A DNA stretch of 52,749 bases, from positions 1-52,749 of the forward strand of contig JACQYK010000172.1 in assembly GCA_016208255.1 (NCBI GenBank), in the 5' to 3' direction. Positions 1 through 52,749 of the stretch are shown piece after piece (position 1 is the stretch's first letter; each line of letters begins with the position of its first letter). The DNA is from Deltaproteobacteria bacterium (GTDB lineage Bacteria; Desulfobacterota; RBG-13-43-22). The notes under the pieces were generated by a model. That model was not told where the DNA came from. It did no database searches and saw only the letters and a list, made by a program, of their open reading frames with translations. The translations under genes were made by a program, and so were the position numbers.

Positions 1-12
1 GCTAAAGTCTTT

Positions 13-279
13 ATGTTTTATTTTTTAATAAAAAAGCGGCTGCGAGAATGGGCCTCTAAACGGCTCGTCGGAGCAGCCGCCTTCCATCGTACCATTGTAC
101 CACAACATGTTGGGGGTACCCATGAAAAACCCTGGAGCCCCATTATTAAATCTGGAAACTTTCATTTCAACCCTATTGGAAAGGTACACGGTATAAAAAA
201 TACTGTTAATGAGCCTTTAACAGTAATTTCGATTTCCAGTCCAGCATTGGAAGACCCTGATGAAAATTTTGTAGAATAA
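13..279 (+). pseudogene. cupin-like C-terminal fragment
   Basis: This is an 88-residue reading frame. Its second half reads like the C-terminal half of a small cupin: a stretch of the form G-x-F-x-F-x-P-x-G-x-x-HG-I-x-N, then a strand ending in ISISSPAL. The upstream part, where cupins carry the first metal-binding motif, does not look like a cupin, and the first 30 codons run through a hairpin at 36-80. The frame is followed by a terminator at 315-344. It may be a decayed or truncated cupin gene, or the gene may have lost its 5' end to rearrangement. No function can be assigned. Confidence 0.35.
36..80 (-). terminator. GC-rich hairpin followed by T-run on the minus strand
   Basis: GCGGCTGC (36-43) and GCAGCCGC (73-80) form a perfect 8-bp stem. 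On the minus strand the stem is followed by a run of T (plus-strand A-run 31-35 and beyond), which resembles a Rho-independent terminator. The loop is long (29 nt). No minus-strand gene ends directly before it, so its role is uncertain. Confidence 0.35.
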
Positions 280-314
280 CCTCAATGATTGATCTATTTT
301 TTATTGTTAAAGTC

Positions 315-344
315 AAAGGCAGGGTCGTTTGGCTCTGCCTTTTT
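315..344. terminator. bidirectional intrinsic terminator
   Basis: AAAGGCAG (315-322) pairs with CTGCCTTT (335-342) around a 12-nt loop and is followed by more T on the plus strand. The flanking A-run makes it work on the minus strand too. It lies between the end of the plus-strand cupin-like frame (279) and the end of the minus-strand nucleotidyltransferase gene (506), as expected for convergent genes. Nothing convincing is coded between 345 and 505. Confidence 0.6.
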
Positions 345-505
345 GCATATTTGAAATAGTAATTGTTGATTTTCGGAACGATAGGGCTCCAACATTAGTT
401 GGTGAAGTCCAAGGAAGAGGAAATATTGATAATGCTTATCAGATCGAGTATCTTGCAGGTCTCTTGAGTTTTCAACCCCCCAACGGTTTTCTCATTACCC
501 GGAAC

Positions 506-1015
506 TCAAATCCCTTTCCCTTTATCTTTACTTGAATCTATCAACCTTTGAAGAAAATGGCGATCCTGAATATCCTTGGGTCGAATACCTAATTTAGTTT
601 CTATCAATAAAGAGGGACTGAGATAGGGGATGGAAACCCCGTTTAACTCTTCATAATGGATATGGTCTTTTGCATTCGAATAGGTAACCTCACCTGCCTT
701 TGCCAGTAAATCAACAGTGATTTCCCCGGAGATTCGTACGACCTGATATTGGCCTAAATCCGTTTCGGCAATTTGATCCACTTCCCCATCAGGAATATAG
801 GCCAGGGCTTTTTTGATGCTGGCAATATTTTCAGGGGAATCCTCAACCAGCAGGTCGATATCTCCGGTGGCCCTAACATAACCGAAATGGATAATCGCTA
901 ATCCGCCCACAACAACATATTTGACCTTCTGGGTATTCAAGTGACGACATAAAATGATCAGGTCTTCAAGGGTCGGGATTCTCGAATACTCTTTATGATC
1001 ATCATTTCCATCCAT
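506..1015 (-). CDS. nucleotidyltransferase-fold protein, toxin-antitoxin-like
   Basis: This 169-residue protein carries the nucleotidyltransferase signature of the AbiEii/MNT-like superfamily: VVGG-x-A near residues 35-40, then an R-x-T-x-DIDLL motif supplying the paired metal-binding aspartates. Such small proteins are often encoded with a small partner in toxin-antitoxin-like pairs, where the enzyme transfers nucleotides to a protein or tRNA. Here the partner is the upstream gene at 958-1176, which overlaps it by 58 nt, so the two are probably translated together. The target is unknown. The start is the ATG at 1013-1015, preceded by a purine-rich GAAGAGG; other in-frame starts are possible. 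Confidence 0.6.
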   Translation of the reverse strand: MDGNDDHKEYSRIPTLEDLIILCRHLNTQKVKYVVVGGLAIIHFGYVRATGDIDLLVEDSPENIASIKKALAYIPDGEVDQIAETDLGQYQVVRISGEITVDLLAKAGEVTYSNAKDHIHYEELNGVSIPYLSPSLLIETKLGIRPKDIQDRHFLQRLIDSSKDKGKGI

Positions 1016-1176
1016 TGATCGGCCTCTTCAAAGGTTTTAAACTTGTAAAGCCCTCGCGGACAAACTCCGATGCCCCCCCTGAGTTGATGAACCGTTTTCA
1101 GCCATTGATCAGCCTCTCCCGGAGAGGGATTCCAGCCTTTCCTCTTTCCAATCTGCTTTTGTCTGTTTTCTTCCAT
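958..1176 (-). CDS. small partner protein upstream of nucleotidyltransferase
   Basis: This 72-residue hydrophilic protein is rich in Lys, Arg and Trp, with a C-terminal stretch of the form RGLYKFKTFEEADQW. I recognise that pattern as typical of small proteins encoded next to minimal nucleotidyltransferases, but I cannot name the family. Its 3' end overlaps the next gene by 58 nt, which suggests translational coupling. By position it could be an antitoxin or a substrate-binding partner. No signal peptide or membrane segment is visible. Confidence 0.5.
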   Translation of the reverse strand: MEENRQKQIGKRKGWNPSPGEADQWLKTVHQLRGGIGVCPRGLYKFKTFEEADQWMEMMIIKSIRESRPLKT

Positions 1177-1263
1177 AGTTCCTTAAAAAATTGATGGATA
1201 AGAGTGATTTGAAAAAAATTGTTTTTTCTTTATTATTAAGCCGTTCGCCTCACCCCTGTATCG

Positions 1264-2742
1264 TTATTCCTCAATCTGCCAGACCGTCCCCTGCGGCGTG
1301 TCTTTGATCAGCACTTTAATTTCCTTCAGACGGTCCCGAAGCGTATCGGCCCGGGTCCAGTCCTTTTCTTTACGGGCCTGGTTGCGTTCGGCGATTAGCC
1401 GCTCAATCTCCTCAACTGACAAACCTTTCAGATTCAGGAGTCTGTTTTGTTCCTGGTCTAAAAAATCCTGAGGCGGTAGGGTCAGGATACCCAGAATTTG
1501 GCCGTACTGTTTAAACAAACCGGCAGCCTGTTCAAATTGATCGGCGAGACCTTTTATTTCTTTTGGGCGCACCGTATCCATGATCCGGTTCAGCTGCCGG
1601 GCCACTTCATACAGGTGCCCGATGGCTTGGGCGGTGTTAAAATCATCCTCCATGGCCTGTTGAAAATTTTTCTCGAAACCGAGAATCGCTTCTTCCGTCT
1701 CCTGGATCCGTTCCCGGGTCAGGGGCTGATTTTCCTTATTTTGAAGACGCCCCTCCGGATGTTCCAAATCCTTAAGCAGGGTATAAAGGCGCCGAAGCCC
1801 CATTTGGGCTTCCTGCATGGCTTGTTCGGAATAATCCAGGGGAGACCGGTAATGGCGGGAAAGAAGCAGGAGCCGTATGCCTTCCGGATGAAATCGCCGG
1901 GTTATTTCCTGAATGGTTAAAAAGTTACCCAGGGACTTTGACATTTTCTCACCCTGGATGGTCACAAACCCGTTATGCACCCAATAACGGGCCAGGGGTT
2001 GGCGGGAAACGGCCTTGGATTGGGCCAATTCATTTTCATGATGAGGGAAGAGGAGGTCCTTCCCGCCCCCGTGAAGGTCAAAAGTCTCTCCGAGATAACG
2101 GGAACTCATAGCCGAGCATTCGATATGCCAACCCGGCCGCCCGGGCCCCCAGGGGCTGTCCCAGACCGGCTCTCCGGGTTTCCCGCTTTTCCACAGGGCG
2201 AAGTCCATGGGATGTCGTTTCCGGGGATCCACCTCGATCCTGGCCCCGGCCTGCATCTCTTCCAGGTTGCGATTGGAAAGCGATCCATATTCCGGAAAAT
2301 TCTCCACGGCGAAGAAGACGTCTCCATCGACCACATAGGCGGTACCCTGGTCGACGAGTTTTTGAACCAGGCTGATTATTTCCGGGACATGCTCGGTGGC
2401 CCGGGGTTCATAGTCCGGAGGGTAAACCCCCAGGGTCTTCATGTCCGATTCAAACTCGTGGATGAACCTTTCCGCCAACAGGGCCGGTTCCACACCGGTT
2501 TCCCGGGCCCGGGTGATGATCTTATCGTCGATATCGGTAAAGTTGCGCACATAGGTCACTTTAAAGCCCTGGGAACGCAGAAAACGGACGATGACATCAA
2601 AGACAATCATCGACCGGGCATGACCGATATGACAACTGTCATAGACCGTTACCCCGCAAACATAGATGCCCACCTGAGGTGGATGGAGGGGGTTAAAGGA
2701 TTCTTTTTGCCTTGTTTGAGAATTATATATTCTAAGGGACAT
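1264..2742 (-). CDS. cysS: cysteinyl-tRNA synthetase
   Basis: This class I aminoacyl-tRNA synthetase charges tRNA-Cys with cysteine in the cytoplasm. At 492 residues it is slightly longer than the usual 460-490. The HIGH motif is at residues 38-41 and KMSKS at 266-270. The zinc ligands expected of CysRS are all present: C29, C209, H234 and E238. The C-terminal DALR-like helical domain and tRNA-binding tail complete the protein. The start is the ATG at 2740-2742 giving MSLRIYN. The upstream spacer to ispF is about 430 bp and holds a palindromic repeat rather than a gene, so cysS may have its own promoter. CysRS belongs next to ispD/ispF in many bacteria. Confidence 0.97.
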   Translation of the reverse strand: MSLRIYNSQTRQKESFNPLHPPQVGIYVCGVTVYDSCHIGHARSMIVFDVIVRFLRSQGFKVTYVRNFTDIDDKIITRARETGVEPALLAERFIHEFESDMKTLGVYPPDYEPRATEHVPEIISLVQKLVDQGTAYVVDGDVFFAVENFPEYGSLSNRNLEEMQAGARIEVDPRKRHPMDFALWKSGKPGEPVWDSPWGPGRPGWHIECSAMSSRYLGETFDLHGGGKDLLFPHHENELAQSKAVSRQPLARYWVHNGFVTIQGEKMSKSLGNFLTIQEITRRFHPEGIRLLLLSRHYRSPLDYSEQAMQEAQMGLRRLYTLLKDLEHPEGRLQNKENQPLTRERIQETEEAILGFEKNFQQAMEDDFNTAQAIGHLYEVARQLNRIMDTVRPKEIKGLADQFEQAAGLFKQYGQILGILTLPPQDFLDQEQNRLLNLKGLSVEEIERLIAERNQARKEKDWTRADTLRDRLKEIKVLIKDTPQGTVWQIEE

Positions 2743-2928
2743 CTTGAAGCTCCGGATTTGAAAATACGATTCTCGATACCTGATACCCGATCCAGGATAC
2801 CGAATGTTTTTGATGAACTGACCTTTTTTAAGTCCAATTTATTGTCATGCAAGATGCCTGACCTATTAATTACTCCGGCAGTAAAATATATAAAAGGAGT
2901 CGTTTTTAAAAGAGTTTAAATTTAGTAA

Positions 2929-3090
2929 TGATGGACTTGTAAGAAGTCGTCACCCCGGTGAAAACCGGGGTCCAGGTGGTTTCTAACTTCTTAAAATCCC
3001 TGGATTCCGACTTCCGCTCGACTTCCCCTGGAAGTCTTTTCTTGAGGTCGGTAAAACCGACCGACCGGAATGACGGTGACAGACTTTAGG
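2929..3090. repeat. palindromic MITE-like element, copy A
   Basis: The spacer between ispF and cysS holds an element that starts with TGATGGACTTGTAAGAAGTC. It contains a CCCCGGT-GAAA-ACCGGGG hairpin (about 2952-2968) and a GGTCGGT...ACCGACC hairpin (about 3046-3066), and ends near GACGGTGACAGACTTT. Its reverse complement matches most of the element at 13249-13481 over about 145 bp. No coding capacity is seen in it. Confidence 0.75.
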
Positions 3091-3129
3091 ATTTTATGCA
3101 ATTTAATTGCCGTTATAATAGTTTAATTG

Positions 3130-3160
3130 AACGAGCAACCAGAAACGAGCATCGAGCAAC
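3130..3160. repeat. short degenerate ACGAGCAAC repeat
   Basis: Three imperfect copies of a roughly 9-nt unit (ACGAGCAAC / ACGAGCATC / GAGCAAC) lie just downstream of ispF. They resemble units in the spacers at 22380-22450 and 23458-23526. Confidence 0.55.
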
Positions 3161-3176
3161 AAAAATCAAACATGCG

Positions 3177-3671
3177 TTATTCGATATCGTTTTTAACCAG
3201 CAGGGCCACGGCATAAGCCGCAATCCCTTCCTGACGTCCGGGGAAACCCAGGCCTTCGGTAGTCGTAGCCTTGATACTGATCTGTTCGGCAGATACTTCT
3301 AAGACCGAAGCCAAAGCGGCCTGCATTTTTTCCACAAAGGGGGCCAGGTTGGGTTCCTGAGCGACGATCGTGGTGTCCACGTTCCCTATCTTATAACCTT
3401 TTTGATGGATCAGGAGATAGACTTTTTTCAGCAAATGCAAACTGGAGATCCCTTTATATTGGGGATCCGAATCCGGAAAATGACGCCCCAAATCCCCAAG
3501 ACTCCCTGCCCCTAAAAGGGCATCCCCCAGGGCATGGCACAAGACATCGGCGTCCGAATGCCCGGTCAGACCTTGCTCAAAGGGGATCTCAATTCCTCCT
3601 AAGATTAAGGGCCTTCCCTTTGACAGGCGATGGACGTCATAGCCCACCCCGATACGGAAGGAGAAGCTCAT
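3177..3671 (-). CDS. ispF: 2-C-methyl-D-erythritol 2,4-cyclodiphosphate synthase
   Basis: IspF converts 4-diphosphocytidyl-methylerythritol 2-phosphate into the cyclic diphosphate, releasing CMP, in the non-mevalonate isoprenoid pathway. The 164-residue length is normal. The metal ligands D12, H14 (motif GYDVHRL) and H46 (motif GHSDADVLCHALGDALLGA) are visible, as is the C-terminal region with ATTTEGLGFPGR and the substrate-binding loop. Its ATG overlaps the ispD stop by 4 nt (ATGA), so ispD and ispF are one translationally coupled unit. The enzyme works as a homotrimer. Confidence 0.97.
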   Translation of the reverse strand: MSFSFRIGVGYDVHRLSKGRPLILGGIEIPFEQGLTGHSDADVLCHALGDALLGAGSLGDLGRHFPDSDPQYKGISSLHLLKKVYLLIHQKGYKIGNVDTTIVAQEPNLAPFVEKMQAALASVLEVSAEQISIKATTTEGLGFPGRQEGIAAYAVALLVKNDIE

Positions 3672-4363
3672 TTCCCTTGCTTACCCCTGGGGAAAAGGGC
3701 CTCCGCCAAGATCAGGTCTTCGGGGGTGGTAATCTTGATATTGGAATAATCACCTGGGATTAAGGTAACCGGGTATCCCAGTCGTTCCACCAGGTAGGCA
3801 TCGTCGGTACCCAGAATCTCTTCCCGATGAGCCTTTTGGTAGGATTTCATAAGCAGGGGGAATTGAAAAGTTTGGGGGGTCTGGGCCAGCCAGATTTCCT
3901 CCCTGGGCAAGGTCTGGATCTTTTTACCGGCAGCGGCTCGTTTGACCGTATCACGGGCTAAAACGCCAACCACGGCCGCTCCGTTTTTTTGGGCCGCGTC
4001 AACGCTTCGGGCAATCAACCGGGAGCTGATAAGAGGGCGAACCCCGTCATGGACCACGACGATTGAGCATCCGGCAGAAATGGCGTTCAGACCATTCCAG
4101 ACCGAATATTGGCGCACTCTCCCGCCCCTGACCACTTTAAGAACTTTCTTAAAGTGATATTTTTCAACAATCTCTTTTTGGACCATATCCATCTGTTCCT
4201 CGGGGACTATAACATAGATCCCATCGATGGCGGAACAGTCTTCAAAAACCTGGAGCGTTTGAGCCAATATGGGTTTTCCTCCCAAAGAAAGATACTGTTT
4301 GGGGGTCGAAGATTGCATGCGTTGGCCTTTTCCGGCTGCTGTAATTAAGGCGATGGTTTTCAC
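3668..4363 (-). CDS. ispD: 2-C-methyl-D-erythritol 4-phosphate cytidylyltransferase
   Basis: IspD attaches CMP to methylerythritol 4-phosphate, the third step of the MEP isoprenoid route. The 231 residues begin with the nucleotide-binding signature ALITAAGKGQRM and contain VVVHDGVRPL and LAQTPQTF, all typical of the family. It is the first gene of the ispD-ispF pair. About 50 bp upstream of its start begins the inverted-repeat element at 4415-4592, so any promoter must lie in or beside that element. Confidence 0.97.
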   Translation of the reverse strand: MKTIALITAAGKGQRMQSSTPKQYLSLGGKPILAQTLQVFEDCSAIDGIYVIVPEEQMDMVQKEIVEKYHFKKVLKVVRGGRVRQYSVWNGLNAISAGCSIVVVHDGVRPLISSRLIARSVDAAQKNGAAVVGVLARDTVKRAAAGKKIQTLPREEIWLAQTPQTFQFPLLMKSYQKAHREEILGTDDAYLVERLGYPVTLIPGDYSNIKITTPEDLILAEALFPRGKQGK

Positions 4364-4414
4364 AAAAGACTCTCAAAAACGGATACTTCTTTAGGTGGTC
4401 GAAGGAAAATTCTT

Positions 4415-4592
4415 CTCCACCGCAAAGACGCAAAGAACGCAGAGAGTATCATTTTTGTTCAATCCCCGGAGAGGCGGGATTGAACAAACCAACTCTGGCC
4501 TCCGGCCAATTATTTTCCTGACGGGTGATGAATCTTATCCCGCCGCTGCGGGATAAAGTTGTTACTTTGCGCTCTTTGCGTCTTTGCGGTGA
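4415..4592. repeat. inverted-repeat element with CACCGCAAAGACGCAAAG ends
   Basis: CACCGCAAAGACGCAAAG (4417-4434) recurs in inverted form as CTTTGCG(T)CTTTGCGGTG near 4573-4591, giving terminal inverted repeats of about 25 bp. Shorter hairpins lie inside, such as the CCGCCGCTGCGGGATAA region near 4540. It codes for nothing recognisable. It sits between ispD and the 3' end of rnpB. I know this end sequence as a common dispersed repeat in deltaproteobacterial genomes. Confidence 0.75.
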
Positions 4593-4599
4593 AATAAAA

Positions 4600-5054
<455 letters not shown>

Positions 5055-5065
5055 CTGTATTTAAA

Positions 5066-5140
5066 AAGTTCGGAGTATGGAGTAATGAGTTGGGAGTAAG
5101 AACAAACGTCTCCGAACTCCGAACTCATTACTCCGAACTT
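5066..5140. repeat. imperfect hairpin of TTCGGAGT units upstream of rnpB
   Basis: Two arms of about 31 nt (5066-5096 and 5110-5140) are imperfect inverted repeats, beginning and ending with AAGTTCGGAGTA / TACTCCGAACTT. They are built from a degenerate TTCGGAGT unit. The arms lie directly before the 5' end of RNase P RNA, where the promoter should be. The same unit occurs inside rnpB (4829-4866) and at 34357-34400. Confidence 0.65.
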
Positions 5141-5173
5141 AAAAGACCCCGTCTCTCTTAATGGTTCTCCTCG

Positions 5174-5617
5174 TCACACGTCACTTGTCACTTTTCTTTT
5201 TATGGCCTCATTGGCCATCCGGTCCGCATCCCGGTTTTGCTCTCTTGGGATATGAATTATATCATACTTCGAAAATTTCAGCAAAAGATCTTGAACCTGA
5301 TGGAACAAGAGGCCCAATCTTGGATTCTTGACCCGATAATGCCCGTTTAATTGTCGAACCAGAAGTTCTGAATCCATATGGATACGAATCTCCTGAACCC
5401 CACGGGACAAAGCCCGTTGAAGTCCCAATATCAGGGCCTGATATTCGGCCTCATTATTAGTGGCCGGACCTAAATATTTGCCTTCCTTTACCGAATCGGA
5501 ATTTTGATCATTGATCAACACCCAACCTGCCCCGGCCGGACCGGGATTGCCTTTAGAAGCCCCGTCCGTAAAGAGCTGCCAGCGGGATAATCTGATTTTA
5601 TCGGTATGAACAGGCAA
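5174..5617 (-). CDS. rnhA: ribonuclease HI
   Basis: This enzyme cleaves the RNA strand of RNA-DNA hybrids. The 147 residues form a single RNase H fold with the acidic active site visible: D18 (FTDGASKGNPG), E58 (NNEAEY), D82 (HMDSELL) and D132 (NRDADRMAN). The NNEAEY and NxxADxLAN-type motifs place it with the short bacterial and archaeal RNase HI proteins related to Bacillus YpeP/RnhC-like forms, rather than with the E. coli type, which has an extra basic handle. It lies about 120 bp upstream of rnpB on the same strand and may be co-transcribed with it. Confidence 0.93.
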   Translation of the reverse strand: MPVHTDKIRLSRWQLFTDGASKGNPGPAGAGWVLINDQNSDSVKEGKYLGPATNNEAEYQALILGLQRALSRGVQEIRIHMDSELLVRQLNGHYRVKNPRLGLLFHQVQDLLLKFSKYDIIHIPREQNRDADRMANEAIKRKVTSDV

Positions 5618-5653
5618 AATAACTCCTTTAAGTTAGTTCGAAAATAGGAAATT

Positions 5654-5712
5654 CAATCAGTTCTGGACCCCCGCTTTCTCGGGGGTGACCGTCCATCTGA
5701 CTTTTTACGAGG
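5654..5712. repeat. partial palindromic element with one MITE-like end, copy D
   Basis: ACCCCCGCTTTCTCGGGGGT (5667-5686 region) is a hairpin followed by GACCGTCC and then by GACTTTTTACGAGGCAATC. The last string matches the terminus of the elements at 13249-13481 and 31801-31934. The rest of the 5618-5887 spacer holds another GTCGAG hairpin near 5768-5784 and no gene. Confidence 0.55.
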
Positions 5713-5887
5713 CAATCAAGGTTTAACTTCCACGCCTTTCCTGTGGGTCCCCCTGGGAACCTTTTCTACTCGACGAAGTCGAGCGGCAGAAACCTTGACC
5801 CCTTGGCCCCTTGAATCCTTTGGAATATTTTTCATGCTTCGTGGTGCCTCAAAGAGGCATAAGGTCTAATACTAAAACAGGAACCCA

Positions 5888-6613
5888 TCAGGGCTTTTTA
5901 CTTCCGCCCGATTCGGCAAGATAGAGGATTCGAAGACAACTGGGACAAGGAATGATTTTATCTTTACGATGGAGTTCATTGTACATCTGAGGCGGGATCT
6001 GCATGTGGCAACTCAGACAGGTGGCCTCTTTGGCCTCGGCCACGGCCACCCCCTTGAGACGATCCTTTAAAAATTCATATTGTTTTAAGAGGGAGGAATC
6101 GATCCGGGAGATCAGTCCTTCCCTCTTCTGCTGGATGGCTGTGAATTCTTTTTCATAAGCCTGGCCTTCTTCCTCCAACTGAACTTTTTTGAGCTTTCCT
6201 TCGACCGTCTTGGCTTCCACGGTTTGCTTCAAGACCTTCTCTTTTTGAGTCCCTTCTTCCAGCTTTTCCAGGAATTCCAACAGGAGGTCTTCTTTCCCGC
6301 TCTTCCCTTTTTTTAAATCATCAGTCTCCGTCAACATGGCCTTGTATTCTTTGTTGGTTTTAACCTACATCAATTTGATCTGGCTCTTTTTAATCTTTTG
6401 TTCAAAATCTTCAATTTCCTTCTCCAAACTTTTCCGTTGTTTTTTCAAACCTTCCATTTCCCGGACAAAGGCCTGAAAAGTTTCCTGGGCTTCCTGGATT
6501 TCCCGTTCAACTTTCTCTATTTTCCGGGGAATATCCTCCGCGGCAAAAAGCAGTTCCCGAATGGATTTGTCTACTTGCTGTAATTGGATTAATAAGTTTA
6601 ATTGTTCTTGCAT
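5888..6613 (-). pseudogene. C4-type zinc-ribbon coiled-coil protein, interrupted by one in-frame TAG
   Basis: Read through a single TAG at 6365-6367, this frame gives about 241 residues, the normal length for the CT398-like family: a long N-terminal coiled coil followed by a CxxC...CxxC zinc ribbon (CLSCHMQIPP and CPSC near the end). The TAG falls in the motif Lys-Leu-Met-[stop]-Val-Lys-Thr-Asn-Lys-Glu-Tyr, where the family has Gln, so one C-to-T change (CAG to TAG) explains it. The two pieces are 82 and 149 residues. Function is poorly known; homologues are thought to bind nucleic acid or protein partners. It lies just downstream of the Nif3-like gene, its usual neighbour, with a GGAG ribosome site. 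Confidence 0.8.
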
Positions 6614-6626
6614 GGTATCTCCAAAG

Positions 6627-7745
6627 CTAATAATATTTTAGGTACGGATCACCGGGCTGGATATCTTCCAGGACTTCTATCCCCCAATCATCTGTCTGAC
6701 TTTTTTTTCTCAATTTATCGGCTAAATCCGGAATCACCCATTTTTCCGAGGGGTAATGACCGATCTCAATCAGCGTCAATGACTTTCCCTGGTGAGAAAC
6801 CATTGGATGATAACCGATCTCTCCACAAATAAAAACCTGGGCCCCGGTCGAGCAGGCTGCGGGAATCAAGGCGCCTCCCGAGCCCCCGCAAACCGCAGCC
6901 TTTTGGATCAGGGGAATGATTAACCCGCTGACCCGCAAAGAGGGGACCTCCACCTCCTGCTTCAATCTTTGGATTAACACTTCCCAGGAAACAGGGGGAT
7001 CAAAATGTCCCACCCGGCCCAGACCTATATCCGGCGGGGAATTTTCTACCGGATAAATATCATAGGCCATTTCTTCATAAGGATGGGCCCGACGAATCTT
7101 CTCGATCAGCTCCGGGACATTGGCTCTTGGAATCAAAACCTCCAATCGCCACTCCAAAGCCCTTTCCATTTCGCCGATTGCTCCCAGAAAAGGATGACTG
7201 CCGGCTTCGGCTTTAAAAGTTCCCTCCCCCCGGGATTTGAAGGTACATAACCGATAAGAACCTATGCGACCTGCCCCCATTTCATCCAGGACCGGCATGA
7301 TTTTTTCTTCGTAGCCCATGGGAATAAAAACAACCAGCTTAACCGACTTTTGAAAAGGCTTCTCAATGGGTCGAAGATCGATCAAGCCCAGCCTGAGGGC
7401 TAGAGCCGTGCTGACCCCATCCGGTGCGGAATCCAGATTGGTATGCGCCACCAGAAGGGCGATTTTTTCTTCGGCCATCCGTAAGGCGGTTCGGCCGGGG
7501 TCCTGTTCACTGTTGAGGGAAAAAACCGGTTGAAAAAAAAGGGGGTGGTGGCAGATCAGTAATTGCAGACCGTTTTGGACGGCCCAGGAAACGGAGCGAG
7601 GGGTGGCCTCCAGGGAGATTCCGATCCGTTCGACCGGTTGTTCCGGATCCCCTAATTGGAGCCCGATATGATCCCAGGTTTCAGCCCAACTGGGTGGAAA
7701 TCGGACCTCCATCCATTTCTGGATTTCCCTGATTTTAATCGTCAT
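6627..7745 (-). CDS. Nif3-like dinuclear metal protein (YqfO type)
   Basis: This 372-residue protein belongs to the Nif3/DUF34 family, which forms toroidal hexamers with two metal ions per subunit. Motifs near the N-terminus (GLQLGDP, LICHHPLFF, AHTNLDSAPDGVS) and C-terminus (CGGSGGALIP, ICGEIGYHP, EIGHYPSEKW) supply the metal ligands. A PII-like insert between about residues 130 and 230 (KLVVFIP...HPYEEMAYDIYP) makes it the long bacterial YqfO form. The biological role is unsettled; proposed roles include GTP cyclohydrolase I-like activity and metal handling. It ends with a TAG 14 nt before the start of the zinc-ribbon gene, with which it forms an operon. Confidence 0.9.
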   Translation of the reverse strand: MTIKIREIQKWMEVRFPPSWAETWDHIGLQLGDPEQPVERIGISLEATPRSVSWAVQNGLQLLICHHPLFFQPVFSLNSEQDPGRTALRMAEEKIALLVAHTNLDSAPDGVSTALALRLGLIDLRPIEKPFQKSVKLVVFIPMGYEEKIMPVLDEMGAGRIGSYRLCTFKSRGEGTFKAEAGSHPFLGAIGEMERALEWRLEVLIPRANVPELIEKIRRAHPYEEMAYDIYPVENSPPDIGLGRVGHFDPPVSWEVLIQRLKQEVEVPSLRVSGLIIPLIQKAAVCGGSGGALIPAACSTGAQVFICGEIGYHPMVSHQGKSLTLIEIGHYPSEKWVIPDLADKLRKKSQTDDWGIEVLEDIQPGDPYLKYY

Positions 7746-7802
7746 GTTAGTTCGAAAATAGCGTCATCATTAAAAGAGTTCTATTCCGTATTTGGTGGTG
7801 TC

Positions 7803-7870
7803 ATGCCCCTGGCGGGGCATGACGGGTTCAACAAAAAAAGGGTGCAAACCCTGCGGGCGCACCCTTTTTT
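7803..7870. terminator. pair of hairpins, the second a bidirectional terminator
   Basis: ATGCCCC-TGGC-GGGGCAT (7803-7820) is a perfect hairpin. GGGTGC (7840-7845) and GCACCC (7859-7864) form a second stem, flanked by seven A on one side and six T on the other, so it can terminate in both directions. It lies between the tRNA at 7956-8031 and the Nif3-like gene and probably ends the tRNA transcript. Confidence 0.65.
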
Positions 7871-7955
7871 CACTTCTAACCCCAGAGGGTTTGATTGATA
7901 GTAACTTTCTAACTCCCATAATAATGAACCATATAATCCGCCACAGTATTTGATC

Positions 7956-8031
7956 TGGTGGGCCCACCTGGCCTCGAACCAGGGACCTTCCGGTTATGAG
8001 CCGGTGGCTCTTCCAACTGAGCTATGGGCCC
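7956..8031 (-). tRNA. tRNA with CAU anticodon (elongator Met or Ile2)
   Basis: A complete cloverleaf of 76 nt with encoded CCA runs on the minus strand. The acceptor is GGGCCCA pairing with TGGGCCC, the D arm contains AGCTCAGTTGG, the anticodon loop is CTCATAA within an ACCGG/CCGGT stem, and the T arm is GGTTCGAGG. The anticodon CAU reads AUG as Met, or AUA as Ile if C34 is modified to lysidine; identity elements do not let me choose with confidence. Confidence 0.9.
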
Positions 8032-8111
8032 TTGCTTTTTTAATAAAATTAAATAATATTTAATTTTATATCAGAAGTCAACCAAGAACAGCAAAAACCC
8101 TGGAAATTTGA

Positions 8112-9854
8112 TTACTCCACAAAGGACTTCAATCGTTTGCTTCGGCTGGGATGGCGTAATTTCCGCAGGGCTTTGGCCTCGATCTGTCGGATTCGCTCCC
8201 GGGTTACATCGAAATCACGGCCAACTTCTTCAAGGGTATGGTCGGCCCTTTCGCCAATACCAAAGCGCATGCGCAACACCTTTTCTTCACGGGGTGTTAA
8301 AGTCGACAAGACCCGCTGGGTCTGTTCGGACAGGTTCAAACGGATGACGGCTTCGGATGGCGACAAGATCTTTTTATCCTCGATGAAATCCCGGAGATGG
8401 CTGTCTTCTTCTTCTCCGATCGGGGTCTCCAGAGAAATGGGTTCTTTGGCGATCTTTAATACCTTACGAACCTTATCCAGAGGAAACTCCATACGATCGG
8501 CAATTTCCTCGGGCGTAGGCTCCCGCCCCAGTTCCTGTACCAGATACCGGGCCGTCCGTATTAATTTATTAATGGTTTCGATCATATGAACGGGGATGCG
8601 TATCGTCCGGGCTTGATCGGCGATAGCCCGGGTAATGGCCTGCCGGACCCACCAGGTGGCGTAGGTGCTGAATTTATAACCCCGCTGATATTCGAATTTG
8701 TCGACGGCTTTCATCAACCCGATATTCCCTTCCTGAATCAAGTCCAGGAACTGAAGCCCACGGTTGGTATATTTTTTGGCAATACTGACCACCAGCCGCA
8801 GATTGGCCTCTATTAATTCCGCCTTGGCGTCCCGGGCCTTGATTTCCCCCTCGTCCACTTGTTTGATAATTCTTTTCAGGGCCTTGGAAGTCATCTTGGA
8901 TTCCTGCTCCACCCTTCGTATCTTCCGTTCCCCGTTTCGAATTTTCTTATCGATTTCTAAAAGACTGTCTTTATAAAGACCGGTCTGGCGGGTCAGGGAT
9001 CTGGCCTGTCCGTCTTTTTTTAGCTTGCGCAAGGCTTTTTTCAAATCCGGCAGACTCATACAGGCCTTTTCGGCACAGTCCTCAATCTCCCGTTCCCCTT
9101 TTTCGATTCGATCGGCAAATCCTTTCAGTTTATTAATAATACGATCGATCTGCCGTTTGTCCAGGCGAAGCTCTTTGAGCCGTTCGACGATTAATAACTT
9201 ATTATCTTCGATTTTATCGCGCGCCTTTTTTCGGCGCGGAAGCGGGAGATCGTGGTTGAGCTTCTCGATCAGTTTTCTGTTTTTCTCATAAAGCTCAGCC
9301 ACCTCGGAAAAAAGCTGCAAGACCTTTTTACGGTGGGCTTCCGTTTCGATGAAGGGGTCTTCATCATCCATATCGCGGACAATTTCCCTGAGCTTAATAA
9401 TGCCCTGCTCGAACTTCTCCCCCAGGGCCAGGATTTCTTTGATCCCGACCGGGGAATCCAGAAGGGCGTCAATAACCTCGTGTTTTCCTTCTTCGATCCT
9501 TTTGGCGATTTCCACTTCGCCTTCGCGGGTCAGGAGGGAATAAAATCCCATTTCTTTTAAATACATTTTAACCGGGTCATTGATTTTAATCCCGATTTCC
9601 GGCCCCCATTTCAGATCCTCTTCCTCCTCCTCCACGCGGTCTTCATCCACTTTCTCTTTGGCCCTGACTCGAGGAGCCCCTTCCAGAATTTGAATATCCG
9701 TTTCATCGAACAGGTAAATCATATCATCGATCGGTTCGGTCCCGACCAATTCCGGCGGCAGGGACTCTTCGTTCTCTTCCAAATCGAGAAATTCCTTTTC
9801 CTTGGTCAAGGAAATCATTTTGTTAAGTTCATCCATGGTGTTGTCTTTAGCCAT
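8112..9854 (-). CDS. rpoD: RNA polymerase primary sigma factor (sigma-70)
   Basis: The main sigma factor directs RNA polymerase to -35/-10 promoters. Its 580 residues contain an acidic region 1.1, region 1.2 ([18 protein letters not shown]), a non-conserved helical insert (about 130-330), regions 2.1-2.4 ([35 protein letters not shown]) and region 4.2 ([20 protein letters not shown]). The start 10 nt after the dnaG stop marks them as one operon. yqeY-dnaG-rpoD is the macromolecular-synthesis operon; rpsU, often its first gene, is not seen here. Confidence 0.98.
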
Positions 9855-9864
9855 ACGGACTCCT

Positions 9865-11658
9865 TTATCCTTTTGAGGAGACCAGGATTTCTTTTCTCCT
9901 CTGGAGCAATTCTTTTTTCATAACCAACAGGGATTTCAACTCTTCGGTTATCCCCAGCTTTTCTTTTGACCGAATCTCCTGATAGAGGGCTTTTTCCTGT
10001 TGTTGCAGTTGTCTCAAATGAATTCGTTTGATGAGGTCGAACAAAAAGGCTTCTTCATCTTTCAGATCCACAAAACCCTTGATGGCCAGTGCGGAAACCC
10101 GGTTTTTTAAACCCTGATCTTCGAGTTGGTTGAGCAAAAGGCCGGGGTTGACCTCGCCCTGCTGCTGAAAGGTTTCCTGTATGGCTTCATAGATGATTCT
10201 GGCCTCCGGCGACTCGAAAAAATCTCCCCGGTCCTCATTCAAAAGTATAGTGGCGGCCCGGGGAATCCTCATGATCGCCTCGATCATATGCCACTCCAGA
10301 CCGGGGACCGGTTCCTCCTTTATGGCCTGTTGATCCCGGCCGGCTTTCCTGCGAACCGATTTTGAATCTTTCAAGGATCTCCAGAGGACCGATTCCGGGA
10401 TCTTCAATTTATCACTCACCAGACCGGCATAGTAAGCCCGCTCCACCTCCGAATTCAGGGCCTTCAGGTGGGGCACCAAACGTTCCACCATTCGGGCCTG
10501 ATCCAGGACCTGGGGCTTGACCTCTTTAATCTGCTGGTTAAAGAAGAAGGTCATCATGGGCTCGGCCTGTTCAAGTTCGGCGGCGAATCGTTCCGGTCCC
10601 ATCTGAAGCAGATAACTGTCCGGATCGGTATCGGGGGGCAGGACCTTGATCCTGGCCGATACCCCTTCCTGCTGAAAAAGAGAAACGCTTCTTAGCGCAG
10701 CCTGAAGACCCGGAGGATCACCGTCAAAAAGGAGGACCAGGTCCTCGGCCATCCCCTTCAGTTTCCGAATCTGAAAAGAACCCAAAGCGGTTCCCAGAGA
10801 GGCGACGGTTTGTTTGAATCCCTGCAGGTGTAAGGTCAAAAGGTCGAAATAACCTTCAACAATGACCGCCTGATTCAGCTTTCGAATTACCGGAGCGGCT
10901 TGAGGCAGCCCATAAAGGACCCGACCCTTATTGAAGATAACCGATTCCGGAGAATTTAAATACTTGGGAGTCTCTTGACCCAAAGATCGGCCCCCCAATC
11001 CGATGACCCGTTTCTGTTCGTCAAAAATCGGAAAGATGAGCCTGTTTCTAAATCGATCATAATGACCGCCCTTATCCTTTTTAATGATCAAGCCCGATTG
11101 TTCCAGGAGGGGAAGCGGGACCTTCTCCCGGGTCAGGAAAGACCCCAGCCTATCCCAGCCTTCCGGGCTATACCCCAGAAAAAACTCCTCGGCTGTCTTA
11201 CGGTTCATCTTTCGGAATTTAAGGTATTCCCGCCCTTTTTGGCCGTTTTTGTCTTTCATTAAGACCTGATGGTAAAAGTCAGCCGCCAGGGCCTGAAGAT
11301 TTCGAAGGGCCTCTTTATTCCCTGGCCCGGCTTCGGAACCACGGTCCGCAGAGGCCTTGGGCAATGGAATTCTCAGGCGCTCGGCGAGTTCACTCACCGT
11401 TTCCGGGAAAGTCAGATGGTGATAATGCATAAAAAAGGTAAAGACATTTCCTCCCAGCCCGCACCCGAAACAGTGAAAAATCTGTTTCTCTTCATTAACC
11501 ATAAAGGAAGGAGTCTTTTCGGGATGAAAAGGGCATAAGCCCTGAAAGTTGCGACCTGTTTTTTTTAAGGCAACCACTTCGGAAACAACACTGACCAGGT
11601 TGACGGAATCTTTTATCTGGGAAATAAAAGATTCAGGGAAGAAGGATGTTTTTGGCAT
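9865..11658 (-). CDS. dnaG: DNA primase
   Basis: Primase makes RNA primers for chromosome replication. The 597 residues hold a CHC2 zinc-binding domain (C42, H45, C63, C66), the RNA polymerase/TOPRIM core ([11 protein letters not shown] and the metal-binding [13 protein letters not shown]) and a C-terminal helicase-interaction domain from about residue 450. It sits between yqeY and rpoD with a 225-bp leader that contains a 10-bp perfect hairpin (11678-11716), and a 10-nt gap to rpoD. Confidence 0.97.
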
Positions 11659-11677
11659 TACTCGGTTCCAGTAAAAT

Positions 11678-11716
11678 GAAGATTCCCCGGCCGCCGCTGG
11701 CGATCAGGGAATCTTC
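11678..11716. terminator. hairpin between yqeY and dnaG
   Basis: GAAGATTCCC (11678-11687) and GGGAATCTTC (11707-11716) form a perfect 10-bp stem just upstream of dnaG. There is no clear T-run on the minus strand, so this could be an attenuator, an mRNA processing site as in the E. coli operon, or a repeat remnant rather than a terminator. Confidence 0.4.
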
Positions 11717-11883
11717 AACGAAGAAGAATCATTTTATTTAAATGAAACCAGAAGGGTTAAATCGTTAAGAACCATAAAATCTCAACCCCTTGATCGAAGG
11801 CTACCTCTTTTTGGTGTCCTGTTCTTCTCGATTAAGGGAATCTCGCCGGAGATCCCCTGGCGCTTCAGGAAGGATTTTTTCTC

Positions 11884-12333
11884 CTAGGCGGAGGAAAGTC
11901 GTTGTTTGACAATGGCCTGAATCGTTTGGCCTTCCGCCCGACCGGCCAGTCGAGCCATAGCCGATTTCATCACCTTACCCATATCCTTTATCCCCGAAGC
12001 TTTGAGCTCCAGGATGATTTGATCAATAGTCTCCTCAATCTCCAAAGGGGTGGCCTGAACCGGCAGAAAACCGGAAAATATTTCTATTTCGGCCTTCTCT
12101 TTTTCCGAAAGATCCGTCCGTCCGCCTTTTTCAAATTGCTCGACAGCCTCTTTCCCTTGCCGGATCATTCCTTTAATTACAGAAATAATTTCCGGATTTT
12201 CCAGTTTCCCTCGTCGTTCGATTTCCTTGTTTTTCAAGGCCGCTCGAAGCAGGCGCAGGGCCGAGAGCCTCATTTTGTCTTGAGTCTTTAAAGCTTTCTT
12301 GAAACCTTCTTCGATGTCCTGCATTAAGCTCAT
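11884..12333 (-). CDS. GatB/YqeY domain protein
   Basis: This 149-residue protein resembles the free-standing YqeY domain found as the tail of the GatB subunit of tRNA-dependent amidotransferase. Typical features are the N-terminal helix LKTQDKMRLSALRLLRAALKN and the motif GKVMKSAMARLAGRA, thought to contact tRNA. It usually sits between rpsU and dnaG; here rpsU is absent and hisA follows upstream on the same strand, 61 bp away. It ends with a TAG, showing that TAG is a working stop here. Its cellular function is not established. Confidence 0.9.
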   Translation of the reverse strand: MSLMQDIEEGFKKALKTQDKMRLSALRLLRAALKNKEIERRGKLENPEIISVIKGMIRQGKEAVEQFEKGGRTDLSEKEKAEIEIFSGFLPVQATPLEIEETIDQIILELKASGIKDMGKVMKSAMARLAGRAEGQTIQAIVKQRLSSA

Positions 12334-12394
12334 AAGTCTAAGATCCGGATAAATTATGTAGAATCTTATAAGTATAATTATTAATTAATAAATG

Positions 12395-13150
12395 TCAAGA
12401 GAAAATGCCGGTCTGGGAGCGTGTGTTTTTTTTGAGCCAGTCGATGGCCTCGACCAGGTTCAGGGTGCCGCTGTAGATCGCCCGGCCGGTGATCATTCCC
12501 ACCAGGCCGTCCTCTTCCAGGGAGGCCAGGCTTTGAACATCGACCAGACGGGCAATGCCTCCGGCGGCAATCACCGGGAGGCGGGTGGCTTGGGCTAATC
12601 TCCTGGTGGAGGAGATAGAGGGGCCTTGCTGGGTTCCATCCCGTGAGATATCGGTGAAGATGACCGCCGTGACCCCCCAGTCTTCATAGGATGGGGCCAG
12701 GTCGACGGGGTCTATTTCGGAAAGCTCGGTCCAGCCTTCCACTGCGATTCGATTGTCCCGGGCATCCAGGCTGACCATAATCCGTCCCGGGAATAACCGG
12801 CAGGCTTCCTGAACCAGCCGGGGATCTTTTAAAGCGGCCGTCCCTAAAATGACCTGGGCTAATCCCAAAGAAAGATAATTTTCAACCGTTTTAAGGTCAC
12901 GGATTCCTCCACCCAGTTGAACCGGTATGGGTGTTCTCTCCACAATCTCCCTAATGACGGCCCTGTTCCGGGGTCCTTTTTCAAAGGCCCCATCCAGATC
13001 GATGATATGAAGCCGTTCGGCCCCCTGGTCAATCCATTGCCGGGCCATTTCCTGGGGATGGTCCGAAAAAACGGTCTCGGCCTCGGCTCGCCCTTCCCGA
13101 AGTCTGACACAGCGGCCGCCTTTTATATCTACTGCGGGGATGATAATCAT
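12395..13150 (-). CDS. hisA: phosphoribosylformimino-AICAR isomerase
   Basis: HisA performs the Amadori rearrangement of ProFAR to PRFAR in histidine synthesis. The 251 residues form a (beta-alpha)8 barrel with the catalytic Asp in IPAVDIKGG near the N-terminus and the second phosphate site in IFTDISRDGT, plus the late GGIA motif. The length is normal. It is separated from hisB by about 515 bp of repeats on the same strand, so the histidine genes here are close but not tightly packed. hisH and hisF, often alongside, are not in this window. Confidence 0.96.
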   Translation of the reverse strand: MIIIPAVDIKGGRCVRLREGRAEAETVFSDHPQEMARQWIDQGAERLHIIDLDGAFEKGPRNRAVIREIVERTPIPVQLGGGIRDLKTVENYLSLGLAQVILGTAALKDPRLVQEACRLFPGRIMVSLDARDNRIAVEGWTELSEIDPVDLAPSYEDWGVTAVIFTDISRDGTQQGPSISSTRRLAQATRLPVIAAGGIARLVDVQSLASLEEDGLVGMITGRAIYSGTLNLVEAIDWLKKNTRSQTGIFS

Positions 13151-13166
13151 TTCTTTATGAATAAGA

Positions 13167-13220
13167 ATTCAAAGTTCAAAGTTCAAGGTTCAAAGTTTAA
13201 AGTTTAAAGTTTAAAGTTTA
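13167..13220. repeat. degenerate TTCAAAG/TTTAAAG heptamer array
   Basis: About seven imperfect 7-nt units (TTCAAAG, TTCAAGG, TTTAAAG) follow one another just upstream of hisA. They show one-base drift between neighbours, as in the other spacer arrays of this window. Confidence 0.7.
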
Positions 13221-13248
13221 GAAAATTGGAAAAAGGCAAAATTGAGGG

Positions 13249-13481
13249 ACTCGTAAAAAGTCGCCAGAAACCCAAAAACGTCATTCCGGTCGGTCGGTTT
13301 CACCGACCTCCAGTAAGAGACCTTCGAAGGAGGTCGAGCGAAAGCCGGAATCCAGGAACTTCAATAAGTTAAAAACACCCTGGACCCCGGTTTTCACCGG
13401 GGTGACGACTTCCTACGAACTTCCTGGTGGTTAGTTTATTTTACAGCGTCGTTATGCGGCGTCTATTAGCTTTTTACGAGT
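13249..13481. mobile_element. MITE-like element with 12-bp perfect terminal inverted repeats, copy B
   Basis: ACTCGTAAAAAG (13249-13260) and CTTTTTACGAGT (13470-13481) are perfect terminal inverted repeats of a 233-bp element with no coding capacity. Internal hairpins are GGTCGGT...ACCGACC, CGAAGGAGGTCG, and CCCCGGTTTTCACCGGGG. About 145 bp match copy A (2929-3090) in the opposite orientation. The rest of the 13151-13666 spacer holds a heptamer array and small AT-rich palindromes (ATGCATAATAATGCAT), no gene. Confidence 0.75.
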
Positions 13482-13666
13482 TCATCAAAATTCATGCATA
13501 ATAATGCATAATCGGGAATTATAACCGCACCACCTAATATCAAACCGGTATTCCGGTTCCCCGATCAAGTCGGGGACAAGCTTAACGGAAATAAAAAAAT
13601 GGGATGAGGCGGGATCTTTTAAGGAGACGAAAAAAACCTTACAAAGATATCTCTCTGATTAGTCCA

Positions 13667-14269
13667 TCAAAGTATTCCTTTGGTGGAACGAACCGTTTTC
13701 AGACCCGTTTGGATCTGGCTGGCCTCATTAATAGCCCGCCCAAAACTTTTAAATAGGGCTTCGATGATATGATGCATATTCTCCCCGTCCAAAACCCTCA
13801 AATGAAGAGTAAGGCCGGCACGGTTGACCAGGGCCTGAAAAAATTCTTTAATCAAGGCCGTATCAAACCCCTCCACCCGAACTTTGCGTGGTTTCCATCC
13901 ATAAAATAAATAGGGACGTCGGGAGATATCTACCACCGTCATGACCAGGGCCTCATCCATGGGCAGAAGGGAACTTCCGTATCGCTTAATCCCCTTAAAA
14001 TCTCCCCAGCATTTTTGGAAGGCATCCCCAAGACAAATACCGATATCTTCGACCGTATGATGAAAACCCACCTCGATATCCCCCTGGGCCTTAAGATCAA
14101 GATCCAAGAACCCGTGATGGCTCATCAACTCCAGCATATGATTAAGAAAAGGAACTGGTGTTTCTATCCTGCTTATTCCTTTGCCGTCCAGGGCGAGCTT
14201 GAGCCGGATCCGGGTCTCCCGGGTTTCCCTGTTGACTTCAGCGGTTCTCTTTTTAGGGGGATTCTTCAT
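13667..14269 (-). CDS. hisB: imidazoleglycerol-phosphate dehydratase
   Basis: This is the manganese-dependent dehydratase that forms imidazole acetol-phosphate in histidine synthesis. At 200 residues it is the monofunctional bacterial form, without the phosphatase domain of enteric HisB. The duplicated metal-binding motifs are visible: FLNHMLELMSHHG, FHHTVEDIG and the later NMHHIIEALFK. It is followed upstream by tRNA-Ala. Its nearest pathway gene is hisA, separated by MITE copy B. Confidence 0.96.
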   Translation of the reverse strand: MKNPPKKRTAEVNRETRETRIRLKLALDGKGISRIETPVPFLNHMLELMSHHGFLDLDLKAQGDIEVGFHHTVEDIGICLGDAFQKCWGDFKGIKRYGSSLLPMDEALVMTVVDISRRPYLFYGWKPRKVRVEGFDTALIKEFFQALVNRAGLTLHLRVLDGENMHHIIEALFKSFGRAINEASQIQTGLKTVRSTKGIL

Positions 14270-14370
14270 CGATTCAAATTCAAAGGAAAAAGTTAAAACT
14301 CATAGATTGATGAGGATGGATACTTGTCTCACTTAATGAGGTGATTATCTAACGAGAAGGTTTTTGCCTA

Positions 14371-14396
14371 TCGCCTCATGCCTTACGCCTCACCTC
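14371..14396. repeat. short GCCTCA/GCCTTA repeat
   Basis: Three to four imperfect copies of a CGCCTCAT-type unit lie between hisB and tRNA-Ala. The same unit builds the arrays at 21105-21255 and 34193-34224. Confidence 0.5.
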
Positions 14397-14406
14397 TTTT
14401 TTTATA

Positions 14407-14482
14407 TGGTGGAGATGGGGGGGATCGAACCCCCGGCCTGTACATTGCGAACGTACCGCTCTCCCATCTGAGCTACATCCCC
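14407..14482 (-). tRNA. tRNA-Ala (anticodon CGC)
   Basis: This is a 76-nt cloverleaf with encoded CCA on the minus strand. The acceptor is GGGGATG paired with TATCTCC-like (CATCTCC), the D arm is AGCTCAGATGG, the anticodon loop is TTCGCAA, and the T arm is GGGGGTTCGATCCCCC. Anticodon CGC reads the Ala codon GCG. Confidence 0.93.
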
Positions 14483-14581
14483 ACTTTATTAAGGCTTCAA
14501 GGGATCGAGGGGTCCATCAGGCCATCGGCGTGATTAGAATCCTCAAATCCTATTTTGATACTTACACTATACCAAAATAAT

Positions 14582-14610
14582 TTGACAAATCATTTAAAAA
14601 AAGTTATTAT
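14582..14610 (+). promoter_or_regulatory. sigma-70 promoter for rpsT
   Basis: A consensus TTGACA (-35, 14582-14587) is followed after exactly 17 nt by TATTAT (-10, 14605-14610), 35 nt before the rpsT start, in a very AT-rich tract. This is the strongest promoter match on the plus strand of the window. Confidence 0.75.
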
Positions 14611-14644
14611 TTTTTTTTATTTAATTTTTTTTAAGGAGGTTCCT

Positions 14645-14929
14645 TTGGCTAATCATCCCTCGGCCCTGAAAAGGGCCAAACAAAACAAAGTTCGCCGTTC
14701 ACGGAATGCGAGCGTGAAATCCAAGATAAAAACAAAGGTTAAGCAATACCTTCAGACTTTGGACGCTTCCCCGGAAGAATCAGCGTCTCCCGCCTTGATT
14801 GAGGCTGTTTCTTTAATTAATCGAGCCGGTTCCAAAGGCATTTTACATCCGCGAACGGCCTCTCGAAAGATTTCCAGACTTTCAAAAAAGATCAACAAAA
14901 CATCCGGACAATCCGCGGCCCAGGCCTAA
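14645..14929 (+). CDS. rpsT: 30S ribosomal protein S20
   Basis: S20 is a basic helical protein that binds 16S rRNA at the base of the 30S body. The 94 residues begin MANHPSALKRAKQNKVRR and are rich in Lys and Arg, as expected. The start is a TTG at 14645-14647, five nt after a full AAGGAGGT ribosome site (14633-14640); a longer upstream ATG frame is not supported by homology or by the ribosome site. A rare start codon in rpsT is known to serve autogenous control in E. coli (there UUG). It is one of only two plus-strand protein genes with solid support, and its stop overlaps that of lptE. Confidence 0.96.
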   Translation: MANHPSALKRAKQNKVRRSRNASVKSKIKTKVKQYLQTLDASPEESASPALIEAVSLINRAGSKGILHPRTASRKISRLSKKINKTSGQSAAQA

Positions 14930-15459
14930 AAATTCTCCAGAATCGAGTTATGGATCCGTTCGGAGAGGTCTTGTGCTATTTTTTTGATCGCCTCTTCCTT
15001 ATTCCGCTGGGTCTGGTTGGGGTCGGTGGTTACCCGGTAGACCTCATATCTTGATAAACCCTGGTTCTGCCACAGAATCTTTTCATTATCGGAGCGCTGG
15101 CAGGTAACTTCCAGGAAAATAGTCAATCTTCTTTCCAGGGCCTGAGACAAGTTGGCATAAATAACCGGATCGATGGCGATGGATCTGATTTTTCCGATGA
15201 TTTGGGCCTGGGCCTCTGATTCCGAAACCACCCGAAGGACTTGACTCCGGTTAAACTCATAAATCAAGGCATTGGCAAAAATCACTTCCACCCCGGGTTC
15301 GATACTTTCATTTAAAAAAACAGGAATGGATACCGTTTTAATATCGGGGGGCAGATTGTTAACGGAACCCCGGAAACCATATCCGGCGCATCCGGAGATA
15401 ATCCACAAGACAAAAAAACCGGCCATCAGCCGATAAACGTTCAGAAGGGGCCTTTTCAC
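14926..15459 (-). CDS. lptE: LPS-assembly lipoprotein LptE-like
   Basis: LptE is the outer-membrane lipoprotein that plugs LptD and helps insert lipopolysaccharide. The 177 residues start with a basic n-region and hydrophobic segment ending in the lipobox IISGC (Cys24), followed by AGYGFRGS and the pattern TVSIPVFLNES...EVIFANALIYEF typical of the family. It lies 12 nt after leuS, the usual leuS-lptE arrangement. Its TAG stop overlaps the TAA stop of convergent rpsT by 4 nt, so there is no room for a terminator between the two. Confidence 0.85.
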   Translation of the reverse strand: MKRPLLNVYRLMAGFFVLWIISGCAGYGFRGSVNNLPPDIKTVSIPVFLNESIEPGVEVIFANALIYEFNRSQVLRVVSESEAQAQIIGKIRSIAIDPVIYANLSQALERRLTIFLEVTCQRSDNEKILWQNQGLSRYEVYRVTTDPNQTQRNKEEAIKKIAQDLSERIHNSILENF

Positions 15460-15471
15460 TGATAATCTCCT

Positions 15472-17843
15472 TTATTTAACCACAATATTCACTAATTTTC
15501 TCTGAATCACAATGGTTTTGACCCATTCTTTGCCTTGAAGCCACTCCTGAATCCGTGGCAGTTCCCAGGCCAGGTTTTTGATCTCTTCCTCGGTCACCGA
15601 AGTGCCGACGGTAATCCTGGAACGGACCTTGCCGTTAACCTGGATAACCACCACTTGTTCTTCTTCCGTTAAAGCGTTGGGATCCCACTCCGGCCAGGGT
15701 TGATCATGGATGCTCCCCGTTTTACTCAGGAGCTGCCAGAGTTCTTCGCAGACATGGGGGACGATGGGGGACAGGAGGATCAGGCCGGTTTCCACCGCTC
15801 TGGCCATGAGTGAATTTTTAGTCGGATCCCCGGTCTGGTCGGCCTGAAACAAATAAAGGGAATTGACTAATTCCATAACCGCACTGATGGCCGTATTGAA
15901 ATGAAAACGGTCATCGACATCCTCGGTAACCTTTTTGATGGTCTGATTTAATTTAACATATAGACCTCGACCGGGATCGCTGACCGGGATATCCCTTTCA
16001 GAAAAGGAGGCCCCCTGAATTTGTTCTCGACAATCTAAAACCAGATTCCAGAATCTTTGGAGAAAACGGAAAGAACCCTCGACCCCTTGATCGCTCCATT
16101 CCAAATCCCTATCCGGCGGAGAGGCGAACAGACAAAAAAGACGTACGGTATCGGCCCCGTATTTTTGGATCAGGGCATCGGGGTCCACGACATTCCCCTT
16201 AGACTTGGACATCTTGGCCCCGTCTTTAATCACCATCCCCTGGGTGAGCAGATTAATAAAAGGTTCATCCACTTTCAGCAATCCCAAATCCCTGAGGACC
16301 TTGGTAAAAAAACGAGAGTACAATAAATGAAGAACGGCATGCTCGATCCCGCCGATATATTGATCCACCGGCATCCAGTAGTCCACTCGACTTGGATCCA
16401 GAGGCCCTTCCGAATAATCCGGACAGGCGTAGCGGTCAAAATACCAGGATCGGCCTCAAGAGGCAGGAGAACCGGCAGGCGATCCTCCCTTTCCGGGACT
16501 ATCCCGCATCGGTCACAATAGATCATTGGGATGGGCGCGCCCCAGTACCTTTGTCTGGAAACCCCCCAGTCCCTTAAGCGGTATTGCACTTTTTCCCGGC
16601 CCTGCCCTTTTTCTTCCAGATTCCGGGTAATCGCCTTTTTGGCCTCTTCATTATCCAATCCGTTAAAAGGTCCGGAATTAACCAGTTTTCCCGGCCCCTC
16701 ATAGGCCTCGGTCATGGTTTCCGGGGTTAAAGGCTCTTCTCCCTCGGGCTGAATAACCACCCTGAGCGACAATCCATATTTGCGGGAAAATTCAAAATCC
16801 CGTTGGTCATGAGTGGGCACGGCCATCACCGCCCCGGTCCCGTATCCCATCAGGACAAAGTTAGCCACAAAAATGGGCATCTTTTCCTGGGTCATCGGAT
16901 TGATGCAATAAGAGCCGGTAAAAACCCCTTCCTTTTCCAGATCGACATCCGAATCCGGGCGGCGGTTCAATCCTTGAACCTTTTTAACGAAGGCTTTGAC
17001 CGGTTCTTCCTGGGAGGTGTTCAGCGAGAGTTTCTGAACCAAGGGATGTTCCACGGCCAGGCTCATGAAGGTGGCCCCGAAAAGGGTATCCGGGCGGGTG
17101 GTAAAAACCGTCAATTTTCCGGAACCATCCCCCAGAGGGAAATCAATTTCCGTTCCGTAACTCTTCCCGATCCAATTGCGCTGCATGATCAGGACCTTTT
17201 CCGGCCAGCCGGGCAGTTTCTCGCACCATTCCAGGAGCTCCTCGGCATATTGAGTGATACGGAAAAACCACTGCTCCAACTCTTTCCCCTGAACCGGTTG
17301 GTCGCAACGCCAGCACCGCCCATCCCCGACTACCTGTTCATTGGCCAGAACGGTCTGACATCGGGCGCACCAGTTGACCAGAGACTTTCGACGATAGACC
17401 AGGCCTTTTTCCCACATCCTCAGGAAAAAAAGCTGCTCCCATTTATAATAGGTGGGATCACAGGTGGCCAGTTCACGGTCCCAGTCATAACTGAAACCCA
17501 ATTGTTTCAATTGGGTTCTCATATAATCAATATTGTCATTGGTCCATCGGGCTGGATGAACCTTGTTGGCGATGGCCGCATTTTCAGCAGGCATCCCGAA
17601 GGCGTCCCAACCCATGGGGTGCAGGACATTAAACCCTCTCATCCTTTTATATCGGGCCACCACATCACCGATGGTATAGTTCCGAACGTGACCCATATGG
17701 ATCCTTCCCGAAGGATAAGGGAACATCTCCAGGAGATAATATTTCTTCCGGGCCGGATCTTCGACTACTTTGAAGGCCTTGGTCTGCTCCCATCGGGCCT
17801 GCCATTCGGCCTCGATGGCATGGGGATTATATTTAATATTCAT
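15472..17843 (-). pseudogene. leuS: leucyl-tRNA synthetase gene with internal deletion and frameshift
   Basis: The first frame starts at ATG 17841-17843 (MNIKYNPH) and carries the class I HIGH-type motif [13 protein letters not shown], zinc Cys pairs (CARC, CWRC) and the editing domain. After [12 protein letters not shown] near 16460 it runs into nonsense. The second frame picks up at [13 protein letters not shown] (about 16455) and continues with [23 protein letters not shown], the KMSKS motif and the anticodon-binding domain to 15472. The segment lost between them should hold the CPKCGG ribbon and DTMDTF motif, about 28 or more codons. The total of 2372 nt is 3n+2, confirming the frame change. 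LeuRS is essential, so a second copy or an assembly error must be considered. Confidence 0.85.
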
Positions 17844-17935
17844 AAATAGAATTAGTCCTGGTGTTAATAGTAACAAGTTCAACAATAGTAATGAACTCTG
17901 AAAAAGTCAGTCAACCGGTAGCGCCGGAGGCGGAG

Positions 17936-18487
17936 TTAAGTCCCCGGATCAGATTCTGACTTTAGAGGATCGAGCTTTTCTCCTTCGGCCTCGGCTTTTC
18001 CGTATTTTTCCAAAAAAATGCCGTCCAGGATGCCGTTGATAAAAGCCCCTGACTCTTCAGTGCCGTATTGTTTTCCCAGATCGATAGCTTCATTAATGGC
18101 TACCCGGGGAGGAATATCGTTGCAGAAGACCAGCTCAAAAACAGCGATCCTCAGAATATTTCTATCCACCCCGGACATCCGTTCTATCCGCCAATTTTCA
18201 GCATAATCCCTTATAAGACTGTCGATGGCTTCCCTTTTTTCCCCAACCCCTTGAACCAGACGGGAAAAATAAGGCTGGGATCCTTTTTTTACCGGAAAGT
18301 TCTCTGAAAAAACAGCCAGGGACGATTCGACAGGGTTAGCCGGATTCATCTCAATCAGAAAAAGGGCTTGCAGGGCCGCCTCCCGCGATTTTCTTCGGCT
18401 TCCCTTGGACCAGGTCTTCGGATCATGAGTTTGGGACAGGTCCGGAGCCTCCGCTCCCCCCTTGCTTATATTTAAAGTACTATTCAT
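17936..18487 (-). CDS. nusB: transcription antitermination factor NusB
   Basis: NusB binds boxA RNA with S10 to support antitermination in rRNA operons. The 183 residues include an unusually long N-terminal tail of about 30 residues before the conserved [13 protein letters not shown], then YAENW and [12 protein letters not shown], and the ending [27 protein letters not shown] (key: Glu, Lys, Phe-Ile-Asn-Gly). The start overlaps the ribH stop by 8 nt (ATGAATAG), so it is coupled to ribH, a common order (ribH-nusB). Confidence 0.95.
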
Positions 18488-18950
18488 TTATTTTTTTTAG
18501 CAAATCCACCATCTCAATGGCTGCTATGGCTGCACTCCAGCCTTTATTTCCGGCCTTGGAGCCGGCCCGCTCGATGGCCTGCTCCAGGGTATCGGTGGTC
18601 AGCACCCCAAAAGCCATGGGGACCCCGGTCTCCAGAGAGGCGTTGGCGATGCCTTTGGACATCTCGGCGCTGACGTATTCAAAATGAGGGGTCGACCCCC
18701 GGATTACCGCTCCGAGACAAATAATGGCATCATATTTTTTTTTCAAAGCCAACTGCTTGGCCACCAGGGGAATTTCAAAGGCCCCCGGCACTTTATACAC
18801 CGCCACATCTTCCTCTCTGGCACCATTCCGATTCAAGGCATCCAGGGCCCCCCCAACCAGATGTTCGCCGATAAAATCATTGAACCGGCTTACCACCAGG
18901 GCGAATTTCATCCCTTCGGCTTGCAGTTTTCCTTCAAATATCCTGGCCAT
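18480..18950 (-). CDS. ribH: 6,7-dimethyl-8-ribityllumazine synthase
   Basis: RibH condenses 5-amino-6-ribitylaminouracil with dihydroxybutanone phosphate to lumazine, the step before riboflavin. The 156-residue length is normal. Motifs seen are [16 protein letters not shown], the loop [15 protein letters not shown] with its catalytic His, and [12 protein letters not shown]. The enzyme often forms icosahedral 60-mers. It ends in TAG overlapping nusB. A 128-bp spacer of short repeats separates it from ribBA. Confidence 0.97.
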
Positions 18951-18969
18951 CGGCCTTCCTCCTTTAATA

Positions 18970-19060
18970 AAATAAGGTTCAAGGTGTAAGGTTTAAGGTC
19001 CAAAGAAAAACCGTATACCTTATACCGTGGACCTTGGACCTTAACTTGCTTGACCCCTTG
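18970..19060. repeat. AAGGTTCAAGG/GGACCTT short-period repeat with inverted arms
   Basis: Degenerate units (GGTTCAAGG, GTTTAAGGT, ACCTTATACC, GGACCTTGGACCTT) make up the spacer between ribBA and ribH. The left and right halves are roughly complementary, so the transcript can fold into a long imperfect hairpin. Confidence 0.6.
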
Positions 19061-19078
19061 AACCCTGTACTTATGGAA

Positions 19079-20308
19079 TTATGATTTCACCGCTTCTCCG
19101 CCACTGGCGCCCAAATCAAGCAGGTGACCCATTTTCTGCCGTTTGGTTTTCAGGTAATTGATATTCTCTTTCTTAGGGGTAATTTCAATGGGTACCCGTT
19201 CGGTGACCTGAAGGCCGTATCCTTCCAATCCGATTATTTTCTTGGGATTATTAGTCATTTGGCGCATCTTCCGAACCCCAAGGTCGGACAATATCTGGGC
19301 ACCGATCCCGTAATCCCTCAAATCGGGCTTAAATCCCAGGGCCTCATTGGCCTCCACCGTATCCTTGCCCTGATCCTGAAGCGCATAGGCCCTAAGCTTG
19401 TTGACCAGTCCTATTCCGCGTCCCTCCTGATGGATATACAACAATACGCCGCTACCCTCTTTTTCAATCTTTTTTAAAGCGGCTTTAAGTTGTTCCCCGC
19501 AGTCACACCGGAATGACCCGAAGACATCACCGGTCAGGCATTCGGAATGGACCCGGACCAGGATCTCTTTTCTGGAGTCGATTTCCCCCTTAACCAGGGC
19601 CAGATGCTGGTGCTCATCCACATCGTTCTCATAAACAATGGCTTTAAAAGTGCCATAAGGAGTCGGCAAAACCGTCTCCGCTCGACGATGGACGAAGGAT
19701 TCGTTTTTAAAACGATATTCGATCAGGTCCTGGATGGTAATGATTTTAAGGTTGTGCTCCCGGGAAAAAGACTCCAGATCCGGCATCCGGGCCATGGTCC
19801 CGTCATCCTTCATGATCTCACAAATGACCCCAAAGGGCTTTAAGCCGGCCAGACGGGACAGATCCACGGAACCTTCGGTTTGCCCGGTCCGGACCAATAC
19901 CCCTCCTCTCCGGGCCCTCAAAGGAAAGACATGGCCCGGACTGACCAGGTCTTCCGGCTGGGCCTGGTCGTTAATAGCCGCCAAAATAGTCGCAGCCCGG
20001 TCGGCGGCGGAAATTCCGGTGGTCACGCCTTTGCGAGCCTCAATAGATACCGTAAAGGCCGTTTTAAGGTTAGAGGTATTGTGACGGACCATCATCGGCA
20101 ATTGTAACTGTTCAACCTTTTCAGGTGTCAGGGAGAGGCAAATAAGACCCCGTCCGTATCTGGCCATGAAATTGATGGCTTCAGGCGTAATCTTTTCGGC
20201 TGCCATGGTCAAATCCCCTTCATTTTCCCTATCTTCATCATCGACCAGGATGATCATCTTCCCGGCCCGGATATCTTCCAGGGCATCTTCTATAGTCGAA
20301 ATCGGCAT
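19079..20308 (-). CDS. ribBA: bifunctional DHBP synthase / GTP cyclohydrolase II
   Basis: The N-terminal half (residues about 1-200) makes 3,4-dihydroxy-2-butanone 4-phosphate from ribulose 5-phosphate; the motif [16 protein letters not shown] carries its acidic metal site. The C-terminal half (about 205-400) is GTP cyclohydrolase II with zinc ligands in [18 protein letters not shown] and the catalytic motif [10 protein letters not shown]. The 409 residues match the usual fusion. It lies in the ribD-ribE-ribBA-ribH order, so all riboflavin enzymes sit together. No FMN riboswitch is visible upstream of any rib gene here. Confidence 0.97.
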
Positions 20309-20327
20309 AATAAAACTCCTTCAAAGC

Positions 20328-20397
20328 CGTCAGCAATCAGCGGTCAGCGGTCAGTTTAGTCTTTTTGCTGAATGCTGAATGCTGATCGCTGATCGCT
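20328..20397. repeat. CAGCGGTCAG / CTGAATG short-period inverted array
   Basis: Several CAGCAAT/CAGCGGT units are followed after a T-rich loop by CTGAATG/CTGATCG units in inverted sense. The arms can pair into a hairpin of about 24 bp in the ribE-ribBA spacer. Confidence 0.65.
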
Positions 20398-20401
20398 TCT
20401 T

Positions 20402-21055
20402 TTACAAAAATCCATGTTCTCTCAAAAAATCCTCATTCACCTTTGACTTTAATAACCCGTCCTCTTTTCGGCGGGATAAAAACTGATAGACATATTTCCC
20501 GATCAGGTCGGTCTCCAGGTTTACTTCGTCTCCGATCTTTTTTCCCGCCAGGGTGGTTTGGGCACCGGTATGGGGGATAATGGTCAATTCCAGGTCCTTC
20601 TCACCAACCCTATTAACGGTTAAACTGACCCCGTCGACGGCGATGGATCCTTTTTCCACGATGAAGGGCCTTAATGATTCCGGAAAGGAAATGGTTAGCC
20701 TGAAGAAATTCTCTTGAAATTCTTTGTGAACAATCCGGCCGGTTCCATCAATATGGCCGGTAACCCAATGCCCCCCCAGCCGGTCGGACAATCGCAAGGC
20801 CCTTTCCAGATTGACTTGATCCCCGACCTTGAGTTTCCCCAGATCGGAACGGGTCAGGCTTTCTTCCGAGACATCAACCGAGAAGGAGTTTTCTGTCCAG
20901 GTTGTGGCCGTCAGACAGACTCCGTTCACGGCCACACTTTCTCCCAGATTCCTTTCTTCCCAGGGGAATTCCGGTTTGATCGACAAAAGGGCTTTATCCC
21001 TTTTCTTCTCAATTCGGAGAACGACCCCCTGTCCTTCTACTAATCCGGTAAACAT
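20402..21055 (-). CDS. ribE: riboflavin synthase, alpha subunit
   Basis: Riboflavin synthase dismutates two lumazine molecules to riboflavin. The 217 residues show the two homologous lumazine-binding halves: MFTGLVEGQG...SVAVNGVCLT (about 1-95) and GHWVTGHIDGTG...SIAVDGVSLTVN (about 97-195). The final stretch KYVYQFLSRR is typical. It sits between ribD and ribBA with repeat-filled spacers on both sides and would act as a homotrimer. Confidence 0.97.
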   Translation of the reverse strand: MFTGLVEGQGVVLRIEKKRDKALLSIKPEFPWEERNLGESVAVNGVCLTATTWTENSFSVDVSEESLTRSDLGKLKVGDQVNLERALRLSDRLGGHWVTGHIDGTGRIVHKEFQENFFRLTISFPESLRPFIVEKGSIAVDGVSLTVNRVGEKDLELTIIPHTGAQTTLAGKKIGDEVNLETDLIGKYVYQFLSRRKEDGLLKSKVNEDFLREHGFL

Positions 21056-21059
21056 TGCG

Positions 21060-21255
21060 GTCTATCTGGTCGGTTTTGTCTATTTGGTCTGTTGAGTAAT
21101 ATGTTTTTTGCCTCAAGCCTCAAGCCTCAAGCCTCAAGCCTCAAGCCTCAAGCCTCGTGCCTCACGCCTCACGCATTTTTAGTCTATTTGGTCTATTTAG
21201 TCGATCCAGTCTGTTTGGTAAGCTACTTTTCGCCTAACGCCTCACGCCTAACGGT
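21060..21255. repeat. tandem CAAGCCT array and TCTATTTGG array
   Basis: Between ribE and ribD, six exact or near-exact copies of the heptamer CAAGCCT (21113-21157) are followed by CGTGCCT/CACGCCT variants. They are flanked by repeats of the type TCTATTTGG (21061-21090 and 21181-21220), and a CGCCTAACGCCTCACGCC tail ends the array. There are no spacers, so it is not CRISPR. Confidence 0.85.
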
Positions 21256-21267
21256 TTTTATATTATC

Positions 21268-22374
21268 TCACGTTTCGGGATAGGCTTCCACTAAAATATC
21301 CCCGGACCATGGTTTAACACTCATCTCTTTCAGCCGGATGGCTTCGGTCATCCTGGTTATCCCTGCTCCTCCGATCATTCCTACGGCCTTTCGGCCTCCG
21401 ATAAGGCAGGGGGCGATAAAAATAATCAGTTTATCCACCAGGCGTTCCTTTAGGAAAGAACCGTAAACCTCGGCCCCTCCTTCAACTAAAAGGCTGGTAA
21501 TTCCCCGCCGGCCCAAATCGGTCAGCAGTTCTTTGATAGAGATCTGTCCGCCCCGGGCCGGCAGGGAGAGAATCTCCACTCCCTTTTTTTCCAGCTTTTG
21601 CCTTTTTTGGTCCCGGACCTTGGTCCCGCTGACTATCAGGGTCTTGGCCGGACCCTCCAGAATTCGCGCCTTCAGGGAAATCCGCAATTGGGGGTCCAAG
21701 ACGATCCTCAAAGGATCTTTGATCTTTCCCCGAGGTAATCTTACGGTCAGCAGTGGATCATCGGTAATCACAGTCCTAATGCCAACCACAACCCCATCCA
21801 CCCGGTTTCGCAGGTGGTGCACCCTAAGCCGGGACCGTTCGTTGCTGATCCATTTTGAATCACCGGTCCGGGTGGCGATCCGACCGTCGAGGCTGACCGC
21901 CGCTTTCAAGATGACGAAAGGCAGACCGGTTGTAATCCATTTTATATAAACCTCGTTCAGACGCCGGCAATCTTCCTCCAGGACCCCCCGAACCACCTTG
22001 ATCCCCTGGGATTGAAGCCGATCGGCCCCGCCCCCTTTAACCACCGGGTTGGGATCGGCCAATCCAAAAACCACTTTTTTTATTCCGCTTTCTATAATGG
22101 CCTGAGTGCAGGGAGGCGTTCGGCCGAAATGATTGCAGGGTTCCAGATTCACATACAGGGTCGCCCCTTTGGCCTCTTTCCCTGCCTGGGCGATGGCCAT
22201 CGGTTCGGCATGGGGACCGCCGGCCTTTTGATGAAATCCCTGGCCGACCACCCTCCCTTTTCGGACCACTACCGCTCCGACCATCGGATTGGGAGAGGTT
22301 CTCCCCAGACCCTTTCGGGCTAGACGCAGGGCCATTTTCATATAGAGGTTAGCTTTTGCAGTAGGCGAGGGCAT
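21268..22374 (-). CDS. ribD: bifunctional pyrimidine deaminase/reductase
   Basis: RibD deaminates and then reduces the pyrimidine intermediate in riboflavin synthesis. The N-terminal cytidine-deaminase fold has the zinc motif HAE (GGPHAEPMA) and PCNHFGRTPPC (about residues 50-85). The C-terminal reductase domain starts near residue 145 (FVILKAAVSLDGRIAT) and includes SLLVEGGAEV. The length, 368 residues, is normal. nrdR lies 71 bp upstream on the same strand, a common pairing. Confidence 0.97.
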   Translation of the reverse strand: MPSPTAKANLYMKMALRLARKGLGRTSPNPMVGAVVVRKGRVVGQGFHQKAGGPHAEPMAIAQAGKEAKGATLYVNLEPCNHFGRTPPCTQAIIESGIKKVVFGLADPNPVVKGGGADRLQSQGIKVVRGVLEEDCRRLNEVYIKWITTGLPFVILKAAVSLDGRIATRTGDSKWISNERSRLRVHHLRNRVDGVVVGIRTVITDDPLLTVRLPRGKIKDPLRIVLDPQLRISLKARILEGPAKTLIVSGTKVRDQKRQKLEKKGVEILSLPARGGQISIKELLTDLGRRGITSLLVEGGAEVYGSFLKERLVDKLIIFIAPCLIGGRKAVGMIGGAGITRMTEAIRLKEMSVKPWSGDILVEAYPET

Positions 22375-22445
22375 AGGGAATGGTGAGAAACGGGGAACGA
22401 GTAACGAGCAACGATAATCCCTTTTTCCTCGTCACCCGCGGTCCG

Positions 22446-22931
22446 TCACTTTTTATTTTTTTTATTTTCTTTCTTTTTCCGGCTCTCCAGCAGTTCCTTC
22501 AATTCCAGCACAAAGTCACCCGGGTCCTTGAATTGGCGGTAAACAGAGGCGAACCGCACATAAGCCACATCATCCCATTCGTGGAGCTTACTCATGACCA
22601 ACTCTCCGATTTCCGAGGTGGCAATTTCCTTTCGTCCGGAGTCCTGGAAAGATTGTTCCAAAAAATCTATGAATTCTTCAATGGCTTCAACGCTGATCGG
22701 ACGCTTCTTGCAAGCCACCTGGATCCCTTCGACGATCTTTTCCCGTTGAAAAGGCTCCCGTCGTCCATCCTTTTTGATCACCACCGGATGGATTTCCTCC
22801 ACTTTCTCATAGGTGGTAAACCGGCGCTGACAGGCGTCACATTCCCGCCGTCGCCGGATCATGATCCCTTCCCGGCTGAGTCTTGAATCAACCACTTTGT
22901 TATTAAAAGAACCGCAATAAGGGCATTTCAT
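22446..22931 (-). CDS. nrdR: transcriptional repressor NrdR
   Basis: NrdR represses ribonucleotide reductase genes in response to ATP/dATP. It has an N-terminal zinc ribbon (C3, C6, C31, C34) followed by an ATP-cone domain (about residues 48-138, [16 protein letters not shown]). At 161 residues it is a little longer than usual because of a lysine-rich tail. It starts 3 nt after the dCMP deaminase stop, so the two nucleotide-metabolism genes are coupled. No nrd target genes lie in the window. Confidence 0.97.
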
Positions 22932-22934
22932 TGA

Positions 22935-23396
22935 TCATTCCTTTCCGGAAAATTGAATCAACGTAACCTGGGCGGTTTTCAACAAGGCTTCGGAAAGGGC
23001 ATCGGCATATCCTTCCCGATAATAAATTTCCCTTATCCCGGCATTGATCAGCATCTTGGAGCAGATGACGCAGGGAAGGTTGGTACAATACAGAGTCGCC
23101 CCTTCAATGGAGACGCCGTGATGAGCAGCCTGAATAATCACATTCTGTTCGGCATGGATACCCCGGCATAATTCATGCCGTTCCCCGGACGGAATTCCTT
23201 CCTGTTCTCTAAGGCACCCGACATCCAGACAATGGGGAATGCCGGAAGGCGCGCCATTGTATCCGGTGGCCAGTATTCTTTTCCCTTTAACGGCAATAGC
23301 CCCCACCCGGCGTCGCAGGCAGGTCGAACGTCGGGCCACCAGTTCGGCAATATCCATAAAATAGACCGGCCAAGGGGGACGTTGGGGAGTGATCAT
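22935..23396 (-). CDS. deoxycytidylate (dCMP) deaminase, ComEB-like
   Basis: This zinc enzyme deaminates dCMP to dUMP, feeding thymidylate synthesis. The 153 residues contain the catalytic HAE motif ([14 protein letters not shown]) and the PCxxC pair ([16 protein letters not shown]); an extra Cys-rich insert ([13 protein letters not shown]) matches the dCMP-deaminase type with a second zinc. The conserved start region [18 protein letters not shown] is present. It precedes nrdR in the usual comEB-nrdR order. Confidence 0.93.
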
Positions 23397-23457
23397 AAGA
23401 GATTCTTTCAGCTTAAGTCTGAGAATTTAATTCTGACTTTTAGGAATTACGTCCAAC

Positions 23458-23526
23458 CTGTTGCTGGTTGCTGGTTGCTCGTTGCTCGTAAAAACGAGTG
23501 ACCAGGAACGAGTAACCAGTAACTAA
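23458..23526. repeat. GTTGCTGGTTGCTCG / CGAGTAACCAG short-period inverted array
   Basis: TTGCTGG and TTGCTCG units (23460-23489) are mirrored by CGAGTGACCAG and CGAGTAACCAG units (23495-23522), giving an imperfect hairpin between rpiB and the dCMP deaminase gene. Confidence 0.7.
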
Positions 23527-23532
23527 TAAATT

Positions 23533-23985
23533 TCAAATCGGTTTGGTCGGGTCTTCATCCAATTTTCGGATCCTTCTCAAATGCCTCCCTTTTTCAAAAG
23601 GGGTTTCTAAAAAAGTCAGAACGATCTCCCGGGCCAACCCGGGTCCGACTACCCGGCTCCCCAAGGCCAGGATATTGGCATTATTATGGGCCCTGGCCAT
23701 CCGGACGGTATAGAGATCATTGCAGAGAGCAGCCCGGACTCCCGGCAGCCTGTTGGCGGTGATGGACATGCCGATTCCGGTCCCGCAAATCAGGATGCCT
23801 GTTTTTACCTGACCGGAGGAAACCGCCCGGGCCACCTTGAAGGCAAAATCCGGGTAATCCACCGATTCATCAGAAAAAGTCCCCACATCTTCCCAGCGGA
23901 CCCCTTTGGCTGAAAGCATTTCAAGAATGGTTTTCTTTAAAGCAAACCCGGCGTGATCGGCCCCGATCATCAGGTCAATTTTCAT
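23533..23985 (-). CDS. rpiB: ribose-5-phosphate isomerase B
   Basis: RpiB interconverts ribose 5-phosphate and ribulose 5-phosphate; ribulose 5-phosphate also feeds RibBA. The 150 residues from ATG 23983-23985 (MKIDLMIGADHAGF) carry GADHAGF, the catalytic Cys region LICGTGIGMSI and the ARAHNNANILALGSR motif of RpiB/LacAB. I prefer this start over an upstream frame because the family begins here and GGGAG precedes it. glyA, its usual neighbour, is missing. Confidence 0.95.
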   Translation of the reverse strand: MKIDLMIGADHAGFALKKTILEMLSAKGVRWEDVGTFSDESVDYPDFAFKVARAVSSGQVKTGILICGTGIGMSITANRLPGVRAALCNDLYTVRMARAHNNANILALGSRVVGPGLAREIVLTFLETPFEKGRHLRRIRKLDEDPTKPI

Positions 23986-24199
23986 ATTTTTCTTTCTCCC
24001 GAGGGACTCTGCAAAAATCATTAAAAAGGGGTACAGATAAAATCCTCCTGATGAGATCAGGAGAACGCAGGACAAACCGGGACATTATTCTCAAGTAAGG
24101 ATTTGGGGGGGCAGGAGGACACCATGAGGTACGCTGCCACAACCGTCTATGCCGTGGAATCCGTTAAACCTCAGGAACGAAGGACCTTCTTTAAAGCCC

Positions 24200-25438
24200 T
24201 CAGCTGTATTTTTTAAAAAGCAATACGGCATTGGTTCCCCCAAAACCGAAAGAATTGGTCATGGCGACATTCACTTGGGTCTTCCGGGCCACATGGGGGA
24301 CATAATCCAGATCGCATCCGGGATCCGGATTATCTAAGTTGATCGTTGGCGGAATGAGATCTTCCAGAATGGTCAGCGTGGTGAAAACCGCTTCCACTCC
24401 TCCGGCGCCGCCCAGCATGTGCCCGGTCATGGACTTGGTGGAGCTGACGGCCAGCTTGGAGCTATGGTCCTTGAATACCGCTTTGATGGCCAAGGTCTCC
24501 GCCGCATCATTCAGGTCCGTTGAGGTCCCATGGGCATTGATGTATTGGACCTGCTCCGGTTTCATCCCGGCATCATCCAGGGCCATTTGCATACACCGGA
24601 TCGCCCCGTCTCCATCCGGAGAAGGTTGGAACATGTGATAGGCATCCCCGGTCAATCCATAGCCCACAATCTCTCCCAGGATCGGAGCACCTCGCTCCAG
24701 GGCAAATTCCAAATCTTCCAGGATCATGATGCCGCTGCCCTCGGCCATGACAAACCCGTCCCGGTCTTTGTCAAAGGGCCGGGAGGCCTTTTCCGGTTCC
24801 TCATTTCGGGTGGAAAGGGCCCGCATGGCACAAAATCCACCCACGGCCAGGGGGGTGATTACCGCTTCCACCCCGCCGCAGATCATGGCCTTGGCCGCTC
24901 CTCTTTGGATCAGTTTGAATGAGTCACCTATGGCGTGGTTGCCCGCCGCACAAGCGGTCTCGATCGATAAATTAGGACCCTTGGCCCCGTATTCAATGGC
25001 GATCTCTCCCGGAGCCATATTGGCGATCAACATGGGGATAAAAAAAGGACTGATTCGATCCGGACCGCGATTGAGCATGAGGGTATGGGTGTCTTCAATG
25101 GTCCGGAGTCCTCCCAATCCGCAGCCGGTCACGACCCCCACCCGTGGGGCCAGTTCCGGGGTAATTTTCAATCCCGATTGTTCCATGGCCATCCGGGCCG
25201 CCCCCAGGGCGTAATGAACAAAGACATCCAGCCGTTTGATCATCTTCTGAGGGACAAAATCCTCAGACTTAAACCCCTTGATCTCACCGGCTATGCGGGT
25301 CTTAAATTTACTGGCATCAAAGCGGGTAATCGGTCCTATTCCCGACCGACCTTGGCACAAATTATCCCAGTTATCCTTCACCCCTACCCCCAGGGGGGTT
25401 ACCAGACCCAGTCCCGTAACTACCACTCTTTTTTTCAA
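24200..25438 (-). CDS. fabF: beta-ketoacyl-ACP synthase II
   Basis: FabF elongates acyl-ACP by condensation with malonyl-ACP. The 412 residues contain the active-site Cys163 (ETACAAGNHAIG), His in INAHGTSTDLND (about 303) and His in STKSMTGHMLGGAGG (about 340), plus the C-terminal NSFGFGGTNA. It starts 34 nt after acpP, as in most fab clusters. The 23986-24199 spacer downstream holds no gene. Confidence 0.98.
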   Translation of the reverse strand: MKKRVVVTGLGLVTPLGVGVKDNWDNLCQGRSGIGPITRFDASKFKTRIAGEIKGFKSEDFVPQKMIKRLDVFVHYALGAARMAMEQSGLKITPELAPRVGVVTGCGLGGLRTIEDTHTLMLNRGPDRISPFFIPMLIANMAPGEIAIEYGAKGPNLSIETACAAGNHAIGDSFKLIQRGAAKAMICGGVEAVITPLAVGGFCAMRALSTRNEEPEKASRPFDKDRDGFVMAEGSGIMILEDLEFALERGAPILGEIVGYGLTGDAYHMFQPSPDGDGAIRCMQMALDDAGMKPEQVQYINAHGTSTDLNDAAETLAIKAVFKDHSSKLAVSSTKSMTGHMLGGAGGVEAVFTTLTILEDLIPPTINLDNPDPGCDLDYVPHVARKTQVNVAMTNSFGFGGTNAVLLFKKYS

Positions 25439-25472
25439 AACCTTCCTCCTGGATAAAGGATTTCAACCCTGT

Positions 25473-25706
25473 CTACTGGGTGTTGGCCTTAATGTAATCA
25501 ATAGCATCCTGAACGGTTTTGATATTTTCGGCATCTTCGTCGGCAATAGAAATATTAAAGGCCTCTTCCATAGCCATAATCATCTCCACCAGATCCAACG
25601 AATCGGCTCCCAGATCATCTACAAAAGATGCCTTGGGAACCACGTCCTCTTCGGCAACGCTCAACTGCTCACAAATAATGGCCCTCACTTTTTCTTCAAT
25701 ATTCAT
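25473..25706 (-). CDS. acpP: acyl carrier protein
   Basis: ACP carries growing fatty-acyl chains on a phosphopantetheine arm attached to Ser36 in the motif [10 protein letters not shown]. The 77-residue acidic sequence is typical. It sits between fabG and fabF; a 200-bp spacer to fabG contains short TTCTGACTTCTGGA repeats near 25866-25900. Confidence 0.98.
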
Positions 25707-25865
25707 GGGTAAGTACTCTCCTTTCGGTCTTTGTTTTGCTCTTGATATCTTTGGTCGACCTTGAGCCTTCCGTCAGGCAATCATACATAAACTGCAATGA
25801 ACAATCTGTCCAGAGAAAAAAACAGCCGGATCTGAGGCGGCCACGGTCGGAAAACCTTTTATTTT

Positions 25866-25900
25866 CTTCTGACTTCTGGATTCTGACTTCTGGATTCTAT
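25866..25900. repeat. TTCTGACTTCTGGA repeat
   Basis: Two and a half copies of a 16-nt TTCTGACTTCTGGATTC-like unit lie in the fabG-acpP spacer, close relatives of the units at 28115-28206. Confidence 0.55.
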
Positions 25901-25909
25901 TTTTATTTT

Positions 25910-26656
25910 TTACATATACATCCCACCGCTGATATGAATGACCTGACCGGTGATATAATTGGAAGCCCTGGAAACCAGAAAACCCACTAATTCGGCCACC
26001 TCTTCAGGTTGCCCGCTCCGGCCCATAGGAATCAGGTTTAAAAATTCCTGACGGACCTGTTCCGGAAGCACGGCGGTCATCTCGGTCTCTATAAATCCCG
26101 GTGCGACCGCGTTTACCTGAATCCCCCGGGAGGCCACCTCTTTAGCCACCGACTTGGTAAATCCGATGAGCCCGGCCTTGGAAGCGGCATAGTTGGCCTG
26201 GCCTGGATTCCCCATGACTCCGGAAACGGAGGCGATATTGACGATCTTTCCCGATTTATTCCTGATCATCGACCGGATCACCGCCTGGGTGCAATTAAAG
26301 GCCCCTTTCAGATTGATGGCCATGACCCGGTCCCAGTCCTCTTCCTTCATTCGCATCAGCAGTGAATCCTTGGTAATACCGGCATTGTTGATTAAAATAT
26401 CGATTCGGCCCCATTCCTTCTGTAAACCGTCAATTTGGGATTGCACCTCCTGAAAATCGGCCACACTGAAATAACAAATTTTCCCCCGGGCCCCTTTGGC
26501 CTCCACCTCCCGCAAGGTCTGTTCAGCCATAACCGGCTCCGGATCATAATGGTTCAAAAGCAAAACCGCATCCGGCCCGGCCAGGTACAGGGCAATGGCC
26601 CGTCCGATGCCCCGGGAGGCGCCGGTGATCAGGATGACTCGCTGGTCTTCATTCAT
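25910..26656 (-). CDS. fabG: 3-oxoacyl-ACP reductase
   Basis: FabG is the NADPH-dependent short-chain dehydrogenase that reduces 3-oxoacyl-ACP. The 248 residues show the cofactor motif TGASRGIGRA, the structural NNAG, catalytic Ser (ASVSG), Tyr-Lys (YAASKAG) and the AVAPGFIETEM loop. The ending ITGQVIHISGGMYM is typical. In the usual cluster fabD and fabH precede it; here a 162-bp inverted-repeat element and then etfA lie upstream. Confidence 0.95.
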   Translation of the reverse strand: MNEDQRVILITGASRGIGRAIALYLAGPDAVLLLNHYDPEPVMAEQTLREVEAKGARGKICYFSVADFQEVQSQIDGLQKEWGRIDILINNAGITKDSLLMRMKEEDWDRVMAINLKGAFNCTQAVIRSMIRNKSGKIVNIASVSGVMGNPGQANYAASKAGLIGFTKSVAKEVASRGIQVNAVAPGFIETEMTAVLPEQVRQEFLNLIPMGRSGQPEEVAELVGFLVSRASNYITGQVIHISGGMYM

Positions 26657-26680
26657 AATCTCGTCCTCGGTAACATTTAT

Positions 26681-26842
26681 CAGACAGGATCAACAGGATT
26701 TACCAGTATTTGATCAGGATCCGGACGATCCTGATCAACTTCAATCCGCTTCCAGCGGAAACCAATGATTCGGTTCGTCAGGGTGATTCGGTTTGCGCCT
26801 GGAAAGGCGCAAAAATCAAAGTAATCCTGTAAATCCTGTCTG
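26681..26842. repeat. inverted-repeat element with CAGACAGGATnnACAGGATT ends
   Basis: CAGACAGGATCAACAGGATT (26681-26700) is mirrored by AATCCTGTAAATCCTGTCTG (26823-26842). Inside are smaller hairpins (ATCAGGATCC...GATCCTGAT-like, GCGCCTGGAAAGGCGC). It is non-coding and fills the spacer between etfA and fabG. Confidence 0.75.
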
Positions 26843-26881
26843 GAAAAGTATTTAGATACCAAATTAAATATCAGTTTAAAC

Positions 26882-28075
26882 TTACTGCATCCTGGCCTTC
26901 AACTGCCTGATCATCTCCGGTACGATCTCAAAAAGATCGCCCACTATACCATAAGAAGCCACATCAAAAATAGGGGCATGGGGGTCGGTATTGATGGCCA
27001 CAATGGTGTCCGCGGATTGCATCCCGACCAGATGCTGAACCGCGCCGGAAACCCCGATGGCAATGTACAGCTTGGGGGCCACGGTCTTTCCGGTCTGTCC
27101 CACTTGATGGGCATAGGAGATCCAGCCGGCGTCCACAGCCCCCCGGGAGGCCCCGACTGCCGCATCCAGCAGCCCGGCCAGTTCCCGGATCAGGGCAAAA
27201 TTTTTCTCTTCCTGCAATCCCCGGCCTCCGGCAACAATCACGTCCGCCTCGGACAAACGAACTTTCTCGGTGATTTCTTCGACGATCTCCAGCAACCGGG
27301 TTTTGGGAGTCAATTCCGCCCAGTTTATTTCGACGGGTGTAATTTCTCCTGAACGGCCGGGTTGAGAGGCCCCTTTTTTCATAACCTTGTGCCTGACCGT
27401 GGCCATCTGAGGCCTCTTTTGGGGGCAGATAATGGTGGCCATAATGTTTCCGCCAAAGGCCGGACGGGTCTGCAGCAGAAGACGGGTTTCGGCATCGATG
27501 GCCAGGTCGGTGCAGTCGGCCGTCAATCCGGTCCCGATTTGAGTAGCCACTTTAGGAATAAAAGACCGGCCTATGGAGGTAGCACCGGCCAGAACGATTT
27601 CAGGCCGGTAGGTCCGGATGATCCGGGTCAGACATTCTCCGTAAAGATCATCGGTAAAGCCTTCCAGAGATGGATGATCGACCACATAGACCCGATCGGC
27701 CCCATATTCAATCAGACCGCCGGCGAAAGAAGTAACCCCTTTCCCCAGCAAGGCCGCCGCCAGAGATACTTTAAGGGTATCGGCCAATTCCCGCCCTTTA
27801 TGGAGCAACTCATAGGTCACTTCCGCTATCTTGCCCAGGCGCTGCTCGGCAAAAACCATCACGCCCGAAAAATTTTCCGGAATTTCGCCTTTTTCCAGAG
27901 CCGGAACGAAGATGGCCCCTACCGGACACTCCTCCGCGCAGGCCCCGCACAGGGTGCATTGATCATTGACTGCGGCCTGACCTTCCCTGACCTCCAGGGC
28001 GTTGAAAGGGCAAACCGAGACACAGGCTTCACAGCCGGTACACGTTTCTGCATCAATTTTGACTTGAAGGGTCAT
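26882..28075 (-). CDS. etfA: electron transfer flavoprotein alpha subunit with N-terminal ferredoxin domain
   Basis: EtfA binds FAD and, with EtfB, passes electrons from acyl-CoA dehydrogenases. This 397-residue form begins with two CxxCxxCxxxC [4Fe-4S] motifs (C12-C22 and C40-C50), a fusion seen mostly in anaerobes, followed by the ETF alpha N-domain (about 70-250) and the FAD domain (VIVAGGRGLQ, GASRGAVDAGW, VGQTGKTVAPKLYIAIGVSGAVQH). It lies downstream of etfB and the acyl-CoA dehydrogenase gene. The clusters suggest coupling to ferredoxin or a membrane Fe-S oxidoreductase. Confidence 0.95.
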   Translation of the reverse strand: MTLQVKIDAETCTGCEACVSVCPFNALEVREGQAAVNDQCTLCGACAEECPVGAIFVPALEKGEIPENFSGVMVFAEQRLGKIAEVTYELLHKGRELADTLKVSLAAALLGKGVTSFAGGLIEYGADRVYVVDHPSLEGFTDDLYGECLTRIIRTYRPEIVLAGATSIGRSFIPKVATQIGTGLTADCTDLAIDAETRLLLQTRPAFGGNIMATIICPQKRPQMATVRHKVMKKGASQPGRSGEITPVEINWAELTPKTRLLEIVEEITEKVRLSEADVIVAGGRGLQEEKNFALIRELAGLLDAAVGASRGAVDAGWISYAHQVGQTGKTVAPKLYIAIGVSGAVQHLVGMQSADTIVAINTDPHAPIFDVASYGIVGDLFEIVPEMIRQLKARMQ

Positions 28076-28114
28076 AATTCCAATGGCTTCTGTGCCTAGG
28101 CAATCTATATCATA

Positions 28115-28206
28115 CAGAATTCAGAATCCAGAATCCAGAATCCAGAATAAATAAATTTTAATGACCTCTGCCTACTGAATTCTGACTCCTGAATTCTGGA
28201 TTCTTA
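28115..28206. repeat. CAGAATC / GAATTCTG short-period inverted array
   Basis: CAGAATTCAGAATCCAGAAT-type units (28117-28147) are mirrored by CTGAATTCTGACTCCTGAAT-type units (28165-28205) across an AT-rich loop, giving a hairpin in the etfB-etfA spacer. Confidence 0.7.
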
Positions 28207-28212
28207 GTTCAT

Positions 28213-29001
28213 TCACGGTATCAGTTTCAAGACTCTCAGCTTACCCAGTATTTGAGTCACCTGTTCTCCTGCCGTCCCTTCAATCCATTCTCTTTCTTTC
28301 AGTCGGGGAGGAGGGAAAACCTTAATCACCTGAGTCGCCGACCCCTGCAACCCCACCCGATCGGGATCTGCTGCCAGCTCCTGAGTTCCATAGATCCCGA
28401 TCTTCTGGGATTTGGCCCGCATTTTTCCCTTCAGGGAGGGGACCCGGGGTTCGTTGATTTCCTTAACCACGGTCAGCAGGGCCGGCAAGACCAGTTCCAG
28501 GCGGTCATAACCGTCGTCCATCAGGCGTTGAACCAGAATCCGTTGGTCCTGGATCTCTTCAATCTTGCGCACCCAGGTTACATAGGGAATGTTCAACCTT
28601 TCCGCGATCCCCGGTCCCACCTGGGCCGTATCACCGTCCACGGCCTGCTTTCCACATAAAATTAAATCAAAGAGGCCGATCTTTTCAATGCCTTTGGCCA
28701 GAGTGTAAGAGGTCGCCCAGGTGTCAGCTCCGGCAAAAGCCCGATCGGAAAGCAAAACCGCTTCATCGGCCCCATAGGAGATAGCCTCCCGTAAAGAGGA
28801 TTCGGCTTGAGGGGGACCCATGGAGCAAACCGTCACTTTCCCTCCAAAACGGTCCTTCAGGCGCAGTCCTTCCTCAAGGGCGTACATGTCAAAGGGATTG
28901 ATGATGCTTTCCACCCCTTCTCGAATCAGGGTATGGGTCTTTTCGTCCAGACGAACCTGCCGGGTATCCGGGACCTGCTTGATACAGACGATGATATGCA
29001 T
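28213..29001 (-). CDS. etfB: electron transfer flavoprotein beta subunit
   Basis: EtfB pairs with EtfA; its AMP/FAD-binding fold completes the ETF. The 262 residues include IIVCIKQVPDT at the start, INPFDMYALEEGLRL and GKQAVDGDTAQVGPG, the family signature. It starts 89 bp after the acyl-CoA dehydrogenase gene and precedes etfA, an acd-etfB-etfA order typical of fatty-acid or butyryl-CoA oxidation modules. Confidence 0.97.
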   Translation of the reverse strand: MHIIVCIKQVPDTRQVRLDEKTHTLIREGVESIINPFDMYALEEGLRLKDRFGGKVTVCSMGPPQAESSLREAISYGADEAVLLSDRAFAGADTWATSYTLAKGIEKIGLFDLILCGKQAVDGDTAQVGPGIAERLNIPYVTWVRKIEEIQDQRILVQRLMDDGYDRLELVLPALLTVVKEINEPRVPSLKGKMRAKSQKIGIYGTQELAADPDRVGLQGSATQVIKVFPPPRLKEREWIEGTAGEQVTQILGKLRVLKLIP

Positions 29002-29090
29002 TCTTATAGAAGAGGGTTCAAGGCGTCAAGGGGTCCAGGATTCAAGTGGCATTAAGGTTCAATCAGCCTTTAACCTTAGACCTTATACCT

Positions 29091-30251
29091 TTAACCTTTC
29101 TTTCTCCCCCCTTCTTTATTGAGTTCCTGACCGATGATATTCCTTTGAACCTGATTGGTGCCTTCATAGATTTGAAGAATCTTGGCGTCCCGCATCATCT
29201 TCTCCACCGGATAGTCCCTCATATAGCCGGTTCCTCCAAAAACCTGAACGGCGTCGGTGGTCACTTTCATCGCCGCATCACTGGCAAAGACCTTGGCCAT
29301 GGCCGAGGCCTTGGAGACGTCTTTGGCCCCGCTGTCCACAAAGCGGGCGACGGAATAAACCAGGGCCCGGGCCGCTTCCGTCAAGGTAGCCATATCGGCC
29401 AGCATGTGCTGGACCGCCTGAAGGGTAATAATCGGTTTTCCGAACTGAATACGGGTCCGGGCAAAGGAAACGGCCTCATCCAAAGCCCCCTGGGCCAGGC
29501 CCACCGCCTGGGCCCCGACCCCGGGGCGTGATTGATCAAAGGTTTTCATGGCCACGATGAAACCCATGCCTTCCCTGGATATAATCCGGTCTTTGGGGAT
29601 ACGGCACTGATTGAAGATCAACTCCCCGGTGGTTGAGGCCCGGATGCCCATCTTACTTTCTTTTTTGCCGAATCCGAAACCCGGGTCCCCCTTTTCAACG
29701 ATAAAGGCGCTGGCCCCGCGGGGACCTTTACTCCGGTCGGTAATGACAATGACCGAGTAGATATCGGCTTCCCCGGCGTTGGTGATCCATTGCTTGGTCC
29801 CGTTCAGGATATATTCATTGCCTTTTAACTCGGCTGTGGTCATGATCCCGCCGGCGTCACTGCCGGCGGTTGGTTCGGTCAGGGCAAAGGCCGCCAGTTT
29901 CCGTCCGGAGGCGATTTCAGTCAGGTATTTCTTTTTTTGTTCTTCACTTCCATACAGCAGGATGGGATAAGCCCCTAAACCGCTGGCTGCGAAACTGGTG
30001 GAAACCCCCAGGCAGGCCCGGCTTAATTCCTCCACCGCCAGGCAGTTTTCAAAAGCCCCCCCTCCGAACCCCCCGTACTCCTGGGGGATACAAACCCCGA
30101 ACAGATCCGATTGAGCAATCACCTTCAACAGCTCCCGGGGAAATTCTTCTTTTTCGTCCAATTCGGCGCGGACCGGTTTAATCTTCTCCTCGGCGATCTT
30201 TTGGGCAATCTCTCTGATCATCTGCTGTTCTTCCGTTAGAAAATAGTCCAT
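29091..30251 (-). CDS. acyl-CoA dehydrogenase, short-chain/butyryl type
   Basis: This FAD enzyme oxidises acyl-CoA to enoyl-CoA and hands electrons to ETF. The 386 residues match short-chain acyl-CoA dehydrogenases: CxPEYGGFGG-like motif near residue 55, LTEPTAGSDA, ITNAGEAD, and the catalytic Glu363 in YEGTNQVQRN. Substrate chain length cannot be read from sequence alone. With etfBA it forms a catabolic or electron-bifurcating module, oddly placed among biosynthetic fab genes. Confidence 0.93.
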   Translation of the reverse strand: MDYFLTEEQQMIREIAQKIAEEKIKPVRAELDEKEEFPRELLKVIAQSDLFGVCIPQEYGGFGGGAFENCLAVEELSRACLGVSTSFAASGLGAYPILLYGSEEQKKKYLTEIASGRKLAAFALTEPTAGSDAGGIMTTAELKGNEYILNGTKQWITNAGEADIYSVIVITDRSKGPRGASAFIVEKGDPGFGFGKKESKMGIRASTTGELIFNQCRIPKDRIISREGMGFIVAMKTFDQSRPGVGAQAVGLAQGALDEAVSFARTRIQFGKPIITLQAVQHMLADMATLTEAARALVYSVARFVDSGAKDVSKASAMAKVFASDAAMKVTTDAVQVFGGTGYMRDYPVEKMMRDAKILQIYEGTNQVQRNIIGQELNKEGGRKKG

Positions 30252-30432
30252 CTCCCGCCTTTCCCTAAAAATTAAGTTATTCGACCCGGCCTTTCTCCAA
30301 AAGCCTGATCAACTTTATTTCACTTTTAAACCTGGCCTTTTAAATTTTGCTATTGGCACTTTTCATTTTTCATTTTGTACTTTGCACTTTGAACATTGAA
30401 CTTAGCATTTATTGTTTTCCAATGGTCCGGCT

Positions 30433-31497
30433 TTAGGGATTGACCTTCTTCTTCATAGAATCCCAAAATCGATGGGGTTTCAGTTTGCGATAATAGGCTT
30501 CGTGGGCTTTCAGTCCTTCCAGGACATGATCGCTGATCCGGTTTTTAACCGACTGGCCCGCCACCCGAATGGCGTTCATGATCGCCCTCGGATTGGAAGC
30601 CCCATGGCTGACCACCACCACCCCGTCGACCCCCAACAGCGGGACCCCTCCGTATTCGGCATAGTCCACCCTTTTCGAAAACCGTTGAAAAGCCGACCTC
30701 ATGAAAAGGAACCCTATCTTGGATCGCAGACTGGAGCTGAATTCTTCTTTTAACATCCCTTTCAGGGTTTGAGCCAGGCCTTCGCTTAACTTCAGACAGA
30801 TATTACCGACAAATCCGTCACAGACAATAACATCCACCCTCCCGCTGAAAATGTCCCTTCCCTCCACATTGCCGATAAAATTCAAGGGGGTCTTTTTCAG
30901 GATTTCCGCCGTCTGACGAACCAATTCGTTTCCTTTGGTTTCTTCTTCACCGATGCTCATGATCCCTACCCTGGGTTGGGGGCGTTTCATGAGGTACCGG
31001 GCTAACGGCTCAGCCATTATGGCAAACTGGACCAGTTGGGAGGCGGTGCAATCCACATTGGCCCCGACATCGATTAATAAGGTTGAAGAGTCATGAGAAG
31101 GGAGAATGGCCCCCAGGGCCGGTCTTTCCACTCCGTGCAGTTTTCCTAATACAATCACCCCCAAGGCCATCGTTGCCCCTGAATTACCGGCACTGACCGC
31201 ACCTTCCGCTTCTCCATTCTTGACCAGTTCCAGGGCCACTCTGATGGAGGCATCCTTTTTTCTCCGGATGACATCGATAGGGGATTCTCCCATCCCGGCC
31301 ACCTCAGTGCAGTGCCGAACAGTGATCAGGCTGGGATTATAAGACACCCCGGCCAGTTCCTTGGCAATGAGGTCCTGGTTTCCTACCAGAATCAAGGGGA
31401 TCCCCCATTTCCTGACAGCCAGAACCGCACCTTTCACCACCGCGGCAGGGGCATAGTCACCACCCATGGCATCAACAGCTATCTTAAAGGGCTTCAA
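30433..31497 (-). CDS. plsX: phosphate acyltransferase PlsX
   Basis: PlsX makes acyl-phosphate from acyl-ACP for the PlsY route of phospholipid synthesis. The 354 residues start KIAVDAMGGDYAP and contain VSAGNSGATMALG and LIDVGANVDC, all family motifs. It begins 33 nt after rpmF, the standard rpmF-plsX arrangement. Downstream one would expect fabH and fabD, but the acyl-CoA dehydrogenase gene follows after 181 bp. Confidence 0.97.
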   Translation of the reverse strand: MKPFKIAVDAMGGDYAPAAVVKGAVLAVRKWGIPLILVGNQDLIAKELAGVSYNPSLITVRHCTEVAGMGESPIDVIRRKKDASIRVALELVKNGEAEGAVSAGNSGATMALGVIVLGKLHGVERPALGAILPSHDSSTLLIDVGANVDCTASQLVQFAIMAEPLARYLMKRPQPRVGIMSIGEEETKGNELVRQTAEILKKTPLNFIGNVEGRDIFSGRVDVIVCDGFVGNICLKLSEGLAQTLKGMLKEEFSSSLRSKIGFLFMRSAFQRFSKRVDYAEYGGVPLLGVDGVVVVSHGASNPRAIMNAIRVAGQSVKNRISDHVLEGLKAHEAYYRKLKPHRFWDSMKKKVNP

Positions 31498-31530
31498 CGG
31501 ATCCTATCCATTAATATTGGTATGGAATTG

Positions 31531-31719
31531 CTATGATTTTTCTTCTTCAAGGACCGTGACCTGCCTCCCCCGATAGGTCCCGCAGGAAGGACAGGCAAAA
31601 TGGGGCAGCTTAGGTTCATGGCACTGAGGACAACGGGAAACCGAGGGGGCGGTTAGGGCATCATGAGCCCTTCGCTTCCCTGCCCGGGACCTGGAATGTC
31701 TTCTTTTTGGTAAAGGCAT
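31531..31719 (-). CDS. rpmF: 50S ribosomal protein L32
   Basis: L32 is a small zinc-ribbon protein of the large subunit. The 62 residues begin MPLPKRRHSRSRAGKRRAHDAL and carry the zinc ligands C30, C33, C43 and C46. The start at 31717-31719 is chosen by homology and by the TTGGAGGAAAAACC ribosome site just before it, rather than an ATG five codons upstream. It is separated from yceD by MITE copy C. Confidence 0.97.
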   Translation of the reverse strand: MPLPKRRHSRSRAGKRRAHDALTAPSVSRCPQCHEPKLPHFACPSCGTYRGRQVTVLEEEKS

Positions 31720-31800
31720 CGGTTTTTCCTCCAACTACAGGCAGAATCAAATCTGGTTAAAAGGTCTTTGATCTAAAAAAGATATCAATCCAAATATTCC

Positions 31801-31934
31801 TGATGGGCTCGTAAAAAGTCGTCATTCCCGCGGAGGCGGGAAACCAGACCCTACACAACCTATTAGAATCACTGGATTCCCGTTTTCACGGGAATGACAA
31901 AAAGGGCTTTCGGCTACTTTTTGCGAATTCATCA
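31801..31934. mobile_element. MITE-like element, copy C
   Basis: TGATGGGCTCGTAAAAAGTC at the left end is mirrored by CTACTTTTTGCGAATTCATCA at the right. Internal hairpins TCATTCCCGCGGAGGCGGGAA and ATTCCCGTTTTCACGGGAAT are of the dRS3-like type. The 134-bp element is non-coding and splits the normally adjacent yceD and rpmF genes. Confidence 0.7.
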
Positions 31935-31946
31935 TTTTTCAGGGTA

Positions 31947-32522
31947 TCAAACTTTTAAATTCTTTAAAACGGAAAACGGTCCGTTTTCTTCTTTGGCTTT
32001 GCATCGGCATGGATTCGTATTTTTGTTCTCACCGCAAACCGGACAGAGCCCGAGGCAAGCCTCCCGGCATAAAGGTTGAATGGGAATGGTCAGGATCACC
32101 TCTTCTAAAATATTTTCGGACAAATCCAAAACTCCATCCTGGATTTGACCGGTTTCCAGATCTTCGATTCGCAGGCCGGCTTCTTTTTCTTTGTCCGAGG
32201 GTTTAAGAGGGGTTGAAATCAAACGCCATTCCAACCCTACGGGTTCATCCAGGGTCTTCAGAAAGGTTTCCAGGCATCGGCTGCATTGAAGTCTGATTTT
32301 CCCCCTGATCCGCCCTCGAAAAAGGATACCCTGACCGGTTTTGGTCAATTCCCCCTGAACTTCCACCGGACCGGAAGGAACAAATCCGAGGGGCCTTTCC
32401 TGAACAATTTCCTTAAGCCAGGCCGGCTCTAACTGGAAATCAATGGAAAGTCCTTCGGCCGGGATGGTATCTACTTTAATTGGCTTCATTTCTTTTAGGT
32501 AAGGGTTCCTTACCATTAGCAA
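31947..32522 (-). CDS. DUF177 (YceD-like) protein
   Basis: This 191-residue protein of the YceD/DUF177 family is usually encoded just before rpmF and is linked to 23S rRNA accumulation in plants and bacteria. Conserved pieces are LQCSRCLETF in the middle and a C-terminal Cys-rich segment (LCREACLGLCPVCGENKNTNPCRC) that probably binds zinc (Cys pairs). The true start could be this ATG or an internal one giving MKPIKVDTIP. A good promoter lies directly upstream at 32535-32562, so this is the first gene of the long minus-strand run. Confidence 0.88.
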   Translation of the reverse strand: MLMVRNPYLKEMKPIKVDTIPAEGLSIDFQLEPAWLKEIVQERPLGFVPSGPVEVQGELTKTGQGILFRGRIRGKIRLQCSRCLETFLKTLDEPVGLEWRLISTPLKPSDKEKEAGLRIEDLETGQIQDGVLDLSENILEEVILTIPIQPLCREACLGLCPVCGENKNTNPCRCKAKEENGPFSVLKNLKV

Positions 32523-32534
32523 AATAAACTGTTA

Positions 32535-32562
32535 ACTATAGTAAAAGTTATAATTTTGTCAA
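32535..32562 (-). promoter_or_regulatory. sigma-70 promoter for the yceD-rpmF-plsX run
   Basis: On the minus strand TTGACA (plus 32557-32562) is followed after 16 nt by TATAGT (plus 32535-32540), 12 nt upstream of the first yceD start. It lies in the divergent region before gltX. Confidence 0.65.
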
Positions 32563-32578
32563 GAAAATTCGCCTTTCG

Positions 32579-32607
32579 GTAGTGTTCTGGTTTGATTAGG
32601 ACACTAC
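32579..32607. repeat. 9-bp hairpin in the yceD/gltX divergent region
   Basis: GTAGTGTTC and GGACACTAC form a stem with one G-T pair around an 11-nt loop, flanked by CGCCTTTCGGT and CGCCTTTCAGT direct repeats. It could be an operator or a repeat remnant; I cannot decide. Confidence 0.45.
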
Positions 32608-32637
32608 CCGCCTTTCAGTTGCCTTTGAGAAAGAATT

Positions 32638-34053
32638 ATGGTAGATATGGGCATGCTCAAAATACGAACCCGCTTTCCACCCAGCCCCACCGGTTTTCTG
32701 CATATCGGCGGGGCCAGAACCGCCTTATTTAATTGGCTTTTCTCCAGGCAGCAGGGCGGGGTCTTTGTCCTGCGGATAGAAGATACCGACCAGGTCCGCT
32801 CCACGGATGAAGCCACCCGGGCCATTCTCGAAGGTCTGGAATGGCTGGGCCTCGATTGGGATGAAGGTCCTTTTTTTCAATCCCAACGTACTGAAATCTA
32901 TCGTCAATTTATTTCAGACCTTTTGGACCAGGGAAAGGCCTACTATTGCCATTGTTCGCCGGAACTCCTGGAAACAAAAAGGGAAAAAGCCCGGGCCGAA
33001 GGCCGGAAACCCAAATATGACGGGACCTGCCGGGAAAAAAATTTAGGGCCTGGTCCCCAGGCCGTGGTCCGGCTGAAGAATCCGCTGACCGGGAGCACCG
33101 GATTTAATGATCTGATCCGGGGACCGATCCTCTTTTCCAATGAGGAAATGGATGATCTGGTCCTGGCCCGCAGCGACGGCTCTCCCACCTATCACCTGGC
33201 TGTTGTGGTGGATGATATAACGATGGAGATCACTCATATCATCCGGGGAGACGACCACCTCAACAATACACCGCGACAGATCCAGATTTATAAGGCCCTG
33301 GGCCGGCCGCTGCCCCTTTTTGGGCATGTGCCCATGATTTTGGGGCCGGACAAGACCCGGCTCAGTAAGCGTCATGGGGCCACCTCCGTCCTGGCCTATA
33401 AGGAAATGGGCTTTCTGCCCCAGGCCCTGGTCAATTACCTGGTTCGCCTGGGATGGGCTCACGGGGACGAGGAGATCTTCAGCCGCCGGGAAATGATTGA
33501 AAAATTTTCTCTGGCCCAGGTGGGGAAATCGGCCGGGGTCTTCAACCAGGAAAAACTGCTCTGGCTTAACAGCCATTATATCAAGGAGTCCGACGATAGG
33601 GAACTGGCCGGGTTACTGGCCCCCTTTCTCCAGGGAAAAGGATTCCGGGATCTGGATTTGGATTATGTCGCCAGGTGTGCCGCCACCTTGAAGATACGGT
33701 CCAAGACCCTGGTGGAAATGGCAGATGCCGCGGACTTCTATCTTAAGGAAGAGGTGGATTATCAGGCCGAAGCGGTCAAAAAATTCTTTTCTCCTCAAGC
33801 CGTTCCCTGGATGGAAGCGGTGGTCGAATCCCTGGATTATCTGGGGGATTGGAATGAACCGGCCCTGGAGATAGCCATCGGCCGGCTCATCGACCGGACC
33901 GGGGCGACCATGAAGCAGATCGCCCCGCCCCTGCGGCTGGCCCTGACCGGAAAAACGGCCAGCCCCGGCCTTTTTGAAGTGATGGCCGCCCTGGGCCAGG
34001 AACGGACGTTGAAGCGGCTGAACCGGGCCTTGATCTTTATAAAAGGGTTATAA
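32638..34053 (+). CDS. gltX: glutamyl-tRNA synthetase
   Basis: GltX charges tRNA-Glu, and in many bacteria also tRNA-Gln, with glutamate. The 471 residues show the class I HIGH-type motif (PSPTGFLHIGGARTALF, residues 16-32), the zinc-binding region CHCSPELL...YDGTC, and the KMSKS-like KTRLSKRHG. The C-terminal anticodon-binding domain is complete. The start may be at 32638 or at the ATG of MLKIRTRF five codons in. It stands alone on the plus strand, followed 185 bp later by tRNA-Gln and then tRNA-Glu, its probable substrates. Confidence 0.97.
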   Translation: MVDMGMLKIRTRFPPSPTGFLHIGGARTALFNWLFSRQQGGVFVLRIEDTDQVRSTDEATRAILEGLEWLGLDWDEGPFFQSQRTEIYRQFISDLLDQGKAYYCHCSPELLETKREKARAEGRKPKYDGTCREKNLGPGPQAVVRLKNPLTGSTGFNDLIRGPILFSNEEMDDLVLARSDGSPTYHLAVVVDDITMEITHIIRGDDHLNNTPRQIQIYKALGRPLPLFGHVPMILGPDKTRLSKRHGATSVLAYKEMGFLPQALVNYLVRLGWAHGDEEIFSRREMIEKFSLAQVGKSAGVFNQEKLLWLNSHYIKESDDRELAGLLAPFLQGKGFRDLDLDYVARCAATLKIRSKTLVEMADAADFYLKEEVDYQAEAVKKFFSPQAVPWMEAVVESLDYLGDWNEPALEIAIGRLIDRTGATMKQIAPPLRLALTGKTASPGLFEVMAALGQERTLKRLNRALIFIKGL

Positions 34054-34154
34054 GGGAACACAAAACTGCTTGATTTTTTCTGAGTCCTATTTTATTCTCA
34101 AAAATTATTAAAACATTGGCTTAGGATTCAGGCTCGAGCTTTACATTGCGTCCG

Positions 34155-34224
34155 GCGACGTCATTCCCGCGAAAGCGGGAATCCGGATTTTTAACGCCGA
34201 ACGCCTAACGCCTGACGCCTAACG
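34155..34224. repeat. dRS3-like hairpin plus GCCTAAC array
   Basis: GTCATTCCCGCGAAAGCGGGAATCC-type hairpin (about 34160-34183) is followed by CGCCGAACGCCTAACGCCTGACGCC units (34193-34224). It lies between gltX and tRNA-Gln. Confidence 0.65.
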
Positions 34225-34238
34225 GGATTTTAAAACAT

Positions 34239-34312
34239 TGGGGGATCGTCTAACGGCAAGACTGTAGACTCTGGATCTACCTATCGGGGTTCGAATCCCT
34301 GTCCCCCAGCCA
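34239..34312 (+). tRNA. tRNA-Gln (anticodon CTG)
   Basis: A 74-nt cloverleaf with encoded CCA: acceptor TGGGGGA paired with TCCCCCA, anticodon loop CTCTGGA in a GTAGA/TCTAC stem, T arm GGGGTTCGAATCCCT. Anticodon CUG reads CAG. A T-run follows directly and may terminate transcription, though tRNA-Glu follows 100 bp later. Confidence 0.93.
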
Positions 34313-34356
34313 TTTTTTTAGATCAGCCGGATTTGAGCAGAAAGGTTCAACTTTTT

Positions 34357-34400
34357 TTAGGCTTCTGACTCCGAACTCCCAACTCTAAACTCCGAACGCC
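34357..34400. repeat. TCCGAACTC-unit array
   Basis: Units such as GACTCCGAACTCCCAACTC and AAACTCCGAACGCC lie between the two tRNAs; they belong to the family found in and upstream of rnpB. Confidence 0.6.
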
Positions 34401-34411
34401 TTTTCCTTAAG

Positions 34412-34487
34412 GGTCCCATCGTCTAGTGGCCTAGGACACCGGCCTCTCACGCCGGTAACACGGGTTCGAACCCCGTTGGGACCACCA
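34412..34487 (+). tRNA. tRNA-Glu (anticodon CTC)
   Basis: A 76-nt cloverleaf with encoded CCA: acceptor GGTCCCA paired with TGGGACC, anticodon loop CTCTCAC in a CCGGC/GCCGG stem, T arm CGGGTTCGAACCCCG. Anticodon CUC reads GAG. It forms the left border of the defence island; 34488-34638 is AT-rich and holds nothing I recognise. Confidence 0.93.
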
Positions 34488-34638
34488 ATTAAATAAACAA
34501 GTTGCATATAATTTCAAACCCAAAACATTTTTACTTATAATTTTCCAACCCTATTTCCAACCTCTGGAACCCATTTTTAGGGCTTTCCGGCCTGTAGAAA
34601 AAAATTGTTTTTAATTGAACCGCAGTTAATCTATTTGT

Positions 34639-35871
34639 CTACCCATCAAGTTCCATAGCCTCCTCATCTTCATCCTCATCGAAATCTGACTCTGGAGGCA
34701 GCGGCTCATTAATGTCCTTTAACGGAATATTTTGGTAATACTGTATCCATTTACCCTCTTTCTTATTCAGTCTTATTTCTTCTTCAAAATTAAACATATT
34801 AAAAAATTCCGGTGGCAGCGGCACAGAATAAGACAGACCAACGCGATCCTGGTCGATATAAGGCAAAATATCCGGACAAGGATCAGTACACATTTCCCTT
34901 ATTTCGCAAGTCCCACACTCGTTCTTAAGTTCGCTCCGGTAGATTATCCACAGTTCGCGGTTTTTCTCGATATTATATTCTCTTCCCTGGGTTAATTCAT
35001 AAGCCCGATAGAAGCGCTTTTTAACCAGATCTTCGGTCATTCTCAACATATCGGATATTCGGCTAAAGGTATTCCTGCTTGAGATCGCACCATTTCTCAG
35101 CCTAACTTTCCTTCTTAGATCCCAAATTTTTAATTGTTCCCATGCTTCTTGCCTTTGCCTGCTGTCATCAATATTCCAGTCAAATAACCGGCTTGTACTT
35201 CTAATTTGTTCTAGGCCATATTCTTCAGCCAATACCTGCTCCATAATGGGTTCCAACCTTTTCCCAACCGTAAGATATTCCTTTTCATATTCCAAAATAG
35301 ATTTAAATTCCTGCATCAATTGACCTGGGGGCTTTCTAAGGTCGATTTTTAATATTTTTTCAAACCTTTCTACATCCCCTGATATTTTTGGTTTATAATG
35401 TCGATAACCTTGTTTTCCCTCATATACATCCATTCCCGGAGCCACCCCGTATTCTTCAACTCCCGGGGAATAGAACAACAGCGGAAGCCCTTTGGCTATC
35501 AAGGGGTGTCGATCATCCAGATCTTTTCCTGGATATAAAAGCTTGAGAATTTCTGAGGTGGCCACGCACCAATATTCCTGCGCATAGGCAATAAATCTTT
35601 CAAAGAACCCAAAATCATCAGCATATCCCCCGAAGAAGGGTTTACCACTGGCATACAATCTGCCCAGTCTCGTCAGGAAATCATACCGTGATTCATCAGG
35701 TAATCGAAGTTCCGGAATTATCGTATAGGGATCCTTTGAAAGATCTTCATAGAACTCGATAAAATTAAAGTTCCGTTTGACAACAGCCAACTTTAAATTA
35801 GCCCTAGCGAAATCTTCCTCTTCAAATGTAAACCCGGAAATAACCCGTCCAGGAAGCCATTTTGTCGACAA
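34639..35871 (-). CDS. unknown protein with C-terminal Cys4 cluster
   Basis: I do not recognise this 410-residue soluble protein. It has no signal peptide or membrane segment. A Cys cluster C319-x2-C322-x5-C328-x3-C332 could bind zinc or an Fe-S centre, and the last 20 residues are strongly acidic (DFDEDEDEEAMELDG). A charged helical stretch before the cluster (about 255-300, with NTFSRISDMLRMTEDLVKKR) might bind nucleic acid. It is the last gene of the minus-strand defence island, 33 bp after the split nuclease-like gene, and probably belongs with it. The function is unknown. Confidence 0.7.
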   Translation of the reverse strand: MSTKWLPGRVISGFTFEEEDFARANLKLAVVKRNFNFIEFYEDLSKDPYTIIPELRLPDESRYDFLTRLGRLYASGKPFFGGYADDFGFFERFIAYAQEYWCVATSEILKLLYPGKDLDDRHPLIAKGLPLLFYSPGVEEYGVAPGMDVYEGKQGYRHYKPKISGDVERFEKILKIDLRKPPGQLMQEFKSILEYEKEYLTVGKRLEPIMEQVLAEEYGLEQIRSTSRLFDWNIDDSRQRQEAWEQLKIWDLRRKVRLRNGAISSRNTFSRISDMLRMTEDLVKKRFYRAYELTQGREYNIEKNRELWIIYRSELKNECGTCEIREMCTDPCPDILPYIDQDRVGLSYSVPLPPEFFNMFNFEEEIRLNKKEGKWIQYYQNIPLKDINEPLPPESDFDEDEDEEAMELDG

Positions 35872-35904
35872 ATCTATCTCCTTTAAACTGGTAATGATGG
35901 GGGC

Positions 35905-36441
35905 TTAACGGGTCGCAAGGACAATCCCTTCACCAATCTTTTCTCTTATCCAATTCTCAACTGGATCCAAAGACCTTTGGGGTCCGTTGAAAAGCTTATC
36001 CATTTCCCCGTCGATCAGAATACGGTATTTCCCAGAACTTAATTTGATCTGAAGCAAGGCAACATGAAGTCCGTAAATTTTCGCACGGAGTTCTTGGAGT
36101 CTCCTTTTCTGGGTTTCCCCAGGCGTATGGACACTGGAGAGGGACCCTTTAAATTCTATCAGATATGGTTCACCACTTTTATATCCGAGGAAATCGAAAG
36201 GAGGGTTTGAAAATTTCCACTTCTATTTTGCACCTTCTTCGTTTGCATTTTTAATAACCTCAAAACCCTCACTTTTTAATATTTCCATAACTATAGGCTC
36301 ACACATTTCTTCAAACTTTTTTAGTTTGCTTTCCTTTTTCAATTCAGAAATCAATTTCTGATGTTTTGAAACATCAAATCCTTTAACAAAAGGATCTTCT
36401 TTACCTCTTCTCACCGGCCTGGGCAGAACTGTTTTTGCCAT
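35905..36441 (-). pseudogene. PD-(D/E)XK-like nuclease protein interrupted by one in-frame TAG
   Basis: The first part gives 72 residues (MAKTVLPRPVRRG...) ending at a TAG at 36223-36225. The same frame continues for 105 more residues to a TAA at 35905-35907 with clearly protein-like sequence: KWKFSNPPFDFLGYKSGEP, then YLIEFKGS and PGETQKRRLQEL. The D-(n)-E-x-K pattern (FDFLGY ... IEFKG) suggests a PD-(D/E)XK nuclease fold. The second part has no good start of its own, so the gene is broken unless the stop is read through. It lies 17 bp after the 133-residue gene. Confidence 0.65.
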
Positions 36442-36458
36442 AATTTTTCTCCTTTTTG

Positions 36459-36860
36459 TTAGCTGATTCGAAATGCCCCATTTTTCAAAAATCCCATAAG
36501 ATCTTTGATAACAGCAAGACTGTCTTCGTTAATCGAAGCTAAGAATTCCCGATTGTTTATGGACCGGGTTAGTGATTGGAGAAGATTAGCGGCATCCGAG
36601 TCAGTAACAATCTGATCATCGTTCGAGATATAGGACCCATCCCAGTCTTTATCCCATTCTTCGGCCCTTTTTTTTATTCTCTGCTTCTCCAAATAATTAA
36701 TGCCTTCCCCTTTCCTTGGGGATGGGGGCTCTTTAAGGTTGATGACCGTTCCCATAGGTTCCCAGCCAAATTCTCTGGCCGTATTGAGTAAAAATTTCCA
36801 GGCCGTCCAGTTGAACCAGGCCTCACGATTGTTTTTCAAACTCAAAAGATCAACGCCCAT
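36459..36860 (-). CDS. small conserved protein of unknown function
   Basis: This 133-residue protein starts MGVDLLSLKNNREAWFNWT and contains DGSYISNDDQIVTDSDAANL, a pattern I have seen in small uncharacterised bacterial proteins where the SNDGQ-like motif precedes a helical C-terminus. No catalytic motif stands out. It sits between the 214-residue unknown gene and the split nuclease gene on the same strand, spaced by 37 and 17 bp, so it is likely co-transcribed with them. Confidence 0.6.
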   Translation of the reverse strand: MGVDLLSLKNNREAWFNWTAWKFLLNTAREFGWEPMGTVINLKEPPSPRKGEGINYLEKQRIKKRAEEWDKDWDGSYISNDDQIVTDSDAANLLQSLTRSINNREFLASINEDSLAVIKDLMGFLKNGAFRIS

Positions 36861-36897
36861 TTAGCTAATTCATCAATGCCCCGATTAAGGCATATTA

Positions 36898-37542
36898 TTA
36901 TCGATGAGTTGACCCTCTTCCCAATGCTTGCTCAACGAGTGTTTTTATTTCATATGCTCTGATAAGTGGCGTTACTATTTCGGAAACTATTTTGTCCTGG
37001 AGATTTAGGCATTCCTCTTTTGAATAATAAACTCCTAAAATAAGATCGATCCTTAGTTTCGATGGAAGAGAGTAAATATATTTCTTTGCTTCTAATAAGG
37101 ATTTATCATTTTTGTAGCTTATTTGTTTACTAGAGTTATCGGCGTCAATCCAAATACAGCGTCTTTTTTCGTTTAAATTATTTAACAATAAACTTAGCTG
37201 GTTCCTTAATTTATTTTCATTTAGACAAGTCAAGAAACCATTCCAATGCCATTTTGGTCCAATTGTATACAGTGGATCCCTTTCTTCTTCTTCGGGAAAT
37301 CCTCTTTCTACATAATAACCTATGTATAGAGAATCTTTACTTGATAATAAAGCTGGTTTTCCTATCCAAAAAATTGGCCCAGGCAAAGTTGAATCTTCAA
37401 ATTGAATCCACTGGCTCCAGGTCGCTCTCCAAATTCTGGCTTTAGGATAAAGATCAGGAATAATCGATTTCCTTTTTAATATTTTCGCTAATTCTCCTGT
37501 CCATTTCCCTTTTTCAAACCCATTCTCATTAAAGATAGACAT
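36898..37542 (-). CDS. unknown 214-residue protein
   Basis: I do not recognise this protein. It is Trp-rich in its first half (KARIWRATWSQWIQFED; FWIGKPALL; KWHWNGFLT) and ends in a basic tail. No signal peptide, membrane segment or classic enzyme motif is visible. Its 163-bp upstream spacer contains a TATAAT (minus strand, near 37615-37640) with a poorly spaced TTGACA, a possible promoter for this gene and the three after it. The region is AT-rich compared with the housekeeping genes to the left. Confidence 0.6.
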   Translation of the reverse strand: MSIFNENGFEKGKWTGELAKILKRKSIIPDLYPKARIWRATWSQWIQFEDSTLPGPIFWIGKPALLSSKDSLYIGYYVERGFPEEEERDPLYTIGPKWHWNGFLTCLNENKLRNQLSLLLNNLNEKRRCIWIDADNSSKQISYKNDKSLLEAKKYIYSLPSKLRIDLILGVYYSKEECLNLQDKIVSEIVTPLIRAYEIKTLVEQALGRGSTHR

Positions 37543-37705
37543 CTTTCTTCCTTAATCTCGATCCTTAGAAATATTTCTATAGCGATCTATCAGTTTCATT
37601 CGAGATAAATTCTTTTTCCGGTACTGATTTGTCCCTCATTATAAAAAGGGGTTTTGTCAAATACGGTCAAAAGCTTAGAGATTTTTTAGAGTAATTTTTC
37701 GATTA

Positions 37706-39568
37706 TTATGGATTCGCCAGGCAGGCCTTTAACCGGGTTATAAACTCCGATTCCTCTACATAGGGAATGACCAGCCGGTACTTGGCCCTGGTGATGGCCA
37801 CGTAGAGAAGTCTAATCAACCGCTCCCGGGTTTCATCCCTGGGGATAATTTGATCCATGCCCACCAGGTAAACCAGATCGAAGTCCAGCCCCTTGGCGCT
37901 GTGGATGCTGATCAGGGAGACCCGGTCGGTGGTGATGTCGAAAAGTTCTTTGGCCCTGACATCCTGGGAGACCCAGTTGGCCGGGATACCGGCTGATTCC
38001 AGTTTTTTAAGAAGTTGTACGGGAATCTCTTTGCCCTGGTATTTGAAGCCTTCGGGGCTGTAGACCTTGTCATCATAGAGGATGGCTATTTCTGAACGCC
38101 GGCATTCCCCCTGTCTAATCAGGTCCGAGATTTCTTTCAGGATAAAATTCTCCAAATCCTCCTGATTCTTGAACCTAGACAGTTCAGGGGCCGGACCATG
38201 CCTGAGGTGGGCATCGGGGAAAAGGGGTTGCTGGGGATCCGGTTTGATTTCCTGGCCGATAAAACGCTGGGAAAAGGCCAGGATCTCGGCCGTGTTACGG
38301 TAGACACGGTTCAGGGTGCGGGTTTTGCCTTTGGCCTCTATCCCCAGGGATTTCCAGGAACCCTCCCGGCGGTAAAGATCCTGAAAATCATCCAGGGCAA
38401 TAACCAGATCACCTCCCGGTCGGAGGATCGGAAGGAGTATCCGGAACATGTCATCCTGAAAATCCTGGCCTTCGTCAATCATGACGGCATCAAAAGGCAT
38501 AATTTCATTCTGGCCTTTCTGCAGGGCCTCCAAGGTCAACTGTACGATGGAGTCATAATAACCCTGATCACTTTTATCGTATTCAAGGGACATCCCCAGG
38601 ATATCCGAGCAGACCTCGAAGAAATGGCGGACCTGGATGGCATCGCCGCCCACCCCCACTCCTTTTTCCAGAAGCAGCCGCTTCAGGTAACTCACCAGGG
38701 CAATGTTGTAGCAGACCAGCAGGATGCGCTTGATCCTGGGATTATATCTTTGAAGGTAACAGCAGCGGTTGACCAGGACGAGGGTCTTGCCACTGCCCGG
38801 GGGCCCCTTGATGATCTGGTGGCCGGTTTTCAGGTACAGGGCGACCCTGGCCTGGTTTTCATCCAGGGACTGGATCTCTCTTTTGAATTCCAGCTTACAG
38901 AAACCTTCCCGCTTGGGGATATGGAATTTGAGGACTGGAAAGAGGAGGGAATTGAGCCGGTAGATTTCTTTAGGGGCAAGCCCATGCAAAGGAAAGGGGA
39001 AAGCTGGGGTTATTCTATCCTGGAATTTCTTCCCGCTCGGATCACAGCGAATTTCCCCCTCGTTAGCCAGATCATCCTGCAAAAGGACCCTCTCCAAGGG
39101 AATAACTTGATCCAAATTATGTTCCAAATATTCTTCCCGGGAAATATTGGGGAAGACCGCCATCCGCCCGATGGGGACCTTTAATTGGCCTTCGTGAGGT
39201 CCTGTCTCATTTAAAAATCTAGGATGATCTTTAAGCAAATCCATGAGGTTATTGACATACCCCCTGGCCTGCCTGTCCGGATTGGTCCTGGTTTCCTCCT
39301 TCCCACCAATCCAGATCTTAAAATTCACGGAGTCAGCTTCTTCGACCTGATCAATATTCCAGTCTTTGACTTCCAGGACCAAAAGCCCATAGTGGTTACC
39401 AAAAAGCACAAAATCAGGCTCCACCCCCTGCTCCCCGATAGCCGGTTCATACCAAGAGATGAACTCCGAATCTGGCCTGGCTGCTTCCCGAAGAAACCGA
39501 AAAACTTTCCGTTCTCCCTCAGTGGGGTTCTCCAGGTCGTCAATTTCTTCAGGGTGCATAAGGGCCAT
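37706..39568 (-). CDS. NERD nuclease-like domain fused to UvrD/Rep-type helicase
   Basis: Residues 40-70 carry the NERD nuclease-like core: D52 and E66-V-K68 (PDFVLF ... VLEVKDW). From about residue 235 comes a superfamily 1 helicase: Walker A GPPGSGKT (255-262), Walker B MIDEGQDF (363-370), a motif IV-VI region with RVYRNTAEIL, SIHSAKGLDFDLVYLVG and RLLYVAITRAK at the C-terminus. Such proteins occur in phage-defence loci and could process DNA. The gene lies 96 bp after the DUF262 gene on the same strand, at the 3' end of the BREX set. Activity is inferred, not shown. Confidence 0.85.
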   Translation of the reverse strand: MALMHPEEIDDLENPTEGERKVFRFLREAARPDSEFISWYEPAIGEQGVEPDFVLFGNHYGLLVLEVKDWNIDQVEEADSVNFKIWIGGKEETRTNPDRQARGYVNNLMDLLKDHPRFLNETGPHEGQLKVPIGRMAVFPNISREEYLEHNLDQVIPLERVLLQDDLANEGEIRCDPSGKKFQDRITPAFPFPLHGLAPKEIYRLNSLLFPVLKFHIPKREGFCKLEFKREIQSLDENQARVALYLKTGHQIIKGPPGSGKTLVLVNRCCYLQRYNPRIKRILLVCYNIALVSYLKRLLLEKGVGVGGDAIQVRHFFEVCSDILGMSLEYDKSDQGYYDSIVQLTLEALQKGQNEIMPFDAVMIDEGQDFQDDMFRILLPILRPGGDLVIALDDFQDLYRREGSWKSLGIEAKGKTRTLNRVYRNTAEILAFSQRFIGQEIKPDPQQPLFPDAHLRHGPAPELSRFKNQEDLENFILKEISDLIRQGECRRSEIAILYDDKVYSPEGFKYQGKEIPVQLLKKLESAGIPANWVSQDVRAKELFDITTDRVSLISIHSAKGLDFDLVYLVGMDQIIPRDETRERLIRLLYVAITRAKYRLVIPYVEESEFITRLKACLANP

Positions 39569-39663
39569 ATTTCTATTTCATCCGTTTTGTTATTTTTTTG
39601 TTTTTATAGCCTTTGCACTTATTACTTCCTTTCAATCCTTTCCATTGGTCCAACAACGTTGAT

Positions 39664-41322
39664 CTATTCCCTGAAGATCCGAATCCCCGCTTCCTTCTCT
39701 AGGCTCTGTTTGATCAGATTCTGCCTCTCTCGAACGAACCGTCGAAAACCTTTTTTGATATCTTTCATCCACAGACCATTTTTGCTGTCAAAAGGGATAA
39801 TATGATGAGACATTTTTCTTGCAAAGAGACTTCTATTTTTTTTTGTCACTTTCAGATAATGTGATGGACGTATATTCCCGATGAGCTTATTTTCCTCTGA
39901 CGTAAGAAGACAGATGTTACATATGCTATTATACTCTGAATGTTGAAAACCAGCCCGGCTTAGCAATGCTCGGGGGAAAATATGATGGCGATCCTTGCTT
40001 ACCTGCGACAGGTATCTTTCTAATGGTATTTCATTCAGTGATTCATCCAATAAACTAACAGGTTTTTTCCTTAAAAGCAGGCAATAAAATGCGGACCCCA
40101 TGCCTGATGATGGGGAATTATATTGCGTCTTTCGGATATCATAAACATCGGCAAATTCAGATGGTTTAAATTTTGAGTCATTATTATGCGACAACTTTTT
40201 GAAAAAACTTGCATCATCTACGATGCATTTGTAAAAGGCCTTACCTGAATACCTACCCGCCGTTGTTGTTGACCAGAACCATTTGCGTATTTGGTCTTTT
40301 TGCTTCCAGTCGGGGTTATGCTTGTTATTAAAATAGTAAAAAAGTGCTAGCATTGAAATCATGTATGGTGAATAGAGATATGAAAGGTTAATTACTCGAA
40401 AATTATTTTCGAGATATATAACTGCTTTTTTAAAACATTCTTTGAGAATACTCCATTCTTTATGAATATTCTTTTTTACAGATGGGTTTTTCGTCGCCTC
40501 ATTTTCAATTTCCTTGACTACCCCATCAATCTTATTTTTCCCAGGATATGTTACTCCTCGCAATGCAATTAAAGTCCACAAGATCGGCATATCATCAATA
40601 TTTTTGTATGGTTCACCGAGCTTCTGTCTGGTTTCGTGGACAAAATCTCTTAAATCCAGCGTTTGAGCCTTTGAAAATATCGCATCTGCAGAGGATACTT
40701 TAATTCCTTGGGTATTTATGCGAAGGAAGCACTCTTTAACTTCAGCTAAGCTTGGTATGCTGGTAACTACTTGAAGTATCTTGTAATTAAAAATGCTCTC
40801 ACGGCATTTCTTTATGGTTTTCAAATGGGATTTTTTTAATCCATAGAAGTTATTTTTAAATTGTGGAGACAATATATCGTTTAGTGAAACAAATCGACCT
40901 TGCTGAGGTTTTCGATAGGAAAAACATTGTTCTTTTTTCTTACAATCAAGTGAAAAAACTATGTTTCTGAAGTTAATTTCTTTACCCTTAGAATTGGGAA
41001 TTGACATCCCTTGATAAATGCCATGGAGAACAGACAGTCGTTGTTGACCGTCAATCAAAAACCAGACCCGTTTGTTTCTGTCGTTGAAAGGAGGTAAAAC
41101 GTTATACTTCTCCCTAAAAAAAAGCTTTTTTGATGTAGGTGTATTCCATACAAGTACAGAGCCAATCGGCATTTCCTTATAGATGCTATCCATTAATTTC
41201 GCGGCCCTTGATCCATCCCATACAAATTCCCTCTGCAATCGAGGAATCGCATACTTACCTGCTGAGATATCTTTCAATACAGCAGATATTTTTTTATTTA
41301 CCGTTTGGATTTTGCTTTTCAT
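39664..41322 (-). CDS. DUF262/HNH GmrSD-like nuclease
   Basis: The N-terminal DUF262 domain (ParB-like) has YAIPRLQREFVWD (24-36) and the NTP-binding IDGQQRLSVLHG (89-100). The C-terminus carries a DUF1524-type HNH motif: KDRHHIFPRALL (443-454) and NSICNICLLTSEEN (464-478 region). This domain order is that of GmrSD/BrxU type IV restriction enzymes, which cut modified phage DNA using NTP. It lies 32 bp after brxL; a GmrSD-type enzyme next to BREX is known from the BrxU-carrying locus. All key residues appear intact (552 residues). Confidence 0.88.
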   Translation of the reverse strand: MKSKIQTVNKKISAVLKDISAGKYAIPRLQREFVWDGSRAAKLMDSIYKEMPIGSVLVWNTPTSKKLFFREKYNVLPPFNDRNKRVWFLIDGQQRLSVLHGIYQGMSIPNSKGKEINFRNIVFSLDCKKKEQCFSYRKPQQGRFVSLNDILSPQFKNNFYGLKKSHLKTIKKCRESIFNYKILQVVTSIPSLAEVKECFLRINTQGIKVSSADAIFSKAQTLDLRDFVHETRQKLGEPYKNIDDMPILWTLIALRGVTYPGKNKIDGVVKEIENEATKNPSVKKNIHKEWSILKECFKKAVIYLENNFRVINLSYLYSPYMISMLALFYYFNNKHNPDWKQKDQIRKWFWSTTTAGRYSGKAFYKCIVDDASFFKKLSHNNDSKFKPSEFADVYDIRKTQYNSPSSGMGSAFYCLLLRKKPVSLLDESLNEIPLERYLSQVSKDRHHIFPRALLSRAGFQHSEYNSICNICLLTSEENKLIGNIRPSHYLKVTKKNRSLFARKMSHHIIPFDSKNGLWMKDIKKGFRRFVRERQNLIKQSLEKEAGIRIFRE

Positions 41323-41353
41323 AATTTGTTTTGGCCTGCATCAGTAGAATGAC

Positions 41354-43399
41354 TTAATCCATAATTGCCTTAGTAAATGCATCTAATGCATCTGCGTAAA
41401 ATTCGATGCTCACCTTGGTTGCCATTTCATCGGATAGCTCAAATAATTGCCTGCGAGATGATATGGGCATCAACAATGTCGTTGCTCCTTTTTCCACAGC
41501 GAGTTCTGCAACGGCGACCGGGTTTGGCACCATTTCAACTGAACCGCCAAGGTTTAAAGCCCCAACAATAATGAGCCCACCTTTTACGCTCCGTTCAATG
41601 AGGCTTCCGCATAGAGACAGAAGGACGGCAAGACCAAGTCCCTGTCCTGAACTGTCATTTTCCATAGACCTCAATTGTATTGAAAACTCATGATTACGGG
41701 GATCACGATCCCCTACCAGCTCTTTCGCTCTCACATATAAGTTCTGTTCCCCATAGCGAACGCTTTCTCTGAACGATGGTGGTACTGGTGTGTTGAGTAT
41801 CTTTACCCCATTTCCTGGACCAACCGTTGCCTCAATTCGATAAAGGGCTGGAGGGGCTTCCTGCCCGCCTGGACAAATCGCCCATACCTGCCCTGGAGGT
41901 AGAGGGTCAGTATCAATTAATTCGTCACTGTGAAGTTCAGGGGTTGAAACAAACTGTTCCACGCCATCCACACCCATGAAATAGCTAAAATGAGTATTTC
42001 GGAATTCGGTTTTCAAGCACCGTTTTTGCTGTTCTTTTACACGGCGACGAGCCTCAAGTGCGATTCGAACAATCGATTCCAGTTCTTCATCGGGAATCGG
42101 TATCTCCGGATCGGGAAAGATGAGTTTAAGCAGTCCGCTGACAGTTTTGTTTACCGCTTCAATGTCGCGACCGCTAAGAGCGCCACCCCAATTCACACGA
42201 CCTTGTAAAACAGGCAGGCGGGTTCCGGTTCTAAGTTTGTTCCAGCATTCTGAGAGAAAATCGCTTACAAGGCCGAAATGATTGGTAAGGTTATCAGGAT
42301 TCAGTTTTGGGAAATCCCATCCGGGGGCATAGGCATGAATGCGATCCATGAAAGCAGTATCATTTCTCATTTCAATCGGTAATGGACTCAGCAGGTGCCC
42401 GATACGTTGTTGTTGCTCGACATCAACCTCAAAATTACCGACCATTACAAGGCCACCGAAAGCTCGAATGCTCTCTTTGCCGCGCGAAAACTCACCAGAG
42501 GCCATATAGCCTTTCATGATATTGACACCGTCCTTTTTATCAAAGGAAATCCCGGAAATTTCATCAAAGCAAACCACATCGAAGTGGCAAACAAGTCCGC
42601 GTTGACCATTTGCATTATTGACGAACATTTTTGCGACAGTCGCCTTGCCCCCTGAAATCAGGTGAGAGTAGGGGGATATTTGCTGATAGAGATGGCTTTT
42701 TCCGGTTCCCCGTGGGCCAAGCTCCACCATGTTGAAATTATTCTCAACAAACGGCACCATGCGCAGTAGTGCTACAATCCGGCTCCGCTCGGAAAGGGTT
42801 TCCGGTTCCAGACCGACGGAACGAATCAAAAGCCTTTTCCATTCATCAGCTGTGAATTGTCTTCGACCCCGATCCAGAACCGTGAGAACATCAGCCTTGG
42901 AGAGCTGAATCGCTCTTAACGACTCAATTGCAAAGGGCCTTCCACTTTTTTCCTGGGCGATGGCCGCATCGTAGGTTAAATTCAACTCGGCATAAAAACC
43001 ATCCGTTAGCATCCGTTCGTTTTCATGAACAAGCTGATCGCTAATGCGCACGTCCTTTAACCACAAGCTTGGGAGTTCCGCAATAAAGCAATCATTTTTT
43101 GAATCAAGCCGTGCTTTAATGATGTCAATGAGTTTTACAGACCCCTTATCCCGTGCCCAGGCCTTAAAGAGTTCCTCTTCCCCGGTCCGGACGGTTCGAT
43201 CCTTCAACTGTCTTTCTACAACTTTTAAGCCTTCCTCTATTTCTTCTTCATCAACCGTAGCGCAGTACCGTCCAAGCAGAAATTCAACAACATAAGTGGG
43301 CACAGGGTATTGCCGGCTGTATTTTCTGACCAGATCCTTACGCACAAGAAATCCGTCGAATGCGGAGGCAGCAAGGCGGTCGAGATTGTCAAGTTCCAT
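41354..43399 (-). CDS. brxL: BREX protein BrxL (AAA+ / Lon-like protease)
   Basis: BrxL is a ring-forming AAA+ protein of BREX phage defence. In these 681 residues a helical N-terminus is followed by Walker A GPRGTGKS (228-235), Walker B VVCFDE (275-280), and a C-terminal Lon-like protease domain with Ser in NDSSGQGLGLAV (about 583-584) and Lys637 (AVEKGATTLLMP), so the Ser-Lys dyad seems intact. It starts 2 nt after the pglZ stop, as in BREX operons. Despite the protease fold, family members act on DNA. Confidence 0.95.
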   Translation of the reverse strand: MELDNLDRLAASAFDGFLVRKDLVRKYSRQYPVPTYVVEFLLGRYCATVDEEEIEEGLKVVERQLKDRTVRTGEEELFKAWARDKGSVKLIDIIKARLDSKNDCFIAELPSLWLKDVRISDQLVHENERMLTDGFYAELNLTYDAAIAQEKSGRPFAIESLRAIQLSKADVLTVLDRGRRQFTADEWKRLLIRSVGLEPETLSERSRIVALLRMVPFVENNFNMVELGPRGTGKSHLYQQISPYSHLISGGKATVAKMFVNNANGQRGLVCHFDVVCFDEISGISFDKKDGVNIMKGYMASGEFSRGKESIRAFGGLVMVGNFEVDVEQQQRIGHLLSPLPIEMRNDTAFMDRIHAYAPGWDFPKLNPDNLTNHFGLVSDFLSECWNKLRTGTRLPVLQGRVNWGGALSGRDIEAVNKTVSGLLKLIFPDPEIPIPDEELESIVRIALEARRRVKEQQKRCLKTEFRNTHFSYFMGVDGVEQFVSTPELHSDELIDTDPLPPGQVWAICPGGQEAPPALYRIEATVGPGNGVKILNTPVPPSFRESVRYGEQNLYVRAKELVGDRDPRNHEFSIQLRSMENDSSGQGLGLAVLLSLCGSLIERSVKGGLIIVGALNLGGSVEMVPNPVAVAELAVEKGATTLLMPISSRRQLFELSDEMATKVSIEFYADALDAFTKAIMD

Positions 43400-43401
43400 G
43401 G

Positions 43402-45762
43402 TTATTCGTCACCTCCAATTGTGGTAGCCTGCTTTGCGATTACTGAACCGGAAGAATCAATGAGCACCAGGCTGATAACGGCGCCTTTCAGTTCCTCATT
43501 TTCAATAAGCAGGCTCACTTGACCATCAGCGCTGATCATTTTAGGGGTGGCTGCGCTTGAAGTTTCATCATTTGGTTTTGTTCGGAGGTCTGCCTTTATT
43601 TTGGCTCCCCCTGAATCAATGAAAGCCCGACAACGCATACCAACCCACTGGATGCCTGTTATTTTGGCGATGGTCTGAATAGGCATATCGCTCAGGCTGA
43701 ATCGCAGATCCGGGACAAGGCATTCCTGTAAACTCACACCGCCATGGGCGTATTCATTTCCATTTGAAAAGCAATTTACCCCTGGACCAAAGGCAAAGTA
43801 TTCATGGGTATTCCAATACCAGTTAGCCATAGGAAAATTGGCCTTTGAATGATTTTTGATCGCCGCGCATCTTGCCCATCGGCATTCGGTGAGGTATTTC
43901 GGCAGCTTCACAGCAGGCAGACCACCAGGAACCAGGAGCCAGCCATGATCCGTTAACACTCTTACCCGTCTCCATCCGGCATCGAGCAGCTCACGGATTC
44001 TTTCAATTAAAAGCTCTATTTGTTCCGTGATTCTGGCTGCCAGTTTGCCTTGTAAGGTATGACCGAGCCTATCAATCTCACCGAATTCAGTCCACCCTCG
44101 GGCATCTGCTTTTTCAGGTTCACCGACATCAGATGGGCTAAGGGTCTGGTATCCTTCCGAAACGAGCAGTTTGCGGAAACGATCTATGGTTAATGGCTTG
44201 CCGTTTTCTTTTGTTTCAGGACGAAATTCATCCCCTAACTGATTCCCTTTGATTTTCTTTGCTACCGGAGAAAGAGCGGGTTTAGATGTCGCAGTAACTG
44301 TTGGGAGGGCGGCCCACCGCCAATTGGCTGACACCTTAAGCTGTCTTTCCTCTGCTAAAATGGTTAAGCGCCTTGATACATCAAATCGGAGACTGTCCGC
44401 AAATAAAAGGCAATCTCCAACCTCTGCCTCAACTCCAGCCGGTTCACTGCCGCCTGAGGCCAAGGGTGTATCTATTAACAGTTTCTGGAAATTACGCGCC
44501 GTATCCTCCAGCCAGGGCAAATAGGCGCTCCTTAAGGCCGTCTCTATTGCCTTATGATCCTCAATGGATTTGACACTTCCTATCGCTAAGATAGCGGCCA
44601 TATCTGCATAATAGCCAGTCTCCCTATAAACAGCGGCCATTGTATCTAGCGTATCACCGCCTATATTTTGGGAAGTCGCGCCAGCCATCACAGCCAAATG
44701 TTCCAAGGCTGTAGCAAGAGGGCTTTGCCCGATTTTTGCCCATACCCAATCACGGCGTTTATGATGTTTCTTTTCTAATTCTTCAATTGTTTTCCTGACC
44801 TCAGACGCGCTTTTTGAAGATAAACTCAGCAGTTCCTGCCGCAAGGCCTCTTCTTCGCTGTCGTTTTCGTCGGGCCATGGTTCCTTATCAAAGATGAGTT
44901 TTCCGGAAGGCTTGGATTTCTTAAGCACCTCCGGTAGACCCGGGTACAGCAACGGCGATTCTTCAAAACGCCTCCAGAGGTTTTTCCAGGTTTCATTTTC
45001 CCGCAGCCCGAGTTTTTCTCCGGCCACAATTGCCCCATCTTTTTCCGGATCAAAACTGTATTCAGCCTTGCAACGCGAAATGAAAGCGGCCCATTTATTG
45101 CCGTCCCACCGTTCCTGGATTTCTGATGGAGAATTCATCCATATCAATAAATCGCGCGGCGTATCTTCAATCATCAGTTTATCAAAATCTTCTGTTTCTA
45201 GACGTTTAGCTGTCAGCCTTGTGACTGGTGTCACCGCAAGGTGGGCCAATGCACCGAGCATTGACTGTCTGGTGTGTTTATCTTTTGCAACATCGAGTCC
45301 CAAGCCCCCATCCTTGGAAACCAAAAATGCCTCCACGGTCCAGTCCCTTCCATTTCGTTGCGTCCAAACCGTGCCCCTATATTGCAACTCGACAAGCGGT
45401 TTTAAGATGTCAGGGCATTCCTCGACGGCTCTCAAAATTTGCCTGCTGACATTCGGCATGTATATGACTGGGGTGACATCTTCCGGCAGATCGATATCCG
45501 GCAGAGAGCGCTCGATAACACACCTCAGCCAGATGGCCGGACCTATCTTTTTTTCCGGGTCATATTCACCTAGCGTAAACAGTTCGGGCATTAAAGGACG
45601 CAACTGATCCACCAGGGAAGCCCATTGGTTATCCGAATCGGTCCATAAAATGACCGCAGGACCGACCATGTCAGATCGGTTGTACCGCACCGCGCGAAGG
45701 AGCGAAAGTTTTACTGATTCAAGAAGTGTCGAATAAGTCTCATGTTCGGAATATTTCGTCAT
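43402..45762 (-). CDS. pglZ: BREX protein PglZ
   Basis: PglZ has an alkaline-phosphatase-superfamily core required for BREX immunity. In these 786 residues the metal and active-site signatures are: D456 in LLFADSLRFD, TVTATSKP (488-495), D564 and H568 in EIDRLGHTL, D605-H606 in LTDHGW, and HGGVSLQE (673-680). The length and spacing look like the shorter PglZ type. It overlaps the AlbA_2 gene stop by one base (TAATG), which couples the two genes, and is followed 2 nt later by brxL. Confidence 0.95.
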   Translation of the reverse strand: MTKYSEHETYSTLLESVKLSLLRAVRYNRSDMVGPAVILWTDSDNQWASLVDQLRPLMPELFTLGEYDPEKKIGPAIWLRCVIERSLPDIDLPEDVTPVIYMPNVSRQILRAVEECPDILKPLVELQYRGTVWTQRNGRDWTVEAFLVSKDGGLGLDVAKDKHTRQSMLGALAHLAVTPVTRLTAKRLETEDFDKLMIEDTPRDLLIWMNSPSEIQERWDGNKWAAFISRCKAEYSFDPEKDGAIVAGEKLGLRENETWKNLWRRFEESPLLYPGLPEVLKKSKPSGKLIFDKEPWPDENDSEEEALRQELLSLSSKSASEVRKTIEELEKKHHKRRDWVWAKIGQSPLATALEHLAVMAGATSQNIGGDTLDTMAAVYRETGYYADMAAILAIGSVKSIEDHKAIETALRSAYLPWLEDTARNFQKLLIDTPLASGGSEPAGVEAEVGDCLLFADSLRFDVSRRLTILAEERQLKVSANWRWAALPTVTATSKPALSPVAKKIKGNQLGDEFRPETKENGKPLTIDRFRKLLVSEGYQTLSPSDVGEPEKADARGWTEFGEIDRLGHTLQGKLAARITEQIELLIERIRELLDAGWRRVRVLTDHGWLLVPGGLPAVKLPKYLTECRWARCAAIKNHSKANFPMANWYWNTHEYFAFGPGVNCFSNGNEYAHGGVSLQECLVPDLRFSLSDMPIQTIAKITGIQWVGMRCRAFIDSGGAKIKADLRTKPNDETSSAATPKMISADGQVSLLIENEELKGAVISLVLIDSSGSVIAKQATTIGGDE

Positions 45763-46934
45763 TATTCAGCTTTCCTTGTCATCCGTGCCGTAAACAGGTT
45801 ACGATCATAATCCGTCTCCAATTTCAGATCCGGCACCAAAGCCAAGGCACGAAGGATACCGGTGCCGATTCCTCGATAGGGCAATTCCTTGGTTGCGAAC
45901 GAAGCGATAAGGGGATTGCGGATGACCGACACCCCGTGGCGGATATTCTCAATCGTCAGGTTATTTGGCAACGCACCGGGGCTTATCAACTCGACGCGGT
46001 CGTCAAAAATCATGATCCGCCAGGACGCTGAAATGAAATAATCACGGTGTAGAAGCATGTTGACTACGAGTTCCTCGATTGCAATGGCTGGAATTTCCAG
46101 ATCACCTTCAGTATTAAAATCCTTGTTGCCTTGTAAGCGGCGAAGATTCCGGGTGATAAATGACATGGTGCGGGTGTGCATGTCGCGCAGACAACCGCCA
46201 ATGTCCTCACTGTCCCGATATTTCAAGCCAGCCGGGTCATTACCTACGAATGAGACGGCTTTGACGACAAAGGCGGGGCGATAACGTTGCGGGTCCCGAC
46301 CGAATAGAATCAAGCCTGCGAGGTTGAGGGTCTCGTTTTTGGCAAGGCCCAAGTTGTTCAAGAGCTGGGCCATCGTCAGGCCGGAGTCTTCCAGCTCCTG
46401 TTTCACGGTTCGACCATGCTGTTTTTGAAAAAAGTCGTCGAAATGGGCATCGTCCAGTGAGTCCAGGGTTGTGCCTTCAACAGGGACTTCATCGGCATAA
46501 ACGAGACCTGCTCGTTGCATCATTCGCTGAATCTCCTCACGGGAGGTGACCGGTCGCTTATTGGCACCCGATTTCATCCAGAAAACACCCTGATTGTCTG
46601 CGTACGGCTTTGACAGGCCTTCACGAATGGTCAAAACCATGACCAACCCCTTTTCTGTACCCACATTTTCCGTGATCGGGTTGATAGGAGGTCGAACATT
46701 CTCCGATGCCACATTCGACACTAAATTATTGAGCCTGCGGATGTCATCCTGTGTGATCCCGACGATGTCGCCGTGATCATCAACACCAATCAAAATGCGC
46801 CCTCCTTCAGCATTGGCGAAGGCCACCATTTCCGCAGCCAGGGAAGTCGCGTTCCTGATGTCCTGCGCCTTTTTGAATTGCGTATGGCTATCCTCGCCGC
46901 GCGAGAGCAATTCGATGAGTTCTATTGCTTCCAT
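45762..46934 (-). CDS. Schlafen AlbA_2 / HATPase_c_4 ATP-binding protein
   Basis: This 390-residue protein has an N-terminal AlbA_2 (Schlafen-type) domain (about 12-130: THTQFK-like SHTQFKKAQ, MVAFANAEGGRILIGVDDHG, SGANKRPVTSREEI) and a C-terminal GHKL-type ATPase (HATPase_c_4) from about 270 (EELVVNMLLHRDY, ELISPGALPNNLT, RNPLIASF, GIGTGI). Such proteins are often called transcriptional regulators and frequently sit in defence loci. It overlaps trlF by 13 nt and pglZ by 1 nt, so it is coupled to both. Its role could be regulation of the BREX set or an effector/sensor with TrlF. Confidence 0.85.
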   Translation of the reverse strand: MEAIELIELLSRGEDSHTQFKKAQDIRNATSLAAEMVAFANAEGGRILIGVDDHGDIVGITQDDIRRLNNLVSNVASENVRPPINPITENVGTEKGLVMVLTIREGLSKPYADNQGVFWMKSGANKRPVTSREEIQRMMQRAGLVYADEVPVEGTTLDSLDDAHFDDFFQKQHGRTVKQELEDSGLTMAQLLNNLGLAKNETLNLAGLILFGRDPQRYRPAFVVKAVSFVGNDPAGLKYRDSEDIGGCLRDMHTRTMSFITRNLRRLQGNKDFNTEGDLEIPAIAIEELVVNMLLHRDYFISASWRIMIFDDRVELISPGALPNNLTIENIRHGVSVIRNPLIASFATKELPYRGIGTGILRALALVPDLKLETDYDRNLFTARMTRKAE

Positions 46935-49540
46935 AGCTGGTAAATCTCCTTACGTCGGGCAAATGCCTCTTGTCCGCCTTCCATTATAGAAACGATTTCT
47001 TTTTGTATCCCAGGCTCGTCAATGCTTCCGATCTGGATTGAGCCAGCTCCAGCTGTAAAGGAACATGCACCGACCTGCTCGGCGTCCCCTAAGACCGGAA
47101 AATTTGCGTTGTGGGTCGCGAAGATGAACTGGATTCCCTTCTTCAGGGTATGAATCAGCTTGATCACATCTTCGAAGATGGTCTGGTTATCCAGGTCGTC
47201 TTCCGGTTGGTCGATCACGATCAGGTCGTTGTCCCTCTGGCTCAAGATGAAGAGGATAAGGGCAGAAGCTCGCTGCCCGAGTGAATGATCTCGCAGGTCC
47301 TTGCCGTGATACATGATCCGATAAACATTCGGTACCTGCCAGGTGAGAAGCGATGCCTTGGCTTCGTTGAAGTACCGCCGAAATGCATCCCCTGAATCGC
47401 CAAGGGCGTTACAGATGGCATCCAGACCCTGATAGACGGAAATAAAGTCCGCATGCCCCTCAAGAGCCGATTCGAGGGTGGACTCCCTCAGACGACTACC
47501 CCTGAAATTGCCCTTCAGCTCCTCAAGCATGAGTGCTCTGTTGCCTTTGTACTGAGGGACAATTTGTAAAGCGGTCTGGCTTTGGTTCAGCTTCTTAACC
47601 TCCTCATCGATCTCCTTGAACTCCCGATGCCAAAGGTCATTCAGCCTTTTCAACTCTTTGAGGAGTTCAGCCTGCAAATCGTTCCTCCTTTTTCGGCTCT
47701 TTGTGGTTTCAGAGAGGGCGAGGTTCACTTTCTGAAGTTCAGCGTTGAGCTTCACAAAGTCGTCCGGTCGGACACTGACTCCACCATCTTGTTTAAGCTG
47801 CTCACTTAACCGCCGTTCGATGGCTGCAAACTCCTCTTTCAGGGCTTCTCGCCGACGTTCGAGTTCAACGAGCTTTTCCCTTAACTCACGCGAATCACTA
47901 CTCGCCTCGGTCAGGATTTGTCTAACCTTTTCGGGAACCTTGCGGATTTTCTCCAAAAGGTTGTTGATTTCTTCCATAACATCGAGGTTTTCCTTTGAAT
48001 CAAGGAGTGGAAGGGCAAAGAGTTCACTTTCCTGCTCGTTTAAGAAGACATCGAATGAACGTAAAAAGGACTCCAGGGCTTCGACAATTCGGCGGGAATT
48101 GGTAACATCGGCGTTGAACTGCACCTGTCGCTTGAGCTGCTCTTCGACACCGTGTTCCCGAAATAGCTTCAGGCGAAACTCGGTGTCTCGTTTTTTATTC
48201 TGGTACTCGGTTTCAATCGCATCGAGGTTCTTAAGCTTGTCAAGGCTTCCAAGAACATCCAGAACACGCTGTCGTTGAGAGGAGATCTCCCTTCGTACGG
48301 CATCGAGTTTAGACCCGATCAGCCGCTCAACAAGTTCATCCTCAGACCCCTCGCCACGTTTAACGAGTTCTTTCTGACCAAAAAACAGGGCATTCTTCAA
48401 CGGTATGCTGACGCCTGGTAGAAGCTCGCCATTGTGGTAGATATCCATTCGCTCATTTAGGATACGCCGGACTTCGAATAGTCGCCCTTGAGCGTCCTCA
48501 GTTTCGACAACGACCTTTCCTCCGCTCTTTAGGGAAAACCTGACAAGTTCCTGCTTGTACTTCAGGTCGGTTTCTTCGGAAGATCCCGGTAAAGGAAGTT
48601 CCAGCCCGAAACGCAGACACTCAAGGATAGCCGATTTGCCACTTCCCCGTATGCCTATAAGACAATTCATTTCGGGAGAAAATTGGAGACGTTGCCCGTC
48701 AAGGATACCACCCTCGAAACGAATAGATCGCACCCAGGAGTGGGGCTGTTTTTGAACAGGACCCAGTGAGAGACGTTCCGCACCGGGTTTCAAAGCGAAT
48801 TGTACAGCCTCGAACGTAAAGGCCCCCATTTTGATAAATGTGGTTTCGCTTCGCCCGATTTCATCCATATTCTTGGGATCCGAACCCTCGACTTCGGCGG
48901 GATACCAACTGTCGAGCCACCCTTTGATCTTCTCGCGTTTGTTGCGGGTGCGCACCTTCTGAAAACCTGCAGTACGTAAGCGAAACACTTCGTTTTTCCC
49001 GAGTTCGGTAATTCGGCCTCCATCCATACCGCCCCAAAGCCCATTATCATCTTCGACGTGCGCGAAGATGAGAAAGAAATCCTTTCCGAATTTGTCGAGT
49101 TCCCGGATCGTTTCAATAAGGTCATGGTTGGATCTAGCATTGCTGTTGTCGTATCCGGACTGCCCCGCGAACGTGAGACCAAGGAAACTGTTGATGTGGT
49201 CCGTATTTTCCTTGTTGTCAGTCCAGTTTTCTTGGAAGACGACAAGGGTATGAATGCCATTGCGCCCATCTTTTACGGACAGCTCCACACCGGGCATGAG
49301 GTAGATACTTTCTTTCCTGGCGGCTTTCCGGAGGGTTTTGAACTCCTCCCGGTCGAATTTGTTATGGTTCGTGATGACACCAACACGGATATCAGCCTGT
49401 TTGAGGGCGGTAACATACCGAGCCACGAAATCCTGATCGGACCCTGTATCATTGAACTCCTTATCCCGCCGAGTATGCAAATGGAAGTCCGCTCGAACCC
49501 AGCGGCTGCCATGTGTAAAGAAAGTTTTCTCATCAGCCAT
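46922..49540 (-). CDS. TrlF-type PHP-domain SMC-like ATPase
   Basis: The N-terminal PHP phosphoesterase-like domain (residues 15-250) has H20-L-H22 (ADFHLHTRRD), VITNHN and the conserved His/Asp sites. It is followed by an ABC/SMC ATPase split by a long coiled coil (about 420-690): Walker A GIRGSGKS (296-303), the Q-loop FGQKEL, signature LGQRASALIL (about 754), Walker B LIVIDQPEDDLD (773-784) and ATHNANFPV. The 872 residues match the TrlF AAA-like ATPase type. The PHP part may be a nuclease gated by the ATPase, as in other defence ATPases; that is an inference. It overlaps the AlbA_2 gene by 13 nt. Confidence 0.87.
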   Translation of the reverse strand: MADEKTFFTHGSRWVRADFHLHTRRDKEFNDTGSDQDFVARYVTALKQADIRVGVITNHNKFDREEFKTLRKAARKESIYLMPGVELSVKDGRNGIHTLVVFQENWTDNKENTDHINSFLGLTFAGQSGYDNSNARSNHDLIETIRELDKFGKDFFLIFAHVEDDNGLWGGMDGGRITELGKNEVFRLRTAGFQKVRTRNKREKIKGWLDSWYPAEVEGSDPKNMDEIGRSETTFIKMGAFTFEAVQFALKPGAERLSLGPVQKQPHSWVRSIRFEGGILDGQRLQFSPEMNCLIGIRGSGKSAILECLRFGLELPLPGSSEETDLKYKQELVRFSLKSGGKVVVETEDAQGRLFEVRRILNERMDIYHNGELLPGVSIPLKNALFFGQKELVKRGEGSEDELVERLIGSKLDAVRREISSQRQRVLDVLGSLDKLKNLDAIETEYQNKKRDTEFRLKLFREHGVEEQLKRQVQFNADVTNSRRIVEALESFLRSFDVFLNEQESELFALPLLDSKENLDVMEEINNLLEKIRKVPEKVRQILTEASSDSRELREKLVELERRREALKEEFAAIERRLSEQLKQDGGVSVRPDDFVKLNAELQKVNLALSETTKSRKRRNDLQAELLKELKRLNDLWHREFKEIDEEVKKLNQSQTALQIVPQYKGNRALMLEELKGNFRGSRLRESTLESALEGHADFISVYQGLDAICNALGDSGDAFRRYFNEAKASLLTWQVPNVYRIMYHGKDLRDHSLGQRASALILFILSQRDNDLIVIDQPEDDLDNQTIFEDVIKLIHTLKKGIQFIFATHNANFPVLGDAEQVGACSFTAGAGSIQIGSIDEPGIQKEIVSIMEGGQEAFARRKEIYQLWKQ

Positions 49541-49543
49541 GAT

Positions 49544-49609
49544 TTAATACCTCGCAGTCCGAATACCGTTATGGTAACCGATGGTCATTTTGTCTTTTTT
49601 CTCAGTCAT
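49544..49609 (-). CDS. possible 21-residue leader peptide
   Basis: Between the end of the pglX frame and trlF a short frame starts at ATG 49607-49609 (MTEKKDKMTIGYHNGIRTARY) and ends with TAA at 49544-49546, three nt before the trlF start codon. It could couple translation of trlF to pglX. There is no homology evidence, so it may be chance. Confidence 0.25.
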   Translation of the reverse strand: MTEKKDKMTIGYHNGIRTARY

Positions 49610-49625
49610 CACGAGGACTCATCCT

Positions 49626-50702
49626 TCATCCTTCCGCTTTCATCCTTTCGCGTGCTTGTCTTTTTTCCTCATTCGTCAAATGGACATCATTTACCCGGTC
49701 ACCTGTGAATTTGCCATCTTTCCAGAACCATGGATATTGTTCCTTTGGGCGTAACGGTTCCTTCCCCCGATCCTTTTTCCAGTCTATATTGGGCTTCCAC
49801 CGGAGAATCCCTGCTCCTTTCCTTCCACCAGGAATATCCTGAGCTAAAAAGGGGCGAATATTCAATCTAACCCCGTCATTAATATCGGGTTCCCATCCAA
49901 TAGGCTGTTCCTCTATTGGTTTCCAACGGACAAAAATATCAAAAGGCGGTTCACCCTCAATGATGGCGATGAGCCGTTTCTGAAGCTCCAAAGCTGCTGC
50001 CAGGCGGTCTTCCGATCCACCTTCGCCTCGTTTAACCCCTTCTCTTTGGCGGGTAATCCATTCACCCAGATAGCTATAGGTTAGATTTTCGAGAAGCTGC
50101 CGCCCTTTTCCATTCCCCTCGGCCAGTTTTTGATAGTTCACAAGCGCATGAAACCCGTCTCGCCTGCGGCCATCCCAGATGTGCCAAATAAAAGGTCGAT
50201 GGTAGAATAATTTACAGTGTTGCTCAAAGAAATGATCGCGTAGCCATTCATCCAGGTCTTCTCTGTTTAGCAGAATGGCAGCGGTATCCTGCCGCTGCTT
50301 TTGCAAAGGCTGGGAGCATCTGCCACTTTGATATGCCACAGATAAAAGGCTCAGCAGGCGGTCGGTAGATGGTTCCTCTCCACGTACTGAAGGGATGCAT
50401 ACGATCCCATCTTCATCGGTGTACCCAAAAAGATTATCGCATTTTTTCACCCACTCCCGCTGTTCGTCAGCAAGCTCCATGTTCGCGTCAAGCTCGGCAG
50501 GCCAACGGTAGCCGAGCAGGCGAGCCACAGCAACTTGCAGCACGGTGCCACCAGTACGCAATGTCCCGTGGATCGTCCATTTTGCATCTTCATCCCACAC
50601 CACCGAGCCACAGGGGTGGCCGTGGAAAAGCCACTGGGTCGGATCGTCCGAGTAAGGTTTGGGCAATCCGTTGGGGTAATTTTCTTGGGCGATTGTTGTC
50701 CA
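49626..50702 (-). pseudogene. pglX: C-terminal part of PglX after an in-frame TAA
   Basis: From the TAA at 50703-50705 the pglX frame continues without any shift: WTTIAQENYPNGLPKPY, then SDDPTQWLFHGHPCGSV, LLGYRWPAE, and near the end ILRWKPNIDW and DRVNDVHLTNEEKR. These are the normal C-terminal motifs of PglX/Eco57I-type BREX methyltransferases, thought to recognise the DNA target. A TTG at 50664-50666 could start it as a separate 346-residue polypeptide, but no convincing ribosome site is seen. The stop replaces one codon of an otherwise continuous gene. Confidence 0.8.
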
Positions 50703-52749
50703 TTAATCAAGGTCGAAGGGGACCTTGACAAGAGTTGCATTAGTTACTTTTAAGGCTTGATCAACTTCACGGACCTTAGTGGAGTAAAAAATAGAACTTA
50801 TGTATGTCCAGAGAGATGCTAACAAGTTCTCTTCTTGTGGCACCAGGACACCGGTACTATTGTCATAAAGATCTCCTAAGAATAGAGTAGCAGGTAGGTT
50901 TCCAATTTGTCCGACTGCAACTCCTTTTCTACCATATGCCTCGTTTTTTGTGCCGGGTCGTAGCAGCTCCGTTCCGGAGTTAGACCAATCAATTACGTTT
51001 ATCTTACCAGCATAAAAACCGGTGATATCCGGTGTGCCTTGATAGAACCTCCATTTATTATAGTCGGCTATCTCAAAGAATTTCAGTGTCCATTTCTCAT
51101 TATCTCCAGAAACTATCCCTCTCATAGATATTGAATGGTCGGAAAGACGATCGGAGAAGTATTCAGTTTCCGTCAATCGTATTACAAAATCATTAGTTTC
51201 GCTTAAGTCAGAAATTTTGATTTTAGAAAGAGGATAATTAATTAAACCTTCGGACTTTTTAACCACCGTTGATTCATGAGAGACATCTATTCCTCCATAC
51301 CAATTTCTGGTAGCGACGTCCGTTTCCAGTATCATCAATACTGCTTTTACAATTTCGCCAGAAATTGAATCGAAAGCTCCTGGTCCAAGGCGAGCGATTA
51401 ACTTTATCGTTTCATTTTTAACTATTAATTTTCTAAACTCCTTATATGACGGCTGAAACGTCCAATTCTGCGGTAAGACTATTGATATATTTCCATTTCT
51501 CCCTACAAATGACTTTAATCTTAGTAGAAAAACTGTAGCAAGGTCATGCTTTCCAATTCGATAATTCCTCTCGCTGTACTGCTTGAGGAAATTGGCTTGC
51601 TTCTTGATTGTCAAATATGGTGGATTAGTAAAAATATGACAGTACTTATTTGTCAAAATACCCGCTGCATGTGTTATTCCTCTAGCGACAACACCCATTT
51701 CAGCTTTTTCGTCATCGTTCTCTCTTGCAATTGCTTTCGTCAGCAGTGGCCCAACCTCTGCCCATTTCAGTTCAAACAGTGATCCTTTGCTAAGGCTAAC
51801 TTCCGGGTTAAAGAGGCTGCCAAGCACTGGAGCATCTTTAAATTGTTTGTAGAGTTCTTCCAAGGCCAAACGCAGGTTGGTGCTATCGCCCGCAAGTGCC
51901 AGCCACTCCTCCTTCTTGGCATTGATCGCCAATCCGGAGCAGGCCACATTTAGTTCCGGCAAAGGGCGATATCCACCTGTGCCCGGATACTTCCAAGCGG
52001 CAAGTGCAAGTGCAAAAGCGGCAAGCTCAACGCATCGCTTGTCTATTTCCAGCCCATAAAGATTTTCCCGCAAAACGGCATCACAGGCATTCCCCGCGGA
52101 AAGCCCCTCCAATTCCATACGCATAGGCACAAGCATAAGAAAAGCAGCCACAAGGAAATGCCCAGAACCACAACATGGATCGAGAGCTTTTAGTTCGCTC
52201 AATTTCTCAGGCCAACCGTCAAAGGTTCCGGCAGCAGGTGTCCAAGCCCCATTCTCCTGCTTAACAAACCTCAAATATTCCAATGGAACGCCAAGGAGGG
52301 CTATCAGGCGGCGGCAATCGCCCTCTGTCTTGCATTTTTCCCATTTTCCCTTCAGCCTTTCCTCCTTGAGTCTTTTTCCTGCCCACCATGCGCCCAACGA
52401 ATTATCGAGCAGGAAATTCACCATGTAAGGTTCTGTAAATAACTGCGTTACCGCTGGCAGTTCATCGGCGCCAATTTTACTTCCTGATGCATTTACTTCT
52501 TTTTTTCGTTTACTTTGCCAGAATTGATAAACCCATCCCAGGGAATCGCTAGCTGTAAAAATCGCGGGTTCCAGATCATTAAGCAGATTTTCCAGTTTGA
52601 TCCTATGCTCGCGAGCAAGGGAAACTTTTAAGATAGGATCATTGGGTCGGAAAATCTGAGGCAACATATGTTGGGCAAATTCACTGGCCAAAGCCCAAAG
52701 ATCCTTTCCATCTTCTTTTGCCAGCTCCTCGCATTCTTCAAGGCTGATA
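50703..52749 (-). CDS. pglX: BREX adenine DNA methyltransferase PglX, N-terminal part, cut by window edge
   Basis: PglX methylates adenine in host DNA at the BREX site, marking self and enabling phage exclusion. The frame is open to the right edge, so the true start lies outside. Visible are a helical N-terminal region with LGWVYQFWQS and TQLFTEPYMV, the SAM-binding motif I LDPCCGSGHFL, the catalytic motif IV TNPPYL and the DNA-binding part. It ends at TAA 50703-50705 after VKVPFDLD, one codon before the C-terminal part at 49626-50702. Upstream brxA/brxB/brxC would be expected beyond 52749. Confidence 0.9.
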   Translation of the reverse strand, partial: ISLEECEELAKEDGKDLWALASEFAQHMLPQIFRPNDPILKVSLAREHRIKLENLLNDLEPAIFTASDSLGWVYQFWQSKRKKEVNASGSKIGADELPAVTQLFTEPYMVNFLLDNSLGAWWAGKRLKEERLKGKWEKCKTEGDCRRLIALLGVPLEYLRFVKQENGAWTPAAGTFDGWPEKLSELKALDPCCGSGHFLVAAFLMLVPMRMELEGLSAGNACDAVLRENLYGLEIDKRCVELAAFALALAAWKYPGTGGYRPLPELNVACSGLAINAKKEEWLALAGDSTNLRLALEELYKQFKDAPVLGSLFNPEVSLSKGSLFELKWAEVGPLLTKAIARENDDEKAEMGVVARGITHAAGILTNKYCHIFTNPPYLTIKKQANFLKQYSERNYRIGKHDLATVFLLRLKSFVGRNGNISIVLPQNWTFQPSYKEFRKLIVKNETIKLIARLGPGAFDSISGEIVKAVLMILETDVATRNWYGGIDVSHESTVVKKSEGLINYPLSKIKISDLSETNDFVIRLTETEYFSDRLSDHSISMRGIVSGDNEKWTLKFFEIADYNKWRFYQGTPDITGFYAGKINVIDWSNSGTELLRPGTKNEAYGRKGVAVGQIGNLPATLFLGDLYDNSTGVLVPQEENLLASLWTYISSIFYSTKVREVDQALKVTNATLVKVPFDLD

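What the first reader, a model, noticed from the sequence alone, without database searches (positions are those of the whole stretch)
43402..52749. TrlF and AlbA_2 genes embedded inside a BREX operon between pglX and pglZ
In type 1 BREX pglX, pglZ and brxL follow one another. Here a PHP/SMC-like ATPase and a Schlafen AlbA_2 ATP-binding gene sit between pglX and pglZ, overlapping each other by 13 nt and pglZ by one nt. Tight overlaps suggest stable co-expression and maybe physical cooperation, not a chance insertion. A PHP nuclease-ATPase plus an AlbA_2 sensor could be a second defence layer, for instance an abortive response if BREX fails.
Basis: partly seen in the sequence, partly recalled or inferred. 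Interest (0 to 1): 0.72.

Follow-up and report, generated by a model that had tools for sequence, protein, structure and literature searches.

The report
Growth-arrest gene pair inside BREX operon
Between two core genes of a bacterial anti-virus operon (BREX) lie two overlapping genes, relatives of a pair that stops Photorhabdus growing in the heat; the same pair recurs inside several other kinds of DNA-restriction operon and alone, and is likely a portable backup that would shut the infected cell down when the main defence fails.

Summary
In detail: trlF (46922-49540) and an AlbA_2 gene (45762-46934) lie between pglX and pglZ, overlap by 13 nt, and a TAATG links AlbA_2 to pglZ. They are a conserved unit: AlbA_2 follows TrlF in 29 of 31 window-type loci examined, always in one relative frame. 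They are TrlF and TrlG of the Temperature Restricting Locus (Hapeshi 2020), 47%/47% identical to the pYR3 pair. In Photorhabdus that locus arrests its own cell; most sequenced escapers were changed in trlG, none in trlF. The pair is not BREX-specific: I found it in type I and other methylase-helicase operons, in BREX-related DUF499 operons and alone. The pglX-pglZ gap is a known dock (over 1 kb in 21 of 29 type-B BREX loci); TrlF/AlbA_2 sets fill it twice, from two TrlF clades. I read it as a portable growth-arrest backup; no phage test exists.

The parts
46922..49540 (-). trlF: N-terminal PHP metallohydrolase domain, then ABC/Rad50-like ATPase (872 aa)
   Evidence: NF045780 538.3 bits, cut-off 350; positions H20, H22, E86, H97, H161, D221 (PHP ligands by recall of the family) and Walker A K302/S303 the same in 120 of 120 close homologues
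45762..46934 (-). trlG-like gene: SLFN_AlbA_2 (14-129) + HATPase_c_4 GHKL-type domain (306-370), 390 aa
   Evidence: Pfam; same domain plan as published TrlG; 47% identical to the Yersinia ruckeri copy
46922..46934 (-). 13-nt overlap of the trlF stop and the trlG start
   Evidence: 16 of 29 pairs show exactly 13 nt, all 29 the same relative frame
43402..45762 (-). pglZ (BREX-1 type B); its start codon shares one base with the trlG stop (TAATG)
   Evidence: NF033450 893 bits
41354..43399 (-). brxL
   Evidence: PADLOC BrxL E 9.4e-291; TIGR02688 444.7, cut-off 329.3
49626..50666 (-). pglX, C-terminal piece after the in-frame stop
   Evidence: PADLOC PglX model PDLC02528 positions 811-1124
50703..52748 (-). 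pglX, N-terminal piece, runs off the contig end; in-frame TAA at 50703-50705
   Evidence: PADLOC PDLC02528 positions 110-797; sequence
39664..41322 (-). GmrSD-N-like gene downstream of brxL (neighbour, same strand)
   Evidence: PF03235 85 bits; G+C 36.6% against 50.0% for window 1-34000
37706..39568 (-). NERD + UvrD-like helicase (neighbour, same strand)
   Evidence: PADLOC C3a187 280.1 bits; PF08378, PF13361

Best explanation
The two genes between pglX and pglZ are the TrlF-TrlG pair of the Temperature Restricting Locus family, here docked in the accessory slot of a BREX operon, where they likely act as a backup that would stop the cell's growth when phage gets past or disables the restriction system. 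Shown by my calls: the pair's identity, order, overlap and conservation; its presence in several kinds of DNA-methylating restriction operon and alone; and TrlF/AlbA_2 sets of two different TrlF clades in the same BREX slot. Shown by others (PMC7554251): the Photorhabdus locus arrests its own cell on a temperature up-shift, most sequenced escapers carried changes in trlG (AlbA_2 + GHKL), and none were seen in trlF. Inferred: the two BREX cases are separate arrivals; TrlG is the arm that arrests the cell, by binding or cutting nucleic acid with an altered Schlafen-type site under ATP control; TrlF, a Rad50-like ATPase with a PHP nuclease domain akin to Ppl, is the sensor and gatekeeper, perhaps adding nuclease activity of its own; the trigger is failure of the neighbouring restriction complex, or the nucleotide loss and DNA ends that infection causes. 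None of these inferred steps has been tested.
For: Pairing: AlbA_2 directly follows TrlF in 29 of 31 window-type loci, all in one relative frame. Identity: 47%/47% to the Yersinia ruckeri copies, whose protein accessions are those of pYR3, the plasmid that PMC7554251 names as carrying trlF and trlG homologues; same domain positions as TrlG. Growth arrest by the homologous locus, escapers mostly in trlG and none in trlF. Docking: hsdR-trlF-albA2-hsdS-AAA-hsdM; the block is in 38 of 5426 E. coli genomes, with hsdR annotated in 30 of 30 listed records (40 in all) and hsdS in 29; 39 of the 40 are at least 99% identical, so they are near-copies. Helicase/NOV_C - TrlF - AlbA_2 with a DUF1156 methylase downstream in L014, L016, L022, L024. 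A methylase-like gene (58 bits) before and a ResIII/endonuclease gene after in L120. A methylase match within 8 kb in 17 of 31 window-type loci (no background control was run). Second BREX case L065, whose TrlF lies in another 100/100 clade. AlbA_2 type without TrlF in the same slot in L144 and, weakly, L158. ATP-site residues E288, N292, G355, G357, G359 in 119 of 119 AlbA_2 homologues. In clade L113-L116 TrlF has lost the PHP HxH ligands yet keeps its AlbA_2 partner, which fits AlbA_2 as the essential arm.
Against: I found no phage, toxicity or binding assay for this pair in the papers seen. The Photorhabdus authors read their result as TrlF having no role, or being compensated by TrlG, and they propose temperature biology, not defence. 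PHP ligand positions are the same in 120 of 120 window-type TrlF, so PHP chemistry matters here and TrlF may be the killer. The window-type AlbA_2 has Gln where Schlafen nucleases have their second catalytic Glu (116 of 119), so it may not cut. 14 of 31 window-type loci show no detected methylase within 8 kb (4 of them on stretches under 10 kb), and the Photorhabdus locus sits between polA and dsbA, so dependence on a restriction system is not general. Only 2 of 29 BREX slots hold a TrlF/AlbA_2 set; 0 of 10 genomes behind the contig loci have type-B PglZ. pglX is interrupted here, so the window's BREX may not work at all. The TrlF tree carries long-branch warnings.
Confidence: 0.5

Rival explanations
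1. TrlF is the effector. Its PHP domain is a Ppl-like DNA exonuclease freed by nucleotide loss or DNA ends, and AlbA_2 is a non-cutting partner that brings it to nucleic acid or regulates it.
For: TrlF matches the Ppl model partially (133.1 bits) and L065 TrlF strongly (608.6); Ppl is described as an NTP-gated PHP 3'-5' exonuclease (PMC12904381, passages); PHP positions 120 of 120 and Gln19 in 116 of 119 AlbA_2; TrlF without a detected AlbA_2 neighbour occurs (11 of 28 phylum loci, one of them cut by the contig end).
Against: Published growth escapers lie mostly in trlG and none in the larger trlF; clade L113-L116 lost PHP ligands but kept the pair; both window TrlF and L065 TrlF are under the Ppl cut-off of 1000.
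Confidence: 0.25
2. Ordinary defence-island clustering: an independent two-gene defence system that happens to have landed in a tolerant slot, with no functional tie to BREX.
For: 14 of 31 window-type loci show no methylase nearby; the BREX slot holds many unrelated systems: HEC-01-type ABC pairs, GmrSD, McrBC, DarT; Went et al. find genes there in ~7000 of ~9000 genomes; 0 of 10 genomes behind the contig loci have type-B PglZ.
Against: The cassette overlaps both neighbours in type I operons (4-nt overlaps with hsdR and hsdS) and pglZ here; TrlF/AlbA_2 sets of two TrlF clades are in the same slot.
Confidence: 0.2
3. PARIS-type logic proper: TrlF holds an active AlbA_2 RNase and releases it on meeting an anti-restriction protein such as Ocr. 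(This overlaps the best explanation; it differs in the active RNase and the trigger.)
For: PARIS also occurs between pglX and pglZ and related ABC pairs fill the slot; Schlafen RNases are reported in at least 1017 BREX/BR taxa.
Against: Positions 14/19 read E-Q in 15 of 15 window-type pairs aligned (D53 in 13, Asn in 2), against E-E in 10 of 10 pair members from other clades; AriA matches are weak (37.8 bits) and no Toprim family was reported in the slot.
Confidence: 0.15

Closest known systems
Temperature Restricting Locus trlR-trlF-trlG of Photorhabdus laumondii (PMC7554251: abstract, passages and Discussion part 1 seen)
   Same: TrlF and TrlG homologues in the same order; same TrlG domain plan; 47%/47% to the Yersinia ruckeri copies, whose accessions are those on pYR3, named in the paper
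   Different: No trlR here; it lies in a BREX operon, not between polA and dsbA; the paper links it to temperature and its main text does not hold the word phage (0 occurrences)
PARIS (AriA/AriB) and BrxU inside BREX (PMC11341690: passages seen)
   Same: Accessory defence genes between BREX core genes; ATPase plus partner in the case of PARIS
   Different: TrlF carries a PHP domain; AlbA_2/GHKL partner instead of Toprim; AriA match weak
Schlafen-type auxiliary effectors of BREX and BR systems (PMC12839542: abstract, sections 29 and 35 part 1, passages seen; supplements not seen)
   Same: AlbA_2/Schlafen plus minimal histidine-kinase-like domain within BREX/BR loci
   Different: No wHTH reported by Pfam; Gln at the second catalytic Glu; paired with TrlF, which that main text does not mention (TrlF, PHP: 0 occurrences)
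Ppl anti-phage protein (PMC12904381: passages seen)
   Same: PHP plus ABC-type NTPase in one chain; detectable homology (133.1 bits)
   Different: Single gene; window TrlF far below the Ppl cut-off (1000); last PHP motif GSDPK with Lys where the Ppl-like L065 has His

Membership tests
Temperature Restricting Locus (trlFG) | TrlF equivalog above curated cut-off | tested here: met
   538.3 against 350 bits
Temperature Restricting Locus (trlFG) | TrlG plan: AlbA_2 then HATPase_c_4, directly after trlF | tested here: met
   14-129 and 306-370 in 390 aa; 13-nt overlap; published TrlG 14-128 and 298-365
Temperature Restricting Locus (trlFG) | small regulator trlR upstream | tested here: not met
   pglX lies upstream with a gap of 85 nt. 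The paper finds all three genes in synteny outside Photorhabdus only in V. anguillarum and pYR3, so I file this as a trlFG pair, not as a full TRL
Temperature Restricting Locus (trlFG) | arrests growth of its own cell | not testable with these tools
   needs an experiment
Type I BREX | pglZ and brxL | tested here: met
   NF033450 893 (400); TIGR02688 444.7 (329.3); TIGR02653 622.4, just under its 628.25
Type I BREX | intact pglX | tested here: not met
   in-frame TAA at 50703-50705; pieces score 273.8 and 30.3 against the NF033452 cut-off of 500; a sequencing error cannot be excluded
Type I BREX | brxA, brxB, brxC upstream | tested here: inconclusive
   contig ends inside pglX; no BrxC over cut-off in the assembly; brxA and brxB were not searched in it
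PARIS | AriA ABC ATPase with AriB Toprim nuclease | tested here: not met
   AriA match 37.8 bits; no Toprim family reported for the genes scanned
Ppl | Ppl equivalog above cut-off | tested here: not met
   133.1 against 1000 bits
Schlafen nuclease | E-E-D catalytic triad (residues recalled; positions by alignment to SLFN14) | tested here: not met
   E14-Q19-D53; Gln19 in 116 of 119 close homologues, Glu in 2, Arg in 1
Schlafen nuclease | SLFN_AlbA_2 domain | tested here: met
   PF04326 79.5 bits, cut-off 25.3

The most novel reading that the evidence does not exclude
TrlFG is a restriction guard: one portable two-gene module that plugs into many unrelated DNA-methylating defence operons (type I R-M, BREX, BREX-related DUF499 systems), senses when their complexes fail and arrests the cell; the heat-triggered growth arrest of Photorhabdus is the same alarm going off without phage.
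Probability: 0.2. Interest if true: 0.85.

Novelty: new variant of a known kind. Interest (0 to 1): 0.58.

Why it matters
About 5000 of ~7000 filled pglX-pglZ gaps hold no named defence system (PMC11341690, passages). This names one occupant, shows that it is shared with other restriction operons, and connects it to a locus whose growth arrest had no settled purpose. That makes two questions, what backs up BREX and what the Temperature Restricting Locus is for, testable with one cassette in laboratory E. coli.

Tried and rejected
AlphaFold2 models of both proteins from 24-25 close sequences were poor (pLDDT 57.6 and 60.7), so I ran no fold search. PDB sequence searches gave no TrlF relative and, with profiles, only distant ABC/Rad50 and Schlafen hits. 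AlbA_2 was not found in viral contigs; TrlF relatives occur in 7 of 50,697 phage records, 2 covering at least 80% of the query. Promoter and terminator scans of the operon were at chance level. Chimeric contig: judged unlikely, a protein from the other end is 80% and 74% identical to two same-genus genomes. 'AlbA_2 is dead, so TrlF must be the toxin' was my working view until the Photorhabdus genetics; it is now a rival. Reciprocal loss (PHP lost where AlbA_2 is E-E-D; Gln where PHP is kept) rests on one clade each way and is not a statistical test; L065, L106 and L108 keep both. Rows dropped: L119 (identical to L016); L129-L131 (TrlF under the cut-off); L068 (PglZ under the cut-off); L026x and L016x (AlbA_2/GHKL genes that are not the partner of TrlF) from the triad count. 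Literature: BREX with TrlF, 0 papers; TrlF alone, 38 papers, 15 listed, one relevant by its title; AlbA_2 with PHP, restriction, defense and ATPase, 0; Spaf_1101/PHP/ABC ATPase/Schlafen/phage, 0 with four of five terms; Krishnan 2020 on ABC ATPases was not held. So 'not in print' holds only for those searches of open-access PMC text, supplements excluded.
Full report
Observation. Curated models agree. The trlF and AlbA_2 genes overlap by 13 nt and the AlbA_2 stop shares a base with the pglZ start (TAATG). The window is one whole contig. Of the 120 listed homologues of the first piece, 113 are at least 1000 aa long. It is a nonsense change, an assembly error or a split gene; reads would tell. 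No BrxC over the cut-off is in the assembly, so the upstream half of the operon is not seen.

The pair is a unit. A scan of genome contigs with a TrlF alignment gave 17 loci from records named Latescibacterota, Verrucomicrobia, Planctomycetaceae, Dehalococcoidia, Caldisericales and others; AlbA_2 follows directly in 15 of 17, and none has a window-like PglZ, PglX or BrxL in the stretch held. Putting these 17 with the window, 7 plasmid-collection loci that I chose out of 1141 matching records and 6 further window-type loci from a phylum survey, AlbA_2 follows in 29 of 31 (not in L025 and L030). 16 pairs overlap by exactly 13 nt, and all 29 offsets keep one relative frame. In the phylum survey (395 genomes, family NF045780) 28 TrlF loci in 26 genomes pass the cut-off; 17 of the 28, window included, have an AlbA_2-type neighbour, 11 have none detected, one of these because the contig ends.

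Where it sits. On IncC and IncA plasmids the order is hsdR-trlF-albA2-hsdS-AAA-hsdM, with 4-nt overlaps into hsdR and hsdS in the IncC case. The same block is in 38 of 5426 complete E. coli genomes (40 records, 39 of them at least 99% identical); hsdR is annotated in all 30 listed records and hsdS in 29. A Vibrio plasmid has hsdM-hsdS-trlF-albA2-hsdR. L014, L016, L022 and L024 have an SNF2-type helicase with NOV_C upstream and a DUF1156 methylase downstream (and DUF499 in L016 and L024), the plan that Rakesh and Krishnan call Type-1 BR. L017 and L118 follow a PLD-type helicase and an Eco57I methylase. L120 has a methylase-like gene (58 bits) before and a ResIII/endonuclease gene after. A methylase reference matches within 8 kb in 17 of 31 window-type loci; in the other 14 none was detected, 4 of these being stretches under 10 kb. 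I ran no background control for methylases near random genes, and the 31 loci are not a random sample. Pseudomonas and Yersinia ruckeri plasmids carry the pair alone among mobile and other genes. None of the 10 genomes behind the contig loci that I asked has a type-B PglZ.

The BREX slot. I collected 34 loci with PglZ type B: 12 from the window's phylum including the window, 8 plasmid-collection records, 3 and 11 from two further phyla. pglX is visible in 29. The gap to pglZ is under 400 nt in 7, 736 nt in 1 and over 1 kb in 21. Contents of the 21: TrlF with AlbA_2 in 2 (window, L065), AlbA_2 type without TrlF in 2 (L144, and L158 with a weak match), HEC-01A-type ABC ATPase in 5, GmrSD 2, McrBC 2, DarT 2, other or unassigned 6. 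In L150 a TrlF lies 49 nt after brxL. Went et al. report genes between pglX and pglZ in ~7000 of ~9000 genomes, ~5000 without a named system. L065 carries AlbA_2 - small ORF - TrlF - AlbA_2; its TrlF (623.5 bits to NF045780, 608.6 to Ppl with cut-off 1000) falls in a 100/100 clade with L105, L106 and L108, away from the window's 100/100 clade. Two separate arrivals are the simple reading; the tree comes with long-branch warnings.

Residues. In 120 of 120 close TrlF the positions H20, H22, E86, H97, H161 and D221 are kept (PHP ligands by recall of the family); K223 stands where L065, L106 and L108 have His. AlbA_2 has E14 in 119 of 119, D53 in 114 and, at position 19, Gln in 116 of 119. A profile match to SLFN14 sets E14 and Q19 against the two Glu of its ESTHVEFK stretch; that these are catalytic is recalled. 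Among the pair members aligned, 15 of 15 window-type read E-Q at 14/19 (D53 in 13, Asn in 2) and 10 of 10 from other clades read E-E (D53 in 9). In L113-L116 TrlF has lost the HxH ligands while AlbA_2 is E-E-D. The GHKL ATP-site residues are kept in 119 of 119.

The link that changes the reading. TrlF takes its name from the Temperature Restricting Locus of Photorhabdus laumondii (my inference from the shared name). Hapeshi et al. 2020 (abstract, passages and Discussion part 1 seen) found that this operon, induced on temperature up-shift, arrests growth; most sequenced escapers carried changes in trlG, an AlbA_2 + HATPase_c_4 protein, two carried changes in other genes, and none were seen in the larger trlF. 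The authors conclude that TrlF has no role or is compensated. They name pYR3 of Y. ruckeri as carrying homologues. I fetched pYR3: by order and size the 79-aa gene, TrlF and AlbA_2 are there, the last two with a 22-nt overlap. A sister plasmid with the same TrlF and AlbA_2 accessions was compared: 47% identity to the window in both proteins. I did not have the Photorhabdus sequences themselves. The word phage does not occur in that paper's main text, and the main text on BREX auxiliaries does not mention TrlF or PHP. I found no text joining the two.

How it most likely works. A module that arrests its own cell in one species, is read in overlapping frames, and is fitted into several unrelated restriction operons is best read as a backup arrest system. 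The published genetics put the arrest arm in TrlG; TrlF, an ATPase with a PHP domain related to Ppl (reviewed as an NTP-gated exonuclease), would sense and gate, and may cut DNA itself. The trigger, the target and the dependence on BREX are inferred. The main doubts are the Gln in the Schlafen site, the strict PHP conservation, the standalone copies and the interrupted pglX in this genome.

Verdict. Observation confirmed; interpretation partly supported. A known pair (trlFG) in a known kind of place (BREX accessory slot), with a connection that I did not find in print and that can be tested.

Noticed in passing
window 50703-50705: In-frame TAA splits pglX into two open frames that match consecutive parts of one PglX model; 113 of 120 listed homologues of the first piece are full-length size.
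   Followed up: partly
window 37706-41322: GmrSD-N-like gene (G+C 36.6%) and NERD/UvrD helicase (PADLOC C3a187) follow brxL on the same strand; the low G+C suggests a separate arrival of the GmrSD-like gene.
   Followed up: no
window 32638-34484: The defence stretch lies beyond a glutamyl/glutaminyl-tRNA synthetase gene and two tRNA genes (34239-34309, 34412-34484); ORFs 34639-35871 and 36459-36860 have no Pfam match, so no integrase was recognised there.
   Followed up: partly
L113, L114, L115, L116: A TrlF clade that has lost the PHP HxH ligands but keeps an AlbA_2 neighbour with E-E-D.
   Followed up: partly
L065:9829-15635: BREX slot with two AlbA_2 genes on either side of a Ppl-like TrlF and a 102-aa ORF.
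   Followed up: partly
L150:191-2869: TrlF related to the PHP-less clade (phmmer 524 bits) 49 nt after brxL, with GmrSD in the pglX-pglZ slot.
   Followed up: no
L133:8222-9955: 577-aa ORF before pglZ whose C-terminal part resembles TrlF (40% over 114 aa); no PHP part was reported.
   Followed up: no
E. coli genomes records: 55 places in 40 records: some E. coli records carry two copies of the trlF-albA2 block.
   Followed up: no
L028:10001-12609 and L118:10514-11695: TrlF (L028) and AlbA_2 (L118) each fall in two open frames, so these copies look broken.
   Followed up: no
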